Of a stretch of DNA of 64,000 nt, positions 1-64,000 are shown piece by piece. Made by a program: the position numbers and the translations under genes. How positions within the stretch are numbered: the first letter of the stretch is position 1; every line of letters begins with the position of its first letter. A model generated the notes under the pieces. The model was not told where the DNA came from and ran no database searches. It saw only the letters and a program-made list of their open reading frames with translations. This stretch comes from Pseudomonas sp. B20(2017) (GTDB lineage: Bacteria > Pseudomonadota > Gammaproteobacteria > Pseudomonadales > Pseudomonadaceae): NCBI RefSeq assembly GCF_002113125.1, contig NZ_NEJP01000024.1:1-64000 (forward strand). Reading direction: 5' to 3'.

Positions 1-24
1 CTCCTTGTATGTAGGCCATAACGA

Positions 25-58
25 AAAATGCTCCGTATCTTTCGATACGGAGCATTTT
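25..58. terminator. Bidirectional terminator downstream of ibpA
   Basis: A perfect 15-bp stem (25-39 paired with 44-58) closes on a TTTC loop. It is flanked by A-rich and T-rich ends, so it can terminate in both directions. It lies about 70 bp beyond the ibpA stop codon and probably ends that transcript. Confidence 0.8.
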
Positions 59-125
59 CTTAAAGGGCCGGACAGATTGCTAGGTTTTCACACAGTCTGT
101 TTCGGCGCCCTTCTTCCCGGTCGAC

Positions 126-569
126 TTATTGCAGGACCGGCTTCTCCGCCCCGTTGATCGGGATGCGCTTGGCTTTCGCCTCTTCCGGGATCACTCGCAG
201 CAGATCAATGCTCAACAGACCGTTACGCAGGTCGGCAGCCTTGATCTCGATGTGATCGGCCAGGCGGAAGGACAGCTTGAATGCACGTTGGGCGATGCCC
301 TGGTGCAGGAAAGTGACGCCTTCGTTCGCGTCACGCTTGCCGCCACTGATGGTCAGCACACCTTTCTCGACTTGCAGTTCCAGGTCTTCTTCCTGGAAAC
401 CGGCCGCCGCCACGACAATGCGGTATTGATCGTCACCGTGTTTTTCGACGTTGTAAGGAGGATAGCTGCTGCCTGGCTCGTTGCGCAGGGCGGTTTCGAA
501 CAGGTCATTGAAACGGTCGAAACCTACCGAGGAACGGAACAGTGGAGCGAGGGAAAATGCAGTACTCAT
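126..569 (-). CDS. ibpA: Small heat-shock protein, Hsp20/IbpA family
   Basis: A 147-residue ATP-independent holdase that binds unfolding proteins in the cytoplasm and passes them to DnaK/ClpB. The N-terminus (SLAPLFRSSVGFDRFNDLF) is typical of IbpA. An alpha-crystallin domain spans about residues 38-130 with the conserved A-x-x-x-NGLL element (ADLRNGLLSIDLL), and a short tail carries the I-P-I anchoring motif (KRIPING). Length matches the family. It is a single-gene unit between a terminator and a heat-shock promoter with a thermometer-like leader, so expression should be controlled at both transcription and translation. Confidence 0.93.
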   Translation of the reverse strand: MSTAFSLAPLFRSSVGFDRFNDLFETALRNEPGSSYPPYNVEKHGDDQYRIVVAAAGFQEEDLELQVEKGVLTISGGKRDANEGVTFLHQGIAQRAFKLSFRLADHIEIKAADLRNGLLSIDLLRVIPEEAKAKRIPINGAEKPVLQ

Positions 570-636
570 GGTTCAAATCTCCTGAAAACAATCAGCAAGT
601 TTTTTTGTCTCCGCGACCCGAATTCGGCATCGCGTA
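570..636 (-). promoter_or_regulatory. Likely ROSE-type RNA thermometer in the ibpA 5' UTR
   Basis: The roughly 67-nt leader between the sigma-32 promoter and the ATG contains a TTGCT element followed by a short T-rich loop and the Shine-Dalgarno AGGAG. This is the core arrangement of ROSE elements, where U(U/C)GCU pairs imperfectly with AGGA and melts on heating. ROSE-like thermometers are established for pseudomonad ibpA genes. I paired the sequence by eye only. Confidence 0.7.
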
Positions 637-642
637 ACCCTT

Positions 643-670
643 AGATAGGGACCTGCATTTTGTTTTCAAG
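643..670 (-). promoter_or_regulatory. Sigma-32 (RpoH) heat-shock promoter for ibpA
   Basis: On the minus strand CTTGAAAA (663-670) is followed about 13 nt later by CCCTATCT (643-650). This closely matches the RpoH consensus CTTGAA / CCCATnT. Confidence 0.85.
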
Positions 671-690
671 AGACGACTTGAAGATTTTTT

Positions 691-1650
691 TCAGGCCGCT
701 TCGGCGACCGGCAAGCCCAGCAAACGCGAGACCTGATCCGGTTCGGTTTCGCGGCGAAGCACGGTAAACAGCTCGGTGGCTTCGGAGTAATTGCGGGTCA
801 GCATCGCCAGCCATTGCTTCAGGCGGCCCGGCGATTGACGCGCGGTCATCTGTGCCTTGGCTTGCAGCCAGAAGTCCTTGATCAGCGGCAGCAGCTCGGC
901 CCAGGTCATCTCGACGACTTCCTCGCCGGCACGGGCGGCGGCGATCTGACGGGCCAGATCCGGACGCGACACAAGGCCACGACCGAGCATGATGTCTTCG
1001 ACGCCGCTGATTTCCCGGCAGCGACGCCAGTCTTCGACGCTCCAGATGTCACCGTTGGCGAACACCGGCACTTTGACCACGTCCTGCACACGCGGAATCC
1101 ACTCCCAATGGGCCGGTGGCTTGTAGCCGTCCATCTTGGTCCGGGCGTGAACCACGATGTGCTCGGCACCGCCTTCGGCCAGCGCGGTGGCGCACACCAG
1201 CGAGCCGTCCGGACTGTCGAAACCCAGGCGCATCTTGGCGGTGACCGGAATGTGTGCGGGTACGGCGCGACGCACGTGCTCGACGATCTTGTTGAGCAGC
1301 TCCGGCTCCTTGAGCAGTACCGCACCGCCACGGGATTTGTTGACGGTCTTTGCCGGGCAGCCGAAGTTCAGGTCGATCACTTCAGAACCCAGCTCGCAGG
1401 CCAGCGCCGCGTTTTCCGCCAGGCACACCGGATCGGAACCCAGCAACTGCACACGCAATGGCACGCCGGAAGCCGTGCGCGCACCGTTGAGCAGTTCAGG
1501 GCCGAACTTGTGGAAATAGGCCGGGGTCAGCAACTGATCGTTGACCCGAATGAACTCGGTCACGCACCAGTCAATACCGCCGACACGGGTCAGGACATCG
1601 CGCAGGATGTCGTCGACCAACCCTTCCATCGGCGCCAGAGCAATTTGCAT
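691..1650 (-). CDS. dusC: tRNA-dihydrouridine(16) synthase DusC
   Basis: Flavin-dependent reductase that makes dihydrouridine in the tRNA D-loop. The protein is 319 residues (E. coli DusC is about 315) and starts [24 protein letters not shown]-barrel FMN domain carries the Dus signature [19 protein letters not shown], with the catalytic Cys near residue 100, followed by the C-terminal helical RNA-binding domain. The reading frame stays open upstream to 1899, but that part overlaps the thioesterase gene; ATG at 1650 starts the conserved family sequence. Assignment to DusC rather than DusA/B rests on the N-terminal motif and length. Confidence 0.92.
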
Positions 1651-1685
1651 GGGAAACACACACTCAAGGAAAAACGTGCGGCAGT

Positions 1686-2147
1686 TTACTGGGTTTCGCG
1701 GGTTAAACCCATGTCCGCCGTCTGTATGGCCGGGCCGTAGCCTTCGATGAACTCGGCAGGCATGCGCTTGGGCCTGCCGGTGGACAGCTCGATACAGACG
1801 AAGGTGGTCTGGGCGCGCAGCAGCGTGGCGTTGTCGCTGGGGCGAATCAGCTGGAAGTGACGGGTCATTTTCAGGCGCTGATCCCAATCGACGATCCACG
1901 TCGCCAATTGCAGCTCGTCGCCTTCGTAGGCGGCGGCCAGGTAATCTATTTCGTGTCGCACAACGGCCATCGCCCGGTCCAGACGACGATACTCGACCAG
2001 ATCCAGACCCAGGCGCTGCGAGTGGCGCCAGGCGCAGCGTTCGAGCCAGGTCACATAGACCGCGTTGTTCGCGTGGCCCAGCCCGTCGATGTCCTCGGCG
2101 CCCACTTGCAGATCAATGGTAAACGGCGTTGCCCGATCCCAGCCCAT
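1686..2147 (-). CDS. Acyl-CoA thioesterase, 4HBT/hot-dog fold
   Basis: A 153-residue single hot-dog-domain protein. The segment [19 protein letters not shown] near residues 18-36 is the YbgC/4-hydroxybenzoyl-CoA thioesterase motif, with a candidate catalytic Asp before the GHxNN turn. It should hydrolyse a short or aromatic acyl-CoA in the cytoplasm; the substrate cannot be read from sequence. It lies 35 bp upstream of dusC on the same strand and could be cotranscribed. The ATG at 2147 begins the conserved domain. Confidence 0.85.
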
Positions 2148-2194
2148 GCCCTACTCCCGGTCAGATAATTCAACCGGGGCAGTGTAACGGATGA

Positions 2195-3028
2195 CTAGGC
2201 CGATTGCCGCGCCTGAAGGCTGCGCCCGGCCAGCAGTGATAGCACGCCATCAATCACCCGAGGGTCGGCCAGCACGCGCTGGTGACCGCCGGCTTCCAGG
2301 CGCAACAGGCGACTATCGAACCAGGATTCGTGGATCAGCTGGGATTCCTTGACCGAGACGAAGGTGTCGTCTTCGGCATGCACGATCAGGCCTGGCATAT
2401 CCAGTTGATAGTGGGCGACATCGAGGGTGGCGGCGCGCATACCGACGTCCTGCTCGACCTGGCGAATGAACGCGGAACGCGCTCTGGGCGGCATGCCGAC
2501 GTAGCGGGCAAATCCGCGCAACACACCCAGAATGCGAGCTGGTGCGGCAATGCTCACCAGGGTTTCGGTGCGCAATCCCAGTTGTACGGCGAGCATGGCG
2601 CTGGCTCCGCCCATGGAGTGGCCGATGACCGCTTGCAACGGTGGCAACTCGGCAGCGGCTTCGAGCATCGCTCGGGCGAACAGCACCACGTTAGCCTCAC
2701 GCCCCGGCGAGCGACCATGAGCCGGGCCGTCAAGCGCGACAACGGTGTAGCCCGCTTCGACCAGCGCCGTGATCAGCGAGGCAAACTGAGTCGGCCGCCC
2801 TTCCCAACCGTGCATCAACAAAATGGTCGGGCCTTGCCCCCAGCGCAGCGCAGAGAGGCCGAAGCGCAAAGTGATCCGCTCGGATTTCGCCAGCAGCGGC
2901 AATTCCCAGTCCCGCGGTGCATTCGCGCGCGGCGTCATGAACGCCAGCCGCATTTTGCTCGCCACCAGTTTCGGTGCGAACCAGCCCAAGGTGCCATTAA
3001 CGCCGCGAACCCACTTCAACGTGCTCAT
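2195..3028 (-). CDS. Alpha/beta-hydrolase
   Basis: A 277-residue alpha/beta-hydrolase. It has an oxyanion region (ILLMHGWEG) at about residues 68-77, the nucleophile elbow GHSMGG near 137-142, a late acidic residue in HAEDDTFV and a terminal His in EAGGHQR, together giving a Ser-Asp-His triad. No signal peptide is evident, so it is probably cytoplasmic or peripheral. It lies 30 bp downstream of a tetR gene on the same strand and likely forms a two-gene autoregulated operon. The substrate is unknown; a lipid or ester role is an inference from the fold only. Confidence 0.85.
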   Translation of the reverse strand: MSTLKWVRGVNGTLGWFAPKLVASKMRLAFMTPRANAPRDWELPLLAKSERITLRFGLSALRWGQGPTILLMHGWEGRPTQFASLITALVEAGYTVVALDGPAHGRSPGREANVVLFARAMLEAAAELPPLQAVIGHSMGGASAMLAVQLGLRTETLVSIAAPARILGVLRGFARYVGMPPRARSAFIRQVEQDVGMRAATLDVAHYQLDMPGLIVHAEDDTFVSVKESQLIHESWFDSRLLRLEAGGHQRVLADPRVIDGVLSLLAGRSLQARQSA

Positions 3029-3058
3029 CGCTCTCTCCTCGGGCTTGTAGCCTTCAGG

Positions 3059-3598
3059 TCAACGCACCGCCGACTTGGCAGCGCGCAGCAATCGATCGGA
3101 TAAATCCCCAGGGCCCAACGCCCTCGCGAGCGCCAGACCACCTACCATCAAGGCCACGTCGGCCAACGCTTTATCGGTGTCTTCCGGCGTTGCGGCCAAC
3201 TGCGCAATCATCAATTCCAGGTGTTCGTTCAATGCGATCCGGAACGCTTCTGGCAGACGGCCCAGCTCACCAATGGAGGCTGGAATCGGGCAGGCCGAAT
3301 CGCTGGAATCGCGATGCTTGCGCGACAGGTAGAACGCGGCCACCAGGGCGCGGCGCTCTTCACCGGTCAGCTCGCTGTCCATGTCGGCAATCAGGTCGCG
3401 ACGGCGACCGAGCAATTGCTTGAACGCCTCAAGCATCATTGCGTCCTTGCTTTCGAAGTGGGCGTAGAAGCCACCGACGGTCAGGCCGGCCGCCCCCATC
3501 ACTTCGCCCACGCTCGGTTCAGCCGGGCCGCGCTGGATCAGTGCAGCACTGGCGGCCTTGAGAATGCGTTCGCGGGTTTGAGCTTTCTTGTCGTTCAT
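3059..3598 (-). CDS. TetR-family transcriptional repressor
   Basis: A 179-residue regulator with an N-terminal TetR helix-turn-helix (about residues 8-52: TRERILKAASAALIQRG, then VGEVMGAAGLTVGGFYAHFESKDAM). The helical C-terminal half is the ligand and dimer domain. It is the first gene of the pair with the hydrolase. A perfect AT-rich inverted repeat sits 26 bp upstream of its ATG, which suggests autorepression and control of the hydrolase. The ligand is unknown. Confidence 0.9.
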   Translation of the reverse strand: MNDKKAQTRERILKAASAALIQRGPAEPSVGEVMGAAGLTVGGFYAHFESKDAMMLEAFKQLLGRRRDLIADMDSELTGEERRALVAAFYLSRKHRDSSDSACPIPASIGELGRLPEAFRIALNEHLELMIAQLAATPEDTDKALADVALMVGGLALARALGPGDLSDRLLRAAKSAVR

Positions 3599-3623
3599 CG
3601 TCGCCTCCGAATATTACGATAGC

Positions 3624-3646
3624 AATATTATTCTCATAATAATATT
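3624..3646. promoter_or_regulatory. Palindromic operator candidate upstream of tetR
   Basis: AATATTATT and AATAATATT form a perfect 9-bp inverted repeat around a CTCAT centre. Another AATATT copy lies just proximal at about 3610-3615. Position and symmetry fit a TetR operator overlapping the tetR promoter. Confidence 0.7.
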
Positions 3647-3720
3647 CCGCAAGTCACAGATGTGACCGCTGGTCTGAAGCACAGTGTTAAGGAAAAAGAG
3701 GATTTGGCCAAACGCCAGAC

Positions 3721-3755
3721 AAACAAAAGGGCCATTCAATAATTGAATGACCCTT
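3721..3755 (-). terminator. Terminator of the tRNA Ala-Glu operon
   Basis: A 14-bp stem (3727-3740 with 3742-3755, one G-T pair) is followed on the minus strand by TTTTGTTT. It lies 27 bp beyond the last tRNA-Glu. Confidence 0.8.
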
Positions 3756-3781
3756 ATAAAATCCCGCAGAGCGGGTAATCG

Positions 3782-3857
3782 TGGCGTCCCCTAGGGGACT
3801 CGAACCCCTGTTACCGCCGTGAAAGGGCGGTGTCCTAGGCCACTAGACGAAGGGGAC
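3782..3857 (-). tRNA. tRNA-Glu (TTC), distal copy
   Basis: 76 nt including encoded CCA. The acceptor stem begins GTCCCCT, the anticodon arm is CCGCCCTTTCACGGCGG with anticodon TTC, and the T-arm contains GGGGTTCGAGTCCCC. It is identical over its length to the copy at 4065-4140. Confidence 0.97.
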
Positions 3858-3935
3858 ACAAACCTTCTATACAACTGATCAGTGCTGAGATCTGATCGAT
3901 TCAAGGCCGGTGTGGCCAGACCTTGAACTGTAAAT

Positions 3936-4011
3936 TGGTGGAGCTAAGCGGGATCGAACCGCTGACCTCCTGCATGCCATGCAGGCGCTCTCCCAGCTGA
4001 GCTATAGCCCC
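3936..4011 (-). tRNA. tRNA-Ala (GGC), distal copy
   Basis: 76 nt with encoded CCA. It starts GGGGCTATAGCTCAGC and has anticodon loop ATGGCAT, giving anticodon GGC. It differs from the second copy in the anticodon and T stems (CCTGC versus CTTGC; AGCGG versus GACGG), with compensatory changes that preserve pairing. Confidence 0.97.
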
Positions 4012-4064
4012 GGATTTTTCGCCTCTCGGCGGAGCGACATTTTGCAACATCGCTTCTGTAAAAC

Positions 4065-4140
4065 TGGCGTCCCCTAGGGGACTCGAACCCCTGTTACCGC
4101 CGTGAAAGGGCGGTGTCCTAGGCCACTAGACGAAGGGGAC
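4065..4140 (-). tRNA. tRNA-Glu (TTC), proximal copy
   Basis: 76 nt with encoded CCA and anticodon TTC. The sequence is the same as the copy at 3782-3857. It is second in the four-tRNA transcript. Confidence 0.97.
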
Positions 4141-4219
4141 GCAAACCCTTCTATACAACTGATCAACGCTGAGTGTTGATCGCTTCGAAGCCGGTGTGGC
4201 CAGGCTTCGAAGTGTAAAT

Positions 4220-4295
<76 letters not shown>

Positions 4296-4328
4296 TCATC
4301 GTTGATGTCATCGCTGAGGACGGGGCGA

Positions 4329-4357
4329 ATCTTAAGGGCGTATCGAAAGGCTGTCAA
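4329..4357 (-). promoter_or_regulatory. Strong sigma-70 promoter for the tRNA operon
   Basis: On the minus strand TTGACA (4352-4357) and TAAGAT (4329-4334) are separated by exactly 17 bp. The G/C-rich discriminator that follows is typical of stringently controlled stable-RNA promoters. Confidence 0.85.
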
Positions 4358-4437
4358 ACTTATTTTTGAAAAAATTCAAAATTTTTTGTCGGCATTACAA
4401 TCACTTACCGCCCTCCCCCCGGAAATTCGGGGGAAAA

Positions 4438-4475
4438 CGCCGAAGGAAGGGATCAAATGATCCTGGCCTTCGGCG
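4438..4475 (-). terminator. Probable gltX terminator
   Basis: A hairpin with CGCCGAAGG / CCTTCGGCG arms 22 bp beyond the gltX stop is followed on the minus strand by GTTTTCCCCC. The T run is short, so strength is uncertain. The remaining intergenic space up to the tRNA promoter is AT-rich with no gene. Confidence 0.55.
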
Positions 4476-4497
4476 CGTCCTGCAGAGTCAAACGCAA

Positions 4498-5979
4498 TCA
4501 GGCGATGGCGCCCAACAGCTTTTCCCACTCTTTGTTTTCTTTCTTCGACACGCCGCCCAGCAGGTCAATTGCCTGGCGCAGACGGAAACGGGTCAGGTCC
4601 GGCCCGAGGATTTCCATCGCATCGAGTACCGACACCGAACTCGCCTGCCCGGTGATCGCGGCAAACATCAGCGGCATCGCGTCACGCAGCTTGAGCTCAA
4701 GCGATTCGACAACCGCCTGAATCGTCGCGGTGATGCTGTCCTTCTCCCACTGACGCAGGCTTTCCAGCTTCCACAGGATCAATTGCATCAACTGACGAAC
4801 CTGATCGCCCGAAAGTTTTTTCGACTCGAACAGCTTGGCATCCGGACTCACGCCACCGGCGAAGAAGAACCCGGCCAGCGGTGCAACCTGGCTGAAGGTC
4901 TCTACGCGGCCCTGAACGTGCGGCGCGATCTTCATCATGTATTCGGAATTGAACGCCCACTTTTGCACGCGAGCGGCGAACTCTTCCACCGGCAGATCAC
5001 GCAGCCACTGGCCGTTGAGCCACGACAGTTTCTCGATGTCGAAAATCGGCCCGCCCAGCGACACGCGCTTGAGGTCGAAGTTGTCGACCATTTCCTGCAG
5101 CGAGAACTTCTCCCGCTCGTCCGGCATCGACCAGCCCATGCGGCCCAGGTAGTTGAGCATCGCTTCCGGCATGAAGCCCATGCGCTTGTAGAACGTCACC
5201 GACGTCGGGTTCTTGCGCTTGGACAGTTTGCTCTTGTCCGGGTTACGCAGCAGCGGCATGTAGCACAGCTCCGGTTGTTCCCAGCCGAAATACTCGTAGA
5301 GCAGGATCAGTTTCGGCGCCGACGGCAGCCATTCTTCACCACGCAGAACGTGAGTGATGCCCATCAGGTGGTCGTCGACCACGTTGGCCAGGAAGTACGT
5401 CGGCAGGCCGTCGGTCTTCATCAGCACTTGCATGTCCATGCGATCCCACGGGATCTCGACGTCGCCACGCAGCATGTCCGGCACCACGCAGACGCCTTCG
5501 CTCGGCACCTTCATGCGGATCACGTGCGGCTCACCAGCAGCCAGGCGACGGGCGACCTCCTCCTTGGACAACAGCAGCGCCCGGCCGTCGTAGCGCGGGG
5601 TTTCGCCGCGAGCCATTTGCTCGGCGCGCATCTGGTCCAGCTCTTCAGCGGTGCAGAAGCACGGGAAGGCGTGGCCCATGTCGACCAGTTGCTGGCAGTA
5701 CTTCTGGTAGATATCGCCGCGCTCGCTTTGACGGTAAGGACCGTGCGGGCCGCCAACGTCAGGGCCTTCGCTCCAGTCGATACCCAGCCAGCGCAGGGCG
5801 TCGAAAATCTGTTGTTCGGACTCGCGGGTCGAACGCAACTGATCGGTGTCTTCGATCCGCAGGATGAACTCACCGCCGTGCTGCTTGGCAAAGCAGTAGT
5901 TGAACAGTGCGATGTAAGCGGTACCTACGTGGGGATCCCCGGTAGGCGATGGCGCGATGCGAGTGCGGACGGTGGTCAT
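4498..5979 (-). CDS. gltX: Glutamyl-tRNA synthetase
   Basis: A class I aminoacyl-tRNA synthetase that charges tRNA-Glu. The 493-residue length is usual for Pseudomonas GltX. The N-terminal Rossmann domain has the HIGH-equivalent in [11 protein letters not shown] (about residues 9-19), the KMSKS-equivalent is KLSKRKN near residue 250, and the C-terminal helical half is the anticodon-binding domain. The frame extends to 6135, but [14 protein letters not shown] at 5979 is the conserved start. Its neighbours upstream of its stop are two tRNA-Glu genes, so substrate and enzyme genes sit together. Confidence 0.97.
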
Positions 5980-6209
5980 GGCATGTCTCGAAAAGAATGA
6001 AAAGCAAAGAACGATCAAGCGGCGAATGGTAACAGGCGACACCCGCCCCGCTCCAGCGGGCAGGGCATTTAAGCCAAGGTTGCGTCTGGAACGCCCGTTG
6101 GCCGTGGTGAATGGCCGAATATCAACAGACGGCATTTACCGCTCATCGGCTGTATGCCAGATTCGCCTGCTGATAACTTTCCTTACAATTCCTCGACTAC
6201 AGTTTGCCC

Positions 6210-7259
6210 ATGCCTGCCCAACTCAAGCATCGCCTGTTCATATTCCTGTTGCTGGTCCTGTTGATTGCCGGGGGCTTTTTCGCCCATTGGTTTTTCAAGG
6301 GACGCTTTTATGAAAGCACCGACAACGCCTATGTCCAGGGTGAAATCACCCGCGTGTCGAGCCAGTTGAGCGCACGCATCGACGAAGTGCTGGTACAGGA
6401 CAACCAGCATGTGGAAAAAGGCCAGTTGCTGATTCGTCTCGAAGGCGATGACTTTCGCCTCGCCGTGGATCGCGCCAACGCCGCCCTCGCCACCCGCGAG
6501 GCCGAGCGCCTGCAAGCCCAGAGCAAACTGACCCAGCAAGCCAGCCTGATCGCCGCCAGCGACGCACAAGTGGCCACCACCCAGGCGACACTCGGCCGCT
6601 CGCAGGTGGATTTGTCGCGGGCAGAAACCCTGCGCAAACCCGGCTACGTTTCCGAGGAGCGGGTCACCACCCTTGCTGCCGAAGCCCATATCGCCCGCTC
6701 GCAAGTGGCCAAGGCGCAAGCCGATGCCCAGAGCCAGCGCCAGCAGGTCAATGCACTGACCGCCGAAATCAAACGCCTCGACGCGCAGATCGCCAACGCC
6801 CGCGCCGACCTCGCCCAGGCCGAGCTGAACCTGACCCGCAGCGAAATCCACGCACCGATCAGCGGCCTGATCGGCCAGCGTGCCGCGCGCAATGGTCAAG
6901 TGGTACAGGCCGGCGCCTATCTTTTGTCGATCGTTCCGGAAGAAGACATCTGGGTCCAGGCCAACTTCAAGGAAACCCAGATCGGCCACATGCAGCCGGG
7001 CCAGAAGGCCGAGCTGCTCTTCGACGCCTATGGCGACACGCCGATCGAAGCACGGGTAGACAGCCTGTTCGCAGCCTCCGGTGCGCAGTTCAGCCTGTTG
7101 CCGCCGGACAACGCCACCGGCAACTTCACCAAGGTCGTGCAGCGGATTCCGGTGAAACTGACGTTCAAGGCCGATAACCCGCTGCACGGCAAGATCCGTC
7201 CGGGCATGTCCGTCACCGCCACCGTGAACATCAAAGACGCCCCTGACAATGGCCGGTGA
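6210..7259 (+). CDS. EmrA-like membrane-fusion protein (HlyD family)
   Basis: Periplasmic adaptor of a major-facilitator multidrug pump. The protein is 349 residues: an N-terminal membrane anchor (about residues 7-28, FIFLLLVLLIAGGFFAHWF), a first lipoyl half (VQGEITRVSSQLSARIDEV), a long Ala/Gln/Glu-rich coiled-coil hairpin around residues 85-200, then the second lipoyl half and beta-barrel (HAPISGLIGQRAARNGQVV). ATG at 6210 is preferred over an in-frame TTG at 6204. A TACAAT -10-like hexamer lies at 6184-6189. It overlaps the following permease gene, so the two are cotranslated. No outer-membrane partner is encoded nearby. Confidence 0.9.
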   Translation: MPAQLKHRLFIFLLLVLLIAGGFFAHWFFKGRFYESTDNAYVQGEITRVSSQLSARIDEVLVQDNQHVEKGQLLIRLEGDDFRLAVDRANAALATREAERLQAQSKLTQQASLIAASDAQVATTQATLGRSQVDLSRAETLRKPGYVSEERVTTLAAEAHIARSQVAKAQADAQSQRQQVNALTAEIKRLDAQIANARADLAQAELNLTRSEIHAPISGLIGQRAARNGQVVQAGAYLLSIVPEEDIWVQANFKETQIGHMQPGQKAELLFDAYGDTPIEARVDSLFAASGAQFSLLPPDNATGNFTKVVQRIPVKLTFKADNPLHGKIRPGMSVTATVNIKDAPDNGR

Positions 7260-8799
7260 TTCACTGATCCGCCCGGTCGGCGAACCGACCCGGCGGGACT
7301 GGATCGCGGTGATGAGCGTGATGCTCGGCGCCTTCATGGCGGTGCTCGACATCCAGATCACCAACTCCTCGCTCAAGGATATTCAGGGCGCCCTGTCGGC
7401 GACGCTGGAAGAAGGCTCGTGGATTTCAACGTCCTATCTGGTGGCGGAAATCATCATGATTCCGCTGACCGCCTGGCTGGTGCAGCTGCTGTCGGCACGG
7501 CGGCTGGCGGTGTGGGTGTCGTTGGGGTTTCTGATTTCCTCGCTGCTGTGCTCGATGGCATGGAGCCTGGAGAGCATGATCGTGTTTCGCGCCATGCAGG
7601 GTTTCACTGGCGGCGCGCTGATCCCGCTGGCGTTCACCCTGACCCTGATCAAACTCCCCGAACACCACCGCGCCAAAGGCATGGCGATGTTTGCCATGAC
7701 CGCCACTTTCGCCCCGTCCATCGGACCGACCCTCGGTGGCTGGCTCACGGAAAACTGGGGCTGGGAGTACATCTTCTATATCAATATTCCGCCGGGGCTG
7801 ATCATGATCGCCGGGCTGATGTACGGGCTGGAGAAGAAAGAAGCGCACTGGGAACTGCTGAAGAGCACCGATTACACCGGCATTCTCACGCTGGGCATCG
7901 GCCTCGGTTGCTTGCAGGTTTTTCTTGAGGAAGGCCATCGCAAGGACTGGCTGGAATCGAGCCTGATCGTGACGCTGGGCAGCATCGCTTTGCTGAGCCT
8001 GATCACTTTCGTCATTGTGCAGATCTCAAAGCCCAATCCGCTGATCAACCTGGGGATCCTGCGCAATCGAAACTTCGGGCTGTCGAGCATTTCCAGCCTG
8101 GGCATGGGCGTCGGGCTGTACGGTTCGATCTATCTGCTACCGCTGTATCTGGCGCAGATCCAGAATTACAACGCCCTGCAGATCGGCGAAGTGATCATGT
8201 GGATGGGCGTGCCGCAGCTGTTTCTGATTCCGCTGGTGCCGAAACTGATGAAATTCGTCTCGCCGAAATGGCTGTGCACGATCGGTTTCGGCTTGTTCGG
8301 GCTGGCGAGTTTTTCATCCGGCGTACTCAACCCGGATTTCGCCGGGCCGCAGTTCAATCAGATCCAGATTATCCGCGCCTTGGGTCAGCCGCTGATCATG
8401 GTGACCATTTCGCTGATCGCCACGGCTTATATCCTGCCGCAGGACGCGGGCTCGGCGTCGAGTCTCTTCAACATCTTGCGCAACCTCGGCGGCGCCATCG
8501 GCATCGCCCTGCTCGCCACCCTGCTGGACGCGCGCACCAAGATCTACTTCGATTACCTGCGTGAAGCCGTGGTGCCGACCAATCCGCAGGTGGCCGAACG
8601 TCTGGCGTCGATGACTGATCGGTTCGGCAGTGACACGGCGGCGCTGGGCAAATTGAGTGAGATCGTTCATCAGCAGGCGCTGATCATGGCCTACAACGAT
8701 GCGTTTCATTTTGTCGGGATTGCGTTGGGGATCAGCATGTTGGCGATTTTGCTGACCAAGAAATTGCCCGCCGGACTGAAGGCCGGCGAGGCACATTAA
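7249..8799 (+). CDS. EmrB/QacA-type MFS drug efflux permease (DHA2 family)
   Basis: A 516-residue inner-membrane proton/drug antiporter with about 14 hydrophobic segments. The N-terminus MSVMLGAFMAVLDIQITNSS carries the conserved DHA2 D in helix 1. Motif C-like sequence ATFAPSIGPTLGGWL is near residue 150, followed by NWGWEYIFYINIPPG, which is diagnostic for EmrB-type transporters. The ATG lies 11 bp inside the upstream adaptor gene. The pair should export hydrophobic toxins or metabolites through a TolC-like channel encoded elsewhere. The substrate is unknown. Confidence 0.92.
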   Translation: MAGDSLIRPVGEPTRRDWIAVMSVMLGAFMAVLDIQITNSSLKDIQGALSATLEEGSWISTSYLVAEIIMIPLTAWLVQLLSARRLAVWVSLGFLISSLLCSMAWSLESMIVFRAMQGFTGGALIPLAFTLTLIKLPEHHRAKGMAMFAMTATFAPSIGPTLGGWLTENWGWEYIFYINIPPGLIMIAGLMYGLEKKEAHWELLKSTDYTGILTLGIGLGCLQVFLEEGHRKDWLESSLIVTLGSIALLSLITFVIVQISKPNPLINLGILRNRNFGLSSISSLGMGVGLYGSIYLLPLYLAQIQNYNALQIGEVIMWMGVPQLFLIPLVPKLMKFVSPKWLCTIGFGLFGLASFSSGVLNPDFAGPQFNQIQIIRALGQPLIMVTISLIATAYILPQDAGSASSLFNILRNLGGAIGIALLATLLDARTKIYFDYLREAVVPTNPQVAERLASMTDRFGSDTAALGKLSEIVHQQALIMAYNDAFHFVGIALGISMLAILLTKKLPAGLKAGEAH

Positions 8800-8806
8800 C
8801 CTTGAG

Positions 8807-8857
8807 CGGACGCAGAGCGTCCAGGGCTGCATTCCCACGCAGAGCGTGGGAACGATC
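8807..8857. repeat. REP-type palindromic repeat
   Basis: Two back-to-back small palindromes, GGACGC-AGA-GCGTCC and TTCCCACGC-AGA-GCGTGGGAA, end in GAACGATC. The same module occurs twice, in inverted orientation, at 29738-29842. The copy sits between the convergent permease and uvrB 3' ends, a classic REP location. Confidence 0.8.
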
Positions 8858-8859
8858 CA

Positions 8860-10875
8860 TTAAACGGCCAACAGCCGCTCACGCAGCTTGGCGATTTCGT
8901 CGCGCATCTGCGCAGCCGCTTCGAATTCCAGGTCGCGGGCCAACTGGTACATTTTCTCTTCCAGTTGGCGAATGCGCTTGGTGATCTCGCTCGGCGAGCG
9001 CAGTTCGGCTTCGTACTTGGCGTTTTCTTCAGCGGCCTTGGCCATGCCCTTGCGCTTCTTGCTGCGCGAACCGGGCACAGTGGCGCCTTCCATGATGTCG
9101 GCAACGTCCTTGAACACGCCCTTCGGCGTGATGCCGTTGGCGAGGTTGAAGGCGATCTGCTTGTCGCGACGGCGCTCGGTCTCGCCAATCGCCCGCTCCA
9201 TCGAACCGGTGATGCGATCCGCGTAGAGAATCGCCCGACCATTGAGGTTACGCGCCGCGCGGCCGATGGTCTGGATCAGCGAGCGCTCGGAACGCAGGAA
9301 ACCCTCCTTGTCCGCGTCGAGAATCGCCACCAGTGACACTTCCGGCATGTCCAGGCCTTCACGCAGCAGGTTGATCCCCACCAGCACATCGAACGTGCCG
9401 AGACGCAGGTCGCGGATGATTTCGACCCGTTCGACGGTGTCGATGTCCGAGTGCAAATAACGCACACGAATGCCGTGGTCGGCCAGGTAATCGGTCAGGT
9501 CTTCGGCCATGCGCTTGGTCAGCGTGGTGACCAGCACCCGCTCCTCCAACGCCACCCGCTTGGTGATTTCCGACAAAAGATCGTCTACCTGAGTCAGCGC
9601 CGGGCGTACTTCAACCTGCGGATCGACCAGACCGGTCGGTCGCACCACTTGCTCGATCACCCGACCGGCGTGCTCGGCTTCGTAGTTGCCGGGCGTGGCC
9701 GAAACGAAGATCGTCTGCGGGCTCACCCCTTCCCACTCGTCGAAACGCATCGGCCGGTTATCCAGCGCCGATGGCAGGCGGAAACCGTATTCCACGAGGG
9801 TTTCCTTGCGCGAACGGTCGCCCTTATACATCGCGCCGACCTGCGGCACGCTGACGTGGGATTCGTCGATCACCAGCAACGCGTCGGCCGGCAGGTAATC
9901 GTAGAGGGTCGGCGGCGGCGCGCCAGCCGGACGGCCCGACAGGTAGCGCGAGTAGTTCTCGATGCCGTTGCAGTAGCCGAGTTCGAGGATCATCTCCAGG
10001 TCGAACCGGGTACGCTGCTCCAGCCGCTGGGCTTCGACCAGTTTGTTGTTGTTGCGCAAGTATTCCAGGCGCTCCTGCAACTCGACCTTGATGCCCTCGA
10101 TGGCGTCGAGCAGGGTTTCCCGGGGCGTCACGTAGTGGCTCTTCGGGTAGAACGTGAAGCGCGGCAGCTTGCGGATGACCTCACCGGTCAGCGGGTCGAA
10201 CGCGGAAATGCTCTCCACTTCGTCATCGAACAGCTCGATGCGGATCGCTTCGAGATCAGACTCCGCCGGGAAGATGTCGATCACATCGCCGCGCACCCGG
10301 AAGGTCGCCCGGGCGAAATCCATGTCGTTGCGGGTGTATTGCAGGTCGGCCAGACGCCGCACCAGTGCACGCTGGTCGAGCTTGTCGCCGCGATCAACGT
10401 GCAAAACCATTTTCAAATAGGTTTCCGGGCTGCCCAGACCGTAGATGCACGACACCGTGGTGACGATGATCGCGTCCTTGCGCTCGAGCAATGCCTTGGT
10501 CGCCGACAGACGCATCTGCTCGATGTGGTCGTTGATCGACGCATCCTTCTCGATGAAGGTGTCGGACGACGGCACATAGGCTTCGGGCTGGTAGTAGTCG
10601 TAGTAGGAAACGAAGTACTCGACGGCGTTGTTCGGGAAGAACGACTTGAACTCGCCGTACAACTGCGCGGCCAGAGTCTTGTTCGGCGCCAGCACCAAGG
10701 TCGGACGCTGCACCTGGGCGATCACGTTGGCGATGCTGAAGGTCTTGCCCGACCCGGTCACTCCGAGAAGCGTCTGGTGCGCCAGCCCGGCTTCGATGCC
10801 CTCAACCATCTGGCGAATGGCTTCGGGTTGATCGCCGGCGGGGTCGAAACGGGTGACGAGCTGGAATTCAGACAT
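8860..10875 (-). CDS. uvrB: UvrB, excinuclease ABC subunit B
   Basis: DNA-damage recognition helicase of nucleotide excision repair. The protein is 671 residues, normal length. It has Walker A GVTGSGKT near residue 40, the beta-hairpin region rich in Tyr ([16 protein letters not shown]) near 90-105, a DEAD-like box VIDESHVS near 335, helicase motif [11 protein letters not shown] near 540, and the C-terminal UvrC-binding coiled coil (about 630-668). ATG at 10875 ([10 protein letters not shown]) begins the family sequence; the open frame upstream to 11001 is not conserved-looking. I saw no clear LexA box upstream. Confidence 0.97.
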
Positions 10876-11211
10876 AAACACCTCTGGAATCGCGACGCGT
10901 CGGTCAACCGAAGCACCACGAGAAAGACCGCAAACGACCGATGTCGCGCAAGGAAAAACGAAGATTGTGCTGAATGTGGAGCCGATTGCCTCGCCTTTCA
11001 AGGCAAACGTCCTACATCCGGTAAAGTCTCCGACAGATCCATTCGACTAACGGTCGAGAAATAATCGGAAAAACTTACCTTAAAAGCTGATTCGCCTGTC
11101 GCCATTGGTCGATGATGGCCTCTATACTAGCTCCCCGTTTGTGCACCGCTCTAGTGCATTCGGCTGGAGCGCGACACGTCCCTCCACTCTCCATTCAGAG
11201 CCGCCGTAAAA
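10876..11211. other. Divergent intergenic region between uvrB and the aminotransferase
   Basis: 336 bp without a convincing gene. A TATACT -10-like hexamer at 11123-11128 is the best promoter candidate for the aminotransferase, although no good -35 is spaced 16-18 bp upstream. Two GTGCA words flank about 11141-11158. No CTG-N10-CAG LexA-type site was found by eye. Confidence 0.45.
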
Positions 11212-12408
11212 ATGAGCCTGTTCTCCGCTGTCGAAATGGCACCCCGCGATCCAATCCTGGGCCTCAACGAAGCATTCAACGCCGATACCCGGACCAATAA
11301 GGTCAACCTCGGGGTGGGTGTGTACTGCAACGAAGAGGGGCGAATTCCACTCCTGCGCGCCGTCATCGAAGCCGAAACCATTCGCGCCGCTCAGCACGCC
11401 TCGCGCGGCTACCTGCCGATCGACGGCATCGCGGCCTACGACCAGGCCGTGCAAAAGCTGCTGTTCGGCAATGATTCGCCATTGCTGGCGGCTGGCCGCG
11501 TTGTCACCACTCAGGCCGTCGGCGGAACCGGCGCACTGAAAATCGGTGCCGACTTCCTCAAGCAACTGCTGCCGAATGCTGTTGTGGCAATCAGCGACCC
11601 GAGCTGGGAAAACCACCGCGCGCTGTTCGAAACCGCCGGTTTCCCGGTGCAGAACTACCGTTACTACGACGCCGCCACCCACGACGTGAACCGTGCCGGC
11701 CTGCTCGAAGACCTCAACGCCCTGCCGAACGGCTCGATCATTGTGCTGCACGCTTGCTGCCACAACCCGACCGGCGTCGACCTGAGCCCGGCGGACTGGA
11801 ACAACGTGCTGGAAGCGGTCAAGGCCAAAGGTCACGTGCCTTTCCTCGACATGGCTTACCAGGGTTTCGGTGACGGCATCGCCGAAGACGCCGCTGCCGT
11901 GCGTCTGTTCGCCGAATCCGGCCTGACCTTCTTCGTGTCGAGCTCGTTCTCCAAGTCGTTCTCGCTGTACGGCGAGCGTGTCGGTGCGCTGTCGATCGTC
12001 AGCGAATCGAAAGAAGAAAGCGCCCGCGTACTGTCGCAAGTCAAACGCGTGATCCGCACCAACTACTCCAACCCGCCGACCCACGGCGCAAGCGTCGTCG
12101 CCGCGGTGCTGAACAGCCCGGAACTGCGCGCCCAGTGGGAAGCCGAACTGGCTGAAATGCGCCTGCGCATTCGCGGCATGCGCGAGCAAATGGTTGCTCT
12201 GCTGGCGAAGAAAGCCCCGCAGCGTGACTTCAGCTTCGTCGGTCGTCAGCGCGGCATGTTCTCCTACTCCGGCCTGACCACCGAACAGGTTCACCGCCTG
12301 CGCAACGAGTTCGGCATCTACGCCCTGGACACCGGCCGCATCTGCGTCGCCGCGCTGAACCAGAGCAACATCGAAGCCGTGACGGACGCCATCGTACAGG
12401 TCATCTGA
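11212..12408 (+). CDS. Aromatic/aspartate aminotransferase, class I
   Basis: PLP-dependent transaminase, 398 residues, of the AspC/TyrB subgroup. The N-terminus (MAPRDPILGLNEAFNADTR, then NKVNLGVGVY) is diagnostic. The substrate-binding region includes HACCHNPTGVDL near residue 190. The PLP Lys lies in SSSFSKSFSLYGERVG near 245, and an Arg near the C-terminus in RICVAALN should hold the alpha-carboxylate. Likely reactions are interconversion of aromatic amino acids or aspartate with their 2-oxoacids; TyrB-like rather than AspC is a guess from the genomic setting next to uvrB in pseudomonads. It is a monocistronic unit with its own terminator. Confidence 0.92.
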   Translation: MSLFSAVEMAPRDPILGLNEAFNADTRTNKVNLGVGVYCNEEGRIPLLRAVIEAETIRAAQHASRGYLPIDGIAAYDQAVQKLLFGNDSPLLAAGRVVTTQAVGGTGALKIGADFLKQLLPNAVVAISDPSWENHRALFETAGFPVQNYRYYDAATHDVNRAGLLEDLNALPNGSIIVLHACCHNPTGVDLSPADWNNVLEAVKAKGHVPFLDMAYQGFGDGIAEDAAAVRLFAESGLTFFVSSSFSKSFSLYGERVGALSIVSESKEESARVLSQVKRVIRTNYSNPPTHGASVVAAVLNSPELRAQWEAELAEMRLRIRGMREQMVALLAKKAPQRDFSFVGRQRGMFSYSGLTTEQVHRLRNEFGIYALDTGRICVAALNQSNIEAVTDAIVQVI

Positions 12409-12423
12409 TCCGGCGCTGCACTG

Positions 12424-12455
12424 AAAACGGGAAGCCTGCGGGCTTCCCGTTTTTT
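12424..12455 (+). terminator. Terminator of the aminotransferase gene
   Basis: A 13-bp perfect stem (12424-12436 with 12441-12453) is followed by a T run. It lies 16 bp past the stop codon. Confidence 0.9.
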
Positions 12456-12520
12456 ATTTGTCTGAAGAAAACCCGCTACACCCTCTAGACTGCACACAGA
12501 CGATATTTCAGAGAACCGAC

Positions 12521-12721
12521 ATGAAAAACGATGACCTGCGCGCCGACCGCGATGAGCTGGACTACTATCCACCCCGCACCTCGGGCAAACGCGAAAAGAG
12601 CCTGGTATTGCAAGTGGCGGCCGGGGTGTTTCTCGGCGGACTGGCCCTGTGGCTAGTGCAACTGGCGGCCACGGCGCTGTACGCCCGACTGCTGATGGGC
12701 ACTTTTACATTTGGCGGCTGA
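12521..12721 (+). CDS. Small single-pass membrane protein, hypothetical
   Basis: 66 residues from an ATG at 12521. The N-terminus is charged (MKNDDLRADRDELDYYPPR). One hydrophobic segment (about residues 28-55, LVLQVAAGVFLGGLALWLVQLAATALY) should span the inner membrane with the N-terminus in the cytoplasm. AGAGAA lies about 8 bp upstream of the ATG as a plausible ribosome binding site. An upstream in-frame start (12458) would add a stretch that overlaps the preceding gene's terminator region and is not favoured. I do not recognise a function. Confidence 0.65.
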   Translation: MKNDDLRADRDELDYYPPRTSGKREKSLVLQVAAGVFLGGLALWLVQLAATALYARLLMGTFTFGG

Positions 12722-12751
12722 AACCGTTCGGCAAAAATATTCCGTGAAAGC

Positions 12752-12779
12752 TTGACTAGTCTTTTTAAATCAGTAAGAT
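12752..12779 (+). promoter_or_regulatory. Promoter of tRNA-Asn
   Basis: TTGACT (12752-12757) and TAAGAT (12774-12779) are separated by 16 bp. The tRNA begins about 10 bp downstream. Confidence 0.8.
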
Positions 12780-12789
12780 ACGCACCAAT

Positions 12790-12865
<76 letters not shown>

Positions 12866-12872
12866 AATACAG

Positions 12873-12905
12873 AGCCCCTGAATCGAAAGATTGAGGGGCT
12901 TTTTT
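12873..12905 (+). terminator. Terminator of tRNA-Asn
   Basis: AGCCCCT and AGGGGCT arms, with additional inner ATC/GAT pairs, close on GAAA and are followed by six T residues. Confidence 0.9.
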
Positions 12906-12934
12906 GTGGGCGCTGAAAAAAGCGGCGCCATAGA

Positions 12935-12972
12935 AAAAGGGCCGATCAGTTTCGCAACTGATCGGCCCTTTT
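12935..12972 (-). terminator. Terminator of the NCS2 permease
   Basis: A perfect 16-bp stem (12935-12950 with 12957-12972) is flanked by A and T runs. It can serve the permease gene on the minus strand and back up the tRNA-Asn terminator on the plus strand. Confidence 0.85.
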
Positions 12973-12989
12973 CTGTTCAGATACAGAGG

Positions 12990-14510
12990 TCAGACGTGTT
13001 CGCTGCTCTTGGCATGTGCCTTCGGCGCGCCATGACCGTGATCCGAATCCGGATCAATCACCGGCACTTCGTTGCCGTCGCAGTCATGCAGCTTGCCGTC
13101 GCTGAAGTAGTCGCCTTCACGCAACGCTGCCAGATCGCGATAGCGCAGGGTCCGCTCTTCTGCCGCCGCAAACACCGACTGCTGATCCGAGTTGCCCGCC
13201 GTGAAGTGGTTGAACGCCAGGTTCAGCAGGATCGCCATGATCGCCGACGAACTGATGCCCGAATGGAAAATGGTCGCGAACCAGCTCGGGAAGTGATCGT
13301 AGAAGTTCGGTGCGGCAATCGGGATCATGCCGAAGCCGATCGAGGTAGCGACGATGATCAGGTTGACGTTGTTGCGGTAATCGACCTTGGACAGCGTACG
13401 GATGCCGCTCGCCGCCACGGTGCCGAACAGCACGATACCGGCGCCGCCAAGCACCGAGGTCGGTACGGCTGCGATGACCCGGCCCATGAACGGCAGCAGG
13501 CCGAGGATCACCAGGAAGATACCGCCGGTTGCCACCACATAGCGGCTCTTGATCCCGGTCACCGCCACCAGCCCGACGTTCTGAGCGAAGGCGCTTTGGG
13601 TGAACGAGCCGAAGATCGGCGCAAACATGCTCGACAGCATGTCCGCCCGCAGGCCGTTGCCCAGGCGTTTGGAGTCGACCTTGGTGCCGATGATTTCACC
13701 GACCGCCAGGATGTCCGCCGAGGTTTCCACCAAGGTCACCATGACCACGATGCACATCGACAGGATCGCCGCGAAGTGGAAGGTCGGCATGCCGAAATGG
13801 AACGGTGTCGGGAAGCCGAACATCGGGCCCTGGGTGACGTTGGAGAAGTCCGCCATGCCGAGGAACACCGCCAGCACCGTGCCGATCACCATGGCCAACA
13901 GGATCGACAGACGCGAGATGGTGGAACTGCCAACCTTGCTCAGCAGCAACACCAGCACCAGCGTGACCGCCGCCAGACCGATGTTCTGCATGCTGCCGAA
14001 GTCAGGCGCGTGACTGTTGCCGCCCATGGCCCAGCGTGCGGCCACCGGCATCAGCGTCAGGCCGATGGTGGTAATCACGATGCCCGTGACCAGCGGCGGG
14101 AAGAACTTGGTGATTCGCGAGAACACCGGGGTGATCAGCAAGCCGATCAGCGACGCGGCAATCACCGCGCCGAGCACCGACTGGAAGCCGCCCTCCCCGC
14201 CACTGCTGACAATCGCCACCATGGTGGCAACGCCGGAGAACGACACGCCCTGCACCAGCGGCAACTGACAGCCGAAAAACGGTAAACCCAGGGTTTGCAG
14301 CAACGTGGCCAGCCCCCCCGCAAACAATGAAGCAGCAATCAACAGACCGATGTCCGCCGGTGAAAGCCCGGCGGCCTGACCGATGATCAGTGGCACCGCG
14401 ACGATACCGCCATACATGGTCAGAACGTGTTGCAGGCCGTAAGCCATATTCGCGCCGACCCCGAGATTCTCGTCCTCGGGCCGTTGGTGTGAAACATGGG
14501 GCGTTTTCAT
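12990..14510 (-). CDS. NCS2 nucleobase:cation symporter (xanthine/urate type)
   Basis: A 506-residue inner-membrane permease with about 12-14 helices. The NCS2 signature QNVGLVAVTGI follows FTQSAFA near residue 305. Helix 1 region GLQHVLTMYGGIVAVPLIIG and QLPLVQGVSF are typical of the xanthine/uric acid branch. The C-terminus is a hydrophilic His/Asp-rich tail (about residues 455-506). It should import a purine base with a proton or sodium. A TTGTATACAA palindrome upstream suggests GntR-type control. Exact base specificity cannot be read from the sequence. Confidence 0.9.
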   Translation of the reverse strand: MKTPHVSHQRPEDENLGVGANMAYGLQHVLTMYGGIVAVPLIIGQAAGLSPADIGLLIAASLFAGGLATLLQTLGLPFFGCQLPLVQGVSFSGVATMVAIVSSGGEGGFQSVLGAVIAASLIGLLITPVFSRITKFFPPLVTGIVITTIGLTLMPVAARWAMGGNSHAPDFGSMQNIGLAAVTLVLVLLLSKVGSSTISRLSILLAMVIGTVLAVFLGMADFSNVTQGPMFGFPTPFHFGMPTFHFAAILSMCIVVMVTLVETSADILAVGEIIGTKVDSKRLGNGLRADMLSSMFAPIFGSFTQSAFAQNVGLVAVTGIKSRYVVATGGIFLVILGLLPFMGRVIAAVPTSVLGGAGIVLFGTVAASGIRTLSKVDYRNNVNLIIVATSIGFGMIPIAAPNFYDHFPSWFATIFHSGISSSAIMAILLNLAFNHFTAGNSDQQSVFAAAEERTLRYRDLAALREGDYFSDGKLHDCDGNEVPVIDPDSDHGHGAPKAHAKSSEHV

Positions 14511-14579
14511 GGTGGGGGAGTTCCCTGGTTTTTGTTATGCGCACACTGTATGCAAGAGTCAGGACAAATGTCCATAGAC

Positions 14580-14589
14580 TTGTATACAA
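14580..14589. promoter_or_regulatory. TTGTATACAA palindrome, GntR-type operator candidate
   Basis: A perfect 10-bp palindrome 70 bp upstream of the NCS2 permease start. TGTATAC-centred sites are common for FCD-type GntR regulators, many of which control purine or acid catabolism. The regulator itself is not in the window. The rest of 14511-14765 shows no gene. Confidence 0.5.
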
Positions 14590-14765
14590 CTTGTCAGTCA
14601 CATAATGGTTAGCTAGCCACCCAACCTTCTATCTCGCTGCTTTAGCCCCCCACAAATCCGGCAACACATCGTTGACTGCTCCCCCGTTTTATCCACCTAG
14701 GCTGAAGTGTTCATGGCGACCGACGGCGCGGCCGCTCTCTTTTTTATACATATAAAGTATGCATA

Positions 14766-15050
14766 ATGAAGCCATTCAAGATTCAGTTCGACAAAAGCAA
14801 GAATGCTGCCAACAAACTCAAACACAGAGGGATCAGCCTCGCCGAGGCCGAACCGGTCTTCTACGACGACCGAGCACTGACCATTGAAGACAACGACCAT
14901 GACGAGCAACGCTGGATCACACTGGGCAACGACGGCAAAGGGCGTTTATTGGTTGTTGCATACAGTTACCGCGAACCGAATTTCGTTCGAATCATTTCCG
15001 CACGTATCGCTACACCGAGCGAACGTCGCGAATTTTTTCTGGAGGCTTGA
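14766..15050 (+). CDS. brnT: BrnT-family ribonuclease toxin
   Basis: A 94-residue type II toxin, an mRNA interferase with a RelE-like fold. Family landmarks are FDKSKNAANKLKHRGISL (about residues 8-25), then AEPVFYDDRAL, the central RWITLG and GRLLVVAYSYRE strands, and RIISARIATPSERREFF at the C-terminus, where Arg and Glu are the expected catalytic or binding residues. The antitoxin gene follows after 3 bp, giving the toxin-first order typical of brnTA. AT-rich DNA just upstream (TATACATATAAAG, TATGCATAATG) probably holds the promoter and the BrnA operator. Confidence 0.92.
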   Translation: MKPFKIQFDKSKNAANKLKHRGISLAEAEPVFYDDRALTIEDNDHDEQRWITLGNDGKGRLLVVAYSYREPNFVRIISARIATPSERREFFLEA

Positions 15051-15053
15051 CCC

Positions 15054-15383
15054 ATGAAAGACGAGTACGACTTTTCTCAGGGAAAACGCGGCGCATTGGC
15101 GCCCAACAAGGGTAAAACGCGCATCACCATCATGCTTGATGATGCGGTCATCGAAGCGGCACGTACGGTCGCCGAAGAGGAAGGGTTTGGCTATCAGACG
15201 GTAATCAACAACACCCTGCGCCACGCATTGCTTAACAGCCGTGGCGAAACCGATGAACTCGAACATTCCAGCGGGCAATTCAAGCAAGGCATCACCGCCA
15301 CCGACCTCAAGAGCCTTGAGAAAAAACTGTCGGCGGCCGTCAACGAGATCCGGCGGGTGCTGGAGCCGGAGGCAAAACCTTAG
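15054..15383 (+). CDS. brnA: BrnA-family antitoxin, ribbon-helix-helix
   Basis: A 109-residue antitoxin that should neutralise BrnT and repress the operon. The N-terminal part (DFSQGKRGALAPNKGKTRIT) is followed by a ribbon-helix-helix DNA-binding region (TRITIMLDDAVIEAARTVAE, about residues 22-60). The C-terminal half (EKKLSAAVNEIRRVLEPEAK) is longer and more acidic than in the shortest BrnA proteins. It converges on the acetyltransferase gene with only 3 bp between stop codons. Confidence 0.9.
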   Translation: MKDEYDFSQGKRGALAPNKGKTRITIMLDDAVIEAARTVAEEEGFGYQTVINNTLRHALLNSRGETDELEHSSGQFKQGITATDLKSLEKKLSAAVNEIRRVLEPEAKP

Positions 15384-15386
15384 GTT

Positions 15387-16214
15387 TCAGACTGGCTGAA
15401 TCAAGCGCGCCAGCGCCAGACGTGCACCGGGTTGGTGCGGCAAGCGCAGACCGAATTCCCGTTCCAGCAATTCGATCAGTTCATCGACGTCCGTCACTTC
15501 ACGCCGCTCGCTCTCGGCGCCCATGCGGTGGATCGCGAAACTGCCGTTGTTCAATGTGCGCCGCCAGCCGTCACCGGTACGCGCGACCATCAGGCGCTGG
15601 GCAAATGGCGAGTCTGGGTGGGTCGAGACGTACCAGTTGCCGAGGGTGTAATCGATGTCCTCCTGGCGTTGCAGGTCAAACAGGTACATCGGCCGCCATT
15701 CGCCAGCAACCCTGGCTCGCAGCATGTAGCCATCGGCCTGCACTTCGATACGATAAGGTTCGTGCGGGGTGGATTGCTCGGCGTCGGTATCGAGCACCAG
15801 CGGCGCGGTCGGCACCATGCCGCCGAAGCCGACGTCGGTGATGTAGCGCACCCCGTCAATGGTCACCAGGCTCAGGCGGTGGGTGCGTGCCGTCCAGCTG
15901 CCTTCGGGCTGATTCATCACCACTCGCCCGCTGATGCCCCGCGCATCGAACCCCAACTCCAGCAGCAAGGCCAGAAACAGGTTGTTCAGCTCGTAGCAGT
16001 AACCGCCACGGGCGTCGTTAAAGACCTTGCGTTCGATCGAGGGCAGATCGATCAGGACGGGCTCGCCACTGAGCGTCGACAGGTTTTCGAAGGGAAAGGC
16101 GCCGGTATGACGCAGTTGCAACAGCCGCAGGGTTTCAAGGGTCGGTGCCGGGGGCGCATCGAATCCCAGACGTTGCAGGTACGTTTTCAGGTTCGTCAGG
16201 CGTGGCTCGCTCAT
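15387..16214 (-). CDS. Arylamine N-acetyltransferase
   Basis: A 275-residue cytoplasmic enzyme transferring acetyl from acetyl-CoA to arylamines, hydrazines or hydroxylamines. The catalytic triad is visible: Cys in ARGGYCYELNN near residue 71, His in SWTARTHRLSL near 109, and Asp in YITDVGFGG near 124. The N-terminal helical part includes LLQLRHTGAFPFENLS. Length fits the family. ATG at 16214 (MSEPRLTNLKTYL) is the likely start; the open frame to 16295 is poorly supported. Physiological substrate unknown. Confidence 0.93.
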   Translation of the reverse strand: MSEPRLTNLKTYLQRLGFDAPPAPTLETLRLLQLRHTGAFPFENLSTLSGEPVLIDLPSIERKVFNDARGGYCYELNNLFLALLLELGFDARGISGRVVMNQPEGSWTARTHRLSLVTIDGVRYITDVGFGGMVPTAPLVLDTDAEQSTPHEPYRIEVQADGYMLRARVAGEWRPMYLFDLQRQEDIDYTLGNWYVSTHPDSPFAQRLMVARTGDGWRRTLNNGSFAIHRMGAESERREVTDVDELIELLEREFGLRLPHQPGARLALARLIQPV

Positions 16215-16315
16215 TGCTGGGTCCTTTTGCATGGGGGCGCGGATCGTTCCGCCGATGGTCGCCATGTATACGGGATCCGGGCATCGAATCGACAATTGAA
16301 TTAACCAATCACCTG

Positions 16316-17110
16316 CTAGCGTCTTTTACGCGAATCGATGCGAATCCACGTCGGCGCGTGGTCGCTGGCATGCGGTTCGTTGCGCACCCAGGCATCCACA
16401 CCGGCCTCGCACAAATAAGGGCTCAGCTTTGGATTGAGCAGCAGATGGTCGATCCGCAGCCCGGAATTCTTCTGCCAGTGCTGACGGAAGTAATCCCAGA
16501 ACGTGTACAGCCGATCTTCGGGATACAGATGCCGCAACGAATCGGTCCAGCCCTGATCCAGCAGGCGCTGGTAGCACTCGCGGCTTTCCGGCTGCAACAG
16601 CGCATCCTTGAGCCAGGATCGGGTGTTGTAGATATCCAGATCCGTGGGCACCACGTTGTAATCGCCCGCCAGCACCACCGGGTGATCGCTGCTTTGCAGA
16701 TCCCGGGCGTATTTGATCAACCGCTCGAACCAGGCCAGTTTGTAGTCGAACTTCGGCCCCGGTTGCGGATTGCCATTGGGCAGGTACAGGCACCCCACCA
16801 ACACCCCGTGAACCGCCGCTTCGAGGTATCGACTGTGTTTATCGTCGGGATCGCCGGGCAGACCGCGCCGGCTCTCCAGCGGTTGCGTATCGCGGGCCAG
16901 AATCGCCACGCCGTTCCATGACGCCTGACCGTGCCAGATGGCGCCGTAACCGGCGGCCGCAAGCTCAGCAGCAGGAAATGCGCTGTCCACCAGTTTCAGC
17001 TCCTGCAAGCAGACGATGTCCGGCTGCTCGCGCCTCAACCATTCCAGCAGGTTCGGCAGTCGGGCTCGCAGGCCGTTGACGTTGAACGTGGCAATGCGCA
17101 TTTTTTTCAT
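16316..17110 (-). CDS. xthA: Exodeoxyribonuclease III family AP endonuclease
   Basis: A 264-residue Mg-dependent enzyme that incises abasic DNA and trims 3' blocked ends in base-excision repair. Motifs run in order: MRIATFNVNGLRARL, LQELKL with the metal Glu near residue 38, the GQASWNGVAIL region, GDYNVVPTDLDIYN with catalytic Asp and Asn, RIDHLLLN, and a C-terminal SDHAP with catalytic Asp-His. ATG at 17110 is chosen because AGGAGT lies 8 bp upstream; a second ATG three codons later is possible. Transcription diverges from the GNAT gene. Confidence 0.93.
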   Translation of the reverse strand: MKKMRIATFNVNGLRARLPNLLEWLRREQPDIVCLQELKLVDSAFPAAELAAAGYGAIWHGQASWNGVAILARDTQPLESRRGLPGDPDDKHSRYLEAAVHGVLVGCLYLPNGNPQPGPKFDYKLAWFERLIKYARDLQSSDHPVVLAGDYNVVPTDLDIYNTRSWLKDALLQPESRECYQRLLDQGWTDSLRHLYPEDRLYTFWDYFRQHWQKNSGLRIDHLLLNPKLSPYLCEAGVDAWVRNEPHASDHAPTWIRIDSRKRR

Positions 17111-17228
17111 CGTCCGGACTCCTGCCATTGACCGATAAAAACTGTGACATCCGCCCACCGCGACGGTTGCGTCGGATCGTTCCCGTACGGCGTAATAAGC
17201 ACTCGCCCGATCCGCCGAGAATCCCCAC

Positions 17229-17816
17229 ATGCAAACCACGCTGCAAGGCCAGGGAATTATCCTGCGCCCGCTTCAATACACCGATGCCGATGCCCTGCTC
17301 CGTGCCGCCGCCGACGGTGAACTGTGGAACCTCACAGTCACCGTAGTGCCGTCGGCAACCACCGTCGACGCTTACCTGAAAAAAGCCCTCGACGGTCGTG
17401 AGGCCGGCACGGTCATGCCGTTTGTCATCGCGCTGAAGGAAACCGGTGAAGTGATCGGCTCGACCCGGTTCTGGAAGATCGACCCGCTCAATCGCAAGCT
17501 GGAGATCGGCAGCAGCTGGATTTCGGCGCGCTTTCAGAAGACCTTCGTCAACACCGAGGCCAAGTACCTGATGCTGCGCCACGCGTTCGAAGTGCTGAAT
17601 TGCGTACGCGTGCAGTTCACGACTGACGAGAACAACCAGAAATCGCGCGCTGCGATTCTGCGTCTCGGCGCACAGCAGGAAGGCATCGTGCGCCATGAGC
17701 GAATCATGCCGGACGGCCGCAAGCGCAACTCGGTGCGCTTCAGCATCATCGATGATGAATGGCCACAGGTGCGCCTGAACCTGGAACGCAAACTGGCGGA
17801 CTACGGTTTGCGCTAA
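17229..17816 (+). CDS. GNAT acetyltransferase, RimJ/RimL type
   Basis: A 195-residue single-domain N-acetyltransferase. The start (GQGIILRPLQYTDADALL), the central VIGSTRFWKIDPLNRKLEIG with SSWISARFQKTFVNTEAKYL (about residues 78-120), and the late NCVRVQFTTDENNQKSRAAI with LRLGAQQEGIVRHERI are typical of RimL-like proteins acting on protein termini or small amines. Acetyl-CoA contacts are expected around residues 100-130. Substrate unknown. It converges on the channel gene with 4 bp between them. Confidence 0.88.
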   Translation: MQTTLQGQGIILRPLQYTDADALLRAAADGELWNLTVTVVPSATTVDAYLKKALDGREAGTVMPFVIALKETGEVIGSTRFWKIDPLNRKLEIGSSWISARFQKTFVNTEAKYLMLRHAFEVLNCVRVQFTTDENNQKSRAAILRLGAQQEGIVRHERIMPDGRKRNSVRFSIIDDEWPQVRLNLERKLADYGLR

Positions 17817-17820
17817 GGAG

Positions 17821-19266
17821 TCAGACGCGGTTGCGCAGCCAGTGCAGGAAACCTTTCTTCGGCGCTGCCACCGGTGTTTCCTCCGTCAGGGATTGCGCCT
17901 TGTGCAAACGGAAATCGAGCAGCGCCTGCATGGCGTCGTTGATGTCGTGTCGGGCATCCAGGCAAGGCTTCAGATAAGACTTCTCGATGCGATACAGCGC
18001 GCAGAAGGTTTTCGCGGAAAAGTCGGCCGGCAACGAGGTATCGGAAAGAATCCCCGCCTCGCCGATCACTTCGCCAGGCCCCATACGCCCTGACTCGAAC
18101 GGTGTACCGTGTCGATTCAACGTCACCGACACCACACCGGATTCAATGATGAACAAATGATCGCTGACCGCCCCGCCCGCTAGAATGATCTCGCCGGCAC
18201 GGAACGTTTGCAGCGTCATGTTCTGGCTGAAGGTTTCTTTCTCTTCCTGACGCAGCGTGGAGAATATCGGCGAGCTGTCGAGCAGCGCCCGGGGGCGCGA
18301 CAGATTGGTTGCCGGGATGGGTTCAACACTCGACAACAGGTTGATTCCCGATGCCTGCAAATGCCGGTACGCCAGATCGAACAGTTGATTGCGCGCCGCG
18401 CGTTTTTCATTCATCGCCGCAACGAATCCGCTGATCTCGTACTCCATCCCGCTGCTGCCGGCACTTTTCAAGGACACGCTCGGCGCCGGATTATCCAGCA
18501 GCAAACGACAGCCCTGCATGGCCCGTTCCAACGCTTCGATGACGGTGGTCGGCCGCGCATGCGGGCTCACTTGCAGCGAAACGGCCAGGCCGAACATATT
18601 GCTCGGCCGGCTGAAGTTGATGATCTTGGCCTTGGCCGCCAGCGAGTTGGGAATCACCGCCATGCTGCCCTGACTGGTTTGCAGGCGCGTGGCGCGCCAG
18701 TCGATGTCGGTGACCCGGCCTTCGGTGCCGTCGATGGAGATCCAGTCATCCAGTTGATAAGGCTTGGTGGTGTTGAGCACGATCCCGGAAAACACGTCGC
18801 TCAAGGTGCTTTGCAACGCCAGACCGACGATGATCGCCAGCGCACCGGACGTTGCCAGCACCCCTTTGACCGGCAGATCCAGCACGTAGGCCAGCGCCGC
18901 AATGATCGCAATCAGGAAGATCACCGCGCCCAGCAGATCCTGCAACAGCCGCCCGGTGTGCCCGACCCGCTGCATCATCACCGCGCCGATCAATACCGTC
19001 AGGGTGCGCGCCCCGAACAGCCACCAGCCGATCTGCAACCCGGTCGCCGCCAGATGCAACGGCACGTTGTCGGCCCAAGGCGCGGCCTCCATCGGGTTGA
19101 GGCCTTCGTTGAACAACAGGATGCTGAACAGGGCAAAAATCAGCACCCGCACCAACAGTTTCCACGCGCTGCCGTGGGAACTGATGAGACGCCACAGGCC
19201 CAGATCGATCAGGATCAGGATCAAAGCGCAAAACAACGGATGATCGGTGAGCAGGGACAGCATCAA
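17821..19266 (-). CDS. MscS-type mechanosensitive channel with C-terminal cyclic-nucleotide-binding domain
   Basis: A 481-residue inner-membrane channel. About four hydrophobic helices fill residues 1-150, and the last contains the Gly/Ala-rich pore-type helix GVLATSGALAIIVGLALQST. The MscS beta domain follows (FSGIVLNTTKPYQLDDWISI). A cNMP-binding domain covers about residues 345-460 with FRAGEIILAGGAVSDHLFII and the GPGEVIGEAGILSD cassette. Such fusions gate by ligand rather than, or in addition to, tension. The phosphate-cassette region lacks the usual RTA triplet (it reads SLPAD), so cAMP binding is uncertain. Confidence 0.9.
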   Translation of the reverse strand: MMLSLLTDHPLFCALILILIDLGLWRLISSHGSAWKLLVRVLIFALFSILLFNEGLNPMEAAPWADNVPLHLAATGLQIGWWLFGARTLTVLIGAVMMQRVGHTGRLLQDLLGAVIFLIAIIAALAYVLDLPVKGVLATSGALAIIVGLALQSTLSDVFSGIVLNTTKPYQLDDWISIDGTEGRVTDIDWRATRLQTSQGSMAVIPNSLAAKAKIINFSRPSNMFGLAVSLQVSPHARPTTVIEALERAMQGCRLLLDNPAPSVSLKSAGSSGMEYEISGFVAAMNEKRAARNQLFDLAYRHLQASGINLLSSVEPIPATNLSRPRALLDSSPIFSTLRQEEKETFSQNMTLQTFRAGEIILAGGAVSDHLFIIESGVVSVTLNRHGTPFESGRMGPGEVIGEAGILSDTSLPADFSAKTFCALYRIEKSYLKPCLDARHDINDAMQALLDFRLHKAQSLTEETPVAAPKKGFLHWLRNRV

Positions 19267-19362
19267 ACAACTCCGACAGGGGCCAGTCGCGAGAAGATCG
19301 CACAGATTGGGCTCAGTGTAGGAGTAATTGATCTGGCGGGATGAGTGCCACGGCGCACGCTC

Positions 19363-19401
19363 AAAAAAAACGGCAGGCGCACGTGGCGCCTGCCGGTTTT
19401 T
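19363..19401. terminator. Bidirectional terminator beside the pirin gene
   Basis: CGGCAGGCGC (19371-19380) pairs with GCGCCTGCCG (19386-19395) and is flanked by eight A and six T residues. It directly abuts the pirin stop codon and serves that gene on the minus strand. Confidence 0.85.
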
Positions 19402-20268
19402 TCAGCCGTGCATCTGGCCGAAACGGCCGGACTGGAAGTCGGCGAAGGCCTGGTGGATTTCCTGCTCGGTATTCATCACGAACGGGCCGTGACCGACGAT
19501 CGGCTCGTCGATCGGCTCGCCGCTGAGCAGCAGCACCACCGCGTCCTGGCTGGCTTCAAGAGTGATGCGGTTGCCATCACGCTCGAACAGCGCCAGTTGC
19601 CCTGTGCTTGCCGACTCCGAACCGTTGATCTTCACCGAGCCTTTCAGCACCACCAACGCCGTGTTGCGGCCTTCGTGCAGATCCAGCGTGAGCAACTTGT
19701 CGGAGTTCAGTCGCAGATCCCACACATCGATAGGTGTGAACGTGCGGGACGGGCCCTTCTGTTCGTCGAACTCACCGGCGATCAGGCGCAGGCTGCCGGC
19801 GTTATCCTTGAGTGCGATGTTCGGGATATCACTGTCCAGAATGGTCTGGTAACCCGGCGCGGCCATTTTGTCCTTGGCTGGCAGGTTGACCCACAGTTGC
19901 ACCATTTCCAGATTGCCGCCGGTTCGGGCGAAGTTTTCCGAATGGAACTCTTCATGCAGGATTCCGGAAGCCGCCGTCATCCACTGTACATCGCCCGGGC
20001 CGATGGTGCCGCCACTGCCGGTGGAGTCGCGGTGCTGCACTTCGCCTTCGTACACAATTGTCACGGTTTCGAAGCCACGGTGCGGATGCTGGCCAACACC
20101 GCGGCGTTCAGTGGTCGGGGTGAACTGTGCGGGCCCGGCGTGATCCAGCAGCAGGAACGGGCTGATGTGCTTGCCCAGGTTGTCGTAGGAAAACAGGGTA
20201 CGCACCGGAAACCCATCGCCGACCCAGTGGCCGCGAGGACTGGTGTAGATACCGATAAGGTTTTTCAT
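19402..20268 (-). CDS. Pirin family bicupin protein
   Basis: A 288-residue bicupin. The N-terminal cupin has the metal set HPHRGFETVTIVYEGEVQHRDS plus EEFHSENF (three His and one Glu, about residues 60-110), as in quercetinase-active YhhW. The C-terminal cupin lacks the set. Start MKNLIGIYTSPRGHWVGDG at 20268 matches the family; the frame to 20295 is an extension. It should bind iron and may oxidise aromatics or act as a redox sensor. A GTTCTAC-CT-GTAGAAC palindrome separates it from a divergent aldo/keto reductase, suggesting shared stress control. Confidence 0.9.
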   Translation of the reverse strand: MKNLIGIYTSPRGHWVGDGFPVRTLFSYDNLGKHISPFLLLDHAGPAQFTPTTERRGVGQHPHRGFETVTIVYEGEVQHRDSTGSGGTIGPGDVQWMTAASGILHEEFHSENFARTGGNLEMVQLWVNLPAKDKMAAPGYQTILDSDIPNIALKDNAGSLRLIAGEFDEQKGPSRTFTPIDVWDLRLNSDKLLTLDLHEGRNTALVVLKGSVKINGSESASTGQLALFERDGNRITLEASQDAVVLLLSGEPIDEPIVGHGPFVMNTEQEIHQAFADFQSGRFGQMHG

Positions 20269-20352
20269 GGTGGACTCCGTAATCAGGTTGAACATGAACT
20301 GATCATAAATTCACCACACAATTAGCACTAGTCAGCCAAAACCGTCTTCATC

Positions 20353-20368
20353 GTTCTACCTGTAGAAC
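20353..20368. promoter_or_regulatory. Perfect inverted repeat between pirin and dkgB genes
   Basis: GTTCTAC-CT-GTAGAAC has perfect 7-bp arms and lies 85 bp upstream of the pirin start and 123 bp upstream of the reductase start. Pirin genes in pseudomonads often sit near a LysR regulator; none is adjacent here, so the binding protein is unknown. Confidence 0.5.
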
Positions 20369-20490
20369 AGTGATCGATCGCATCGATTCGTGACTTTCAG
20401 TCAACAGTACTTTGCCCCGACAACGGTTTTTCCCAAGGAACCAGACGCGGATACTCCTGCCCATTCCCACTGCAACCCTGGAGTTTCTGC

Positions 20491-21294
20491 ATGTCTGTTC
20501 CCGCTTTCGGTCTTGGTACGTTTCGCCTGCAAGGTCAGGTGGTCATCGATTCGGTGAGCACTGCCCTTGAGCTCGGTTACCGGGTCATCGACACCGCACA
20601 GATCTACGAAAACGAAGCCGACGTCGGTCAGGCCATCGCCGCCAGCGGCATCGCCCGCGACGAGCTGTTCATCACCAGCAAGATCTGGATCGCCAACTTC
20701 GCCAAGGATCGTTTGATCGAAAGCCTCAAGGAGAGCCTGCAAAAGTTGCAGACTGACTACCTCGACCTGACGCTGATCCACTGGCCGTCGCCGGAAGATC
20801 AGGTGCCGGTCGAAGAGTTCATGGGCGCGCTTCTGGAAGCCAAACGCCTGGGCCTGACCCGGCAGATCGGTGTTTCCAACTTCACCATCGATCTGATGAA
20901 ACAGGCAATTGCTGCGGTCGGTGCGGAAAACATCGCCACCAACCAGATTGAACTGCACCCGTACCTGCAAAACCGCAAGGTCGTCGAGTTCGCGCAAAGT
21001 CAGGGCATCCAGATTACGTCGTACATGACCCTGGCCTATGGCGAAGTGCTGAAGGACCCGCTGATCGTGCAGATCGCCGAGCGCCTGCAAGCCACACCGG
21101 CGCAAGTCGCCCTGGCGTGGGCGATGCAGTCGGGTTACGCGGTGATTCCGTCGTCGACCAAGCGTGCCAACCTGCAAGGCAACCTCGGCGCCACGGCGCT
21201 GACCTTGAACGACGCTGACATGGCGCTGATCGCCACACTGGATCGCGGCCATCGCCTGACCAGCCCCAAAGGCATCGCGCCGCAGTGGGACTGA
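20491..21294 (+). CDS. dkgB: Aldo/keto reductase, 2,5-diketo-gluconate reductase B-like
   Basis: A 267-residue NADPH-dependent carbonyl reductase with a TIM barrel. The catalytic tetrad is visible: Asp and Tyr in [15 protein letters not shown] (about residues 43-57), Lys in LFITSKIW near 70, and His in LTLIHWPSP near 99. The cofactor site includes [14 protein letters not shown] near 220. Likely substrates are 2,5-diketo-gluconate or methylglyoxal and other aldehydes. It is transcribed divergently from pirin and converges with the sensor kinase gene 4 bp away. Confidence 0.9.
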
Positions 21295-21298
21295 CCGA

Positions 21299-24200
21299 TC
21301 AGGCCTGAAGCTGCTGCGCGAGGTCTTGCATGGCCACGCGCAGCAGCTCGATAGCGGTCGTCAATGCCGCTTCGGGCTCATCGTCACGACAGGCTTGCTC
21401 GAGTACTCGACACGCCGAGACCACGCGCTCGGCACCGATCATGTGCGCCCCACCCGTGACGTGATGGGCCAGATCACGCAGATCGACACGATCACCCTTG
21501 CGGCCTGACTCGTCCAGCCGCTTCAGATCGATGCGCAGATTGCTCAGTACCTCCCCACGTAATTGCTCGATCAACGGGTTGTCCGCGCCGACCAGTTGCA
21601 TCAGCACACTCAGGTCGAAATCGGCCACTCCCTTATCATTCACGCTCTCGACCTGGATGACCCCGGGTTCTGCAGCCATCAAGGCCTGGCTCAGATCGCG
21701 CAACAGAACCGGTTTGAACAGACAATCGTCCATCCCGGCCGCTCGGCATCGCTGCTTTTCTTCCATCTGCGCATTGGCGGTGAATCCGAGGATCAGACAG
21801 GGCGTCCTGCCCGTCGCAACTTCTTCCTGACGCACCGCCCGTGCCAGTTCATACCCGTTGAGCACCGGCATGTTGCAGTCGGTGATCAGCACCTCGAACG
21901 ATTGCTTGCGCCAGAGCGTCAGCCCCTGCTTCGCGTCCCCGGTGTCGACAGCACGATGCCCGAGCTCACTCAACTGTCGGCACAACAGCAGGCGATTCAC
22001 GGAATGGTCATCCACCACCAGGACGCTCAGCGACTTTACCGTCGCCGTCGCGGGAGCGGTTGCAACGGCCTGCACAAGTGGCTCCAGCACCGGCACTTCC
22101 AGTTGCAACATGACCTGCGTACCCTTTCCCGGTTCGCTGCTCATCCACAACTCTCCGCCCATCATCCGGCACAGGTTGCGGCTGATCACCAGCCCCAGAC
22201 CAGAACCGCCATGCGCCACAGACTGGTGATCGCCGACCTGCACAAACGGGCGGAACAATCGCTGCTGATCCTCGGCGCTGATGCCCCGGCCACTGTCCTC
22301 GATAGTCACGCCCACCTCAATCTTCCCGTCCAGCTCGCTGATCATGCGCAAGCGCACACTCACCTGCCCGTCATCGGTGAACTTGATCGCGTTACTCAGC
22401 AGGTTCGACAGCACTTGTTTGAAACGCAGGGGATCGAGCATGACTTCAATGTCGGTGCGCTCATCCAGCTCCAGATACCACAACAAATGCTTCTGCCGGG
22501 CAAGGCCTTCGAAAATCCGACACACCGACGCGACCACTTCATGCAGATTGGCGCGCTCTGGAGCGAGCGACAAATGCCCGGACTCAATGCGGGCGATGTC
22601 GAGAATATCGCCGATCAATGCCAGCAGTTGCTGCCCGGCGCTGGATGCCACCGCAATCGCCTGACGATCGGTAACACCTTCATCGGCACGTTTCAGGGCC
22701 AGTTCGAGCATGCCGATCAGGGCATTCATCGGTGTACGGATTTCATGGCTCATGGTCGCCAGAAACGTACTCTTGGCACGATTGGCTTCATCGGCCGCTT
22801 CCTTGGCTTCCTGCAACTGCTGCAGCCATTGCTGACGCTGGCGGATCTGCCGACGCTGAAAGCCGATCCAGCCCAATGCCGACAGCAACAGCCCTGCCGC
22901 CACTGCAAACCCGCGCAGTATTTGCGTTTGATGACGCTGCCAATAGCTGTCTTGCCGAACCACATCACGACTCCAGCCCGCGACCAGACCGTCGATTTCC
23001 TGGGGTGAGATGCCCAGCAGTGCCTTGTTCAGAATCGATTGCAACTGCGGAGCATCGAGCCTTGTGGCCATGGCAATCCGGGCCGGTTGATCGCCCAGCG
23101 TGGAAACAATACGCAAGCGGTCGCGGTACTGGTGATCGATCTGGTAGCGCGCCACCAGCAACGAACTCACTGTCGCATCGGCCTGTCCGTCGAGCAGCAC
23201 CCGCATGCCATCTGCCGGACTCGGCAACTCGATCAGACGGATCCGGGGCACATGCTCCAACAGAGAGTCGCGCAACAGATTGCCGCGATAGAGCGCCAGG
23301 CGCTTGCCCGCCATCTCGTCCAGGTTGCGAGGCGCCTGTGTCTTTGAATCGGTAATCAAGACAAAGGGGCTGTTGGCGTAAGAGCGGGTGAACAGCATTT
23401 CAAGTTCACGCTCGCGGCTCGGTGTCAGCACCGGCAACAGATCCATCTCCCCGGCCCTGAGTTGCTCGAGCAGGCGATCCTGAGACTGCCCGCGCACCAC
23501 CTCGAAAGTGAGGCCGCTACGCTGACTGATCAGGTTGAGCAGTTGCGCCGCCAGGCCACTGAACCGGCCATCGGCGTCAAAAAATGACAGCGGCGCAAAG
23601 TCATCGATAGCGCCGACCCGCACCACCGGATGCAGATCCAGCCATTGTTGCTCACTGTCGCTCAGACTTACCCGCGACTGCGCCGCCATGTCGGCGCGAC
23701 CGGCGCTCCAGCGCAGCTCCATCGCCAGGCGCTGTTCCATGGGAATCGCCAGCAGAGCCCTGTCAACCAGACGTTTCAGACGCGTGTTGTTGCGGGTCAG
23801 GGCAAAGCCGAACGGGTTTGCGTCAAGGCCCGCAGGCCCGGCCAGTTGCAGGTCGTTATGAAAGATGGTGTTGAGCAAATAGCTGGAACTGATGAAGTCG
23901 CCAATGAAAACCGCATCCGGACCGTACGCCACGGCGCCGAGGGCATCGAAAATCGATCGATAGAGCTGCAAGGAAGCTTGCGGGTAAGCCTCTTCGATGG
24001 TCGAGGCTGGCAGGTAGTCGTCCACCATGGCAATGCGCTTGCCTGCGAGATCACCCGGTAACGCCTCATTGAGCCGGGTCACCCACATCGGCTGATCCTC
24101 GGCGTAAGCGCGCGACAGCATCAAGTCCGGGTCGGCGAGCTCGAAGTTGTTCGATGTCCCCAGCAGGTCCACCTCACCAGCCTCGAGCGCCGCCATGGCG

Positions 24201-24517
24201 CTTGCGCGGTCGGGATAGCACCAGACTTCAACGCCGATGTTCAAAATCTGTGCAATTGCGTCGGCGTAATCGGCCGTAAGGCCTTCCAGTTCATGACGCT
24301 TGCGGGTCAGCTCAAAGGGCGGATAATCCGGCCAGGAGGCACCGATGCGCAATACCGGGTGCGCGCTCAGCCACTGTTTATCCTGCTCATCCAGGCGAAC
24401 CTGCACCCCCTCGAGACGGGTGCGGGAGACGATTTCCAGCCTTTGTGGCTCGGTCGCGTGCGCTGCGCTTGCAAGCATCAGTATCGACAGAAGCACAAAC
24501 CGCAGAGACCATATCAT
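21299..24517 (-). CDS. BvgS/EvgS-like hybrid sensor histidine kinase
   Basis: A 1072-residue unorthodox kinase. A signal-like N-terminus ends at ASAAHA. Two periplasmic Venus-flytrap (SBP type 3) domains follow at about residues 35-265 ([15 protein letters not shown]) and 275-510 ([15 protein letters not shown]), then a membrane helix near 540. HisKA has phospho-His in [14 protein letters not shown] near 590. HATPase carries SNAIKF and GSGLGLVI. The receiver has DD and LITDCNMP near 880. The C-terminal HPt has [14 protein letters not shown] near 1020. ATG at 24517 (MIWSLRF) is preferred over a TTG at 24553 that would overlap the regulator. It should feed the adjacent LuxR-type regulator. Confidence 0.93.
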
Positions 24518-24527
24518 AGGCAGCCTG

Positions 24528-25154
24528 TCACAACAGGCCGTTGCGTTTGACAAACTCTCGCAATACCACCAGCGAGCTTACTCCGAGCTTCAGCAGCAAG
24601 CGGGTCTTGTAGGTGCTGATGGTCTTGTGACTAAGGTTCATCGCCAGAGCAATGTGCTTGTTGGACTCGCCTCTGGCCAGCTTCAGCATGATCTCCATTT
24701 CGCGGGTGGACAGAAGTGCAATCAGCTCTCGCTCATCGCGGTGTGCTTCGGATTGCCCGGCATTGACCGCAGGCATTTCGGGGAAGTAGGTATAACCCGA
24801 ACGGACGGCCTTGATTGCATTTTGCAGATGTTGCATCGAGGCGGACTTGGCGACAAACGCCATCGCCCCTGCCCGTCGACAGCGCATCAGATAGTGATCA
24901 GGGTCGGCCGAGGTGAAAATCAACACCTTGCAGACCAGCCCGATGGCCCTGATGCGCGCCAATACCTCCAGGCCGCCGAAGCCATTGAGCTTCAGGTCGA
25001 GCACGACCAGTTCCGGCGCATGTTCTCGTAACATCGGCACAACGTCGACACCGCTGGTAGTCACATGAATCGGTTTGTAACCTGCCGACTCCAGAATCAT
25101 ACGAACGGCACCCACCACCACCGGATGATCATCGACGATCAATGCTGAACCCAT
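24528..25154 (-). CDS. NarL/LuxR-family response regulator (BvgA-like)
   Basis: 208 residues (BvgA is 209). The receiver domain (1-120) has the acidic pair in [12 protein letters not shown], the phospho-Asp in [13 protein letters not shown] near 54, switch Ser/Thr in IFTSAD and Lys in VAKSAS. The LuxR helix-turn-helix is at 145-205 ([20 protein letters not shown], then [16 protein letters not shown]). It is first in the operon, with the kinase start about 10 bp downstream of its stop. ATG at 25154 gives the canonical MGSALIVDD; an alternative start at 25190 lacks similarity to the family. Confidence 0.92.
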
Positions 25155-25261
25155 GACCACTCCCGGGGCAAATACCTGACATGGCGCCACCGATCTTGCA
25201 TGAACGGGACTATTGGTAGCTGCGCTACAACTGTTGCACGCTGTGCACGCTGAATCACCTG

Positions 25262-25756
25262 TCAGATCTGACAGTTGTGCGATTGACCGATCTGTGATCG
25301 AACACGCGATGCACGCTCAAGCGAAGCCTCGACCGAGGTCATCAACTGTTCGATTGCGCAGATTGAAGGCAATGCTTCCGGGCTGGTGATGAGCTTTGCC
25401 CCAAAAAGCCCGGAAACACTTGATGCATTCGCCGGCTCACCATAGACCAGCGCCTGCCGGATTTGCGGATGATCAAACAGAAAACCGCGCAGATCCGCGA
25501 TCCCGGTCGCCAGTTCGGCATTGATCACCAGAACATCGAACGGCTGACAGCCGTAATCGACCAGCGTCAGCAACTCGGCAAGGCTTTGTACCGGTGCAAT
25601 ACGGTAGTAATCGAGACCATTGAACATCCGCTCGATCTTCATCCGGTGAAAATGCTGCAAATCGGCGATCAGGATTCGCAGGGTCTTGTCGTTCAATGTG
25701 GAAGTCCGGGTAGTCGCCTCAAGTGGCGGCAAGACTACCCAACCATCGGGATACAC
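25262..25756 (-). CDS. Degenerate receiver-domain protein
   Basis: 164 residues from a GTG at 25756; the true start could be later, close to LNDKTLRILI, because no strong ribosome site is visible. Residues about 24-140 read like a CheY fold (RILIADLQHFHRMKIERMF, then FDVLVINAEL). However, the phospho-acceptor Asp is replaced by Asn, one acidic-pocket residue is missing (IAD rather than DD), and no Thr/Ser switch is present (ALVYGEP). It lies upstream of the response regulator on the same strand, 107 bp away, and may modulate the same signalling pair. No output domain is present. Confidence 0.7.
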   Translation of the reverse strand: MYPDGWVVLPPLEATTRTSTLNDKTLRILIADLQHFHRMKIERMFNGLDYYRIAPVQSLAELLTLVDYGCQPFDVLVINAELATGIADLRGFLFDHPQIRQALVYGEPANASSVSGLFGAKLITSPEALPSICAIEQLMTSVEASLERASRVRSQIGQSHNCQI

Positions 25757-25805
25757 TCTGTAGGACTTTTCCGAAAAATACCGTCACTCATCCGGAATAA
25801 AAAAG

Positions 25806-26522
25806 TTACTCCGTGGTGCTCGGACTCCAGAACGCCTGCACTACCAGCGCCGAGGTCGATATGCGCGCCACCAGTGCATCCAGTTCATCACCGTCCACCG
25901 AGGTGGTCGCCAGCGTTGCCTCGATCTCGATTTCATCAGCACCGAAGGCATGTACATCGACATCGCTGGCCGGGTAGTTGCTGCGTTCGAGCTCGGCTTC
26001 AAGCAACGCGAACACGGCGGTCTGCTGCGAACGCCGGGCGATGACGTAGACGATGTTGGTGACTTCCGCCGAGACCACATCGAGCGGCTGACGGTTGATG
26101 TTGTTGACGATCGGCCGCAGCAAGGTATTGGCGGCGAGCACGAACAAGGTCCCCAGCACTGCTTCGGCCAGCAGGTCGGCACCGGCGCAGGCACCAACGG
26201 CCGCCGAGGTCCAGAGCGTGGCGGCGGTGTTGAGACCGCGCACGTTGCCCTCTTCGCGCATGATCACCCCGGCACCGAGAAAACCGATGCCGGAGACCAC
26301 ATACGCGACCACCCGCACCGCGCCTTCGGCACCGGCGAGACGGTTGGCCATGTCGACGAAAATCGCCGCGCCGACCGCCACCAGCACATTGGTGCGCAAA
26401 CCCGCCGTGCGTTGCCGGTACTGGCGCTCGAAGCCGATCAGACCGCCGAGGATGAACGCCGCGCTGAGGCTGACCAGCGTGTCGAGCAATGAGGTGAGGT
26501 TGAGATTGTTGATCGCTTGCAT
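25806..26522 (-). CDS. mgtC: MgtC/SapB family inner-membrane protein
   Basis: A 238-residue protein with five N-terminal hydrophobic helices containing the MgtC signature (LGGLIGFERQYRQRTAGLRT near residues 26-45, and GIGFLGAGVI near 78). A cytosolic C-terminal domain follows (about residues 140-235). MgtC proteins act in low-magnesium survival by restraining ATP synthase or related targets. It is downstream of mgtA on the same strand with 54 bp between them, so the two are probably coexpressed. Confidence 0.9.
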   Translation of the reverse strand: MQAINNLNLTSLLDTLVSLSAAFILGGLIGFERQYRQRTAGLRTNVLVAVGAAIFVDMANRLAGAEGAVRVVAYVVSGIGFLGAGVIMREEGNVRGLNTAATLWTSAAVGACAGADLLAEAVLGTLFVLAANTLLRPIVNNINRQPLDVVSAEVTNIVYVIARRSQQTAVFALLEAELERSNYPASDVDVHAFGADEIEIEATLATTSVDGDELDALVARISTSALVVQAFWSPSTTE

Positions 26523-26576
26523 GTCGAATTCCTTGAAACCGCCCCCCTTGCTCCCACAAGGGGGGAATCTTGCCTG

Positions 26577-29276
26577 TTACTGCCAGCCGAACCGGCGGAG
26601 GTAGAAACCTTTCACGGCCTGGGTCAGCGCCATGTACGCCAGCAGGATCACCGGCAGGAACACGAAGTACATCGATGGCAGCGCCTGCAATTTGAAGTAG
26701 TGCGCCAGCGGCCCCATCGGCAGGAAGATGCCCACGGCCATGATGATTGCGGTCATCACCAGCAGCGGCATGGCCGCGCGGCTTTGCAGGAACGGAATCT
26801 TCGGCGTGCGGATCATGTGCACGATCAGCGTCTGGGTCAGCAGCCCCACCACGAACCAGCCGGACTGGAACAGGGTCTGGTGATCCGGGGTGTTGGCATC
26901 GAACACGTACCACATCAAGGCGAACGTTGTGATGTCGAAGATCGAACTGATCGGGCCGAAGAACAGCATGAAGCGCCCGACGTCCCCTGGCTGCCAGCGT
27001 TGTGGCTGTTTCAGCATCTCGTCGTCGACGTTGTCGAACGGGATCGCGATCTGCGAAATGTCATAGAGCAGGTTCTGCACCAGCAGGTGCATCGGCAGCA
27101 TCGGCAGGAACGGAATGAACGCACTGGCCACCAGCACCGAGAACACGTTGCCGAAGTTCGAGCTGGCGGTCATCTTGATGTACTTGAGCATGTTGGCGAA
27201 GGTCCGGCGTCCTTCCAGCACGCCCTCCTCCAGCACCATCAGGCTCTTTTCCAGCAGGATGATGTCGGCCGCTTCCTTGGCGATGTCCACCGCGCTGTCC
27301 ACGGAAATCCCGATGTCTGCGGTGCGCAGCGCCGGTGCGTCGTTGATGCCGTCGCCCATGAACCCGACCACGTGGCCGTTGCCCTTGAGGATGCGCACGA
27401 TGCGTTCCTTGTGCGACGGCGTGAGCTTGGCGAACACGTTGGTGGTTTCCGCCGCCACGGCCAGTTCAGCATCGCTCATGCGCTCGATATCGTTGCCCAT
27501 CAGCAGGCCTTGCTGGGCCAGGCCCACTTCGCGGCAGATCTTGGCGGTCACCAGCTCGTTGTCGCCAGTCAGCACCTTCACCGCCACGCCGTGTTCGGCC
27601 AGGGCCTTGAGCGCTGGCGCAGTGCTTTCCTTCGGTGGATCGAGGAACGCCACGTAACCGATCAGCGTCAGTTCCTGCTCGTCGCCCAGGCTGTAAGTGT
27701 CGCGACCTTCAGGCATTGACCGTGCCGCCACCGCTACCACGCGCAAGCCTTCAGCGTTGAATGCTGCTGTGACCTGACGGATTTTCGCCAGCAATTCATC
27801 GCTCAAGGCTTCGTCGACTTCACCGTGACGAACCCGGCTGCACACCGCCAGAACCTCCTCCACCGCGCCTTTGCAGATCAGTTGATGTGGCTGACCGCGC
27901 CCTTCTACCACCACCGACATGCGCCGGCGATTGAAGTCGAACGGGATCTCGTCGACCTTGCGAAACGCCGTGCCGACCTTCAGCTCACGGTGGATTTCCA
28001 CGTGTTCCAGCACCGCCACGTCGAGCAGGTTTTTCAGGCCGGTCTGGTAGTAGCTGTTGAGGTAGGCCATTTCCAGCACGTCGTCAGAATCTTCGCCCCA
28101 GACATCGACGTTACGCGCCAGGAAGATCTTGTCCTGAGTCAAAGTGCCGGTCTTGTCGGTGCACAGCACGTCCATGGCGCCGAAGTTCTGGATCGCATCC
28201 AGGCGTTTGACGATGACTTTCTTGCGCGACAGGAACACCGCACCCTTGGCCAGGGTCGAGGTGACAATCATCGGCAGCATTTCCGGGGTCAGGCCCACGG
28301 CGATCGACAGCGCGAACAACAGTGCTTCGGTCCAGTCGCCCTTGGTGAAACCGTTGATGAACAACACCAGCGGCGCCATGACGAACATGAAGCGGATCAA
28401 CAGCCAGCTGACTTTGTTCACGCCTTGCTGGAACGACGTCACCGCACGATCAGTCGCCCCGACCCGCTGTGCCAGCGCACCGAAATAGGTGCTGTTGCCG
28501 GTGGTGAGAATCACCGCCACCGCCGTGCCGGACACCACGTTGGTGCCCATGAACAGGATGTTGTCCAGCTCCAGCGGGTTGCGCGTGTCACGGTCGGCCT
28601 GACGCGGGAATTTCTCCACCGGCATCGATTCACCGGTCATCGCCGCCTGGCTGACAAACAGATCCTTGGCGCTGAGCACCCGGCAATCGGCAGGAATCAT
28701 GTCGCCGGCCGAGAGCACGATCAGATCGCCGGGCACCAGTTGCTTGATCGGCAGTTCAGCACGCGGCGCATCCCGACGCAACACGGTGGCGGTGTTGCTG
28801 ACCATCGCTTTGAGCGCATCGGCGGCCTGGTTGGATTTGCTTTCCTGCCAGAAGCGCAGCAGCGTCGACAGCACCACCATCGAGAAAATCACGATGGCGG
28901 CCTTGAGGTCTTCGGTCAGCCACGAGATCACCGCCAGCAGGGTCAGCAGCAGGTTGAACGGGTTTTTGTAGCAGTGCCACAGGTGGGTCCACCACGGCAG
29001 CGGTTGCTCGTGTTCGACTTCGTTGAGGCCATGCTGCGCACGCAGCACATCGACTTCGAAATCGGTGAGGCCGTCGGTGTGGGTGCCGAGGTTCGACAGC
29101 AGCACGCCGCTGTCGCAATGGGCGGCGTCCACCAGTGTATTGGCGAGAGTCGGCGGCACTTCACGGCTGACCGTGGTGTCGCTGAGGGTTTCCAGCAAGG
29201 CCAGGCGACGGAAGTGCCGGGCGATGTGACGGGTCCGCAGGAAGCCTGCGAAAAATTCCTTGAGCGTAAGTTTCAT
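26577..29276 (-). CDS. mgtA: Magnesium-importing P-type ATPase
   Basis: An 899-residue P3B-type ATPase that imports Mg2+ across the inner membrane. The phosphorylation loop is VLCTDKTGTLTQDK near residue 375, the TGES actuator motif is in AAMTGESMPVEKF near 215, and the hinge is GFMGDGINDAPAL near 640. About ten helices include the C-terminal set. ATG at 29276 (MKLTLKEFFAGFL) matches usual MgtA/MgtB length; the frame to 29342 is an unconserved extension. Grouped with mgtC, it suggests a magnesium-limitation operon. Confidence 0.95.
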   Translation of the reverse strand: MKLTLKEFFAGFLRTRHIARHFRRLALLETLSDTTVSREVPPTLANTLVDAAHCDSGVLLSNLGTHTDGLTDFEVDVLRAQHGLNEVEHEQPLPWWTHLWHCYKNPFNLLLTLLAVISWLTEDLKAAIVIFSMVVLSTLLRFWQESKSNQAADALKAMVSNTATVLRRDAPRAELPIKQLVPGDLIVLSAGDMIPADCRVLSAKDLFVSQAAMTGESMPVEKFPRQADRDTRNPLELDNILFMGTNVVSGTAVAVILTTGNSTYFGALAQRVGATDRAVTSFQQGVNKVSWLLIRFMFVMAPLVLFINGFTKGDWTEALLFALSIAVGLTPEMLPMIVTSTLAKGAVFLSRKKVIVKRLDAIQNFGAMDVLCTDKTGTLTQDKIFLARNVDVWGEDSDDVLEMAYLNSYYQTGLKNLLDVAVLEHVEIHRELKVGTAFRKVDEIPFDFNRRRMSVVVEGRGQPHQLICKGAVEEVLAVCSRVRHGEVDEALSDELLAKIRQVTAAFNAEGLRVVAVAARSMPEGRDTYSLGDEQELTLIGYVAFLDPPKESTAPALKALAEHGVAVKVLTGDNELVTAKICREVGLAQQGLLMGNDIERMSDAELAVAAETTNVFAKLTPSHKERIVRILKGNGHVVGFMGDGINDAPALRTADIGISVDSAVDIAKEAADIILLEKSLMVLEEGVLEGRRTFANMLKYIKMTASSNFGNVFSVLVASAFIPFLPMLPMHLLVQNLLYDISQIAIPFDNVDDEMLKQPQRWQPGDVGRFMLFFGPISSIFDITTFALMWYVFDANTPDHQTLFQSGWFVVGLLTQTLIVHMIRTPKIPFLQSRAAMPLLVMTAIIMAVGIFLPMGPLAHYFKLQALPSMYFVFLPVILLAYMALTQAVKGFYLRRFGWQ

Positions 29277-29737
29277 GGCTGTTGCCCCTATGGTCAGCCG
29301 GGAAACCGTCGAGCAGGTACGTCCTCGTCCTGGGCACCGCAAAACCGGTACGGCAAGGCGTGGCGCGCCGGTCAGAAAAGACAGGCGTGTCGATAGGCAT
29401 GCGGTAGCGACAATAATGTCGAAATCACAGGCTTTTCAGTGTCGATGAGAAGGACGTCGGGACATGACCGGGACCGGTCATGATCGGGATGCCGCTGCTC
29501 GCTGTTCGGCGAGACAACGGCACAAAGGAATGCGCGTTATCTTGCCGAGAATCTGCCGGTTACAAGGACCGGCCGACAACTGTCACTCGAACAAGTACCC
29601 ACTGTGGGTCTCCGCTATTGATGAAAACGCGCGAAGCTTACGCCCCGATATCCGGAGAGTAAACCCGCAAAAGGAAGTGTGTCGGGGAATGTGGCGGGTG
29701 TTCAGGAAGGGTTCAGGATTGCCCCAGAGATCGCCGA
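29277..29737. other. mgtA leader region with a perfect palindrome
   Basis: 461 bp with no confident gene. CATGACCGG and CCGGTCATG form a perfect 9-bp inverted repeat around GA at 29463-29482, about 190 bp upstream of mgtA. An out-of-frame minus-strand ORF from 29400 (MPIDTP...) runs into mgtA; its status is unclear. The long leader would suit transcript-based magnesium control, but I cannot fold it reliably. Confidence 0.4.
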
Positions 29738-29842
29738 GATCGTTCCCACGCTCCGCGTGGGAATGTCTCAAGGGACGCTCCGCGTTCCAATGGGACGCAG
29801 AGCGTCCCCGGCTGCATTCCCACGCAGAGCGTGGGAACGATC
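29738..29842. repeat. Inverted pair of REP elements (REPIN-like)
   Basis: GATCGTTCCCACGC at 29738 and GCGTGGGAACGATC ending at 29842 are the outer ends of two REP modules facing each other. Each has an inner GGACGC/GCGTCC palindrome. One module is shared with 8807-8857. It marks the boundary between the mgtA leader and pvdA and may also end the pvdA transcript. Confidence 0.85.
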
Positions 29843-29857
29843 AAAGCGCTGAAGATC

Positions 29858-31195
29858 TTAGCTGGCAGTCGCCAACAACAGATCCATCACCGAACGGCTG
29901 TGCCCACGGTTCTTGCCATGCTCATACAGCGAGCCGGCAATCTCGTCCGCGCGGATCGGCAGGATCGACAGCAGCGTATCGCTCAGACCATGGCTGGCCT
30001 GGCAGAAGCCCTGCATGTACAGACCGGCCTTGCAGCGCTCGTCGGTGATCAGTTTGTAGTTGCGATCGACCTCGAAGTCGCCCAGGTACTCCTCCAGCGG
30101 CGCCAGCAATTTGCGGTGCATCTGACGCTCGTAACCGGTGGCCAGCACGACCGCGTCGTAGGCACGCACGGTGACTTCGCCGGTGGCGTTGTTGCGCACG
30201 GTCAGTTCGATACCGCGTTCGGTGGCAGTGGCTTTCTCGACAGTGGTCAGGGTGCGGAACGCATGGCGTGCGACACCGGAAACCTTCTGGCGATAGAAGA
30301 TGCCGTAGATGCGCTCGATCAGGTCGATGTCGACCACCGAGTAGTTGGTGTTGTGATACTCGTTGACCAGACGCTCACGCTCGCTGCTCTTCTGCTGGAA
30401 GATCAGGTCGGTGAATTCCGGCGAGAACACTTCGTTGACGAACGGGCTGTCGTCCGCCGGCTTCAGGGCCGAGCCACGCAGGATCATGTCGACCTGCACC
30501 GACGGGAACGAGTCGTTCAAGTCGATGAAAGCTTCCGCCGCGCTCTGGCCGCCACCGATGATTGCGATGCTCATCGGCTGGTTGTTGATGCACGGTTGTT
30601 TGGCCATCTCGGCCAGGTATTGCGAGTGATGGAACACCCGACCATCACCCTTCAACGCCTTGAAGGCCTCGGGAATGCGTGGCGTGCCGCCGGCGCTGAC
30701 CACCACCGAACGCGCAGTGCGCACGAATTGCTGGCCTTCGGTATCACGGGAAATCACCCGCAGGGCTTCGACCTGGTGGTTGTGCAGCACCGGTTCGATG
30801 GCCAGCACTTCTTCACCGTAACGGCTCTGCTCGGTGAATTGCGCGGCGACCCAGCGCAGGTAGTCGTTGTACTCCATGCGGCATGGATAAAACGTGCCGA
30901 GGTTGATGAAGTCGACCAGGCGACCGTGGTGCTTGAGGTAGTTGACGAACGAGTACGGGCTGGTCGGATTGCGTAGGGTCACCAGATCCTTGAGGAAGGA
31001 AATCTGCAACTCGCTCTGGGTCGACAGGGTGTTGCCGTGCCAGCTGTAGTTGGGTTGTTTGTCGAGAAACAGAACATCCAGTTCCCCCTGGGTCGGGCCG
31101 CGCTCTTGCAGAGCGATGGCCAGCGCCAGGTTCGAAGGGCCGAAACCGACGCCGATCAGGTCGTGAACGATGGGCGATGCAATTGCCTGTGTCAT
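29858..31195 (-). CDS. pvdA: L-ornithine N5-monooxygenase
   Basis: A 445-residue FAD/NADPH enzyme that makes N5-hydroxy-L-ornithine, the hydroxamate precursor for pyoverdine. The FAD fold is GVGFGPSNLALAIAL (about residues 15-29). The flavin/substrate region contains FLKDLVTLRNPTSPYSFVNY near 85-104, the NADPH fold is AIIGGGQSAAEAF near 215, and the ATGY element is near 355. It is preceded by an exact iron-starvation box, so PvdS should drive it. Cytoplasmic or inner-leaflet association is expected from family knowledge. Confidence 0.97.
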   Translation of the reverse strand: MTQAIASPIVHDLIGVGFGPSNLALAIALQERGPTQGELDVLFLDKQPNYSWHGNTLSTQSELQISFLKDLVTLRNPTSPYSFVNYLKHHGRLVDFINLGTFYPCRMEYNDYLRWVAAQFTEQSRYGEEVLAIEPVLHNHQVEALRVISRDTEGQQFVRTARSVVVSAGGTPRIPEAFKALKGDGRVFHHSQYLAEMAKQPCINNQPMSIAIIGGGQSAAEAFIDLNDSFPSVQVDMILRGSALKPADDSPFVNEVFSPEFTDLIFQQKSSERERLVNEYHNTNYSVVDIDLIERIYGIFYRQKVSGVARHAFRTLTTVEKATATERGIELTVRNNATGEVTVRAYDAVVLATGYERQMHRKLLAPLEEYLGDFEVDRNYKLITDERCKAGLYMQGFCQASHGLSDTLLSILPIRADEIAGSLYEHGKNRGHSRSVMDLLLATAS

Positions 31196-31273
31196 TTCCA
31201 GTGTCCTCTGGACGAAAAGCCTGAGTGACCTGACCGGCCTTGAGCAGGACAGCAGATCGTCTGTTGAGTAGGA

Positions 31274-31297
31274 ACGAGGACAGTGAAATAAAATTTA
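31274..31297 (-). promoter_or_regulatory. Iron-starvation (PvdS) box of pvdA
   Basis: On the minus strand TAAAT (31293-31297), exactly 16 nt, then CGT (31274-31276). It lies 79 bp upstream of the pvdA ATG and ends 12 bp beyond the sigma gene's stop codon. Confidence 0.9.
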
Positions 31298-31308
31298 ACG
31301 ACGACGGC

Positions 31309-31791
31309 TCAATGGGCATCCCATTGTTTGATGCGCAGGCGGCAATGTTTCATCGCGTTGACGATGTGTTTTTCCACCAGAGCCTTGGAAATCCCGAGGT
31401 GTTCGGCAATCTCGGGGTGCGACAGACCTTCGATCTTGCGCAGCAGAAAACTTTCGCGACACAGCGGCGAGAGTTCAGCGAGGGCACGCTGGAGCATCTC
31501 CAGTCGCTGGCCGTGATCGAAGGTGTTATGGGGAGATGGAGTGAAGTAGCGCTCTTCGCTGTCGAGCACTTCCAGCGACTCGGCCTGACGCAGGGCATTG
31601 CGCCGATGGTCGTCGATCACCAGGTTCAGGGCGGTGCGATAAAGAAATGCGCGAGGCTGCTCGATCGGCGTTTCGCTGGATCGCTCCAGCACCCGCAGAT
31701 AAGCGTCATGCACCACATCTTCGGCCACCTGACGGTTGCCGAGTCTGGCGTTCAGGAAACACACCAACTCGCGATAGTAGTTTTCCAACAT
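31309..31791 (-). CDS. fpvI: ECF sigma factor, FecI/FpvI type
   Basis: 160 residues from ATG at 31791 (MLENYYRELVCFLNARLG), with GGGGA upstream. Region 2 includes AEDVVHDAYLRVLER and FLYRTALNLVIDDHRR (about 20-75). Region 4 includes LSHPEIAEHLGISKALVEKH near 125-145. Its place between pvdA and pvdR is that of fpvI in PAO1, so it probably directs fpvA transcription when ferripyoverdine binds FpvA. A Fur-box-like site lies about 100 bp upstream. No anti-sigma gene is adjacent. The frame upstream to 31872 is not needed. It is not PvdS, whose sequence I recall as different. Confidence 0.85.
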   Translation of the reverse strand: MLENYYRELVCFLNARLGNRQVAEDVVHDAYLRVLERSSETPIEQPRAFLYRTALNLVIDDHRRNALRQAESLEVLDSEERYFTPSPHNTFDHGQRLEMLQRALAELSPLCRESFLLRKIEGLSHPEIAEHLGISKALVEKHIVNAMKHCRLRIKQWDAH

Positions 31792-31887
31792 GATTCCCCG
31801 CCGCAGCGTGCGGTTTCGATCCTTGAGCCAGATCCGCGACTGTCGAAAAAGACAATGGCAGGATAGTGGCAAATTCAGGTGCGTAAT

Positions 31888-31902
31888 TTATAGTAATTCT
31901 CA
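31888..31902. promoter_or_regulatory. Fur-box candidate upstream of fpvI
   Basis: TTATAGTAATTCTCA matches the 7-1-7 Fur consensus TGATAATnATTATCA at 11 of 14 informative positions. It is 97 bp upstream of the fpvI start in an AT-rich promoter-like stretch, consistent with direct iron repression. Confidence 0.65.
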
Positions 31903-31978
31903 TATAGATTTAAAGCGCTGTTTCGGTTTGCCCGACAAATTGTTCGTGTCTATACCTGATACCGCGCTTTTCATCGCT

Positions 31979-32002
31979 TAAATTCCCCGCCTCACTCCTC
32001 GT
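31979..32002 (+). promoter_or_regulatory. Iron-starvation (PvdS) box of pvdR-pvdT-opmQ
   Basis: TAAAT (31979-31983), exactly 16 nt, CGT (32000-32002), located 109 bp upstream of pvdR. The 319-bp divergent region also carries the Fur-like site for fpvI and no further gene, so fpvR is absent from its PAO1 position. Confidence 0.9.
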
Positions 32003-32110
32003 TTAACCATCAGCTCCCCGTGTCTGTCGCGCCCCGCGACAGCGTCAGGTCGTGTCCCGCTTGCGGTGCCCGACGGACGACGGGCCGACTCACACTGGCC
32101 GGAACCCTGC

Positions 32111-33283
32111 ATGAAACGTCCACGTCCCGCCCGACGCGCCCTGCTCGCTGCTCTTTGTCTGATCCCCGTGATTGCCGTTGCTGCCTGGCAGGTTCTGCCA
32201 CCCGGTCGTGACAAGTTCGCCACCGTTCAGGTCGGCCGTGGCGATATCGAGAGCAGCGTCACGGCTCTGGGCACCCTGCAACCGCGCCGCTATGTGGATG
32301 TTGGCGCACAGGCATCCGGGCAGATCCAGAAAATCCACGTCGAAGTCGGCGACGTGGTCAAGGAAGGCCAGTTGCTGGTGGAGATCGACCCTTCCACGCA
32401 GAAGGCCAAACTCGACGCCGGGCGCTACTCCATCGAAAACCTCAAGGCGCAATTGCAGGAACAAAAAGCCCAGCACGAACTGGCGCAACAGAAATACCAA
32501 CGCCAGCAGAATCTCGCCGCCGGCGGCGCGACCCGCGAAGAAGACGTGCAGACCGCCCGCGCCGAACTGAAAGCCACCCAGGCGCGGATCGACATGTACC
32601 AGGCGCAGATCCGTCAGGCCGAGGCCAGCCTGCGCAGCGATCAGGCCGAACTCGGCTACACCCGCATTTACGCCCCGATGACCGGCACCGTGGTCGCTCT
32701 CGACGCGCGTGAAGGCCAGACCCTCAATGCCCAGCAGCAGACGCCGCTGATTCTGCGTATCGCCAAGCTGTCACCGATGACGGTGTGGGCCGAGGTGTCC
32801 GAGGCTGACATTGGTCATGTCAAACCAGGCATGACCGCCTACTTCACCACCCTCAGCGGCGGCAACCGGCGCTGGAGCAGCACCGTGCGGCAGATCCTGC
32901 CAGTGCCGCCCAAACCGCTGGACCAGACCAGCCAGGGCGGCGGCAGCCCTGCCAGCTCGAGCAAAAGCGGGAGTGCCCGGGTGGTGTTGTACACCGTGCT
33001 GCTCGACGTGGATAACGCCGACAACGCCTTGATGGCAGAAATGACCACGCAAGTATTCTTCGTCGCCAACCAGGCAAAAAATGTCCTGACGGCACCGGTG
33101 GCCGCCCTGCAAGGCAGCGCCGTGGCCAATGTGCAGACCGCGCAGGTCATCGCTGCCAATGGCGACGTACAGACCCGCGAAGTACGCACCGGCATCAGTG
33201 ATCGCCTGAAAGTGCAGATCCTCGAAGGCCTGAATGAAGGTGACCATTTGTTGATCGGCCCGGCCGATAGCAACGGAGGCTGA
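32111..33283 (+). CDS. pvdR: Pyoverdine efflux membrane-fusion protein (MacA family)
   Basis: A 390-residue periplasmic adaptor anchored by an N-terminal helix (LLAALCLIPVIAVAAWQVL, about residues 10-28). Lipoyl halves (YVDVGAQASGQIQKIHVEVG and IYAPMTGTVVALDAREGQ) flank an Ala/Gln/Glu coiled-coil hairpin (about 95-195). With PvdT and OpmQ it forms the tripartite pump that exports newly made pyoverdine and recycles it from the periplasm. ATG at 32111 begins MKRPRPARRALL; the open frame upstream is nonconserved. The stop directly abuts the pvdT start. Confidence 0.95.
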   Translation: MKRPRPARRALLAALCLIPVIAVAAWQVLPPGRDKFATVQVGRGDIESSVTALGTLQPRRYVDVGAQASGQIQKIHVEVGDVVKEGQLLVEIDPSTQKAKLDAGRYSIENLKAQLQEQKAQHELAQQKYQRQQNLAAGGATREEDVQTARAELKATQARIDMYQAQIRQAEASLRSDQAELGYTRIYAPMTGTVVALDAREGQTLNAQQQTPLILRIAKLSPMTVWAEVSEADIGHVKPGMTAYFTTLSGGNRRWSSTVRQILPVPPKPLDQTSQGGGSPASSSKSGSARVVLYTVLLDVDNADNALMAEMTTQVFFVANQAKNVLTAPVAALQGSAVANVQTAQVIAANGDVQTREVRTGISDRLKVQILEGLNEGDHLLIGPADSNGG

Positions 33284-35257
33284 ATGCAAACGCCTCTGAT
33301 CGACCTGCAGGACATCCGCAAGTCCTACGGTGGCGGCGACGCGCCTGAAGTTCACGTCCTGCGCGGTATCGACCTGTCGATTCACGCCGGCGAGTTCGTG
33401 GCGATCGTCGGCGCCTCCGGCTCCGGCAAGTCGACGCTGATGAATATCCTTGGCTGCCTCGACCGCCCGACCACCGGCGAATACCGCTTCGCCGGTGAAA
33501 ACGTCGCGGGCCTGGACACCGACGAGCTGGCCTGGCTGCGTCGCGAAGCCTTTGGTTTCGTGTTCCAGGGCTACCACCTGATCCCGTCCGGTTCGGCTCA
33601 GGAAAACGTCGAGATGCCGGCGATCTACGCCGGCACACCGGCCGCCGAGCGCCATGCCCGGGCCGCTGCCCTGCTCGACCGCCTGGGCCTTGCCTCGCGC
33701 ACCGGCAACCGTCCGCACCAACTCTCCGGCGGCCAACAGCAACGGGTATCGATTGCCCGGGCGCTGATGAACGGCGGACACATCATTCTTGCCGACGAAC
33801 CCACTGGCGCCCTCGACAGTCACAGCGGCAAGGAGGTCATGGCGCTGCTCGACGAACTGGCGAGCCAAGGCCACGTGGTGATTCTCATCACCCATGATCG
33901 CGAAGTGGCGGCACGGGCCAAGCGCATTATCGAGATCCGTGACGGCCTGATCATCAGCGACAGTGCCCGGGACAACCCCGAAGCCCAGACCACGGCCAAC
34001 CCCGGCGCACTACAGGCCGTGGATCTGCGCAAACGTCTGAGCGAAGGTGCCGAGGCCACCGGAGCCTGGAAAGGCGAACTGGTGGACGCCCTGCATGCTG
34101 CCTGGCGGGTGATGTGGATCAACCGTTTTCGCACGGCGCTGACCCTGCTCGGGATCATCATCGGCGTGGCGTCGGTGGTGGTGATGCTCGCGGTCGGCGA
34201 AGGCAGCAAGCGTCAGGTCATGGCGCAGATGGGCGCGTTCGGCTCGAACATCATTTACCTCAGCGGCTCGGCGCCCAACCCGCGCACCCCGCCCGGCATC
34301 GTCACCCTCGACGACGTCGCCGCGCTGGCCAGCCTGCCGCAGGTCATGCGGATCATGCCGGTCAACGGTTCCGAGGCCGGCGTGCGGTTCGGCAACGCCG
34401 ACTACCTGAGCTACGTGGGCGGCAACGACACCAACTTCCCGGCGATCTTCAACTGGCCGGTGGTACAGGGCAGCTACTTCACCGAGGCGGACGAGCAGAG
34501 TGCGGCGGCCGTCGCGGTGATCGGGCACAAGGTGCGCACGCGGTTGCTCAAGGATGTCGCCAACCCCATCGGCCAATACATCCTGATCGAGAACGTGCCG
34601 TTCCAGGTGGTCGGCGTGCTGGCGGAAAAAGGCGCCAGTTCCGGCGACTCCGACAGCGACAATCGCATTGCCGTGCCCTACTCCGCCGCCAGCGTCCGGC
34701 TGTTCGGTACGCGCAATCCGGAATACGTGGCCATCGCCGCTGCCGATGCGCGCAAGGTGAAGGAAGCCGAGCACGCTATCGAACAACTGATGCTGCGCCT
34801 GCACAACGGCAAGAAAGATTTCGAGCTGACCAACAACGCCGCGATGATTCAGGCCGAGGCTCGCACGCAGAACACTTTGTCGCTGATGCTCGGTTCGATT
34901 GCCGCGATTTCGCTATTGGTCGGCGGCATCGGCGTGATGAACATCATGCTGATGACGGTACGCGAACGCACCCGCGAGATCGGCATCCGCATGGCCACCG
35001 GCGCCCGCCAGCGCGACATCCTGCGCCAGTTCCTCACTGAAGCGGTGACGCTCTCGGTGGTCGGCGGTATTGCCGGCATCGCCCTGGCACTGATCGTCGG
35101 CGGCGTGCTGATCCTCAGCGAGGTCGCCGTGGCGTTTTCCTTGATGGCGGTGCTCGGTGCCTTTGGCTGCGCCCTTGTGACCGGTGTTGTCTTCGGCTTC
35201 ATGCCGGCCCGCAAAGCCGCCCGACTCGACCCGGTGACGGCCCTTACCAGTGAATGA
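33284..35257 (+). CDS. pvdT: Pyoverdine efflux ABC transporter (MacB family)
   Basis: A 657-residue fusion of an N-terminal ATPase and a membrane domain. Walker A is GASGSGKST near 43, the signature is [15 protein letters not shown] near 148, and Walker B is [12 protein letters not shown] near 168. The first helix ([20 protein letters not shown]) is near 290, then a large periplasmic domain, then three C-terminal helices including [16 protein letters not shown]. This is the MacB layout of a mechanotransmission pump. It works with PvdR and OpmQ. Confidence 0.96.
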
Positions 35258-35264
35258 TCGACCT

Positions 35265-36659
35265 ATGAAATCGCGCCTCAGCCTGTTGACCGTGTGCCTG
35301 TTACTCAGCGCCTGCGGCAGTCCCGTCCAGCGTCCGGACAGCGGCGTGCAGCCGCCCGCGACCTGGCAATCGCCTCACCTCGACAACCGCGCGCGCGACG
35401 AAGCGCGCTGGTGGACCCGGTTCTCCAGTCCGCAACTCAATCAACTGATCGAACAGGCCCAGGTCGGCAGCTACGATCTGGCCGCCGCCATTGCCCGGGT
35501 GCGCCAGGCCCGCGCGGACACCGTCATCGCCGGCGGTTCGCAACTGCCCGAGGTGCAAGCCACAGCCAACGCCAATCGACAGAAACTGTTGCGTGGCAAC
35601 GGCTACAGCCAGCTCGATGCGAGCAGCAGCAACAAAGCCGTGGATTACTTCGACGCCGGCCTGAGTGCCAGTTACGAAATCGATTTCTGGGGCGGTAACC
35701 GGGCCTCCCGGGATAGCGCCCGGTTCAGCTTGCAGGCCAGCGAATTCGACCGGGCCACGGTGGAACTGACCTTGCTCAGCGGCGTGGCCAACAGTTACGC
35801 GCAAGTCCTGTCGTTGCGCGAACAGAGCCGCATCGCCGAACTCAATCTGGCCAACGCGCAAAACGTCCTGCAACTGGTGCAGACCCGCTTCAATGCCGGC
35901 TCCGCGACCGCGCTGGAACTGGCCCAGCAAAAAAGCCTGGTGGCGGCGCAACAACGGCAGCTACCCACCGTGCAGCAACAGGCCGAAGACGCGCGGATCA
36001 GCCTCGCCGCCCTGCTCGGCCGTCCCGTGCAGCAATTACCAGCCAGTGTCGAATCGTTCGAGCAGATGCAATGGCCGGAGATTGCCGCCGGCGTACCGAG
36101 CGATCTACTGACCCGTCGGCCGGACATCGCCCGCGCCGAAGCACAGTTGGCGGCAGCCCAGGCCGATGTAACCGTGGCCCGTGCGGCGATGTTTCCCAAG
36201 CTGACCCTGACCGCCAACCTCGGCTCGGGCGCCAACCAGATCGGCGACGTGCTGCGCAGCCCGTTCTATAACCTGACCGGCGGCCTCATCGCCCCGATCT
36301 TCAACAACGGCCGCCTCGGCGCCGAGCGCGACAAGGCCACGGCCCGGCAGGACGAGCTGCTGCAGACCTATCGCGGTGCGATCATCAACGGTTTTGCCGA
36401 CGTGGAAAAAGCCCTCAACAGCATTCGCGGCCTCGATGAGCAACGGCAGTGGCAAACCGAAGAGCTGAATCAGGCACAGACCGCTTTCAACATCGCCCAG
36501 AGCCGCTACCAGGCCGGCGCCGAAGACTTGCTGACAGTCCTGGAAACCCAGCGCACGCTGTATGCGGCGCAGGATCAGAACGTGCAACTGCGCCTGTCGC
36601 GGATGCAAGCGAGCATCGCGCTGTACAAGGCGCTGGGAGGCAGTTGGGAGATTCGCTGA
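35265..36659 (+). CDS. opmQ: Outer-membrane efflux lipoprotein OpmQ
   Basis: A 464-residue TolC-like channel of the NodT/OprM type. The signal peptide ends in a lipobox (VCLLLSAC, Cys about residue 17), then GSPVQRPDSG. Two OEP repeats form long helices with typical LTRRPDIARAEAQLAAAQAD near 275-295 and SRYQAGAEDLLTVLETQRTL near 415. It is the outer-membrane exit of PvdRT. ATG at 35265 gives a good signal peptide; a GTG at 35250 would overlap pvdT by 8 bp. Confidence 0.95.
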   Translation: MKSRLSLLTVCLLLSACGSPVQRPDSGVQPPATWQSPHLDNRARDEARWWTRFSSPQLNQLIEQAQVGSYDLAAAIARVRQARADTVIAGGSQLPEVQATANANRQKLLRGNGYSQLDASSSNKAVDYFDAGLSASYEIDFWGGNRASRDSARFSLQASEFDRATVELTLLSGVANSYAQVLSLREQSRIAELNLANAQNVLQLVQTRFNAGSATALELAQQKSLVAAQQRQLPTVQQQAEDARISLAALLGRPVQQLPASVESFEQMQWPEIAAGVPSDLLTRRPDIARAEAQLAAAQADVTVARAAMFPKLTLTANLGSGANQIGDVLRSPFYNLTGGLIAPIFNNGRLGAERDKATARQDELLQTYRGAIINGFADVEKALNSIRGLDEQRQWQTEELNQAQTAFNIAQSRYQAGAEDLLTVLETQRTLYAAQDQNVQLRLSRMQASIALYKALGGSWEIR

Positions 36660-36681
36660 AACACTGATTCGAACAAACGGG

Positions 36682-36720
36682 AAAGGATCGCAGCCTGACA
36701 CAGACTGCGATCCTTTTTTT
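36682..36720. terminator. Terminator between convergent opmQ and pvdP
   Basis: A 12-bp perfect stem (36682-36693 with 36705-36716) is followed by seven T residues on the plus strand. It lies between the two convergent genes and overlaps the pvdP stop by two bases. Confidence 0.85.
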
Positions 36721-38329
36721 ATGCCTTGGCTTTCAGGTTGCGCGCATACCACGGCCGTTGCGGCACGCGGCGGAACAGCGCGGCGAGTTTTTTCTCGTCG
36801 TTGAGGAAGGTGATGCGCAGCGCCAGCTTCATGGTTTCCGGGTCCATTTCCACGGTCTTGCCGACCTGCAGGCCTGGCGTGGTGCTGCAACCATGAGTCA
36901 CCGGCCCCAGCCACGGATCATCGACTTCCACCCAACGGCCGGGGGCAAACCACGGCACGCCATTGACCACCAGACGCGAGACTTCGCCCGGATGGAAACG
37001 CTCGTGAGCGCGGAACCAGTCTTCGATCCGGTCATCGATCCAGCCATGGAAATGCCAGAACGCCGGGTTGACGTGGGAAGAGAACGGATCGCCGAGAAAA
37101 TCATTCTCCGGGCCAAACCAGCGCTGCGCGAAATCCGCCGGATCACGGGCGAACGGCACCGGCTGACCGTTGGACGGATCACGCGGCACCGAAGCCCAGC
37201 GCATGTGCAACCAGTCGTGCAGGCCGAGCTCCACCTCGGAACCGAACTGGCCCAGGGTGAGTTTGGCCAGATACGCCGGATCGCGGTACTGCGACTCCCA
37301 GACCTGGAAATTACTTTCATAGGTTTCGGCAGTCTTGATGTCGCTGACCCACTGGCTGTATTCGTTGTCACCGTCGGCCAGCCAGGTCGGTGGCAATGCC
37401 GTGCCGTCATGGTTGTCGAAGTAACGGGCGAAGCCGGCGCGGTCGCGGATCAGCTCCGGCTGCGGCAACGGAAAGTACTCCCAGGACGGCAGATCCTGCA
37501 TCGATCTCGCGGTGCGCAGCATGTGCCGGTGCATGAAGAAAAAATCGACACCCGAGCCATTGCGATCCTTGCGAGGCCCACGGGCATCGCGCTCCTTGTC
37601 CCGCGGCCCCGGCTGCCAGCCGATGCCGCGCAGGGCTTCACGCTTGTCCTCGGGCAAGGTGTGCCACTTGTCCCGGGTCGCATGCCACAGCTGATGGAAC
37701 AGACGATGCTCGGGCGAGATCAGCCAGGCCAGCAACGTCGGGTTCAGCGGCGTGCGCTCGCGGGCTTCGGGAAACAGCCGCTTGACCGCAACGAAGCCGT
37801 TGTCCTGCGCCGGCAAGGCCAATGGCCGATCCAGACGCAAGGCCTTGCCGCTGAGGGTGCCGCTGCCGGCATTGCCGAAGTCGGCCCAGACCTCGTCGAG
37901 GATCATTTCCAGTTCATAGTCGATCCGGCCATCGGCACTGATCAGACGCCAGCTCAGTTTCGCAGCGTCGGCGCCGGCAAGATCGCCAAGAATTCGGTAA
38001 CGAGGTGTTTCGTCGGAGCGCAGGCGCGCCGGCGTGTCGAGAAATCCGCAGACACCGCGGCCCTTCTGGCCAATGTCGAGAAACACCTGCAGGCCGTTCG
38101 CCGGCAGCCCTTCGAGGCCCGCGTCACGTCCTTCGAAACGGATATCCCAGATTCCGCGCAAGGCGTTCGCCAGGCGCTGTCCGGCCACGTCGGCGACGTC
38201 GAAAGACGCTTCGCCCGGGGTGATCGTCGGATCCGGCTTCGTCCATTCACGATGCCCAAAATAAGCCGCCGGCACAGCAGCGCCGGTCAGCGCCAGGCCT
38301 GCCATGAACCATCGTCGAGAAATCTTCAT
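36719..38329 (-). CDS. pvdP: PvdP, periplasmic tyrosinase of pyoverdine maturation
   Basis: 536 residues (PAO1 PvdP is about 544). A Tat signal, SRRWFMAGLALTGAAVPAAY, starts at residue 4. The C-terminal tyrosinase domain has copper-ligand His clusters: DFFFMHRHMLR (about 280), the HDWLHMRWAS region (about 390), and FWHFHGWIDDRIEDWF (about 450). It oxidises the ferribactin D-Tyr/Dab unit to start chromophore formation in the periplasm. ATG at 38329 directly precedes the twin-arginine motif. It has its own iron-starvation box and is divergent from pvdM. Confidence 0.95.
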   Translation of the reverse strand: MKISRRWFMAGLALTGAAVPAAYFGHREWTKPDPTITPGEASFDVADVAGQRLANALRGIWDIRFEGRDAGLEGLPANGLQVFLDIGQKGRGVCGFLDTPARLRSDETPRYRILGDLAGADAAKLSWRLISADGRIDYELEMILDEVWADFGNAGSGTLSGKALRLDRPLALPAQDNGFVAVKRLFPEARERTPLNPTLLAWLISPEHRLFHQLWHATRDKWHTLPEDKREALRGIGWQPGPRDKERDARGPRKDRNGSGVDFFFMHRHMLRTARSMQDLPSWEYFPLPQPELIRDRAGFARYFDNHDGTALPPTWLADGDNEYSQWVSDIKTAETYESNFQVWESQYRDPAYLAKLTLGQFGSEVELGLHDWLHMRWASVPRDPSNGQPVPFARDPADFAQRWFGPENDFLGDPFSSHVNPAFWHFHGWIDDRIEDWFRAHERFHPGEVSRLVVNGVPWFAPGRWVEVDDPWLGPVTHGCSTTPGLQVGKTVEMDPETMKLALRITFLNDEKKLAALFRRVPQRPWYARNLKAKA

Positions 38330-38374
38330 TGCCCTACCTGTGTCAGCCATGAAGCAGGCTTTATCCAAGCTAGA

Positions 38375-38398
38375 ACGTTTGTTGCCATGGCAAATTTA
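38375..38398 (-). promoter_or_regulatory. Iron-starvation (PvdS) box of pvdP
   Basis: On the minus strand TAAAT (38394-38398), exactly 16 nt, CGT (38375-38377). It lies 46 bp upstream of the pvdP ATG. Confidence 0.9.
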
Positions 38399-38440
38399 AG
38401 CGCCCGTCACGACGCACGTTTACCCCCTCTCCCGCCGCAC

Positions 38441-38464
38441 TAAATTTCCACGGCTGCCAGTCGT
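38441..38464 (+). promoter_or_regulatory. Iron-starvation (PvdS) box of pvdM-pvdN-pvdO
   Basis: TAAAT (38441-38445), exactly 16 nt, CGT (38462-38464), 64 bp upstream of pvdM. Together with the pvdP box it forms a divergent pair spaced 43 bp apart. Confidence 0.9.
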
Positions 38465-38527
38465 TCTTCCCAGATAGCAAAGGCCCCTGCGCCTGCACTT
38501 TGATGGCGAACCTGACTGAGATTGGCA

Positions 38528-39898
38528 ATGACAAAACCACGTTCGAAAAAGGCTCTTTTCATCGGCCTGCCACTGGCTCTGGCGATCACCGCCGGCGCCG
38601 GCTTCGCCGTCTGGGAACACTGGTTCAAGGATGATCTGGGCTATCCGGTCAAAGTCGTCAAACAGGCCGCCGAACTGCACGAGCGCATGCTGTCCTTCGA
38701 CAGCCACATCAGTCTGATGCAGAACTTCGGCACCGACGGAAACGAGGCGGACAAGGACGGCAAGGGCCAGTTCGACCTGGCCAAGGTCAACCGTGGCCAG
38801 CTCTCCGGCGCGGCGCTGACAATCTTCGGCTGGCCGGAAATGTGGAACGGCCCCGACGCGCCGCACAAACCCACCGCCGGGTTCATCGACGAAGCGCGCA
38901 ACCAGCAGGAAATCCGCTACAAAATCATCTCTGGCATGGTGCGCGACTTCCCCAACCAGGTCGCTATCGCCTATACCCCTGACGACATGCGACGCCTGCA
39001 CGGCGAAGGCAAGTTCGCCATCTTCATCAGCATGCTCAACGCCTACCCGCTGGGGCACGACCTGAACCTGCTGGACCTGTGGACCGCACGCGGCATGCGC
39101 ATGTTCGGCTTCAGCTACATCGGCAACAACGACTGGGCCGATTCGTCGCGCCCGCTGCCGTTCCTCAATGATTCGCCGGACGCCCTCGATGGCCTGTCGG
39201 ACCTGGGCAAGCAAGCGGTCAAACGCCTGAACGACCTGGGCGTGATCATCGACGTGTCGCAGATGTCGACCAAAGCGCTTGAGCAGGTTGCGCAACTGAG
39301 CCGCACACCGCTGGTGGCTTCGCATTCGGCACCACGGGCCATGGTGGATATCCCGCGCAACCTCAGCGACAAGGAAATGCAACTGATCAAGAACAGCGGC
39401 GGCGTGGTGCAGATCGTGGCGTTCTCGCAATACCTGCGCCCCCTGACCCAGACCACCCAGGACCGGCTCAACGAACTGCGCAAGGAGTTCGACCTGCCGC
39501 CCCTGCCGAACCTGGCCATGGCCCTGATGCCGGGCGATCCGATCATCTCCGCCTGGTCCGAGCAGAAGTTCGGCCTGTACGCCAGCCGCCTCTACGCGAT
39601 CCTCGAAGACGAACCGAAAGCCAGCCTGAAAGACCTGGGCGACGCCATCGAATACGCGGTGCGCAAGATCGGCATCGACCACGTCGGCATCAGCTCCGAC
39701 TTCAATGAAGGTGGCGGCGTAAAAGGCTTTGAAAACGTCGGCGAGATCCGCAACGTCACCGCCGAGCTGCTGTCGCGCGGCTACTCCGAAGCGGACATCG
39801 CCAAGCTGTGGGGCGGCAACTTCCTGCGGGTCTGGGATCAGGTCGAAAAAGCCGCAAAACCGGCCCTGGCCACTGCAAAGGAAGCGACCAAGCCATGA
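38528..39898 (+). CDS. pvdM: PvdM, renal-dipeptidase-like periplasmic protein
   Basis: 456 residues. A single N-terminal membrane helix (LFIGLPLALAITAGAGFAVW) puts the rest in the periplasm. The dipeptidase-family core starts SFDSHISLMQNFG, where the family's HxD metal motif reads SHI, and continues to LNDLGVIIDVSQMS, PLVASHSAPRAM and DHVGISSDFNEGG. PvdM is required for oxidation of dihydropyoverdine to pyoverdine. ATG at 38528 is chosen over an in-frame TTG at 38522. The stop overlaps the pvdN start (ATGA). Confidence 0.94.
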   Translation: MTKPRSKKALFIGLPLALAITAGAGFAVWEHWFKDDLGYPVKVVKQAAELHERMLSFDSHISLMQNFGTDGNEADKDGKGQFDLAKVNRGQLSGAALTIFGWPEMWNGPDAPHKPTAGFIDEARNQQEIRYKIISGMVRDFPNQVAIAYTPDDMRRLHGEGKFAIFISMLNAYPLGHDLNLLDLWTARGMRMFGFSYIGNNDWADSSRPLPFLNDSPDALDGLSDLGKQAVKRLNDLGVIIDVSQMSTKALEQVAQLSRTPLVASHSAPRAMVDIPRNLSDKEMQLIKNSGGVVQIVAFSQYLRPLTQTTQDRLNELRKEFDLPPLPNLAMALMPGDPIISAWSEQKFGLYASRLYAILEDEPKASLKDLGDAIEYAVRKIGIDHVGISSDFNEGGGVKGFENVGEIRNVTAELLSRGYSEADIAKLWGGNFLRVWDQVEKAAKPALATAKEATKP

Positions 39899-41175
39899 GC
39901 AATCGTCGCGAGTTTCTGAAACAGGCCGGGGTGCTGGCTGCCGCATTGCCGCTGGGCGCCAGCCTGCCAGCGATCGCCGAAGCTACGCCCGCCCCGGTTG
40001 CGTCCGGAGACAAATGGACGCAATTGCGCCAGTTGTTCGACCAGGACCCGGCGTACCTGCACTTCTCCAACTTCCTGATCACCACCCACCCCAGACCGGT
40101 GCGCGAAGCCATCGAACGGCATCGCGCCGCCCTCGACAAAAACCCTGGCCTGGCCATGGACTGGGACCTGGGCGTGATCGAAGAGCGCGAAGAAAACGTG
40201 CGGGTCTGGGCCGGCCGTTACCTGCAGGCCAACCCGAAGCAGATTGCCCTGACCGGCAGCACCACCGAAGGCCTGACCATGATCTACGGCGGCGTGCATG
40301 TGCGCCCCGATCAGGAAATCCTCACCACTGCTCACGAGCACTACGCCACCCACACAATCCTCGCCCTGCGCAAGGAACGTGAAGGCACCCAAGTGCGCAA
40401 GATCCGCCTGTTCAAGGATCCGCACACGGCGACCAAAGCCGAGATTCTCACCGCCATCGACAGCAGCATCCGCCCCGAAACCCGGGTGCTGGGCATGTGC
40501 TGGGTGCATTCGGGCAGCGGCATGAAACTGCCCATCGGCGAGATCGGCGCCATCGTCGACAAACACAACCGCGGGCGCAGCGATGCCGACCGGATCATTT
40601 ATGTGGTGGACGGCGTGCACGGCTTCGGCGTGGACAATCTGAATTTCCCGGAAATGAACTGCGACTTCTTCGTTGCCGGCACCCACAAATGGATGTTCGG
40701 CCCACGGGGCACCGGCATCGTTTGCAGTCGTTTTGAAGAGGTGAAATACGTCACGCCGATCACCCCGACCTTCTCCGAGGCTACGGCGTTTTCCACCACC
40801 ATGACGCCCGGCGGCTACCACTCCTTCGAGCACCGCTGGGCGCTGGACGAAGCTTTCAAGCTGCACTTGCAGCTGGGCAAGGCCGAAGTCGAGGCGCGCA
40901 TTCACGCCCTCAACAGTTACCTGAAAAAACGCCTGCTGGAACACCCGCAGATCGAACTCGTCACGCCTCTGAGCCCGCAGCTGTCCGCCGGTTTCACCTT
41001 CTTCCGGGTCAAGGGCAAGGACTGCGACAAGATCGCCGCGTTCCTGATGCAAAACCGGGTGGTCGCCGATGCCGTGGAGCGGGATGTCGGGCCGGTGGTG
41101 CGTAGCGCGCCGGGCCTGCTCAACGACGAAGGTCAGATCGACCGCTTCATGAAACTGCTGGTGACCCAGTTGTAG
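39895..41175 (+). CDS. pvdN: PvdN, periplasmic PLP enzyme of pyoverdine side-chain modification
   Basis: 426 residues with a Tat-type leader (NRREFLKQAGVLAAALPLGA). An aminotransferase class V fold follows; the PLP Lys is in FFVAGTHKWMFGPRGTG near residue 265, with the upstream Asp in VVDGVHGFGV near 240. PvdN converts the N-terminal Glu side chain of pyoverdine to the succinamide form. It overlaps pvdM by 4 bp, so translation is coupled. The enzyme is exported folded with cofactor, hence Tat. Confidence 0.95.
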   Translation: MSNRREFLKQAGVLAAALPLGASLPAIAEATPAPVASGDKWTQLRQLFDQDPAYLHFSNFLITTHPRPVREAIERHRAALDKNPGLAMDWDLGVIEEREENVRVWAGRYLQANPKQIALTGSTTEGLTMIYGGVHVRPDQEILTTAHEHYATHTILALRKEREGTQVRKIRLFKDPHTATKAEILTAIDSSIRPETRVLGMCWVHSGSGMKLPIGEIGAIVDKHNRGRSDADRIIYVVDGVHGFGVDNLNFPEMNCDFFVAGTHKWMFGPRGTGIVCSRFEEVKYVTPITPTFSEATAFSTTMTPGGYHSFEHRWALDEAFKLHLQLGKAEVEARIHALNSYLKKRLLEHPQIELVTPLSPQLSAGFTFFRVKGKDCDKIAAFLMQNRVVADAVERDVGPVVRSAPGLLNDEGQIDRFMKLLVTQL

Positions 41176-41221
41176 GCACCCGACGCCACGAATTCCTTTC
41201 CACCTGTTTACGAGAGAACCG

Positions 41222-42130
41222 ATGAACAGTGAGCTGCGTAGTTTTTCCTTGAAGTCGCTCCCCGCGCTGTCCCTCGCCGCACTGCTCGCCAGTCTGATGC
41301 CGGGTCTGGCACAGGCCGCCGAACCGAGCAAACCGGGGACCGTGTTCAAGGACTGCAAGGACTGCCCGGAAATGGTCGTCCTGCCCACCGGCACGTTCAC
41401 CATGGGCACCCCGGATGACGAAGTCGGTCGTGAGCCGGACGAAGACCCGATGCACCCCGTGACCTTCGACAAACCGCTGGCCATCAGTCGCTTCCAGGTG
41501 CTCAAGGGGCAATGGGACGCTTACCTCAGCGACACCGGTTACAAGATGCCGGACGGCGACAAACGCCCCGGCCGTGCGTGCAAGGCCGGGATCCCGGACT
41601 ACCAGGGCAGCGACCCGAAGAAGCAGTACACCGACCGCCATCCAGCGGTGTGCATGGACTTCAACGAAGCCAACGACTATGTGGCGTGGCTGTCGAAGAA
41701 AACCGGCAAGAGCTACCGCCTGGTCAGTGAATCCCTGCGTGAATACGCAGCACGCGCCGGCAGCACCGGGCCGTTCCCGTTCCCCTTCGACGAGGGCAAG
41801 GAATACAGCATCGCCAAACATGCCAATACCTACGGCGCCGCTGACGGCTACAACTTCACCGCCCCGGCCGGCAGCTTCCCAGCCAACGCCTTTGGCGTCT
41901 ATGACATGCACGGCAACATCTACGAATGGACGGCCGACTGCTACAACGAAGACTACGTCGGCGCTCCGAGCGACGGCAGCGCCATCACGACCGGCAACTG
42001 CAAGGTCCGCCGTATCCGTGGCAACGACTGGGGTGAAGCGCCAGTGTTTTCCCGCTCCGGCAACCGCAACGCGACCTACAGCGACACGCGTGGCGACTGG
42101 ATCGGTTTTCGCGTGGCGCGGGATCTGTAA
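41222..42130 (+). CDS. pvdO: PvdO, FGE-sulfatase-fold periplasmic oxidase of chromophore maturation
   Basis: 302 residues. The signal peptide ends near MPGLAQAAEP. A formylglycine-generating-enzyme-like domain spans about residues 55-300, with MVVLPTGTFTMGTPDDEVG, VYDMHGNIYEWTADCYN and a C-terminal GDWIGFRVARDL. PvdO carries out a late oxidation completing the fluorescent chromophore. It is last in the pvdMNO unit and is followed by a terminator hairpin that also contains the pvdE promoter. In PAO1 pvdF comes next; here it does not. Confidence 0.95.
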   Translation: MNSELRSFSLKSLPALSLAALLASLMPGLAQAAEPSKPGTVFKDCKDCPEMVVLPTGTFTMGTPDDEVGREPDEDPMHPVTFDKPLAISRFQVLKGQWDAYLSDTGYKMPDGDKRPGRACKAGIPDYQGSDPKKQYTDRHPAVCMDFNEANDYVAWLSKKTGKSYRLVSESLREYAARAGSTGPFPFPFDEGKEYSIAKHANTYGAADGYNFTAPAGSFPANAFGVYDMHGNIYEWTADCYNEDYVGAPSDGSAITTGNCKVRRIRGNDWGEAPVFSRSGNRNATYSDTRGDWIGFRVARDL

Positions 42131-42173
42131 CAGCCCGGGCAGAGCCCTCTCGCTCGTCGCCTGAGTCCTCGAT

Positions 42174-42216
42174 AAACCCGTGGGTGGCTAAATCGCTGCC
42201 CGCGGGTTTCGTCTTT
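42174..42216 (+). terminator. Terminator after pvdO
   Basis: AAACCCGTGGG (from 42174) pairs with CCCGCGGGTTT (to 42209), with one G-T pair, and is followed by CGTCTTTT. It should end or attenuate pvdMNO transcripts. It overlaps the pvdE iron-starvation box. Confidence 0.7.
42189..42212 (+). promoter_or_regulatory. Iron-starvation (PvdS) box of pvdE
   Basis: TAAAT (42189-42193), exactly 16 nt, CGT (42210-42212), 60 bp upstream of pvdE. It is embedded in the pvdO terminator hairpin. The downstream C-A-T-TE NRPS has no box of its own and probably depends on this promoter. Confidence 0.85.
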
Positions 42217-42272
42217 TAACCAGCCCAATCCTTGAAACGTTGCCCTTGCGGGCACTAGAAGCGGAAACCTCC

Positions 42273-43934
42273 ATGACCACAAAATCCCGCGGAGCCATCA
42301 GTGAAGTCCTCGGCCTGCTCAAGCCTTACCGGCTCGTCGTGGTGGTGTCGATCCTCCTCGGCATGCTCGGCGGAGTCAGCGTTACCGCCCTGTTGGCGAC
42401 CATCAACAAAGCCTTGAACGGTGCGACCACGCCGTCGACGGACGTGCTGCTCACCTTCGCCGGGCTCTGCGTCGCCGCCCTGCTGTGCTCGATCCTGTCG
42501 GACATCGGCACCAACCACGTCGGCCAGCACATCATTGCCGGCCTGCGCAAAGCCCTGGGCGAGAAAGTGCTGCTGGCCCCTATCGAACAGATCGAGCGGT
42601 TTCGCAGCCATCGCCTGATTCCGGTGCTGACCCACGATGTCGATACGGTCAGTGATTTCGCCTTTTCCTTCGCACCGCTGGCCATCGCCTTCACGGTCAC
42701 GCTGGGTTGTCTGGGGTATCTGGCGTACCTGTCGCTGCCCATGTTCGCCCTGTTGCTGGTGGCGATCGTGATCGGCACCGTGGTTCAGTACATCGCCCGT
42801 GCCCGTGGCATCAAAGGCTTCGAACAGGCCCGAGAGGCCGAGGACGAATTGCAGAAGCACTACAGCGCCATCGCCGCCGGCGCCAAGGAACTGCGGATTC
42901 ACCGCCCGCGCCGCCAGCGCATGTTCAGCCAGCGCATCGAAGGCACGGCGGACTCGATCTGCAACACCCACATTCGCTCGATCAACACCTTTGTCGTCGC
43001 CAAGACCTTCGGCTCGATGCTGTTCTTCGTGGTGATCGGCCTGGCCCTGGCCCTGCAATCGTTCTGGCTGGGCACCGACAAGGCGGTGCTCAGCGGTTTC
43101 GTGCTGGTGTTGCTGTACATGAAAGGCCCGCTGGAATACCTGGTCACCACCCTGCCGGTAGTCAGCCGCGCCAACATCGCCTTCAAGCGCATTGCCGAAC
43201 TGGCGGAACAGTTCTCCTCACCGGAACCGCACCTGTTGCTGCGCGAATCTGCACCTGCGAGCAAAACCGCCGTGCAGCAATTGCAAATGCACAATGTCCA
43301 CTACGCGTTCCCGCCGATCAAAGGCAGCGCTGCGTTCGAACTGGGCCCGGTCAACCTGAACATCGCCCAGGGCGACATCGTGTTCATCGTCGGTGAAAAC
43401 GGCGGTGGCAAAACCACCCTGATCAAACTGTTGCTGGGCCTCTACGCCCCGCAGCGCGGCGAAGTGCTGCTCAATGGCCAGGTGGTCGACGCCAAGGCCC
43501 GTGACGACTACCGCCAACTGTTCACCACCATTTTTGCCGACTACTACCTGTTCGACGAACTGGTGCAAGGCGATCAGCAAGTGCCGGCGGACACCAGCCG
43601 CTACCTCGAGCGTCTGGAGATTGCTCACAAGGTGAGTATCCAGGACGGCGTGTTCAGCACCACCGACCTGTCCACCGGACAACGCAAGCGCCTGGCCTTG
43701 ATCAATGCCTGGCTGGAGGAACGCCCGGTGCTGGTGTTCGACGAATGGGCGGCGGATCAGGACCCGGTGTTCCGCCGGATCTTCTACACCGAACTGCTGC
43801 CCGAGCTGAAAAGCCTGGGCAAGACCATCATCGTGATCTCCCACGACGACCGTTATTTCGACATCGCCGATCAACTGGTGCGCATGGAGGGTGGCCGGGT
43901 CGTGACCCAGAAAAAGCCGCTCGCCACCGCCTGA
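42273..43934 (+). CDS. pvdE: PvdE, ABC exporter of the pyoverdine precursor ferribactin
   Basis: A 553-residue fused membrane/ATPase exporter of the cyclic-peptide exporter group. Six helices occupy about residues 15-300. The ATPase domain has Walker A FIVGENGGGKTTLIK near 375, signature DLSTGQRKRLALI near 470, and Walker B PVLVFDEWAADQDP near 490. It moves acylated ferribactin from cytoplasm to periplasm for maturation by PvdP, PvdM, PvdN and PvdO. ATG at 42273 starts MTTKSRGAISEVL; the ORF to 42240 is unconserved. Confidence 0.96.
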   Translation: MTTKSRGAISEVLGLLKPYRLVVVVSILLGMLGGVSVTALLATINKALNGATTPSTDVLLTFAGLCVAALLCSILSDIGTNHVGQHIIAGLRKALGEKVLLAPIEQIERFRSHRLIPVLTHDVDTVSDFAFSFAPLAIAFTVTLGCLGYLAYLSLPMFALLLVAIVIGTVVQYIARARGIKGFEQAREAEDELQKHYSAIAAGAKELRIHRPRRQRMFSQRIEGTADSICNTHIRSINTFVVAKTFGSMLFFVVIGLALALQSFWLGTDKAVLSGFVLVLLYMKGPLEYLVTTLPVVSRANIAFKRIAELAEQFSSPEPHLLLRESAPASKTAVQQLQMHNVHYAFPPIKGSAAFELGPVNLNIAQGDIVFIVGENGGGKTTLIKLLLGLYAPQRGEVLLNGQVVDAKARDDYRQLFTTIFADYYLFDELVQGDQQVPADTSRYLERLEIAHKVSIQDGVFSTTDLSTGQRKRLALINAWLEERPVLVFDEWAADQDPVFRRIFYTELLPELKSLGKTIIVISHDDRYFDIADQLVRMEGGRVVTQKKPLATA

Positions 43935-44067
43935 GGTTAATCCGCCGAACACCTTCAGCCGCCCGGACGTCGCGTCCCGGCGGCTTTCACCTGAATGCCC
44001 GGCGCCGTGCTCGCGACGGCTGACAACACCGTCAGCGACCACCGCGCCGTCCACCCCCGAGAGCCCG

Positions 44068-47000
44068 ATGAACGACTTACTCGATGATGAGGTACTGGCA
44101 CTGCTGATGGCAGATGCCGGCGAACACTCCCAAGGCATTCCTGCCCGTGCCCGTCCGGCCCCGGCGCCGCTGTCTTTCGCTCAGCAGCGATTGTGGTTCG
44201 TGCAGCAACTGACCCCCGACAGTGCCGCCTACAACCTGCCGCGCGCGGTGCGCATCACAGGCGAGCTGCAACTCTCGCGTCTGGAAGCGGCGCTGAACAA
44301 GGTCATCGAGCGCCATGACATCTTGCGCAGCGCCATCGTCGAGATCGACGGCATCGCCATGCAGGTGCTCGACGAACAGGCCACGCTGACCCTGGGTCAT
44401 GAAGACTTGCGCGATCTGAACGCCGAGCAACGGGAACAACAGGTCACCCGCCGCATTCACAACGAAGCCGGCCGTCCATTCGATCTGGGCCAGGCCCCGT
44501 TGATGCGGGCGACGCTGTTGCAGGTCGCGGACGATGAACACGTGCTGCTGCTGAACATGCACCACATCGCGTCGGACGCCTGGTCCAATGCGATTCTGCT
44601 GCAGGATCTGGGACAGGCCTATGCACGCGCCGGCGCCGGCGACTTTTCACCGCTGCGCCGTCCGGGCATTCAATACGCTGACTACGCCACATGGCAGCGC
44701 GGCGAATACCTCGACAGTGCCGCTTGCCGCACCAGCGCCGAGTACTGGCAGAACTACCTCGGACAGGCCTTGCCGCCCCTCGACATGCCCGTGGACTTCC
44801 CCCGCAGCGAGCAGCACAGCCATCCGGCGGGCAAGCATGATTTCAGTCTGCCGGCGCCTCTGGCCCAGGCTCTCAACCGGTTCTGCCAGCAGCACGGCCT
44901 GACGCCGTTCGTGGTAGCGCTGGGTGCCTGGCAACTGCTGCTCGCGCGCTACAGCGGCCAGCACGATTTCACCGTGGGCGTGCCCAACGCCACGCGCAAT
45001 CGCAGCGAAACCCAGGAATTGGTGGGCTTCTTTGTCAGCACCCAGGTCTACCGCGTCCGCATCGACCCGCAAATGTCGACCAAGGATTTTCTCCAGCGCC
45101 TACGTCAGGAAACCCTGGCGGCGCTGGATCATGCCGACTACCCGCTGGAGCTGAGCTTCGACGACTTGCAGTTGCAAAGTAGCCAGCAGATCAATCCGCT
45201 GTTTCAAGTGCTGTTCAACTGGCGCACCGACGCCGCCAGCGCGGTGCCGCTGACGCTGGGCGATCTGGCGCTGGACTTCCTCGAAAGCGGCACCCGTCAG
45301 GCGAAATTCGACCTGTCGCTGGACGTCAGCTATTCGTTGCGCGGAATCGACGCCAACATCGAATACAGCAGCGATTTGTACACCCCGGAGACTATCGAGC
45401 GACTGGCCGGGCACTGGCAAAACCTGCTGCTGGCCCTCACCGAAGACTCGACCCGCGCCCTTGGCGAACTGCCGCTGCTGAGCAAGGACGAACAACGCAC
45501 GCAGCTTGAGCAATGGAACCCGCCAGCCGTGCCGTTACCCGCCGAAGGCGTGCACCAGTTGTTCGAACATCAGGCCGCGAACACACCGGACGCAATCGCG
45601 CTGATCTGCGACGACGTGCAACTGAGCTACGCCCGACTCAACTCGGCAGCCAACGCACTCGCACACATATTGATCGAGCGTGAAGTCGGCCCGGAAGTTC
45701 GGGTGGGCATCGCTGTGGAACGTTCGGCACAGATGATCATCAGCCTGCTGGCGGTGCTCAAGGCCGGCGGCGTGTATGTACCGCTCGACCCCGATTACCC
45801 GCAGGATCGCCTGACGTGGATGATCGAAGACAGCGGCTTGAGCGTCCTGCTGACCCAGCGCTCGCTGCTCGAACGCCTGCCTGCGGTGCCGGCGGTCAGC
45901 GTCCTGTGCGTCGATGAACTCGACCTGCTGGAGGCGCAGTCCATCGACAACCCGGCCTGCCGCACACAGAGCGATAACCTCGCCTACGTGATGTTCACCT
46001 CCGGCTCCACCGGTCGCCCAAAAGGCGTGGGCATCACGCAGGGTGCACTGACCCGCCATGCTCAGGTCGCCCTGGAATTTCTCGGCCTGACGCCACAGGA
46101 TCGCTCCCTGCAATTTGCCACCTTCAATTTCGACGCCTTTGTCGAACAGCTTTACCCGGCCCTGATCTGCGGCGCTTCGGTGGTATTGCGCGGACCGGAC
46201 ATCTGGGACAGCGAAACCTGGTATCGCCAGTTGCTCGACAAGCGATTCACCGTCAGCGACCTGACGACCACCTACTGGAACATGCTGGCCAAGGACTTTG
46301 CCGCCGCTGGCGAACGTGACTATGCCGATCTGCGGATGGTGATCGTCGGCGGTGAAGCCATGCCGCCGGAAGGTGTTGCGGCCTGGGGCCAGGCCGGTCT
46401 CGGCCATGTGCGCCTGCTCAACACCTACGGGCCGACGGAAACCACCGTCAGCTCGACCGTGCTTGATTGCAGCGACTACGTCACCGGGCGCACCGCCCTG
46501 CCGCGCAGCATGCCGATCGGGCGTCCGCTGGGCGGGCGCGCCATCTATCTGCTGGACGCCGGAGGTCAACCGGTGCCGGTGGGCGTCGTCGGCGAGCTGG
46601 TGATCAGTGGCGAACTGTTGGCCCGTGGCTACTTCAAACGCCCGGATCTGACGGCCGAACGGTTCATGCCCGATCCGTTCAGTCGCGAAGGTGGGCGCCT
46701 CTATCGCACCGGCGATCTGGCCCGACATCGCGCCGACGGCGTCATCGAGTACGTCGGCCGCCTCGACCATCAGGTGAAGATCCGTGGGTTCCGCATCGAA
46801 CTCGGAGAAATCGAATCGTGCCTGCTGCAATCCCCGGCCGTACGCGAAGCGCTGGTGATCGCGCGGGAAGGTTCCGCCGGCCTGCAACTGACCGGTTACG
46901 TCGTGGCCAGCGCCGGCGCCTTGAGCGACACCCAGCGCCTTGAACTGCGCGACACCCTCAAGGCCGAACTCAGAAGCCGTTTACCCGCGTACATGGTGCC

Positions 47001-48240
47001 CAGCCATCTGATGGTGCTGGACGCAATGCCCGTCAGCCCGAATGGCAAGCTGGATCGCAAAGCCCTGCCGTTGCCGGACACCAACCAGGCACAAGCCGCG
47101 TTCAAGGCGCCCGAAACGGCGCTGGAAAAAGCCCTCGCCGAACTCTGGCAAGAGTCGCTGAAGGTCGAGCGAGTGGGCCTCGACGACAACTTCTTCGAAC
47201 TGGGCGGGCATTCGATTCTGGCCATTCAGTTCATCGCCGCACTCAATGCACGGCTCGGCATCAAACTGGCGCTGCAACAGATGCTCGCTCACCCGACAAT
47301 CGAGGCGCTCGCGCGATTCATCGCCATGGAGCACCAGCAACAGGCGCAATGCGTGGTCGAACTCAGCACCGCCGGTTCGTCCGCCCCGCCGCTGTTCTGC
47401 CTGCACCCCAGCGGCGGCATCGTGTTCTGCTATCAGCCACTGGCCAAACGCCTGAGTCCCCATGCCCGCACTTACGGGGTCATGCACAAGGGGTTTGCCG
47501 ACAAGGATTCGAACGCCCAGACCTGGGCCGAAATGGTCGCTGAATACACCCAGCAAATCGTTGAAAGACAACCGGTCGGCCCGTACCGACTGATGGGCTG
47601 GTCGCTGGGCGGCGCGATTGCCATGGACGTGGCCGCCGAGCTGGAGCGCCAGGGCAAGGCCGTGACGTTCCTCGGTCTGGTCGACACCACGCTGCCGGAC
47701 AGCGCACTGCCGGCGGATGTGCCGCGCAAACCGCTGGAGGAAGACAACCCGGACCACTTCAGTGCACGCAACGAACTGTCGGTCGCCGTGGAAATGTTCA
47801 GCCTGATGTTCGCCCACCTGGAGGAGCCGGCGGCACGTTTCATCGCCGATCACCCGGAAGTCGACCTCAAGGGCTTCTACCACTGGGCCAGCCAGCAAGC
47901 GTCCACCCGCGAGGAAGACATGGTGGCGACCCTCGAAGCGATCCGTCAGGAAATCATGAACGCCCAGGCATTCTCCATCCATGATCGGCTGGTGAAATCC
48001 TTTGATGCTTTTGTGCTGCCGACCCTCAAGGTCGAGGCCAGTTGCTGGTGGTCGCTGTCCCACAAGACGCTGGAACAGGTGCTGCATTCGGAACAGGTCT
48101 TGCGCGAACACACGGTCAGCGGCCAAATACAGGGTTCGGTGCATTCTCCCCTGCCGCACCGCAGCATGATCTATGGCGAGTCCTTGCTGGAGTCCTTCGA
48201 AGCGGTGTTCCTTGCCTGCGAGGCCGCGCGGCGCGACTGA
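44068..48240 (+). CDS. Terminal pyoverdine NRPS module, C-A-T-TE
   Basis: 1390 residues. An LCL-type C domain (LSFAQQRLWFVQQL; HHIASDA near 164, so the usual final Gly is Ala) is followed by A at about 500-1000 (TSGSTGRPKG near 645; FDAFVEQLY near 690). T has DNFFELGGHSILA near 1042. TE has GWSLGGAIA near 1178. My reading of the A-pocket code is D-A-E-D-I-G-T-V-S-K. Its two acidic residues at pocket positions 239 and 278 imply a basic side chain, most like Lys codes I know; (hydroxy)Orn is the alternative. As the only TE in the window it should release the peptide. It follows pvdE by 133 bp with no iron-starvation box. Confidence 0.92.
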   Translation: MNDLLDDEVLALLMADAGEHSQGIPARARPAPAPLSFAQQRLWFVQQLTPDSAAYNLPRAVRITGELQLSRLEAALNKVIERHDILRSAIVEIDGIAMQVLDEQATLTLGHEDLRDLNAEQREQQVTRRIHNEAGRPFDLGQAPLMRATLLQVADDEHVLLLNMHHIASDAWSNAILLQDLGQAYARAGAGDFSPLRRPGIQYADYATWQRGEYLDSAACRTSAEYWQNYLGQALPPLDMPVDFPRSEQHSHPAGKHDFSLPAPLAQALNRFCQQHGLTPFVVALGAWQLLLARYSGQHDFTVGVPNATRNRSETQELVGFFVSTQVYRVRIDPQMSTKDFLQRLRQETLAALDHADYPLELSFDDLQLQSSQQINPLFQVLFNWRTDAASAVPLTLGDLALDFLESGTRQAKFDLSLDVSYSLRGIDANIEYSSDLYTPETIERLAGHWQNLLLALTEDSTRALGELPLLSKDEQRTQLEQWNPPAVPLPAEGVHQLFEHQAANTPDAIALICDDVQLSYARLNSAANALAHILIEREVGPEVRVGIAVERSAQMIISLLAVLKAGGVYVPLDPDYPQDRLTWMIEDSGLSVLLTQRSLLERLPAVPAVSVLCVDELDLLEAQSIDNPACRTQSDNLAYVMFTSGSTGRPKGVGITQGALTRHAQVALEFLGLTPQDRSLQFATFNFDAFVEQLYPALICGASVVLRGPDIWDSETWYRQLLDKRFTVSDLTTTYWNMLAKDFAAAGERDYADLRMVIVGGEAMPPEGVAAWGQAGLGHVRLLNTYGPTETTVSSTVLDCSDYVTGRTALPRSMPIGRPLGGRAIYLLDAGGQPVPVGVVGELVISGELLARGYFKRPDLTAERFMPDPFSREGGRLYRTGDLARHRADGVIEYVGRLDHQVKIRGFRIELGEIESCLLQSPAVREALVIAREGSAGLQLTGYVVASAGALSDTQRLELRDTLKAELRSRLPAYMVPSHLMVLDAMPVSPNGKLDRKALPLPDTNQAQAAFKAPETALEKALAELWQESLKVERVGLDDNFFELGGHSILAIQFIAALNARLGIKLALQQMLAHPTIEALARFIAMEHQQQAQCVVELSTAGSSAPPLFCLHPSGGIVFCYQPLAKRLSPHARTYGVMHKGFADKDSNAQTWAEMVAEYTQQIVERQPVGPYRLMGWSLGGAIAMDVAAELERQGKAVTFLGLVDTTLPDSALPADVPRKPLEEDNPDHFSARNELSVAVEMFSLMFAHLEEPAARFIADHPEVDLKGFYHWASQQASTREEDMVATLEAIRQEIMNAQAFSIHDRLVKSFDAFVLPTLKVEASCWWSLSHKTLEQVLHSEQVLREHTVSGQIQGSVHSPLPHRSMIYGESLLESFEAVFLACEAARRD

Positions 48241-48257
48241 TTATCCAGAGCCGTAAA

Positions 48258-48292
48258 CAAAAACGCAGAAGCCGTGGCTTCTGCGTTTTTTT
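48258..48292. terminator. Terminator between convergent NRPS and fpvA
   Basis: AAAACGCAGAAGCC and GGCTTCTGCGTTTT form a perfect 14-bp stem with a two-base loop, followed by T residues. It lies 18 bp past the NRPS stop. The remaining stretch to the fpvA stop (48403) holds a possible second GCCGGT/ACCGGC hairpin near 48352-48380 and no gene. Confidence 0.9.
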
Positions 48293-48402
48293 ATGTCCGC
48301 TGCCCGGTGCGCGCCGGTTCGCGCAATGTCTTTGTCGCAGCCAATAAAAAACCGGCCTGCGCACAAGGCTCAGGCCGGTTCGGTCCAGCAGTTGTCAGTG
48401 CA

Positions 48403-50883
48403 TCAGAACTGCGGGGTGTACTTCACGGTGAACATCAGGTTGCGAGGGTCACCGAAGTTGTTGTTGCCATCGAGCTGGTTGTAGCCGGCCGAGATGTACT
48501 TCTTGTCGAACAGGTTGTTGGCGTTCACCGCCAGACCGATTTCCGGCGTCAGCTGGTAGCCGACACGGGCGTTCCACACGGTATAGCCCGCCACGTCGTA
48601 GGTGCCTTCGTAACCCAGCGTGTGGCTCTGGGTGGTGAAGCCCAGGCCGGTGCTGACACGGCTCCAGTCGCCAGGCAACTGGTAGTTGGCCCACATGCGC
48701 AGCATGTGTTTAGGCGTCCAGGTGCTGAACACACGACCTTCGTTGGTCGGATCTTCCAGGTACTTGGTGGTGTTGTAGGTATAGCCCGCGAACAACTGCA
48801 GGTTCTCCACGACTTCGCCGCTGATTTCCGCGTCGATACCCTGGCTGCGAACCTTGCCCGAGGCCTTCGAGCAGTACCAGCCATCACACTCCATGCCACC
48901 GGCGATGTCGTTGACGGCACGGTTTTCCTGGTCGTAGCGGAAGACGGCCAGGGAGGTGTTGACCCGCCCGTCCATCAGCTCGCCCTTGAGGCCGATTTCG
49001 TAGTTGCTGCCGATCACTGGCTTGAGCACGGTGCCGCCGGAATCGCGGTTGGTCTGCGGCTGGAACACATCGGTGTAGCTCGCATACACCGCCCACTCGC
49101 GGCTCAGGTCATAAACGATACCGGCGTAAGGCGTGACTTCCCCGGTTTCGTTCGAGGTGCTTGGATCGTTGGGGGTAATGCCGCTGCTCGTCTGGGTTTT
49201 CGATTTGTAGCTGTAGTCGTACCAGCTGACACGGGAACCGAGCACCAGCGTCAGGTCGTCGACCGGCTTGACTCGCCAGGTGCCGTACAGACCTTTCTGG
49301 CGAATGTCGTACTTGCTCAGCGTGCCGCGACCACCTGTGGCGCTGATCAGGCTTTCGTAGCTGATGTCCGGACGGTTGTGATTGAGGTCGAAGATCGAGT
49401 CGCTGCTGTTGTTGAACGTACGGGCGAGCTGGTCGTCGGTTTCGATCTGGGAAAAGTTGCCCCCCAGCATGACTTCCTGCTGCATCGAGAAGGCTTCGAA
49501 CTTGCCGTTCAGGTTCATGTCCAGGCCGACCTTGGTGGAGTCAAAATCGGTCACGAAGTCGGCGTACTGCACGCCGGTGCCATCCGCCTCGAGGCCGTCA
49601 CCGGCGCTTTGTACGCGCTGGTTTTTCGCCTTGTTGCTTTCGGTCATCTGCACCGCGCCGACCTTGAACGCCCAGTCGTCGTTGAAGCGGTGTTCAAGAT
49701 CCGCATACACCGTGGTGACGTCGATGTCCGAGCTGTTCCAGCTCGAGCCGGTGTAGGTGGAACGCTTGATATCCGGCATCTTGCCGTCGGCGTAGCGTGG
49801 CAGGCCGCGAATGGTCGGACGCGAATCGCCATCGGAACGGCTGACTGCCAGGCCCAGGGTGGTGTCATCGCGCAGGTCGATGTCCAGTGCGCCATACAGC
49901 GAGAGGGTGCGGCTCCACTCGTAATCGATGAAGGAGTTGCTCTGGTCCTGGTCGGCGACGACTCGGCCGCGAATCGTGCCGGCCTGGTTCAGCGGGCCGC
50001 CTGCGTCCACTTGCATGCCGTAGTGGTCCCAGGAGCCGGCCTTGCCGGTCACGGTGACGGTCGGCGCGTTCTGGCCACGCTTGCGCACCAGGTTGATCGC
50101 GCCACCCGGGCTGCCGGTGCCTTGCAGCAGGCCGGAGGCACCGCGCAGGATTTCCAGGCGATCGAAGAAGATCAGGTCCTGAGTCGCCCAGTTGCCCAGC
50201 GAGTAGGTGTTACGCGGGATCGGCACACCGTCGTATTGCCAGTCGTCGATCTGGAAACCGCGCGAAGACACGATCAGGCCCTTGCCGACGCCTTGCAGGC
50301 CTACCACACCGGTGGTCTGGTTGAGCGCGTCCTTGAGGTCGACCAGATCCTGATCGTCCATTTGTTTGCGGGTCATCACCGTGACCGACTGCGGAATCTC
50401 CTTCAGGGTGTGGGTGCCCTTGCCGATGGTCACGGCGTTGGAGGTGTACGAGTTGCTGCCTTCGGTGGTCGCATTCGCATGCTGCGCGCTGATGGTGGTC
50501 GCGCCCAGTTCCAGGCCTTCGGTGGCCGTGCCGCGCACCAGCATCAAGGTATTGCCTTCGAAGCTGTAGCGCACGCCGGTGCCCTTGAGCAATTCGGTGA
50601 TGGCCGCCTGTGGGCTCATCTTGCCGCTGACACGGGTGCTTTTCAGACCGGCCATGTCATCGGCGTTGTAGATCACTTGCTGGTTGGTCTGCTGACCGAA
50701 CGCCTGCAGAGCTTGTGGCAGCGATTGCGCAGGAATGTTGATGGTGAAATCTTCAGCCATCACCTGCGAGCTGAGCGGCAACACGCAAACCAGTCCCAGC
50801 CCGGTCAGCACTCGGCGCGAACGCAGGCTGCGGGACATGACGAGTGCCTTGAACAGAGGTTTCAACTCATGAATTGCTGACAT
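48403..50883 (-). CDS. fpvA: Ferripyoverdine TonB-dependent receptor with signalling domain
   Basis: 826 residues from ATG at 50883. The signal sequence ends near SSQVMAED. An STN signalling domain (about 45-120, FTINIPAQSLPQALQAFG) precedes a TonB box region and the plug (IPQSVTVMTRKQMDDQD, then GLLQGTGSPGGAINLVRKR). The 22-strand barrel ends in the aromatic FTVKYTPQF. It imports ferripyoverdine and should signal through an FpvR-type anti-sigma to FpvI. No exact iron-starvation box precedes it. It matches FpvA by order in the locus; ligand variant cannot be told from sequence alone. Confidence 0.94.
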   Translation of the reverse strand: MSAIHELKPLFKALVMSRSLRSRRVLTGLGLVCVLPLSSQVMAEDFTINIPAQSLPQALQAFGQQTNQQVIYNADDMAGLKSTRVSGKMSPQAAITELLKGTGVRYSFEGNTLMLVRGTATEGLELGATTISAQHANATTEGSNSYTSNAVTIGKGTHTLKEIPQSVTVMTRKQMDDQDLVDLKDALNQTTGVVGLQGVGKGLIVSSRGFQIDDWQYDGVPIPRNTYSLGNWATQDLIFFDRLEILRGASGLLQGTGSPGGAINLVRKRGQNAPTVTVTGKAGSWDHYGMQVDAGGPLNQAGTIRGRVVADQDQSNSFIDYEWSRTLSLYGALDIDLRDDTTLGLAVSRSDGDSRPTIRGLPRYADGKMPDIKRSTYTGSSWNSSDIDVTTVYADLEHRFNDDWAFKVGAVQMTESNKAKNQRVQSAGDGLEADGTGVQYADFVTDFDSTKVGLDMNLNGKFEAFSMQQEVMLGGNFSQIETDDQLARTFNNSSDSIFDLNHNRPDISYESLISATGGRGTLSKYDIRQKGLYGTWRVKPVDDLTLVLGSRVSWYDYSYKSKTQTSSGITPNDPSTSNETGEVTPYAGIVYDLSREWAVYASYTDVFQPQTNRDSGGTVLKPVIGSNYEIGLKGELMDGRVNTSLAVFRYDQENRAVNDIAGGMECDGWYCSKASGKVRSQGIDAEISGEVVENLQLFAGYTYNTTKYLEDPTNEGRVFSTWTPKHMLRMWANYQLPGDWSRVSTGLGFTTQSHTLGYEGTYDVAGYTVWNARVGYQLTPEIGLAVNANNLFDKKYISAGYNQLDGNNNFGDPRNLMFTVKYTPQF

Positions 50884-51145
50884 CGTGCTCTCTATTATTG
50901 GTCGAAGTGGATAGTCCGATGGGCCGACGGGCCCACCGCTGCCTGCACAGTTGAACCGCTTGCTGTCGACGGCCTCGAAGCCGTGTTTCAGTGCGCGGCC
51001 GACCGGCCCCTCCCCGGGCGCGGTCCACTGGCGGGACAACGGAAAATTCTTTTTTGCCAAACAAACCTGGTGCCTTTGGCTACCCTGCCCCAACCCGATT
51101 TGCTCACATACCTAAGTAAGACGTGGCACCTCCGAAAAACCGGAA

Positions 51146-51160
51146 TGAGTTTATTTATCA
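51146..51160. promoter_or_regulatory. Weak Fur-box candidate upstream of fpvA
   Basis: TGAGTTTATTTATCA matches the 7-1-7 Fur consensus at 10 of 14 positions, with the right half nearly perfect. It is about 265 bp upstream of fpvA, which is far but possible given the long leader. Confidence 0.4.
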
Positions 51161-51174
51161 TTAACGCAAAAGAT

Positions 51175-51211
51175 TAAAAAAAAGGCCGACGCTTCAGGCG
51201 CCGGCCTTTTT
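51175..51211 (-). terminator. Terminator of the minus-strand NRPS operon
   Basis: GGCCGACGC / GCGCCGGCC arms with one mismatch close on TTCAG-like loop bases, with long A and T flanks. On the minus strand it is followed by eight T residues, 14 bp past the NRPS stop. Confidence 0.85.
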
Positions 51212-51224
51212 GTTACCTGTTACG

Positions 51225-54200
51225 TCAACCGTTCTGAGCCGCCTTAGCGGCCTGCAACTGGCGCGCCTGCTCAGCCAGCCGCGCCTTGTCTTCCGGGCTC
51301 ATGGCATCCATGCGCAAGCGCACCTGGGCGAGTTTCTCCAGTTGCCCGGGGCTGCTTTCCACCGCCCGCAAGGCGAGCGCCAGTGACGCCACGGTCGGAT
51401 GATCGAACACCAGACCCGGATGAACATCGCACTGCAACAGCTTGCGAATCCCCGCCACCAGTTTGATCACCAGCAACGAATGGCCGCCGGCTGCAAAAAA
51501 GTCGCGATCGATTCCCAGCCGTTCAAGCCCGAGCAATTGCCCCATGCGCGCAGCAAGCAATTGTTCCAGCGCATCACGCGGCGCCTGACCCTCATCATCC
51601 GCCGCACTCGCGGCCAACTGCTGCAAGGCCTTGCGATCGATCTTGCCGTTGGCCAGTCGCGGGAAGCGTTCGAGCAGTTGCAGATGTTGCGGCACCATCA
51701 CGCCCGGCAGGCGCGCCGCCAGTTCATTGCGCAGCGTCTGCGGCAGATCGCTCGTGACACCCTGCGCCACGGCAAAGGCCAGCAGCCCTTGCTCGGCAGA
51801 AGCCGCCGGCAATACCAGGGCTTCGCTCACCTGCGGCAGACGCAGCAGTTCAGCTTCGATCTCCGCCAGCTCGATGCGGAACCCGCGCACCTTGACCTGC
51901 TGATCGCGACGACCGTGCAACTGGATCGACAGATCCGGGCGATAGCGCGCCAGGTCACCGGTGCGATACAGGCGCTGCGCCGGATCGAACGGACTCTGAA
52001 TGAAAGTCTGTGCATCGGCCGGAGCATTGAGATAACCCCGGCACAACTGCGCACCGCCCAGATACAGCTCACCGATGACACCCACCGGGGCCAGCCGCAA
52101 GTCGGCGTCCAGCACGTAAACCTGATTGTTACCCAGCACCTGACTCAGCGCCGCGCAGTCCGCAATGTCACCGGACAAGGACAGCGGATGAACCAGCACG
52201 CCCACCGTGGATTCGGTCGGGCCATAGTGGTTGAACACCCGGCAGTCACTGCGCAGACGAGCAATGCGCTCGATCAGCGGCGCGGCAATCGGTTCGCCAC
52301 CCAGAATCAGCGTGCCCGGCACCGTCGCCCGCTCACCGTCAAGCAACGCTGCCAGATGCGAAGGTACGATTTTCAGGCAGTCGATCTGCTGTTGTTGCAG
52401 GTAGTCGGCAAACAAGGCGCCATCCTGCATCTGCTCATCACTGGCAACATGCAGCGTCGCACCGTTGAACAGGGCACCGAACAACGCGGTGTTGCCCAGG
52501 TCCGCCGCCACCGTGGAGCTGAAACCGACGTGACGGCACGACGCCAGACCCAGCGCTTCACTGGCCTGCGCCGTGTAGTTGAGCAGTTGCCGGTGTTCGA
52601 TCACTACACCTTTGGGCACGCCGGTCGAGCCGGAGGTGAACAGCACATAAGCGATGTCGTTACCACGGGTTTCCAGCGCCGACAGCGGCGCATCTGCCGC
52701 CCCGGACACTTCGGCCAACGTGCTCGCCTTCAGCGGTTGACCTTCCCAGCCGCCCGGATGCGCGGCATCGGTGAGCAACAAGGCAGCGCCCGCCTGTTCC
52801 AGCATCAACGCCTGTCGGGCCTGCGGCCATTGCACATCGAGCGGCAGATACGCCGCGCCGATGCGCCACGCCGCGAGCATCGCAATCACCAGATCCGCCG
52901 AACGCGGCAGCGCCAACGCGACAATGGCGTCACGCCCCAGGCCTTGCGCAATCAAACCTTTCGCCAGTTGCTCGACCTGCGCCTGCAACTGGCTGTAACT
53001 CAGCTGTTGCTGGTTGTCGGTCAAGGCGATGGCCTCCGGAGTCCGGCTCGCAAAATCGGCGATGCGTTGTGGCAGATAACGGTTGTCGGCCAGCGCCTGC
53101 ATCGGGGGATTGATCGCCAGCAGTCGCCGGGTTTCGGCGGCGCCCAACAGGTTGAGCTGCGCCAGCTCGGCTTGCGGTTGAGCGACGATGGACGCGAGCA
53201 GCACACCGAACTGTTCCAGCACGGTACGTGCCACTGCCGTCGGATAACGGTCGCCGGCAAAGTTCAAGCGCAACGCTTCCAGACCGTCAGCGTCGTTCAG
53301 TTCGACCTGCAGCGACCACTCGAAAGCATCTCGTTGAACGAGCGCAACAGGATCCGGCGTCCAGCGCAGGCCATCGACCGTTTCCGTCCTGATCGTGCGA
53401 CCGAGGGCAAAACCATAAGCCGGACGCGCCGCTTCGGCAGCCAGCTCCGGTGCCCAGTATTCCTGCCACGTGCGTTGTTCTTCCAGCGTGGCGTTCAGCT
53501 CGACCAGCCACTGGCTGAACGTTGTTGTACCCGGCAGCGTCACTTGCAACGGCAGGGTCCGCTCGAACACCCCGGTGGCGCGGGCAAAATAGTCATAGTC
53601 GGCACGGCTGTCATGACGCACGCCGACCAACATCTGATCACGCCCGCTCAAGCGTGCGAGCAACACCCACCACGCACCTTGCAGCAGTGTGGCGAGAGGT
53701 TGTTCAAGGGTCTCGGCCAGGCGCTGCAAGCCGTCACGCAGCGCGGGTTCCAGCGTCAACGATTGCCGTGCGTCAGCCGCCGAAGCACCGCCGCTGATCC
53801 GCGAAGCCAGCCATGGCGTGGCCGTGTCAGCCTGCACGCCGTGCAGGTGGTTCTGCCAATAAGAGCGCGCGGTGGCCGCGTCTTCATCGAGCACCACTTC
53901 GCTGCGCCATTCCAGGTACTGAGCGAATTCACCCGCCTCGTCCTCTTCCGTCGCCGGCGCCTGACCACAGGCCTGCTGCAGGTGTTGGCGGATCAGGTTG
54001 AGCGTCGGTTCATCGGCACTGTGCCGGGCGACACCCAGCACCAGTTGCCATTGCTGTGGCGCCAGGCGGTACAGCACGGCCTGGGTGTTCTGCGATTCAC
54101 CGATCACGAATGCCCGGGCCGCCCATTCCTCGATCTTCGCCCGGACCTCATCCGCCGACTGCTCACCGCTCTGCACCGTCAGAGGAAAGCGTTCGGCCCC

Positions 54201-54452
54201 CTCGGCCCGTTGCCGCCAGCCATGGAAACCCGCCACCTTGACCAGCCGCGCCAGCAGCATCGACTGTTGCACCAGCAGCGTGTCCAGCGCCGCTTGCAGA
54301 CGCTGCGGGTCGAGGTCACCGTCGATGACCAGACTCAGCCAGCGCAGCGCCTCGCCGCAGGTCGCCGTGGTCGACAAGCGTTCAACCACCGCCTGCTGCT
54401 CGGGGGTCAGGGCGAAACCCGGATCCTGCGTGTCCATCGATACGTCGTTCAT
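51225..54452 (-). CDS. Pyoverdine NRPS: interface domain-A(Asp)-T
   Basis: 1075 residues. Residues about 10-450 are a condensation-superfamily domain without the catalytic HHxxxDG (the site reads VARHSADEPT near 145); this fits the 'interface' domain described for siderophore beta-hydroxylase modules. The A domain (about 460-900; TSGSTGVPKG near 605) gives the pocket code D-L-T-K-I-G-H-V-G-K, the classic Asp code. T has DFFAAGGHSLLVIK near 985. A charged helical tail (about 1035-1075, PEDKARLAEQARQLQAAKAA) ends the protein with no E or TE domain. Its ATG overlaps the upstream NRPS stop by 4 bp. Confidence 0.9.
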   Translation of the reverse strand: MNDVSMDTQDPGFALTPEQQAVVERLSTTATCGEALRWLSLVIDGDLDPQRLQAALDTLLVQQSMLLARLVKVAGFHGWRQRAEGAERFPLTVQSGEQSADEVRAKIEEWAARAFVIGESQNTQAVLYRLAPQQWQLVLGVARHSADEPTLNLIRQHLQQACGQAPATEEDEAGEFAQYLEWRSEVVLDEDAATARSYWQNHLHGVQADTATPWLASRISGGASAADARQSLTLEPALRDGLQRLAETLEQPLATLLQGAWWVLLARLSGRDQMLVGVRHDSRADYDYFARATGVFERTLPLQVTLPGTTTFSQWLVELNATLEEQRTWQEYWAPELAAEAARPAYGFALGRTIRTETVDGLRWTPDPVALVQRDAFEWSLQVELNDADGLEALRLNFAGDRYPTAVARTVLEQFGVLLASIVAQPQAELAQLNLLGAAETRRLLAINPPMQALADNRYLPQRIADFASRTPEAIALTDNQQQLSYSQLQAQVEQLAKGLIAQGLGRDAIVALALPRSADLVIAMLAAWRIGAAYLPLDVQWPQARQALMLEQAGAALLLTDAAHPGGWEGQPLKASTLAEVSGAADAPLSALETRGNDIAYVLFTSGSTGVPKGVVIEHRQLLNYTAQASEALGLASCRHVGFSSTVAADLGNTALFGALFNGATLHVASDEQMQDGALFADYLQQQQIDCLKIVPSHLAALLDGERATVPGTLILGGEPIAAPLIERIARLRSDCRVFNHYGPTESTVGVLVHPLSLSGDIADCAALSQVLGNNQVYVLDADLRLAPVGVIGELYLGGAQLCRGYLNAPADAQTFIQSPFDPAQRLYRTGDLARYRPDLSIQLHGRRDQQVKVRGFRIELAEIEAELLRLPQVSEALVLPAASAEQGLLAFAVAQGVTSDLPQTLRNELAARLPGVMVPQHLQLLERFPRLANGKIDRKALQQLAASAADDEGQAPRDALEQLLAARMGQLLGLERLGIDRDFFAAGGHSLLVIKLVAGIRKLLQCDVHPGLVFDHPTVASLALALRAVESSPGQLEKLAQVRLRMDAMSPEDKARLAEQARQLQAAKAAQNG

Positions 54453-57400
54453 GCTCCGGTTTCCTCGGTATTCAATGCGTCCTGGGCGTTCGGTTCGGTC
54501 GACGCCGGGCGTGCAAGGCTGCTGTGGTCATACATGTCACCCATGGCGACGACGATTTTGCGCGGCCCCTCGAAAGGATCGCGGGCATGGGCCACCAGCA
54601 TGTTGTCGAGCAGGATCACATCGCCCTTCTGCCAGTCGAAGCGCACCGCGCACTCTTCGTACAGATCACCGATGCGCTGCATCACTTCGTCCTCGATCGG
54701 TGTGCCGTCGCCGTAGAACACATGACGCGGCATGCGCTCCAGACCGAACATCGACAGCAGGTCTTCACGCACATCTGGCTCCAGCCAGTAGATGTGGTGC
54801 AGTTGCACCTGGTTGAAGAACGATTTCGCGCCAGTGATTGGGTGACGGATCACCGCCGGCCCAGGGGTGCGGGTCTGTAACTCGTTGTTGTCGAGCCAGC
54901 GCCACTGGATACCGCCGGCCCGGCAACGGGCCTCGACTTCGGCGCGGTCTTCGGTCTTGAAGAAGTGCTGCCACGACACATCGAGGTTGTCGGTAAAAGT
55001 GCGCACGTACAGCAAGCCCTTGGACTCGAACTTGTCGCGCAGGTCCGCCGGCAGTTTTTCGTACATCAACCGGCAATCCACCACCGGCGTCGCACCACCG
55101 ACCGGCGCGGCCACTTCGCAATAGAACATCTGCTTGCGCGGCCAGCGATCCTGATGGGAGCTCTCGTTGTGGAACAGGATCATCTTGCGTTCCGGGTACG
55201 GCGTGGAGCGGTAGGTGTTCTTGCCGCCCTCTTTCTTCGGCAGGTCGCCGTACTGGCCGTACAGCCCCGGCTGGACCGCTTCGGCGAAGGCTTCGAAACC
55301 CTGGATGCCATCCAGCTCGAAACCGCGGAACAGGATGCCGGCGTGTTCGGCCAGCTTCTGCTCGATCAAGGGCCGGTTGTGGTGGATCCACTCGACCAGA
55401 TCCAGATGCGGCTCGTTCGGCTCCATCAGCAGCGGGAACGGCTGTGGCGCGCACAGCAGCGATTCACGCACAGGTTGCGGGCGAACCTTGGCGACCGGGG
55501 TGGCGGAACGTTTGAGGAACTTGCCGAGCTTGTCGGCCTTGGCTCCGGGGGCGGCGGTGGACGCGGTGGCCACTGCGCGGTTGTCGACTGGCATGCTGAT
55601 AGCTCCCAATTGAATGTCCTGATCAGCGACGATCTGTTCCAACAGGGCTATCCAGGCCTTGACCAGGTACTGAATGCGCTCGTGTCCGAACAAGGTTGTG
55701 GCGAATTGCCAATTACCCAGCAATTGCCCTTCTTCTTCGTCAACGAACAATGCCATGTCGAATTTAGAATGCGTCTGCAGTGCCGCCAGCGGCTCGACGC
55801 TCAGGTCACCCATCGATTGCGTGCGTCCCGGCAGGTTGTTCATCACGAACAACACCTGCACCAGCGGGTTCATGCCCTTGTGCCGAGGCACGCCACAGGA
55901 CTCGACGATCATGTCCAGCGGCAGGTCCTGATGCTCCAGCGCACCCAGCAGGTTGTCCTGGGTGCCGGCGAGGAATGCCGAGAAGCGTGCTTGCGCATCG
56001 AAGCGTGAGCGCAGCGGCAGCACGTTGACGAAAAACCCGATCAGGCGCTCCAGCTCCGGCTGCTCACGCCCGGCGACGTCGGCGCCGACCAACACATCGT
56101 CACGGCCGCCGAACCGATGCAACAACACCTGAAACGACGCCAACAGCGTGCTGTACAGGGTCACACCGGCTTCACCCGACAATTTGCGCAGTGCCTGGCT
56201 CAAGTCCGGTGTCAGGCGGAACTGCACCGCATCGCCATCGTAGGACGCGGACTGCCCGCGCGGCTTGTCCAGCGGCAGATCGAGCTGGCCGCTGTAGCCA
56301 TCCAGCCGCTCCTTCCAGTACGCCGCCTGCTGGCCGAGAATCCCGCGTTGTTCGAGTTCCTGCTGCCACAGGGCAAAGTCGGAGTACTGCACTTCCAGCG
56401 CCGGCAGTGGCGTCGCGTCGCCCGCCTTGCCCAGTTCGTAGATCTGCACCAGTTCATTGATCAGCACCCCCATCGACCAGCCGTCAGAGATGATGTGGTG
56501 CATCGAGAACAGCAGCACATGCTCGGTCGCCGACAGATGCAGAATCCGTCCACGCCACAGCGGCGCCTGCTCCAGATCGATCGGTGTGCGGGCGTTGTCC
56601 AGCGCCGCTTGCGCCACATGTTCCTCCTGGGCGCTGCGGGACAGGCCGGACAAGTCGATGACCGGGAAGTCCACCTCGACCTGCTCGCAGATCACGGCAA
56701 TCGGATCGCCTTCATCATCCTGTGAGTACGCCGTGCGCAGCACTTCATGCCGCTGCACGACCTCGGCAAAACTGCCCACGAACCGCTCGGCCGACAGCTC
56801 GCCGCGCAAGCGCAAGGCCAGCGGCATGCCGTAGGCGGAACTGCCGCCGGACAACTGCTCGGCCACCCACAGACGACGTTGCACCAGCGACAGCGGTGCC
56901 GTCTGCTTACTGCCAAAAGCCTTGAGCGGCACGCTCTGACTGCCGGCGCCGACGTCTTCTTGGGCCTGACTCATCCAGGCCGCCAGATCCTTCAGACGCG
57001 GATGGTTGAACAGATCCCGCAAACTCAACGGGCTGCTGCCCAGTTTGCGCAAGCGCGATATCGCCTGCGTCGCCAGCAGCGAGTGGCCACCCAGTTCGAA
57101 GAAATGATCCTCGCGGCCCACGCGGTCAAGCTCCAGAACGTTCTGCCAGATCGTCGCGATCTGCTGCTCCAGCGCCCCCACCGGCGCGACAAACTCACCA
57201 CTCGCGGCGCCCGCTTCGACGCCAGGCAGTGCCTTGCGATCGATCTTGCCGTTGGGAGTCAGCGGCAGGCTGGCGAGGAACAAGACATGGGCCGGGATCA
57301 TGTAGTCCGGCAAATGTTCCTTCAAACGAGCCTTGAGCTCGTCACGCAGCACACCCTGCGCAGTCGAATCACCGCCGGCCACAGCAGGATCGTCGTAAAC

Positions 57401-60400
57401 CACATAAGCCACCAGTTGCGCACTCACCGCCCCCGGTTGCGCAATCACCAGCGACTGCTGCACACCCGGCACCTGCATCAGACGGGCCTCGATTTCTCCC
57501 AGCTCGATGCGGAATCCGCGGATCTTCACCTGATGGTCGATACGGCCGACGTACTGCAAGGTGCCGTCGGGCTGATAACGGGTCAGGTCACCGGTGCGGT
57601 ACAGGCGCTCGCCATTGCCGGCGAACGGATTCGGCACAAACTTCTCGGCCGTCATCGCCGCGCGGCCTAGATAGCCACGGGTAACCCCGGCGCCAGCCAG
57701 ATACAGCTCGGCGGCGACACCCAGCGGTGCCGGTTGCAGATCGGCGCCCAGCAGGTAGCTGGCGGTGCCGGTCAGCGGCCGGCCGATATTCGCCTGACCA
57801 CCCGCCTCGCGACGGGTCCAGGTCGAATAGGTGGTGTCTTCGGACGGGCCATAGAGATCGTAAACGTGCGCAATGTTTGCCTGCCGGTACAGCGTGTCCA
57901 CCAGGCTTTGCTTGAGCGGTTCACCGGCCAGATTGATGATGCGCACGCTCGACGGAATATCGCCGGCGTCCTGCAAGGCATTGATCGCCGAAGGCACGGT
58001 ATTGATCAGGCGCACCTGATCACGGGCCGGCAGATTCGGCAGTTCCAGGGCGTTGCGGGCGATGATCAGCGAGCCGCCGTTGGCCAGGGTCACGAACAGC
58101 TCCCACACCGACAGGTCGAAGCACACCGAAGTCGATGCCAGCACACCTTGAATGTCGTCGCGGCTGTAGACGCCCTTCGACCACTCAATCAGCGCCTGGA
58201 CGTTGCGATGGGTGATCGACACGCCTTTCGGCTTGCCGGTGGAACCGGAGGTGTAGATCACGTACGCAAGGTTGTCAGCGGTCACTGCGGTGGCCGGCGC
58301 CTGACTGCCATAAGCCGTCAGGTCCAGTTGATCCACGCGCAGCACCTGAGTGTCGCCACCGACATTGAGTTGCGCGGCCACTTCGGTCTCGGACAACAGC
58401 ACCCGTGCACGGCTGTCCTCAAGCATGTAGGCCACGCGATCCGCCGGGTAATCCGGGTCCAGCGGAACATAGGCGCCACCGGCCTTGAGCACCGCGAGCA
58501 AGGCGACCAACAGGCTGTCGGAACGCTGCATGGCCACGCCGACCCGCACTTCCGGGCCGACCCCGGATTCGATCAACCTGTGCGCGAGGCGGTTGGCCCG
58601 GGCATGGATTTCCCGGTAGCTGAACGTCTGCTGTGCAAACGTCACGGCCAGTGCATCCGGCTGGGCAGCGACCTGGCGGTCGATCATCTGATGGATGCAC
58701 AACGCGTCGACGTTGGCGCTTTCGATGTGATTCCAGTCATGCAACATCCGTTGTTGCTCGGCGTCTTCCAGCAGGTTCAACTCACCCAGGCAACGTTCGG
58801 CATTGACGCTCATCTGCATCAGCAGTTGCTGCAACTGGCACGCCAGTTTCACCACGCTGTTTGCGGCAAAGCGGTTGTTCTGATAACCGAAGTGCACGGT
58901 CATCTGCTCGTCGAGGTTGACCATCAGCGTCAGCGGGTAACTGGTCTGCTCGTAGCGGTCGGCTTCGCCGAACTTCAGATCCTGGGATTCGGCCTGTTGC
59001 AAGGCTTCGGCAATCGGGTAGTTCTCGAACACCAGAATGTTGTCGAACAGCGCTTCACCGCCCTGCCCGGCCCAACGCTGGATGTCGAACAGCGGCGTGT
59101 GTTCCTGCTCGCGCAGCAGCAGGTTCTGCGCCTGCACCTGTTGCAACCATTCGGACAACGGCTGCTCGGCACGCGGGCTGGCGATCACCGGCAAGGTGTT
59201 GATGAACAGACCGATCTGCCCCTCGACCCCGCTCAACTGCGCCGGACGCCCGGACACCGTGGCGCCGAAGCTGACGGTCGACTGGCCGGTGTAACGCTGC
59301 AACAGCAACAGCCACGCCGCCTGCACCACGGTGTTGACCGTGACTTTCTGCGCACGGGCGACCCGGTTCAGGTCAGCGGTCGCCACCGTGTCCAGCGTCA
59401 GCAGGTATTCGCCTTGCCCGGTGACTGTTGAATCGTCGGTGCGCGGCAGGCTGTCGCCCAGATAGGTCGGCGCATCGAAGTCGGCCAGTTGGCCCTTCCA
59501 GAAGTTCTCGGTGACCTGCGCGTCCTGCTGCGCCAGCCACTCAATGTAATCGCGATAACGACCGGCTCCGGCAAGCGGGGCCACGCCGTGGTAGCGCTGC
59601 AACACTTCGCCCAGCAACTGCGAGTTGCTCCAGCCGTCCATCAGGATGTGATGGCTGGTATAGATCAGGTGATAGCGTGCGGCGGCGACTTGCACCACCA
59701 CCAGACGCAGCAGCGGTGCGCTGTGCAGATCGAAACCCTGCACCCGTTGCGCCTGCTCCAGTTCACTCAAGGCCTGATCCAGATCGCTGCGCTCGCGCCA
59801 GTCCAGCACAGTGAACGGCACCGGCAGATCCTTGTGCACCACTTGCAGCGGACGAGTGAACTCACCTTCCCAGACAAAACCGCTGCGCAGTACGTCGTGA
59901 GCATCCAGTGCCGCTTGCCAGGCATCGCGGAAGCGCTCGACCTGCAGGCCGTCGACGGCGACGCACATCTGGTTGATGTAATCGCCCGCCTGCTGCTCGT
60001 ACAGGCTGTGGAACAGCATGCCCTGCTGCATCGGCGAGAGCGGATACAGATCCTGCACTTCCCGCGCCGGGATCGTCAGTGTGTCGAGTTGCGCCTGCGT
60101 CACGCCGGCCAGCGGGAAGTCCGAAGGCGTCAGGCCTTCGCTGCCCGGGGTCAGGCAATGGCCGATCAGTGCCGCCAGTTCGTCGGCGTAATCCTGTGCA
60201 AGCCGCTCGATGGTTGAGCTGTCGAAGCGCTCCGAACTGAACGTCCAACCCACACGCAACTCGCCGCCGTACACCTGACCGTTGAGGGTCAGCCAGTTGC
60301 CCAGTGGCGCGTCGGGGCTCTGATCAAGACCGGCGTTCTCCGGCGTCGGCGCGAACAGCGCGCCGTCATCGGCCTCGAAGCTGCCGTCGAACTGACCGAG

Positions 60401-63400
60401 ATAGTTGAAGGTGATGCGCGGGGTCGGCAACGCCTTCAGGCTGCTTTGCGCGTCGGCATCGCCGAGGTGACGCAATGCACCGAAACCGATGCCCTTGTTC
60501 GGGATCGAGCGCAGTTGTTCTTTGATCTGTTTGATCGAATCGCCCGCGCCTTCGGCCGGGGTCAGACGCACCGGGAACAGACTGGTGAACCAGCCCAAGG
60601 TGCGGGTCAGGTCGACGCCGTCGAACAGCTCTTCACGACCGTGACCTTCCAGTTGAATCAGCGTCGATGCGTGCCCGCTCCAGCGCCCGATGACCCGGGC
60701 CAGCGCGGTCAGCAGCAGGTCGTTGACCTGGGTGCGATAGGCCGCCGGGGCTTCTTGCAACAGTTGTCGGGTCAGGTTCGCATTGAGGCGGGTCTGCACG
60801 GTCTGCGCCAGACGGTTCTGTTGGCCGGCGTCAAGGCGTTTGCACGGCAGATCGGTGCTGACGTCGCTCAGGCAGGCCTGCCAGTACGCCAGTTCTTCCT
60901 GCAACGCCGGGCCGTTGGCGTAGCGTTGCAAGTGTTCGCTCCAGTCCTTGAAGGCACTGGTCTTGGCCGGCAGGCTCAGGGCCTGACCGTTGATGGCTTG
61001 CTGATAGGCGCTCTGCAGATCTTCCAGCAGAATCCGCCACGACACGCCGTCCACTGCCAGGTGATGGATCACCAGCAACAGACGTTGCGTGCCGTCAGCC
61101 AGGTTGGCCAGCACCGCCCGCAGCAACGGACCGTTTTGCAGGTCGAGGCTGCGCTGGGCGCGGTTGCCCAACGCTTCGAGATCCGCGATGTCGGCAATGG
61201 TTTCCTGCCAGAGCAGGTCTTGCGCCAATGCGTCCACCGCCAGGTGTTCGGCCTGCCAGACGCTGCCCTGCTGGCTGAAGCTCAGACGCAAGGCATCGTG
61301 ATGAATGACCAGCGCTCGCAGCACTTGCTCAAGCGTGTCGGCCGCCAGCCGTTGATTCGGCTTGAGCAGCACCGACTGGTTCCAGTGGTGACGCTCGGGA
61401 ATCTCGTCCTCGAAGAACTGCTGCTGGATCGGCAACAGCAACGCCGGGCCGGTGACCGGCTGCTGATCGATGGTCGACTCGCTGTCACCGATCTGCGCCA
61501 CCAGTGCCAGACGCTGGATGGTCTGGTGCTGGAACAGGTCTTTGGGATTCAGGCGGATACCGGCCTGACGGGCACGGCTGACCACCTGGATCGAGATGAT
61601 CGAATCGCCGCCCAGCTCGAAGAAGTTGTCGTTCAGACCGACTTGCGGAAGCTTCAGCACGTCTTGCCAGATCTCGGCCAGACGCTGCTCCATGACGCTT
61701 TGCGGCGCCTGATAAACCTGTTGCGACTGACTGGCGTCCGGCGACGGCAAGGCACTTCGGTTGAGCTTGCCGTTGGCGGTCAATGGCAATTGTTCGAGCA
61801 GCAACAGGTGCGCCGGAATCATATGATCCGGCAGGTTTTCCTTGAGTTCGGCGCGCACGCGGTCGCGCCACTCGGCTTGTTCGACGGTGCTGGCTTGCAG
61901 CACCTCGGCATTGCTCGGCACCAGGTACGCGACCAGTTGCTGACCGCTCAAACCCGGTTGCGCCAGCACCACGGCCTGACGCACGGCGGATTGCTCCAGC
62001 AACTGCGCTTCGATCTCACCGAGCTCGATGCGGAAACCGCGAATCTTCACCTGATGGTCGATCCGCCCGATGTATTCGATCACACCGTCGGCGCGATAGC
62101 GCGCCAGGTCGCCGGTGCGATACAGACGCCCACCATCGGCGGCAAACGGATCGGGAATAAAGCGCAGCGTGGTCAGGTCCGGACGGTTCAGATAACCCCG
62201 GGCCAGACCGGCACGACCGACGTACAGCTCACCGATGCAGCCCTTGGCCACCGGGTTCAGGTCGCCATCGAGCAAGTACCACGACAGGTCAGGGATCGGC
62301 TCGCCGATCGGACTGCTGGCGTCACGTTGCAGATCGGCCAGCGAAATCGGCCAATAGGTTACGTGAACCGTGGTTTCGGTGATGCCGTACATGTTGATCA
62401 GTTGCGGCGTCTGATCACCGAATCGCTCGAACCATGGGCGCAGGCTCTTGACCTCCAGCGCCTCGCCGCCGAACACCACGTAACGCAGCGACGGTTGCAT
62501 CGCCGCGTGTTCCGGGGCGCACGCCACTTGCATCAGTTGCTTGAACGCCGACGGTGTCTGGTTGAGGACGGTGATCCCTTCACGGCACAGCAAAGCGTAG
62601 AAATCTTCCGGCGAGCGGCTGGTCTCGTACGGCACCACCACCAGTTTGCCGCCGTACAGCAGCGCCCCGAAGATCTCCCACACCGAAAAGTCGAACGCGT
62701 AGGAATGGAACAGGCTCCACACGTCCTGTGGGCCGAAATCGAACCATGCATCGGTGGCTTCAAACAGGCGCAGCACGTTGCGGTGAGCCAGCAAGGTGCC
62801 CTTCGGCTGACCGGTAGAGCCGGAGGTGTAGATCACGTAAGCCAGATTGTCCGGGCTCATGTTCACTTGCGGATTGGCGTCGCTGTAGCTTTCCAGACCA
62901 TCGCGATCCTGATCGAGCATCAGGCTGCGCACCGAGTCCGGCACCGGCAGACGGCCGAGCAGATGACTCTGGGTCAGCAGCAGGCCGATGCCGCTGTCGC
63001 CGATCATGTAGGCCAGGCGTTCTTCGGGATAGCTCGGGTCAAGCGGCACATAGGCGCCGCCGGCCTTGAGGATCGCCAGCAGGCCGACCAGCATGTCCAG
63101 GCTGCGCTCCACCGCCAGGCCGACGCGCACGTCCGGGCCGACACCGCTGGCAATCAGCTTGTGGGCCAACTGGTTGGCACGGCTGTTCAGTTCACCGTAG
63201 CTCAAGACCTGCTCGCCATAGGTCACGGCAACCGCCTGCGGCCCACGTTCGGCCTGGGCTTCGATCAGCGTGTGCAGGCAGCGTTCGCTCGGGAAATCGA
63301 CGGTGGCCGGGTTCCATTGCAGCAGCGTGGCCTGATGCTCGGCGGCGTCATGCAGCGGCAGATCGGCGATGCGTTGTCCGGCGTCGGCGACGATGCCGTC

Positions 63401-64000
63401 CAGCAGGTTGAGCCAGTGCCCGGACAGACGAGTAATGGTCGCGGCATCGAACAGATCGGTGGCGTAAGTCAGTTCGGCCCAGACGTTGTCTGTCGATTCA
63501 AAAGTATTAAGGGTCAGGTCGAACTGAGCGGTGTTGGAAGCCCAGTTCAAGCCTTCGATTGCAATCTTCGGCAGGCGGGTTGCGCCCTCGGCCTGACGCG
63601 CCTGGCTCTGGTGATTGTGCAGCACCTGGAACAGCGGACTGTGGCTCAGGCTGCGTTCCGGTTGCAGCGCGTCGACCAGTTGCTCGAACGGCAGATCCTG
63701 ATGCGCCTGGGCGCCGAGCACGGTGTTTTTCACCTGCTGCAACAGGTTGCGGAAGCTCTGCTGGCTGTCGAACTCGGCCTTCAACACCTGAGTGTTGACG
63801 AAGAAGCCGATCAGGCCTTCGGTCTCGACCCGGTTGCGGTTGGCCACCGGCACGCCGACGCGAATGTCGGCCTGACCGCTGTAGCGATGCAGCAATGTCT
63901 GGAACGAGGCCAGCAACAGCGCGAACAGCGTGACGTTTTCCCGTTGCGCGACCTGCTTGAGTGCACTCGCCAGTTCGAGGCTGAGCGGAATGTCCTGGCG
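54449..64000 (-). CDS. Pyoverdine NRPS with C-terminal aspartate beta-hydroxylase (partial, N-terminus outside window)
   Basis: 3183 residues visible; the frame is open at 64000. Order from the visible start: C (incomplete, 1-225), A1 (235-750; code D-F-W-N-V-G-M-V-H-K, Thr), T (FELGGDSIISIQ near 795), E (857-1277; HHLAVDGVSW), C (DCL-type, SPMQQGMLFHSL near 1320; HHILMDG), A2 (1770-2255; D-L-W-N-N-A-L-T-Y-K, Ala-like), T (near 2303), C (LCL; HHIISDG near 2503), then a TauD/SyrP-like Fe(II)/2-oxoglutarate dioxygenase (about 2850-3150) with HxE in ILFHNESSHQ, distal His in NMLVAHARDPFEG and Arg in GPRKIVVAMG. It predicts D-allo-Thr-Ala followed by hydroxylation of the next residue. Confidence 0.93.
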   Translation of the reverse strand, partial: RQDIPLSLELASALKQVAQRENVTLFALLLASFQTLLHRYSGQADIRVGVPVANRNRVETEGLIGFFVNTQVLKAEFDSQQSFRNLLQQVKNTVLGAQAHQDLPFEQLVDALQPERSLSHSPLFQVLHNHQSQARQAEGATRLPKIAIEGLNWASNTAQFDLTLNTFESTDNVWAELTYATDLFDAATITRLSGHWLNLLDGIVADAGQRIADLPLHDAAEHQATLLQWNPATVDFPSERCLHTLIEAQAERGPQAVAVTYGEQVLSYGELNSRANQLAHKLIASGVGPDVRVGLAVERSLDMLVGLLAILKAGGAYVPLDPSYPEERLAYMIGDSGIGLLLTQSHLLGRLPVPDSVRSLMLDQDRDGLESYSDANPQVNMSPDNLAYVIYTSGSTGQPKGTLLAHRNVLRLFEATDAWFDFGPQDVWSLFHSYAFDFSVWEIFGALLYGGKLVVVPYETSRSPEDFYALLCREGITVLNQTPSAFKQLMQVACAPEHAAMQPSLRYVVFGGEALEVKSLRPWFERFGDQTPQLINMYGITETTVHVTYWPISLADLQRDASSPIGEPIPDLSWYLLDGDLNPVAKGCIGELYVGRAGLARGYLNRPDLTTLRFIPDPFAADGGRLYRTGDLARYRADGVIEYIGRIDHQVKIRGFRIELGEIEAQLLEQSAVRQAVVLAQPGLSGQQLVAYLVPSNAEVLQASTVEQAEWRDRVRAELKENLPDHMIPAHLLLLEQLPLTANGKLNRSALPSPDASQSQQVYQAPQSVMEQRLAEIWQDVLKLPQVGLNDNFFELGGDSIISIQVVSRARQAGIRLNPKDLFQHQTIQRLALVAQIGDSESTIDQQPVTGPALLLPIQQQFFEDEIPERHHWNQSVLLKPNQRLAADTLEQVLRALVIHHDALRLSFSQQGSVWQAEHLAVDALAQDLLWQETIADIADLEALGNRAQRSLDLQNGPLLRAVLANLADGTQRLLLVIHHLAVDGVSWRILLEDLQSAYQQAINGQALSLPAKTSAFKDWSEHLQRYANGPALQEELAYWQACLSDVSTDLPCKRLDAGQQNRLAQTVQTRLNANLTRQLLQEAPAAYRTQVNDLLLTALARVIGRWSGHASTLIQLEGHGREELFDGVDLTRTLGWFTSLFPVRLTPAEGAGDSIKQIKEQLRSIPNKGIGFGALRHLGDADAQSSLKALPTPRITFNYLGQFDGSFEADDGALFAPTPENAGLDQSPDAPLGNWLTLNGQVYGGELRVGWTFSSERFDSSTIERLAQDYADELAALIGHCLTPGSEGLTPSDFPLAGVTQAQLDTLTIPAREVQDLYPLSPMQQGMLFHSLYEQQAGDYINQMCVAVDGLQVERFRDAWQAALDAHDVLRSGFVWEGEFTRPLQVVHKDLPVPFTVLDWRERSDLDQALSELEQAQRVQGFDLHSAPLLRLVVVQVAAARYHLIYTSHHILMDGWSNSQLLGEVLQRYHGVAPLAGAGRYRDYIEWLAQQDAQVTENFWKGQLADFDAPTYLGDSLPRTDDSTVTGQGEYLLTLDTVATADLNRVARAQKVTVNTVVQAAWLLLLQRYTGQSTVSFGATVSGRPAQLSGVEGQIGLFINTLPVIASPRAEQPLSEWLQQVQAQNLLLREQEHTPLFDIQRWAGQGGEALFDNILVFENYPIAEALQQAESQDLKFGEADRYEQTSYPLTLMVNLDEQMTVHFGYQNNRFAANSVVKLACQLQQLLMQMSVNAERCLGELNLLEDAEQQRMLHDWNHIESANVDALCIHQMIDRQVAAQPDALAVTFAQQTFSYREIHARANRLAHRLIESGVGPEVRVGVAMQRSDSLLVALLAVLKAGGAYVPLDPDYPADRVAYMLEDSRARVLLSETEVAAQLNVGGDTQVLRVDQLDLTAYGSQAPATAVTADNLAYVIYTSGSTGKPKGVSITHRNVQALIEWSKGVYSRDDIQGVLASTSVCFDLSVWELFVTLANGGSLIIARNALELPNLPARDQVRLINTVPSAINALQDAGDIPSSVRIINLAGEPLKQSLVDTLYRQANIAHVYDLYGPSEDTTYSTWTRREAGGQANIGRPLTGTASYLLGADLQPAPLGVAAELYLAGAGVTRGYLGRAAMTAEKFVPNPFAGNGERLYRTGDLTRYQPDGTLQYVGRIDHQVKIRGFRIELGEIEARLMQVPGVQQSLVIAQPGAVSAQLVAYVVYDDPAVAGGDSTAQGVLRDELKARLKEHLPDYMIPAHVLFLASLPLTPNGKIDRKALPGVEAGAASGEFVAPVGALEQQIATIWQNVLELDRVGREDHFFELGGHSLLATQAISRLRKLGSSPLSLRDLFNHPRLKDLAAWMSQAQEDVGAGSQSVPLKAFGSKQTAPLSLVQRRLWVAEQLSGGSSAYGMPLALRLRGELSAERFVGSFAEVVQRHEVLRTAYSQDDEGDPIAVICEQVEVDFPVIDLSGLSRSAQEEHVAQAALDNARTPIDLEQAPLWRGRILHLSATEHVLLFSMHHIISDGWSMGVLINELVQIYELGKAGDATPLPALEVQYSDFALWQQELEQRGILGQQAAYWKERLDGYSGQLDLPLDKPRGQSASYDGDAVQFRLTPDLSQALRKLSGEAGVTLYSTLLASFQVLLHRFGGRDDVLVGADVAGREQPELERLIGFFVNVLPLRSRFDAQARFSAFLAGTQDNLLGALEHQDLPLDMIVESCGVPRHKGMNPLVQVLFVMNNLPGRTQSMGDLSVEPLAALQTHSKFDMALFVDEEEGQLLGNWQFATTLFGHERIQYLVKAWIALLEQIVADQDIQLGAISMPVDNRAVATASTAAPGAKADKLGKFLKRSATPVAKVRPQPVRESLLCAPQPFPLLMEPNEPHLDLVEWIHHNRPLIEQKLAEHAGILFRGFELDGIQGFEAFAEAVQPGLYGQYGDLPKKEGGKNTYRSTPYPERKMILFHNESSHQDRWPRKQMFYCEVAAPVGGATPVVDCRLMYEKLPADLRDKFESKGLLYVRTFTDNLDVSWQHFFKTEDRAEVEARCRAGGIQWRWLDNNELQTRTPGPAVIRHPITGAKSFFNQVQLHHIYWLEPDVREDLLSMFGLERMPRHVFYGDGTPIEDEVMQRIGDLYEECAVRFDWQKGDVILLDNMLVAHARDPFEGPRKIVVAMGDMYDHSSLARPASTEPNAQDALNTEETGA

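Follow-up and report, generated by a model that had tools for sequence, protein, structure and literature searches.

A conserved candidate internal start site in the linker of a fused aspartate β-hydroxylase from a Pseudomonas pyoverdine synthetase

Introduction

Siderophore β-hydroxylases of the IBH_Asp type, acting with interface domains, were reportedly described by Reitz et al. in 2019. PMC12971057 names the IBH_Asp family, and PMC12230676 does so for the interface domain. In the accessible parts of this literature, such systems combine a C-terminal hydroxylase fused to a non-ribosomal peptide synthetase (NRPS), a dead condensation-like (C-like) interface partner, an Asp module and a siderophore cluster; the locus described here shares all of these, and we found no architectural difference from the systems as presented there. 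It also resembles potashchelin PtcB (PMC7100376), in which a TauD domain is fused with a C domain at the C terminus and acts on the Asp of the adjacent module; unlike our locus, potashchelin is a lipopeptide siderophore of Halomonas and additionally has a stand-alone hydroxylase. The abstract and section 18 of that paper assign fused PtcB to L-threo, while one sentence of its introduction states the reverse.

We analyzed a window of 64,000 nucleotides, the whole stretch of Pseudomonas sp. B20(2017) DNA under study, and compared its hydroxylase locus with 80 named relatives.

Results

The synthetase genes and their domains are arranged as follows.

44068-48240, plus strand: terminal NRPS, C-A-T-TE, code DAEDIGTVS (Lys-like), opposite in strand to the others (Pfam; code)
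48403-51093, minus strand: TonB-dependent siderophore receptor, FpvA-like by position (profile matches)
51225-54452, minus strand: third NRPS, a single-module interface-A(Asp)-T protein of 1075 aa (ORF list, Pfam, A code)
51375-51557, minus strand: carrier (T) domain of the third NRPS (PF00550)
51642-53057, minus strand: adenylation (A) domain, code DLTKIGHVG, Asp (Pfam, code)
53073-54452, minus strand: interface domain, condensation fold with HHxxxDG lost (Pfam, motif, fold)
54449-54452, minus strand: ATGA stop/start overlap joining the upstream NRPS and the interface-A-T gene (sequence)
54449-55480, minus strand: Fe(II)/2OG (TauD-fold) Asp β-hydroxylase domain (PF02668, 170 bits; residues; fold)
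54449-64000, minus strand: in-window part of the second pyoverdine peptide NRPS, C-A(Gly)-T-C-A(Thr)-T-E-C-A(Ala)-T-C-hydroxylase
55586-56908, minus strand: terminal C domain, the catalytic C of the OHAsp module, HHIISDG, LCL-like (PF00668, 379 bits; motif; identity matrix)

The upstream NRPS frame occupies positions 54449-68011 of the contig on the minus strand (4520 codons) and extends beyond the window. As a sequence-only reading had proposed, it ends with a C domain carrying an intact HHIISDG and then the dioxygenase; that reading had delimited the module as 51225-55480, which leaves out the catalytic C domain. The 4-bp overlap with the next gene, also noted there, is confirmed as ATGA at 54452-54449, preceded by GAGGA at 54466-54462 on the minus strand. 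Pfam places the C-like, A and T domains of the third NRPS at residues 41-445, 466-937 and 966-1026. The predicted loss of HHxxxDG is borne out by ARHSADE at the motif position, and fold comparison identifies a condensation fold ahead of the A domain, whose Asp code was likewise read correctly. The catalytic second His is missing and the Asp kept in all 80 interface domains compared (79 named and our own). The full code DLTK[IV]GH[IV]G is present in 77 of the 79 named interface-A-T ORFs, the remaining two being partial owing to gaps; these ORFs measure 682-1148 aa (median 1061), too short to hold an extra epimerization (E) domain. A search of the structure collection gave no closely related solved chain for the interface domain, whose best sequence matches are ordinary C domains and the glycopeptide X-domain.

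The hydroxylase, at the C terminus of its NRPS behind the C domain, has the TauD fold with the HxE...H and Arg residues (Pfam, residues and fold comparison). H104, E106, H298 and R300 of the 343-residue segment are invariant in 81/81 sequences (80 named and our own), and the nearest named hydroxylase, from P. koreensis, is 99% identical. No IBH_Asp or interface model is among the Pfam and NCBIfam matches listed for the proteins of the locus. In the tree, the hydroxylase falls in a 51-row branch of fused, interface-linked enzymes (support 100/100), apart from most stand-alone rows and from the non-NRPS TauD rows, although seven stand-alone rows with about 60% identity fall inside the branch. 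A place among non-siderophore TauD enzymes, set beforehand as grounds for abandoning the IBH_Asp reading, is excluded because the hydroxylase groups with the fused enzymes. The subtype call rests on architecture and grouping, since the tree groups are labelled by architecture and no characterised enzyme is placed in the tree by name. A class-level search gave a match in 11 of 369 genomes, our own included; outside the genus only G563 has a fused one (65%). Among 300 genomes of the order to which the genome of L147 belongs we found no unfused orthologues; two had a match, one being that of L147 itself and the other L172 (48%), also fused.

Taken together, the domains, the Asp code, the dead interface, the overlap and the tree support the proposed architecture, and the locus is very probably an IBH_Asp-type β-hydroxyaspartate module of a pyoverdine assembly line. 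The emphasis that the sequence-only reading placed on an unusual division between two proteins does not stand: an interface ORF lies directly behind the hydroxylase, beginning a new protein, in all 79 examinable of the 80 named relatives, with the 4-bp overlap in 56 of the 80. HHxxxDG lies upstream in frame at 77 of the 80 loci; in L102, L016 and L155, counted as fused, the open upstream frame is only 357, 357 and 414 aa and lacks the motif. The split layout is known and widespread, and fits the published IBH_Asp/interface type as far as the available descriptions go.

The proposed pyoverdine setting agrees with the neighbouring genes, which fit such a cluster by Pfam, and with two further genes, a 4380-codon NRPS that we take to be PvdL and, encoding a PF13523 acetyltransferase, one on contig C12. 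TAAAT-N15-17-CGT boxes precede pvdA, pvdR, pvdP, pvdM and pvdE, but the signal is weak, and upstream of the first peptide NRPS there is none, even with a looser pattern. By the proposed mechanism, the interface-A-T protein would load L-Asp onto its carrier domain, and the interface would recruit the hydroxylase fused behind the upstream C domain, which would form L-threo-β-OH-Asp on the carrier. The upstream C domain would then couple OH-Asp to the hexapeptide, and the Lys-type C-A-T-TE protein would append the last residue and release or cyclise the chain. The expected product, judged from the domain codes, is a pyoverdine with the peptide Ser-AcOHOrn-Ala-Gly-aThr-Ala-OHAsp-Lys, in which L-threo-OH-Asp, presumably an iron ligand, occupies position 7. 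Its calculated [M+H]+ as the cyclic acetyl, succinate form is 1176.481 with OHAsp and would be 1160.486 with plain Asp. The L-threo assignment fits because no E domain follows the OHAsp module and the last module has an LCL-like C domain (identity matrix). The Lys-like call comes from comparison with table 5 of PMC12195549. Two relatives (L092, L093) carry Ser, Ala, Asp (interface) and terminal Thr codes; these match known pyoverdines ending Ser-Ala-OHAsp-Thr in table 1 of PMC9925543, which supports the reading of the module.

The linker between the C domain and the hydroxylase contains four further features.

55508-55540, minus strand: linker motif KADKLGKFLKR
55592-55594, minus strand: in-frame ATG within the NRPS gene, the putative start codon of a free hydroxylase
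55603-55607, minus strand: Shine-Dalgarno (SD)-like GGGAG, 8 bases ahead of the ATG, inside the NRPS frame (anti-SD duplex -6.5 kcal/mol)
54449-55594, minus strand: putative nested gene for a free hydroxylase of 381 aa (MPVDNRAV...ETGA)

The site reads TTGGGAGCTATCAGCATG and was absent from the sequence-only reading. We first noticed it in a list of linkers and tested it afterwards. Its start codon is ATG in 36 and GTG in 4 of the 40 aligned Pseudomonas-type loci, and the Gly codon within the SD is the rare GGA in 29 of 32 cases among these loci; none of the other Gly columns, 39 being compared, exceeds 12.5%. Ranked by rare synonymous codons, the region comes first among 790 five-codon windows. 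The corresponding position in 52 internal C domains from these synthetases holds 35 Gly codons, of which 23 are GGC and 11 GGT; Met at that position is not itself rare (16/52). An SD of at least 4 bases precedes the linker Met in 56 of the 69 named loci that have one, versus 20.6% of 3119 control ATGs, a comparison that favours the site somewhat, the site being the best Met of a 32-residue stretch and the controls single Mets; the codon tests are free of this bias. Related loci in all these counts are not independent.

Properly spaced SD and start codon, conserved at synonymous sites, are not present in all lineages. Outside Pseudomonas an equivalent site occurs at 26 of 32 loci, and some lineages lack it. 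The duplex is weaker than -5 kcal/mol at 12 of 81 loci (L134, L136, L139, L142, L145, L151, L153, L154, L155, L161, L162 and L164), and 8 of 43 additional genus loci (L034, L035, L037-L042) lie above this value or have no start codon there. Of the 69 loci, among 81, that lie at or below -5 kcal/mol, 37 have the site in the most open 10% of their mRNA windows; our own genome shows no marked openness there (26th percentile), and an equally strong SD occurs in two more of the 42 windows at the locus. When all windows of a locus are ranked, that of the linker comes first in only 15 of 41 Pseudomonas-type loci and in 5 of 40 others, against an expectation of one in each set.

A single base differs in L150 such that the NRPS frame ends at a TGA that overlaps the internal ATG; this was seen in one draft contig, and a sequencing error may be the cause.

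Of the 80 named loci, 75 have the pattern K-x-[DNEQ]-[KQG]-L-x-x-[FLMIV] in their linkers, against a mean of 0.36 and a maximum of 2 in 200 shuffles; the pattern was spotted by eye and tested afterwards, and so fitted to the data. Among 16 listed fused loci of the genus (L031-L045, L073), ten (L035, L037-L045) miss the strict pattern, though they read alike; the linker of L172 has no motif of this type.

Discussion

The conserved ribosome-binding site and start codon inside the linker make it probable that the hydroxylase exists as a free protein as well. Conservation at synonymous codons tips the balance towards a gene product made both fused and as a 381-aa enzyme; estimated from their lengths, the two forms would measure about 500 kDa and about 42 kDa. 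In general terms, we somewhat favour the view that fused siderophore Asp hydroxylases are encoded twice, an internal ribosome-binding site giving rise to a free form with KxDKLxxF near its N terminus beside the fused one. Such an enzyme could be supplied in trans to the interface-A-T protein, at higher levels than the giant NRPS.

Two other readings, each unlikely as a full account, could explain part of the signal. The GGAG-type sequence may be a ribosome pause at the domain boundary that aids folding of the C domain ahead of the hydroxylase, with no free protein made. Its position at the end of the C domain in Pseudomonas suits a pause, and the rare codons could also slow ribosomes. A pause, however, requires no start codon, yet one is kept in all 40 aligned loci, and some lineages without the Met have GTG or TTG after the SD (L106-L108, L112, L159, L160); moreover, such Gly codons are not among the commonest at the same position of the 52 internal C domains. 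It is comparably doubtful that the site is a scar, no longer used, left when a stand-alone hydroxylase gene was once fused to the NRPS. Many non-Pseudomonas linkers do resemble gene starts (Met-Ser/Thr/Asn after acidic residues) and the site is missing from some lineages, but a dead scar should decay, whereas the synonymous positions are fixed across Pseudomonas-type loci with C domains down to 51% identity to our own. As for the module itself, it is highly improbable that the hydroxylase targets another residue or free Asp, with the interface a mere degenerate linker, given an interface ORF directly behind it in all 79 examinable relatives, 77 of them with the full Asp code.

The module is ordinary: it contributes a further pyoverdine whose OHAsp ligand can be predicted, which helps siderotyping. 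If it is used, the internal start would alter how the division between fused and stand-alone siderophore hydroxylases is understood, as the fused class would also yield a stand-alone enzyme, and would offer a simple handle, one synonymous codon, on the supply of a tailoring enzyme to a megasynthase.

The X-domain of glycopeptide synthetases sits in the last module and recruits P450 enzymes. It too is a condensation-fold domain (PDB 4tx2, 4tx3), complexed with an oxygenase (OxyB in 4tx3) much as proposed for the interface; the likeness is one of function, not family. Among pyoverdines, those ending Ser-Ala-OHAsp-Thr (PMC9925543, PMC8888394) are listed with OHAsp at position 7 of 8 and acetyl-OHOrn at position 2, as predicted here, whereas the codes of our locus predict Ser at position 1, Thr at 5 and Lys at 8. 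The available text on IBH_Asp/interface systems does not mention an internal start, nor did we find one of this kind in the accessible text of the open papers searched on internal starts in NRPS genes. The nearest parallel is LmbN of lincomycin biosynthesis (PMC4351081), likewise an NRPS-related fusion gene in which translation also starts internally; unlike the present enzyme, it is a Streptomyces carrier protein-isomerase fusion, unrelated to the hydroxylase, and there a western blot showed two protein forms arising from the internal start.

Organization of the pyoverdine cluster

Three pyoverdine peptide synthetases, NRPS1, NRPS2 and NRPS3, are consecutive on the minus strand of the contig that carries the window (G000:C17, 90,197 bases), and are followed by a receptor gene and a further NRPS gene:

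Contig positions 67993-80337 (frame), minus strand: NRPS1, C-A-T-E-C-A-T-E-C-A-T
Contig positions 54449-68011 (frame), minus strand: NRPS2, C-A-T-C-A-T-E-C-A-T-C-hydroxylase
51225-54452, minus strand: NRPS3, interface-A-T
48403-51093, after NRPS3: TonB-dependent receptor
44068-48240, plus strand, after the receptor gene: C-A-T-TE protein

Adjoining genes have Pfam matches that fit the proteins we take them to encode, PvdA, PvdR, PvdT, PvdM, PvdN, PvdO and PvdE, while the Pfam search of a PvdP-like ORF returned no match. On contig C12, an NRPS frame of 4380 codons, with four matches to the C family, is taken as PvdL; a PF13523 acetyltransferase (197 bits) is encoded near it. Beyond the window, NRPS1 and NRPS2 show an apparent one-base overlap (contig positions 67991-67995), and the C-terminal end of NRPS1 bears a motif (KLNKLEALLDDMEEV) resembling that of the C-hydroxylase linker.

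The split module is the normal form of the fused-hydroxylase family

The sequence-only reading had proposed a beta-hydroxyaspartate (OHAsp) module split between two proteins, and this is correct: a C domain with HHxxxDG and a hydroxylase end NRPS2, and NRPS3 is interface-A-T with the Asp code DLTKIGHVG. The arrangement is already known and general. A hydroxylase homologue is present in 101 of 199 genomes of the genus sample, and the 82 genus loci examined comprise 44 fused (the 30 closest and 14 further) and 38 stand-alone enzymes. All of the 30 closest loci, our own included, have an interface match and a 4-bp overlap (29 ATGA, 1 TTGA); HHxxxDG occurs upstream in 29 of them. The overlap is found in 40 of the first 43 fused genus loci; the 44th (L073) has an interrupted interface-like stretch behind the hydroxylase.

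The scan of named relatives covered the best 80 of 200 (loci L085-L164), including Pseudomonas, Azomonas, Halomonas, Cupriavidus, Variovorax, Inquilinus and others. Among these 80, an open frame of >300 aa precedes the hydroxylase in 79 (the exception is L150) and HHxxxDG occurs in the upstream frame in 77. An ORF without HHxxxDG lies directly behind the hydroxylase in 79, at offsets of -8 to +25, with the Asp code full in 77 and partial in 2; the remaining locus, L153, ends 260 bases past the hydroxylase stop. The 4-bp overlap is present in 56. These counts, together with those of the genus loci, indicate that the split is the normal form of the family. One Pseudomonas genome (G160) carries one fused and two stand-alone hydroxylases within about 33 kb (L038, L065, L066), as might be expected for a lipopeptide siderophore carrying multiple OH-Asp residues.

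Hydroxylase and interface domains

The hydroxylase belongs to the TauD family (PF02668, 170 bits). Its predicted model (pLDDT 84.9) is nearest to Arabidopsis At3g21360 (1y0z), then to taurine dioxygenase, and all 81 sequences share H104, E106, H298 and R300. A dioxygenase phylogeny had been suggested as a check on the split module, and its outcome agrees with the reading. In a tree of 82 hydroxylases, whose groups were named by architecture as fused, stand-alone and non-NRPS rows, a single branch (support 100/100) holds all 44 fused rows and, within it, 7 stand-alone rows of about 60% identity. Outside it fall stand-alone rows of about 39-47% identity and the non-NRPS enzymes; some of the deep splits involve long branches and are uncertain.

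The interface domain has the lowest score (99.7 bits) among the genome's 28 condensation-family matches, and its identity to the remaining C and E domains of the assembly line is 16-21% throughout. Its model (pLDDT 90.3) has the condensation fold, with the best match to 6p1j (TM 0.79) and further matches to the X-domain (4tx2) and the X-domain-OxyB complex (4tx3). The second, catalytic His of HHxxxDG is absent in 80 of 80 sequences, and the Asp is retained in all 80. In 20 of 20 relatives compared, the interface (53073-54452) is the least conserved domain and its partner hydroxylase the most or nearly most conserved: interface identity is 39-66% where the hydroxylase has 77-95% in 18 of them, and the other two show 92% and 99% (L085) and 37% and 73% (L121). 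The C-terminal hydroxylase tail NTEETGA (54449-54475) is kept in the close relatives listed, and the DNA coding for it also holds the ribosome-binding site, GAGGA, of the gene that follows.

Predicted peptide and stereochemistry

In assembly order, the A-domain codes are DVWHVSLID, DGEACGGVT, DLWNNALTY, DILQLGLIW, DFWNVGMVH, DLWNNALTY, DLTKIGHVG and DAEDIGTVS. We take DVWHVSLID to be Ser, DILQLGLIW Gly, DFWNVGMVH Thr and DLTKIGHVG Asp. DGEACGGVT resembles DGECCGGVT, the code of minus-strand modules in L104, L115, L117, L120 and L121 that are marked as TE modules by a pattern, and would on this likeness be OHOrn. We assign DLWNNALTY to Ala because in relatives L092 and L093 it stands between the Ser and Asp codes, with a Thr code at the end, the same order as in known pyoverdines ending in Ser-Ala-OHAsp-Thr (PMC9925543, table 1). 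Compared with DAEDNGTVSK, the Lys code of P. protegens Pf-5 (PMC12195549, table 5), DAEDIGTVS has a single change, at a variable position. The predicted peptide is Ser-AcOHOrn-Ala-Gly-aThr-Ala-OHAsp-Lys, perhaps with a ring formed by Thr and Lys, like that of two other pyoverdines (PMC8888394). OHAsp-Lys was not found in the literature searched.

The last pyoverdine module is a separate opposite-strand gene, here (44068-48240) and in loci L085-L121. Its A code varies among relatives (DAEDIGTVS, DADEVGVVD, DFWNIGMVH, DADEIGIVS, DGECCGGVT and others) whose hydroxylases are very similar, which suggests that the last residue can readily be swapped.

The OHAsp module is not followed by an E domain. 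The last C domain shares 35-41% identity with the LCL-type domains of the line and 25-27% with the DCL-type ones (types inferred from position). On both counts, an L residue is expected. The same module is found in P. brassicacearum loci L094 and L099. For pyoverdine A214 of this species, an m/z of 1134.41 was reported (PMC12971057). Taking A214 to contain OHAsp, the cyclic succinamide form comes to a computed 1134.434. A fused enzyme (PtcB) is assigned to L-threo in the abstract and section 18 of PMC7100376, although one sentence of its introduction says the reverse.

A candidate internal start in the C-hydroxylase linker

The feature worth following at the OHAsp module is a candidate internal start. 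A short basic motif (here KADKLGKFLKR) lies in the linker that joins the last C domain to the hydroxylase; its pattern occurs in 75 of the 80 named linkers (best 80 of 200; 200 shuffles gave a mean of 0.36 and a maximum of 2) and in 0 of 38 stand-alone enzymes. Ahead of it, TTG GGA GCT ATC AGC ATG places GGGAG eight bases before an in-frame ATG. Translation initiated at this ATG, window position 55594, would yield a free hydroxylase of 381 residues.

Several observations speak for a ribosome-binding site and start codon here. Of the 32 rows with Gly at the site, 29 use GGA, a codon that accounts for 6.1% of Gly codons across the set and never exceeds 12.5% in the 38 other conserved Gly columns (39 in all). 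In 40 loci, the site ranks first for rare synonymous codons among 790 five-codon windows spanning the C domain, linker and hydroxylase (score 1.60, against 0.96 for the next separate window). At the start position, 36 of the 40 loci have ATG and 4 have GTG. In 52 internal C domains from these synthetases, the equivalent place has 35 Gly codons, of which 23 are GGC and 11 GGT, and its start position reads ATG in 16 and TTG in 11.

An SD of at least 4 bases precedes the linker Met in 56 of the 69 named loci having one (best 80 of 200), compared with 20.6% of 3119 control ATGs; by subset, the counts are 28/35 for L085-L123, 28/34 for L124-L164 and 26/32 outside Pseudomonas. Six loci (L106-L108, L112, L159, L160) have GTG or TTG behind an SD. 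With an anti-SD energy of -6.5, the internal start at least equals the start of the interface gene itself (-5.9). The energy of the site is -5 kcal/mol or lower in 69 of 81 loci, and in 37 of these the surrounding mRNA is in the most open tenth of windows; our own site is only at the 26th percentile. Genus-sample loci outside the named set, some probably of the same species, reach -5 kcal/mol in 35 of 43.

The site is absent or weak in 12 of the 81 loci (L134, L136, L139, L142, L145, L151, L153, L154, L155, L161, L162, L164) and in 8 of the 43 further genus-sample loci (L034, L035, L037-L042). The linker window comes first among all windows in 15 of 41 Pseudomonas-type and 5 of 40 other loci (1 expected in each set): it is often strong, not always strongest. 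A pause site could be behind part of the internal-start signal, as could a fusion scar. In L150, one base differs from L148 around 4990-5005 and the NRPS frame stops at a TGA overlapping the internal ATG; on this single draft contig the hydroxylase is thereby a putative separate overlapping gene.

LmbN offers a precedent for the internal start: in this fused NRPS-related gene, western blotting showed that an internal start is in use (PMC4351081).
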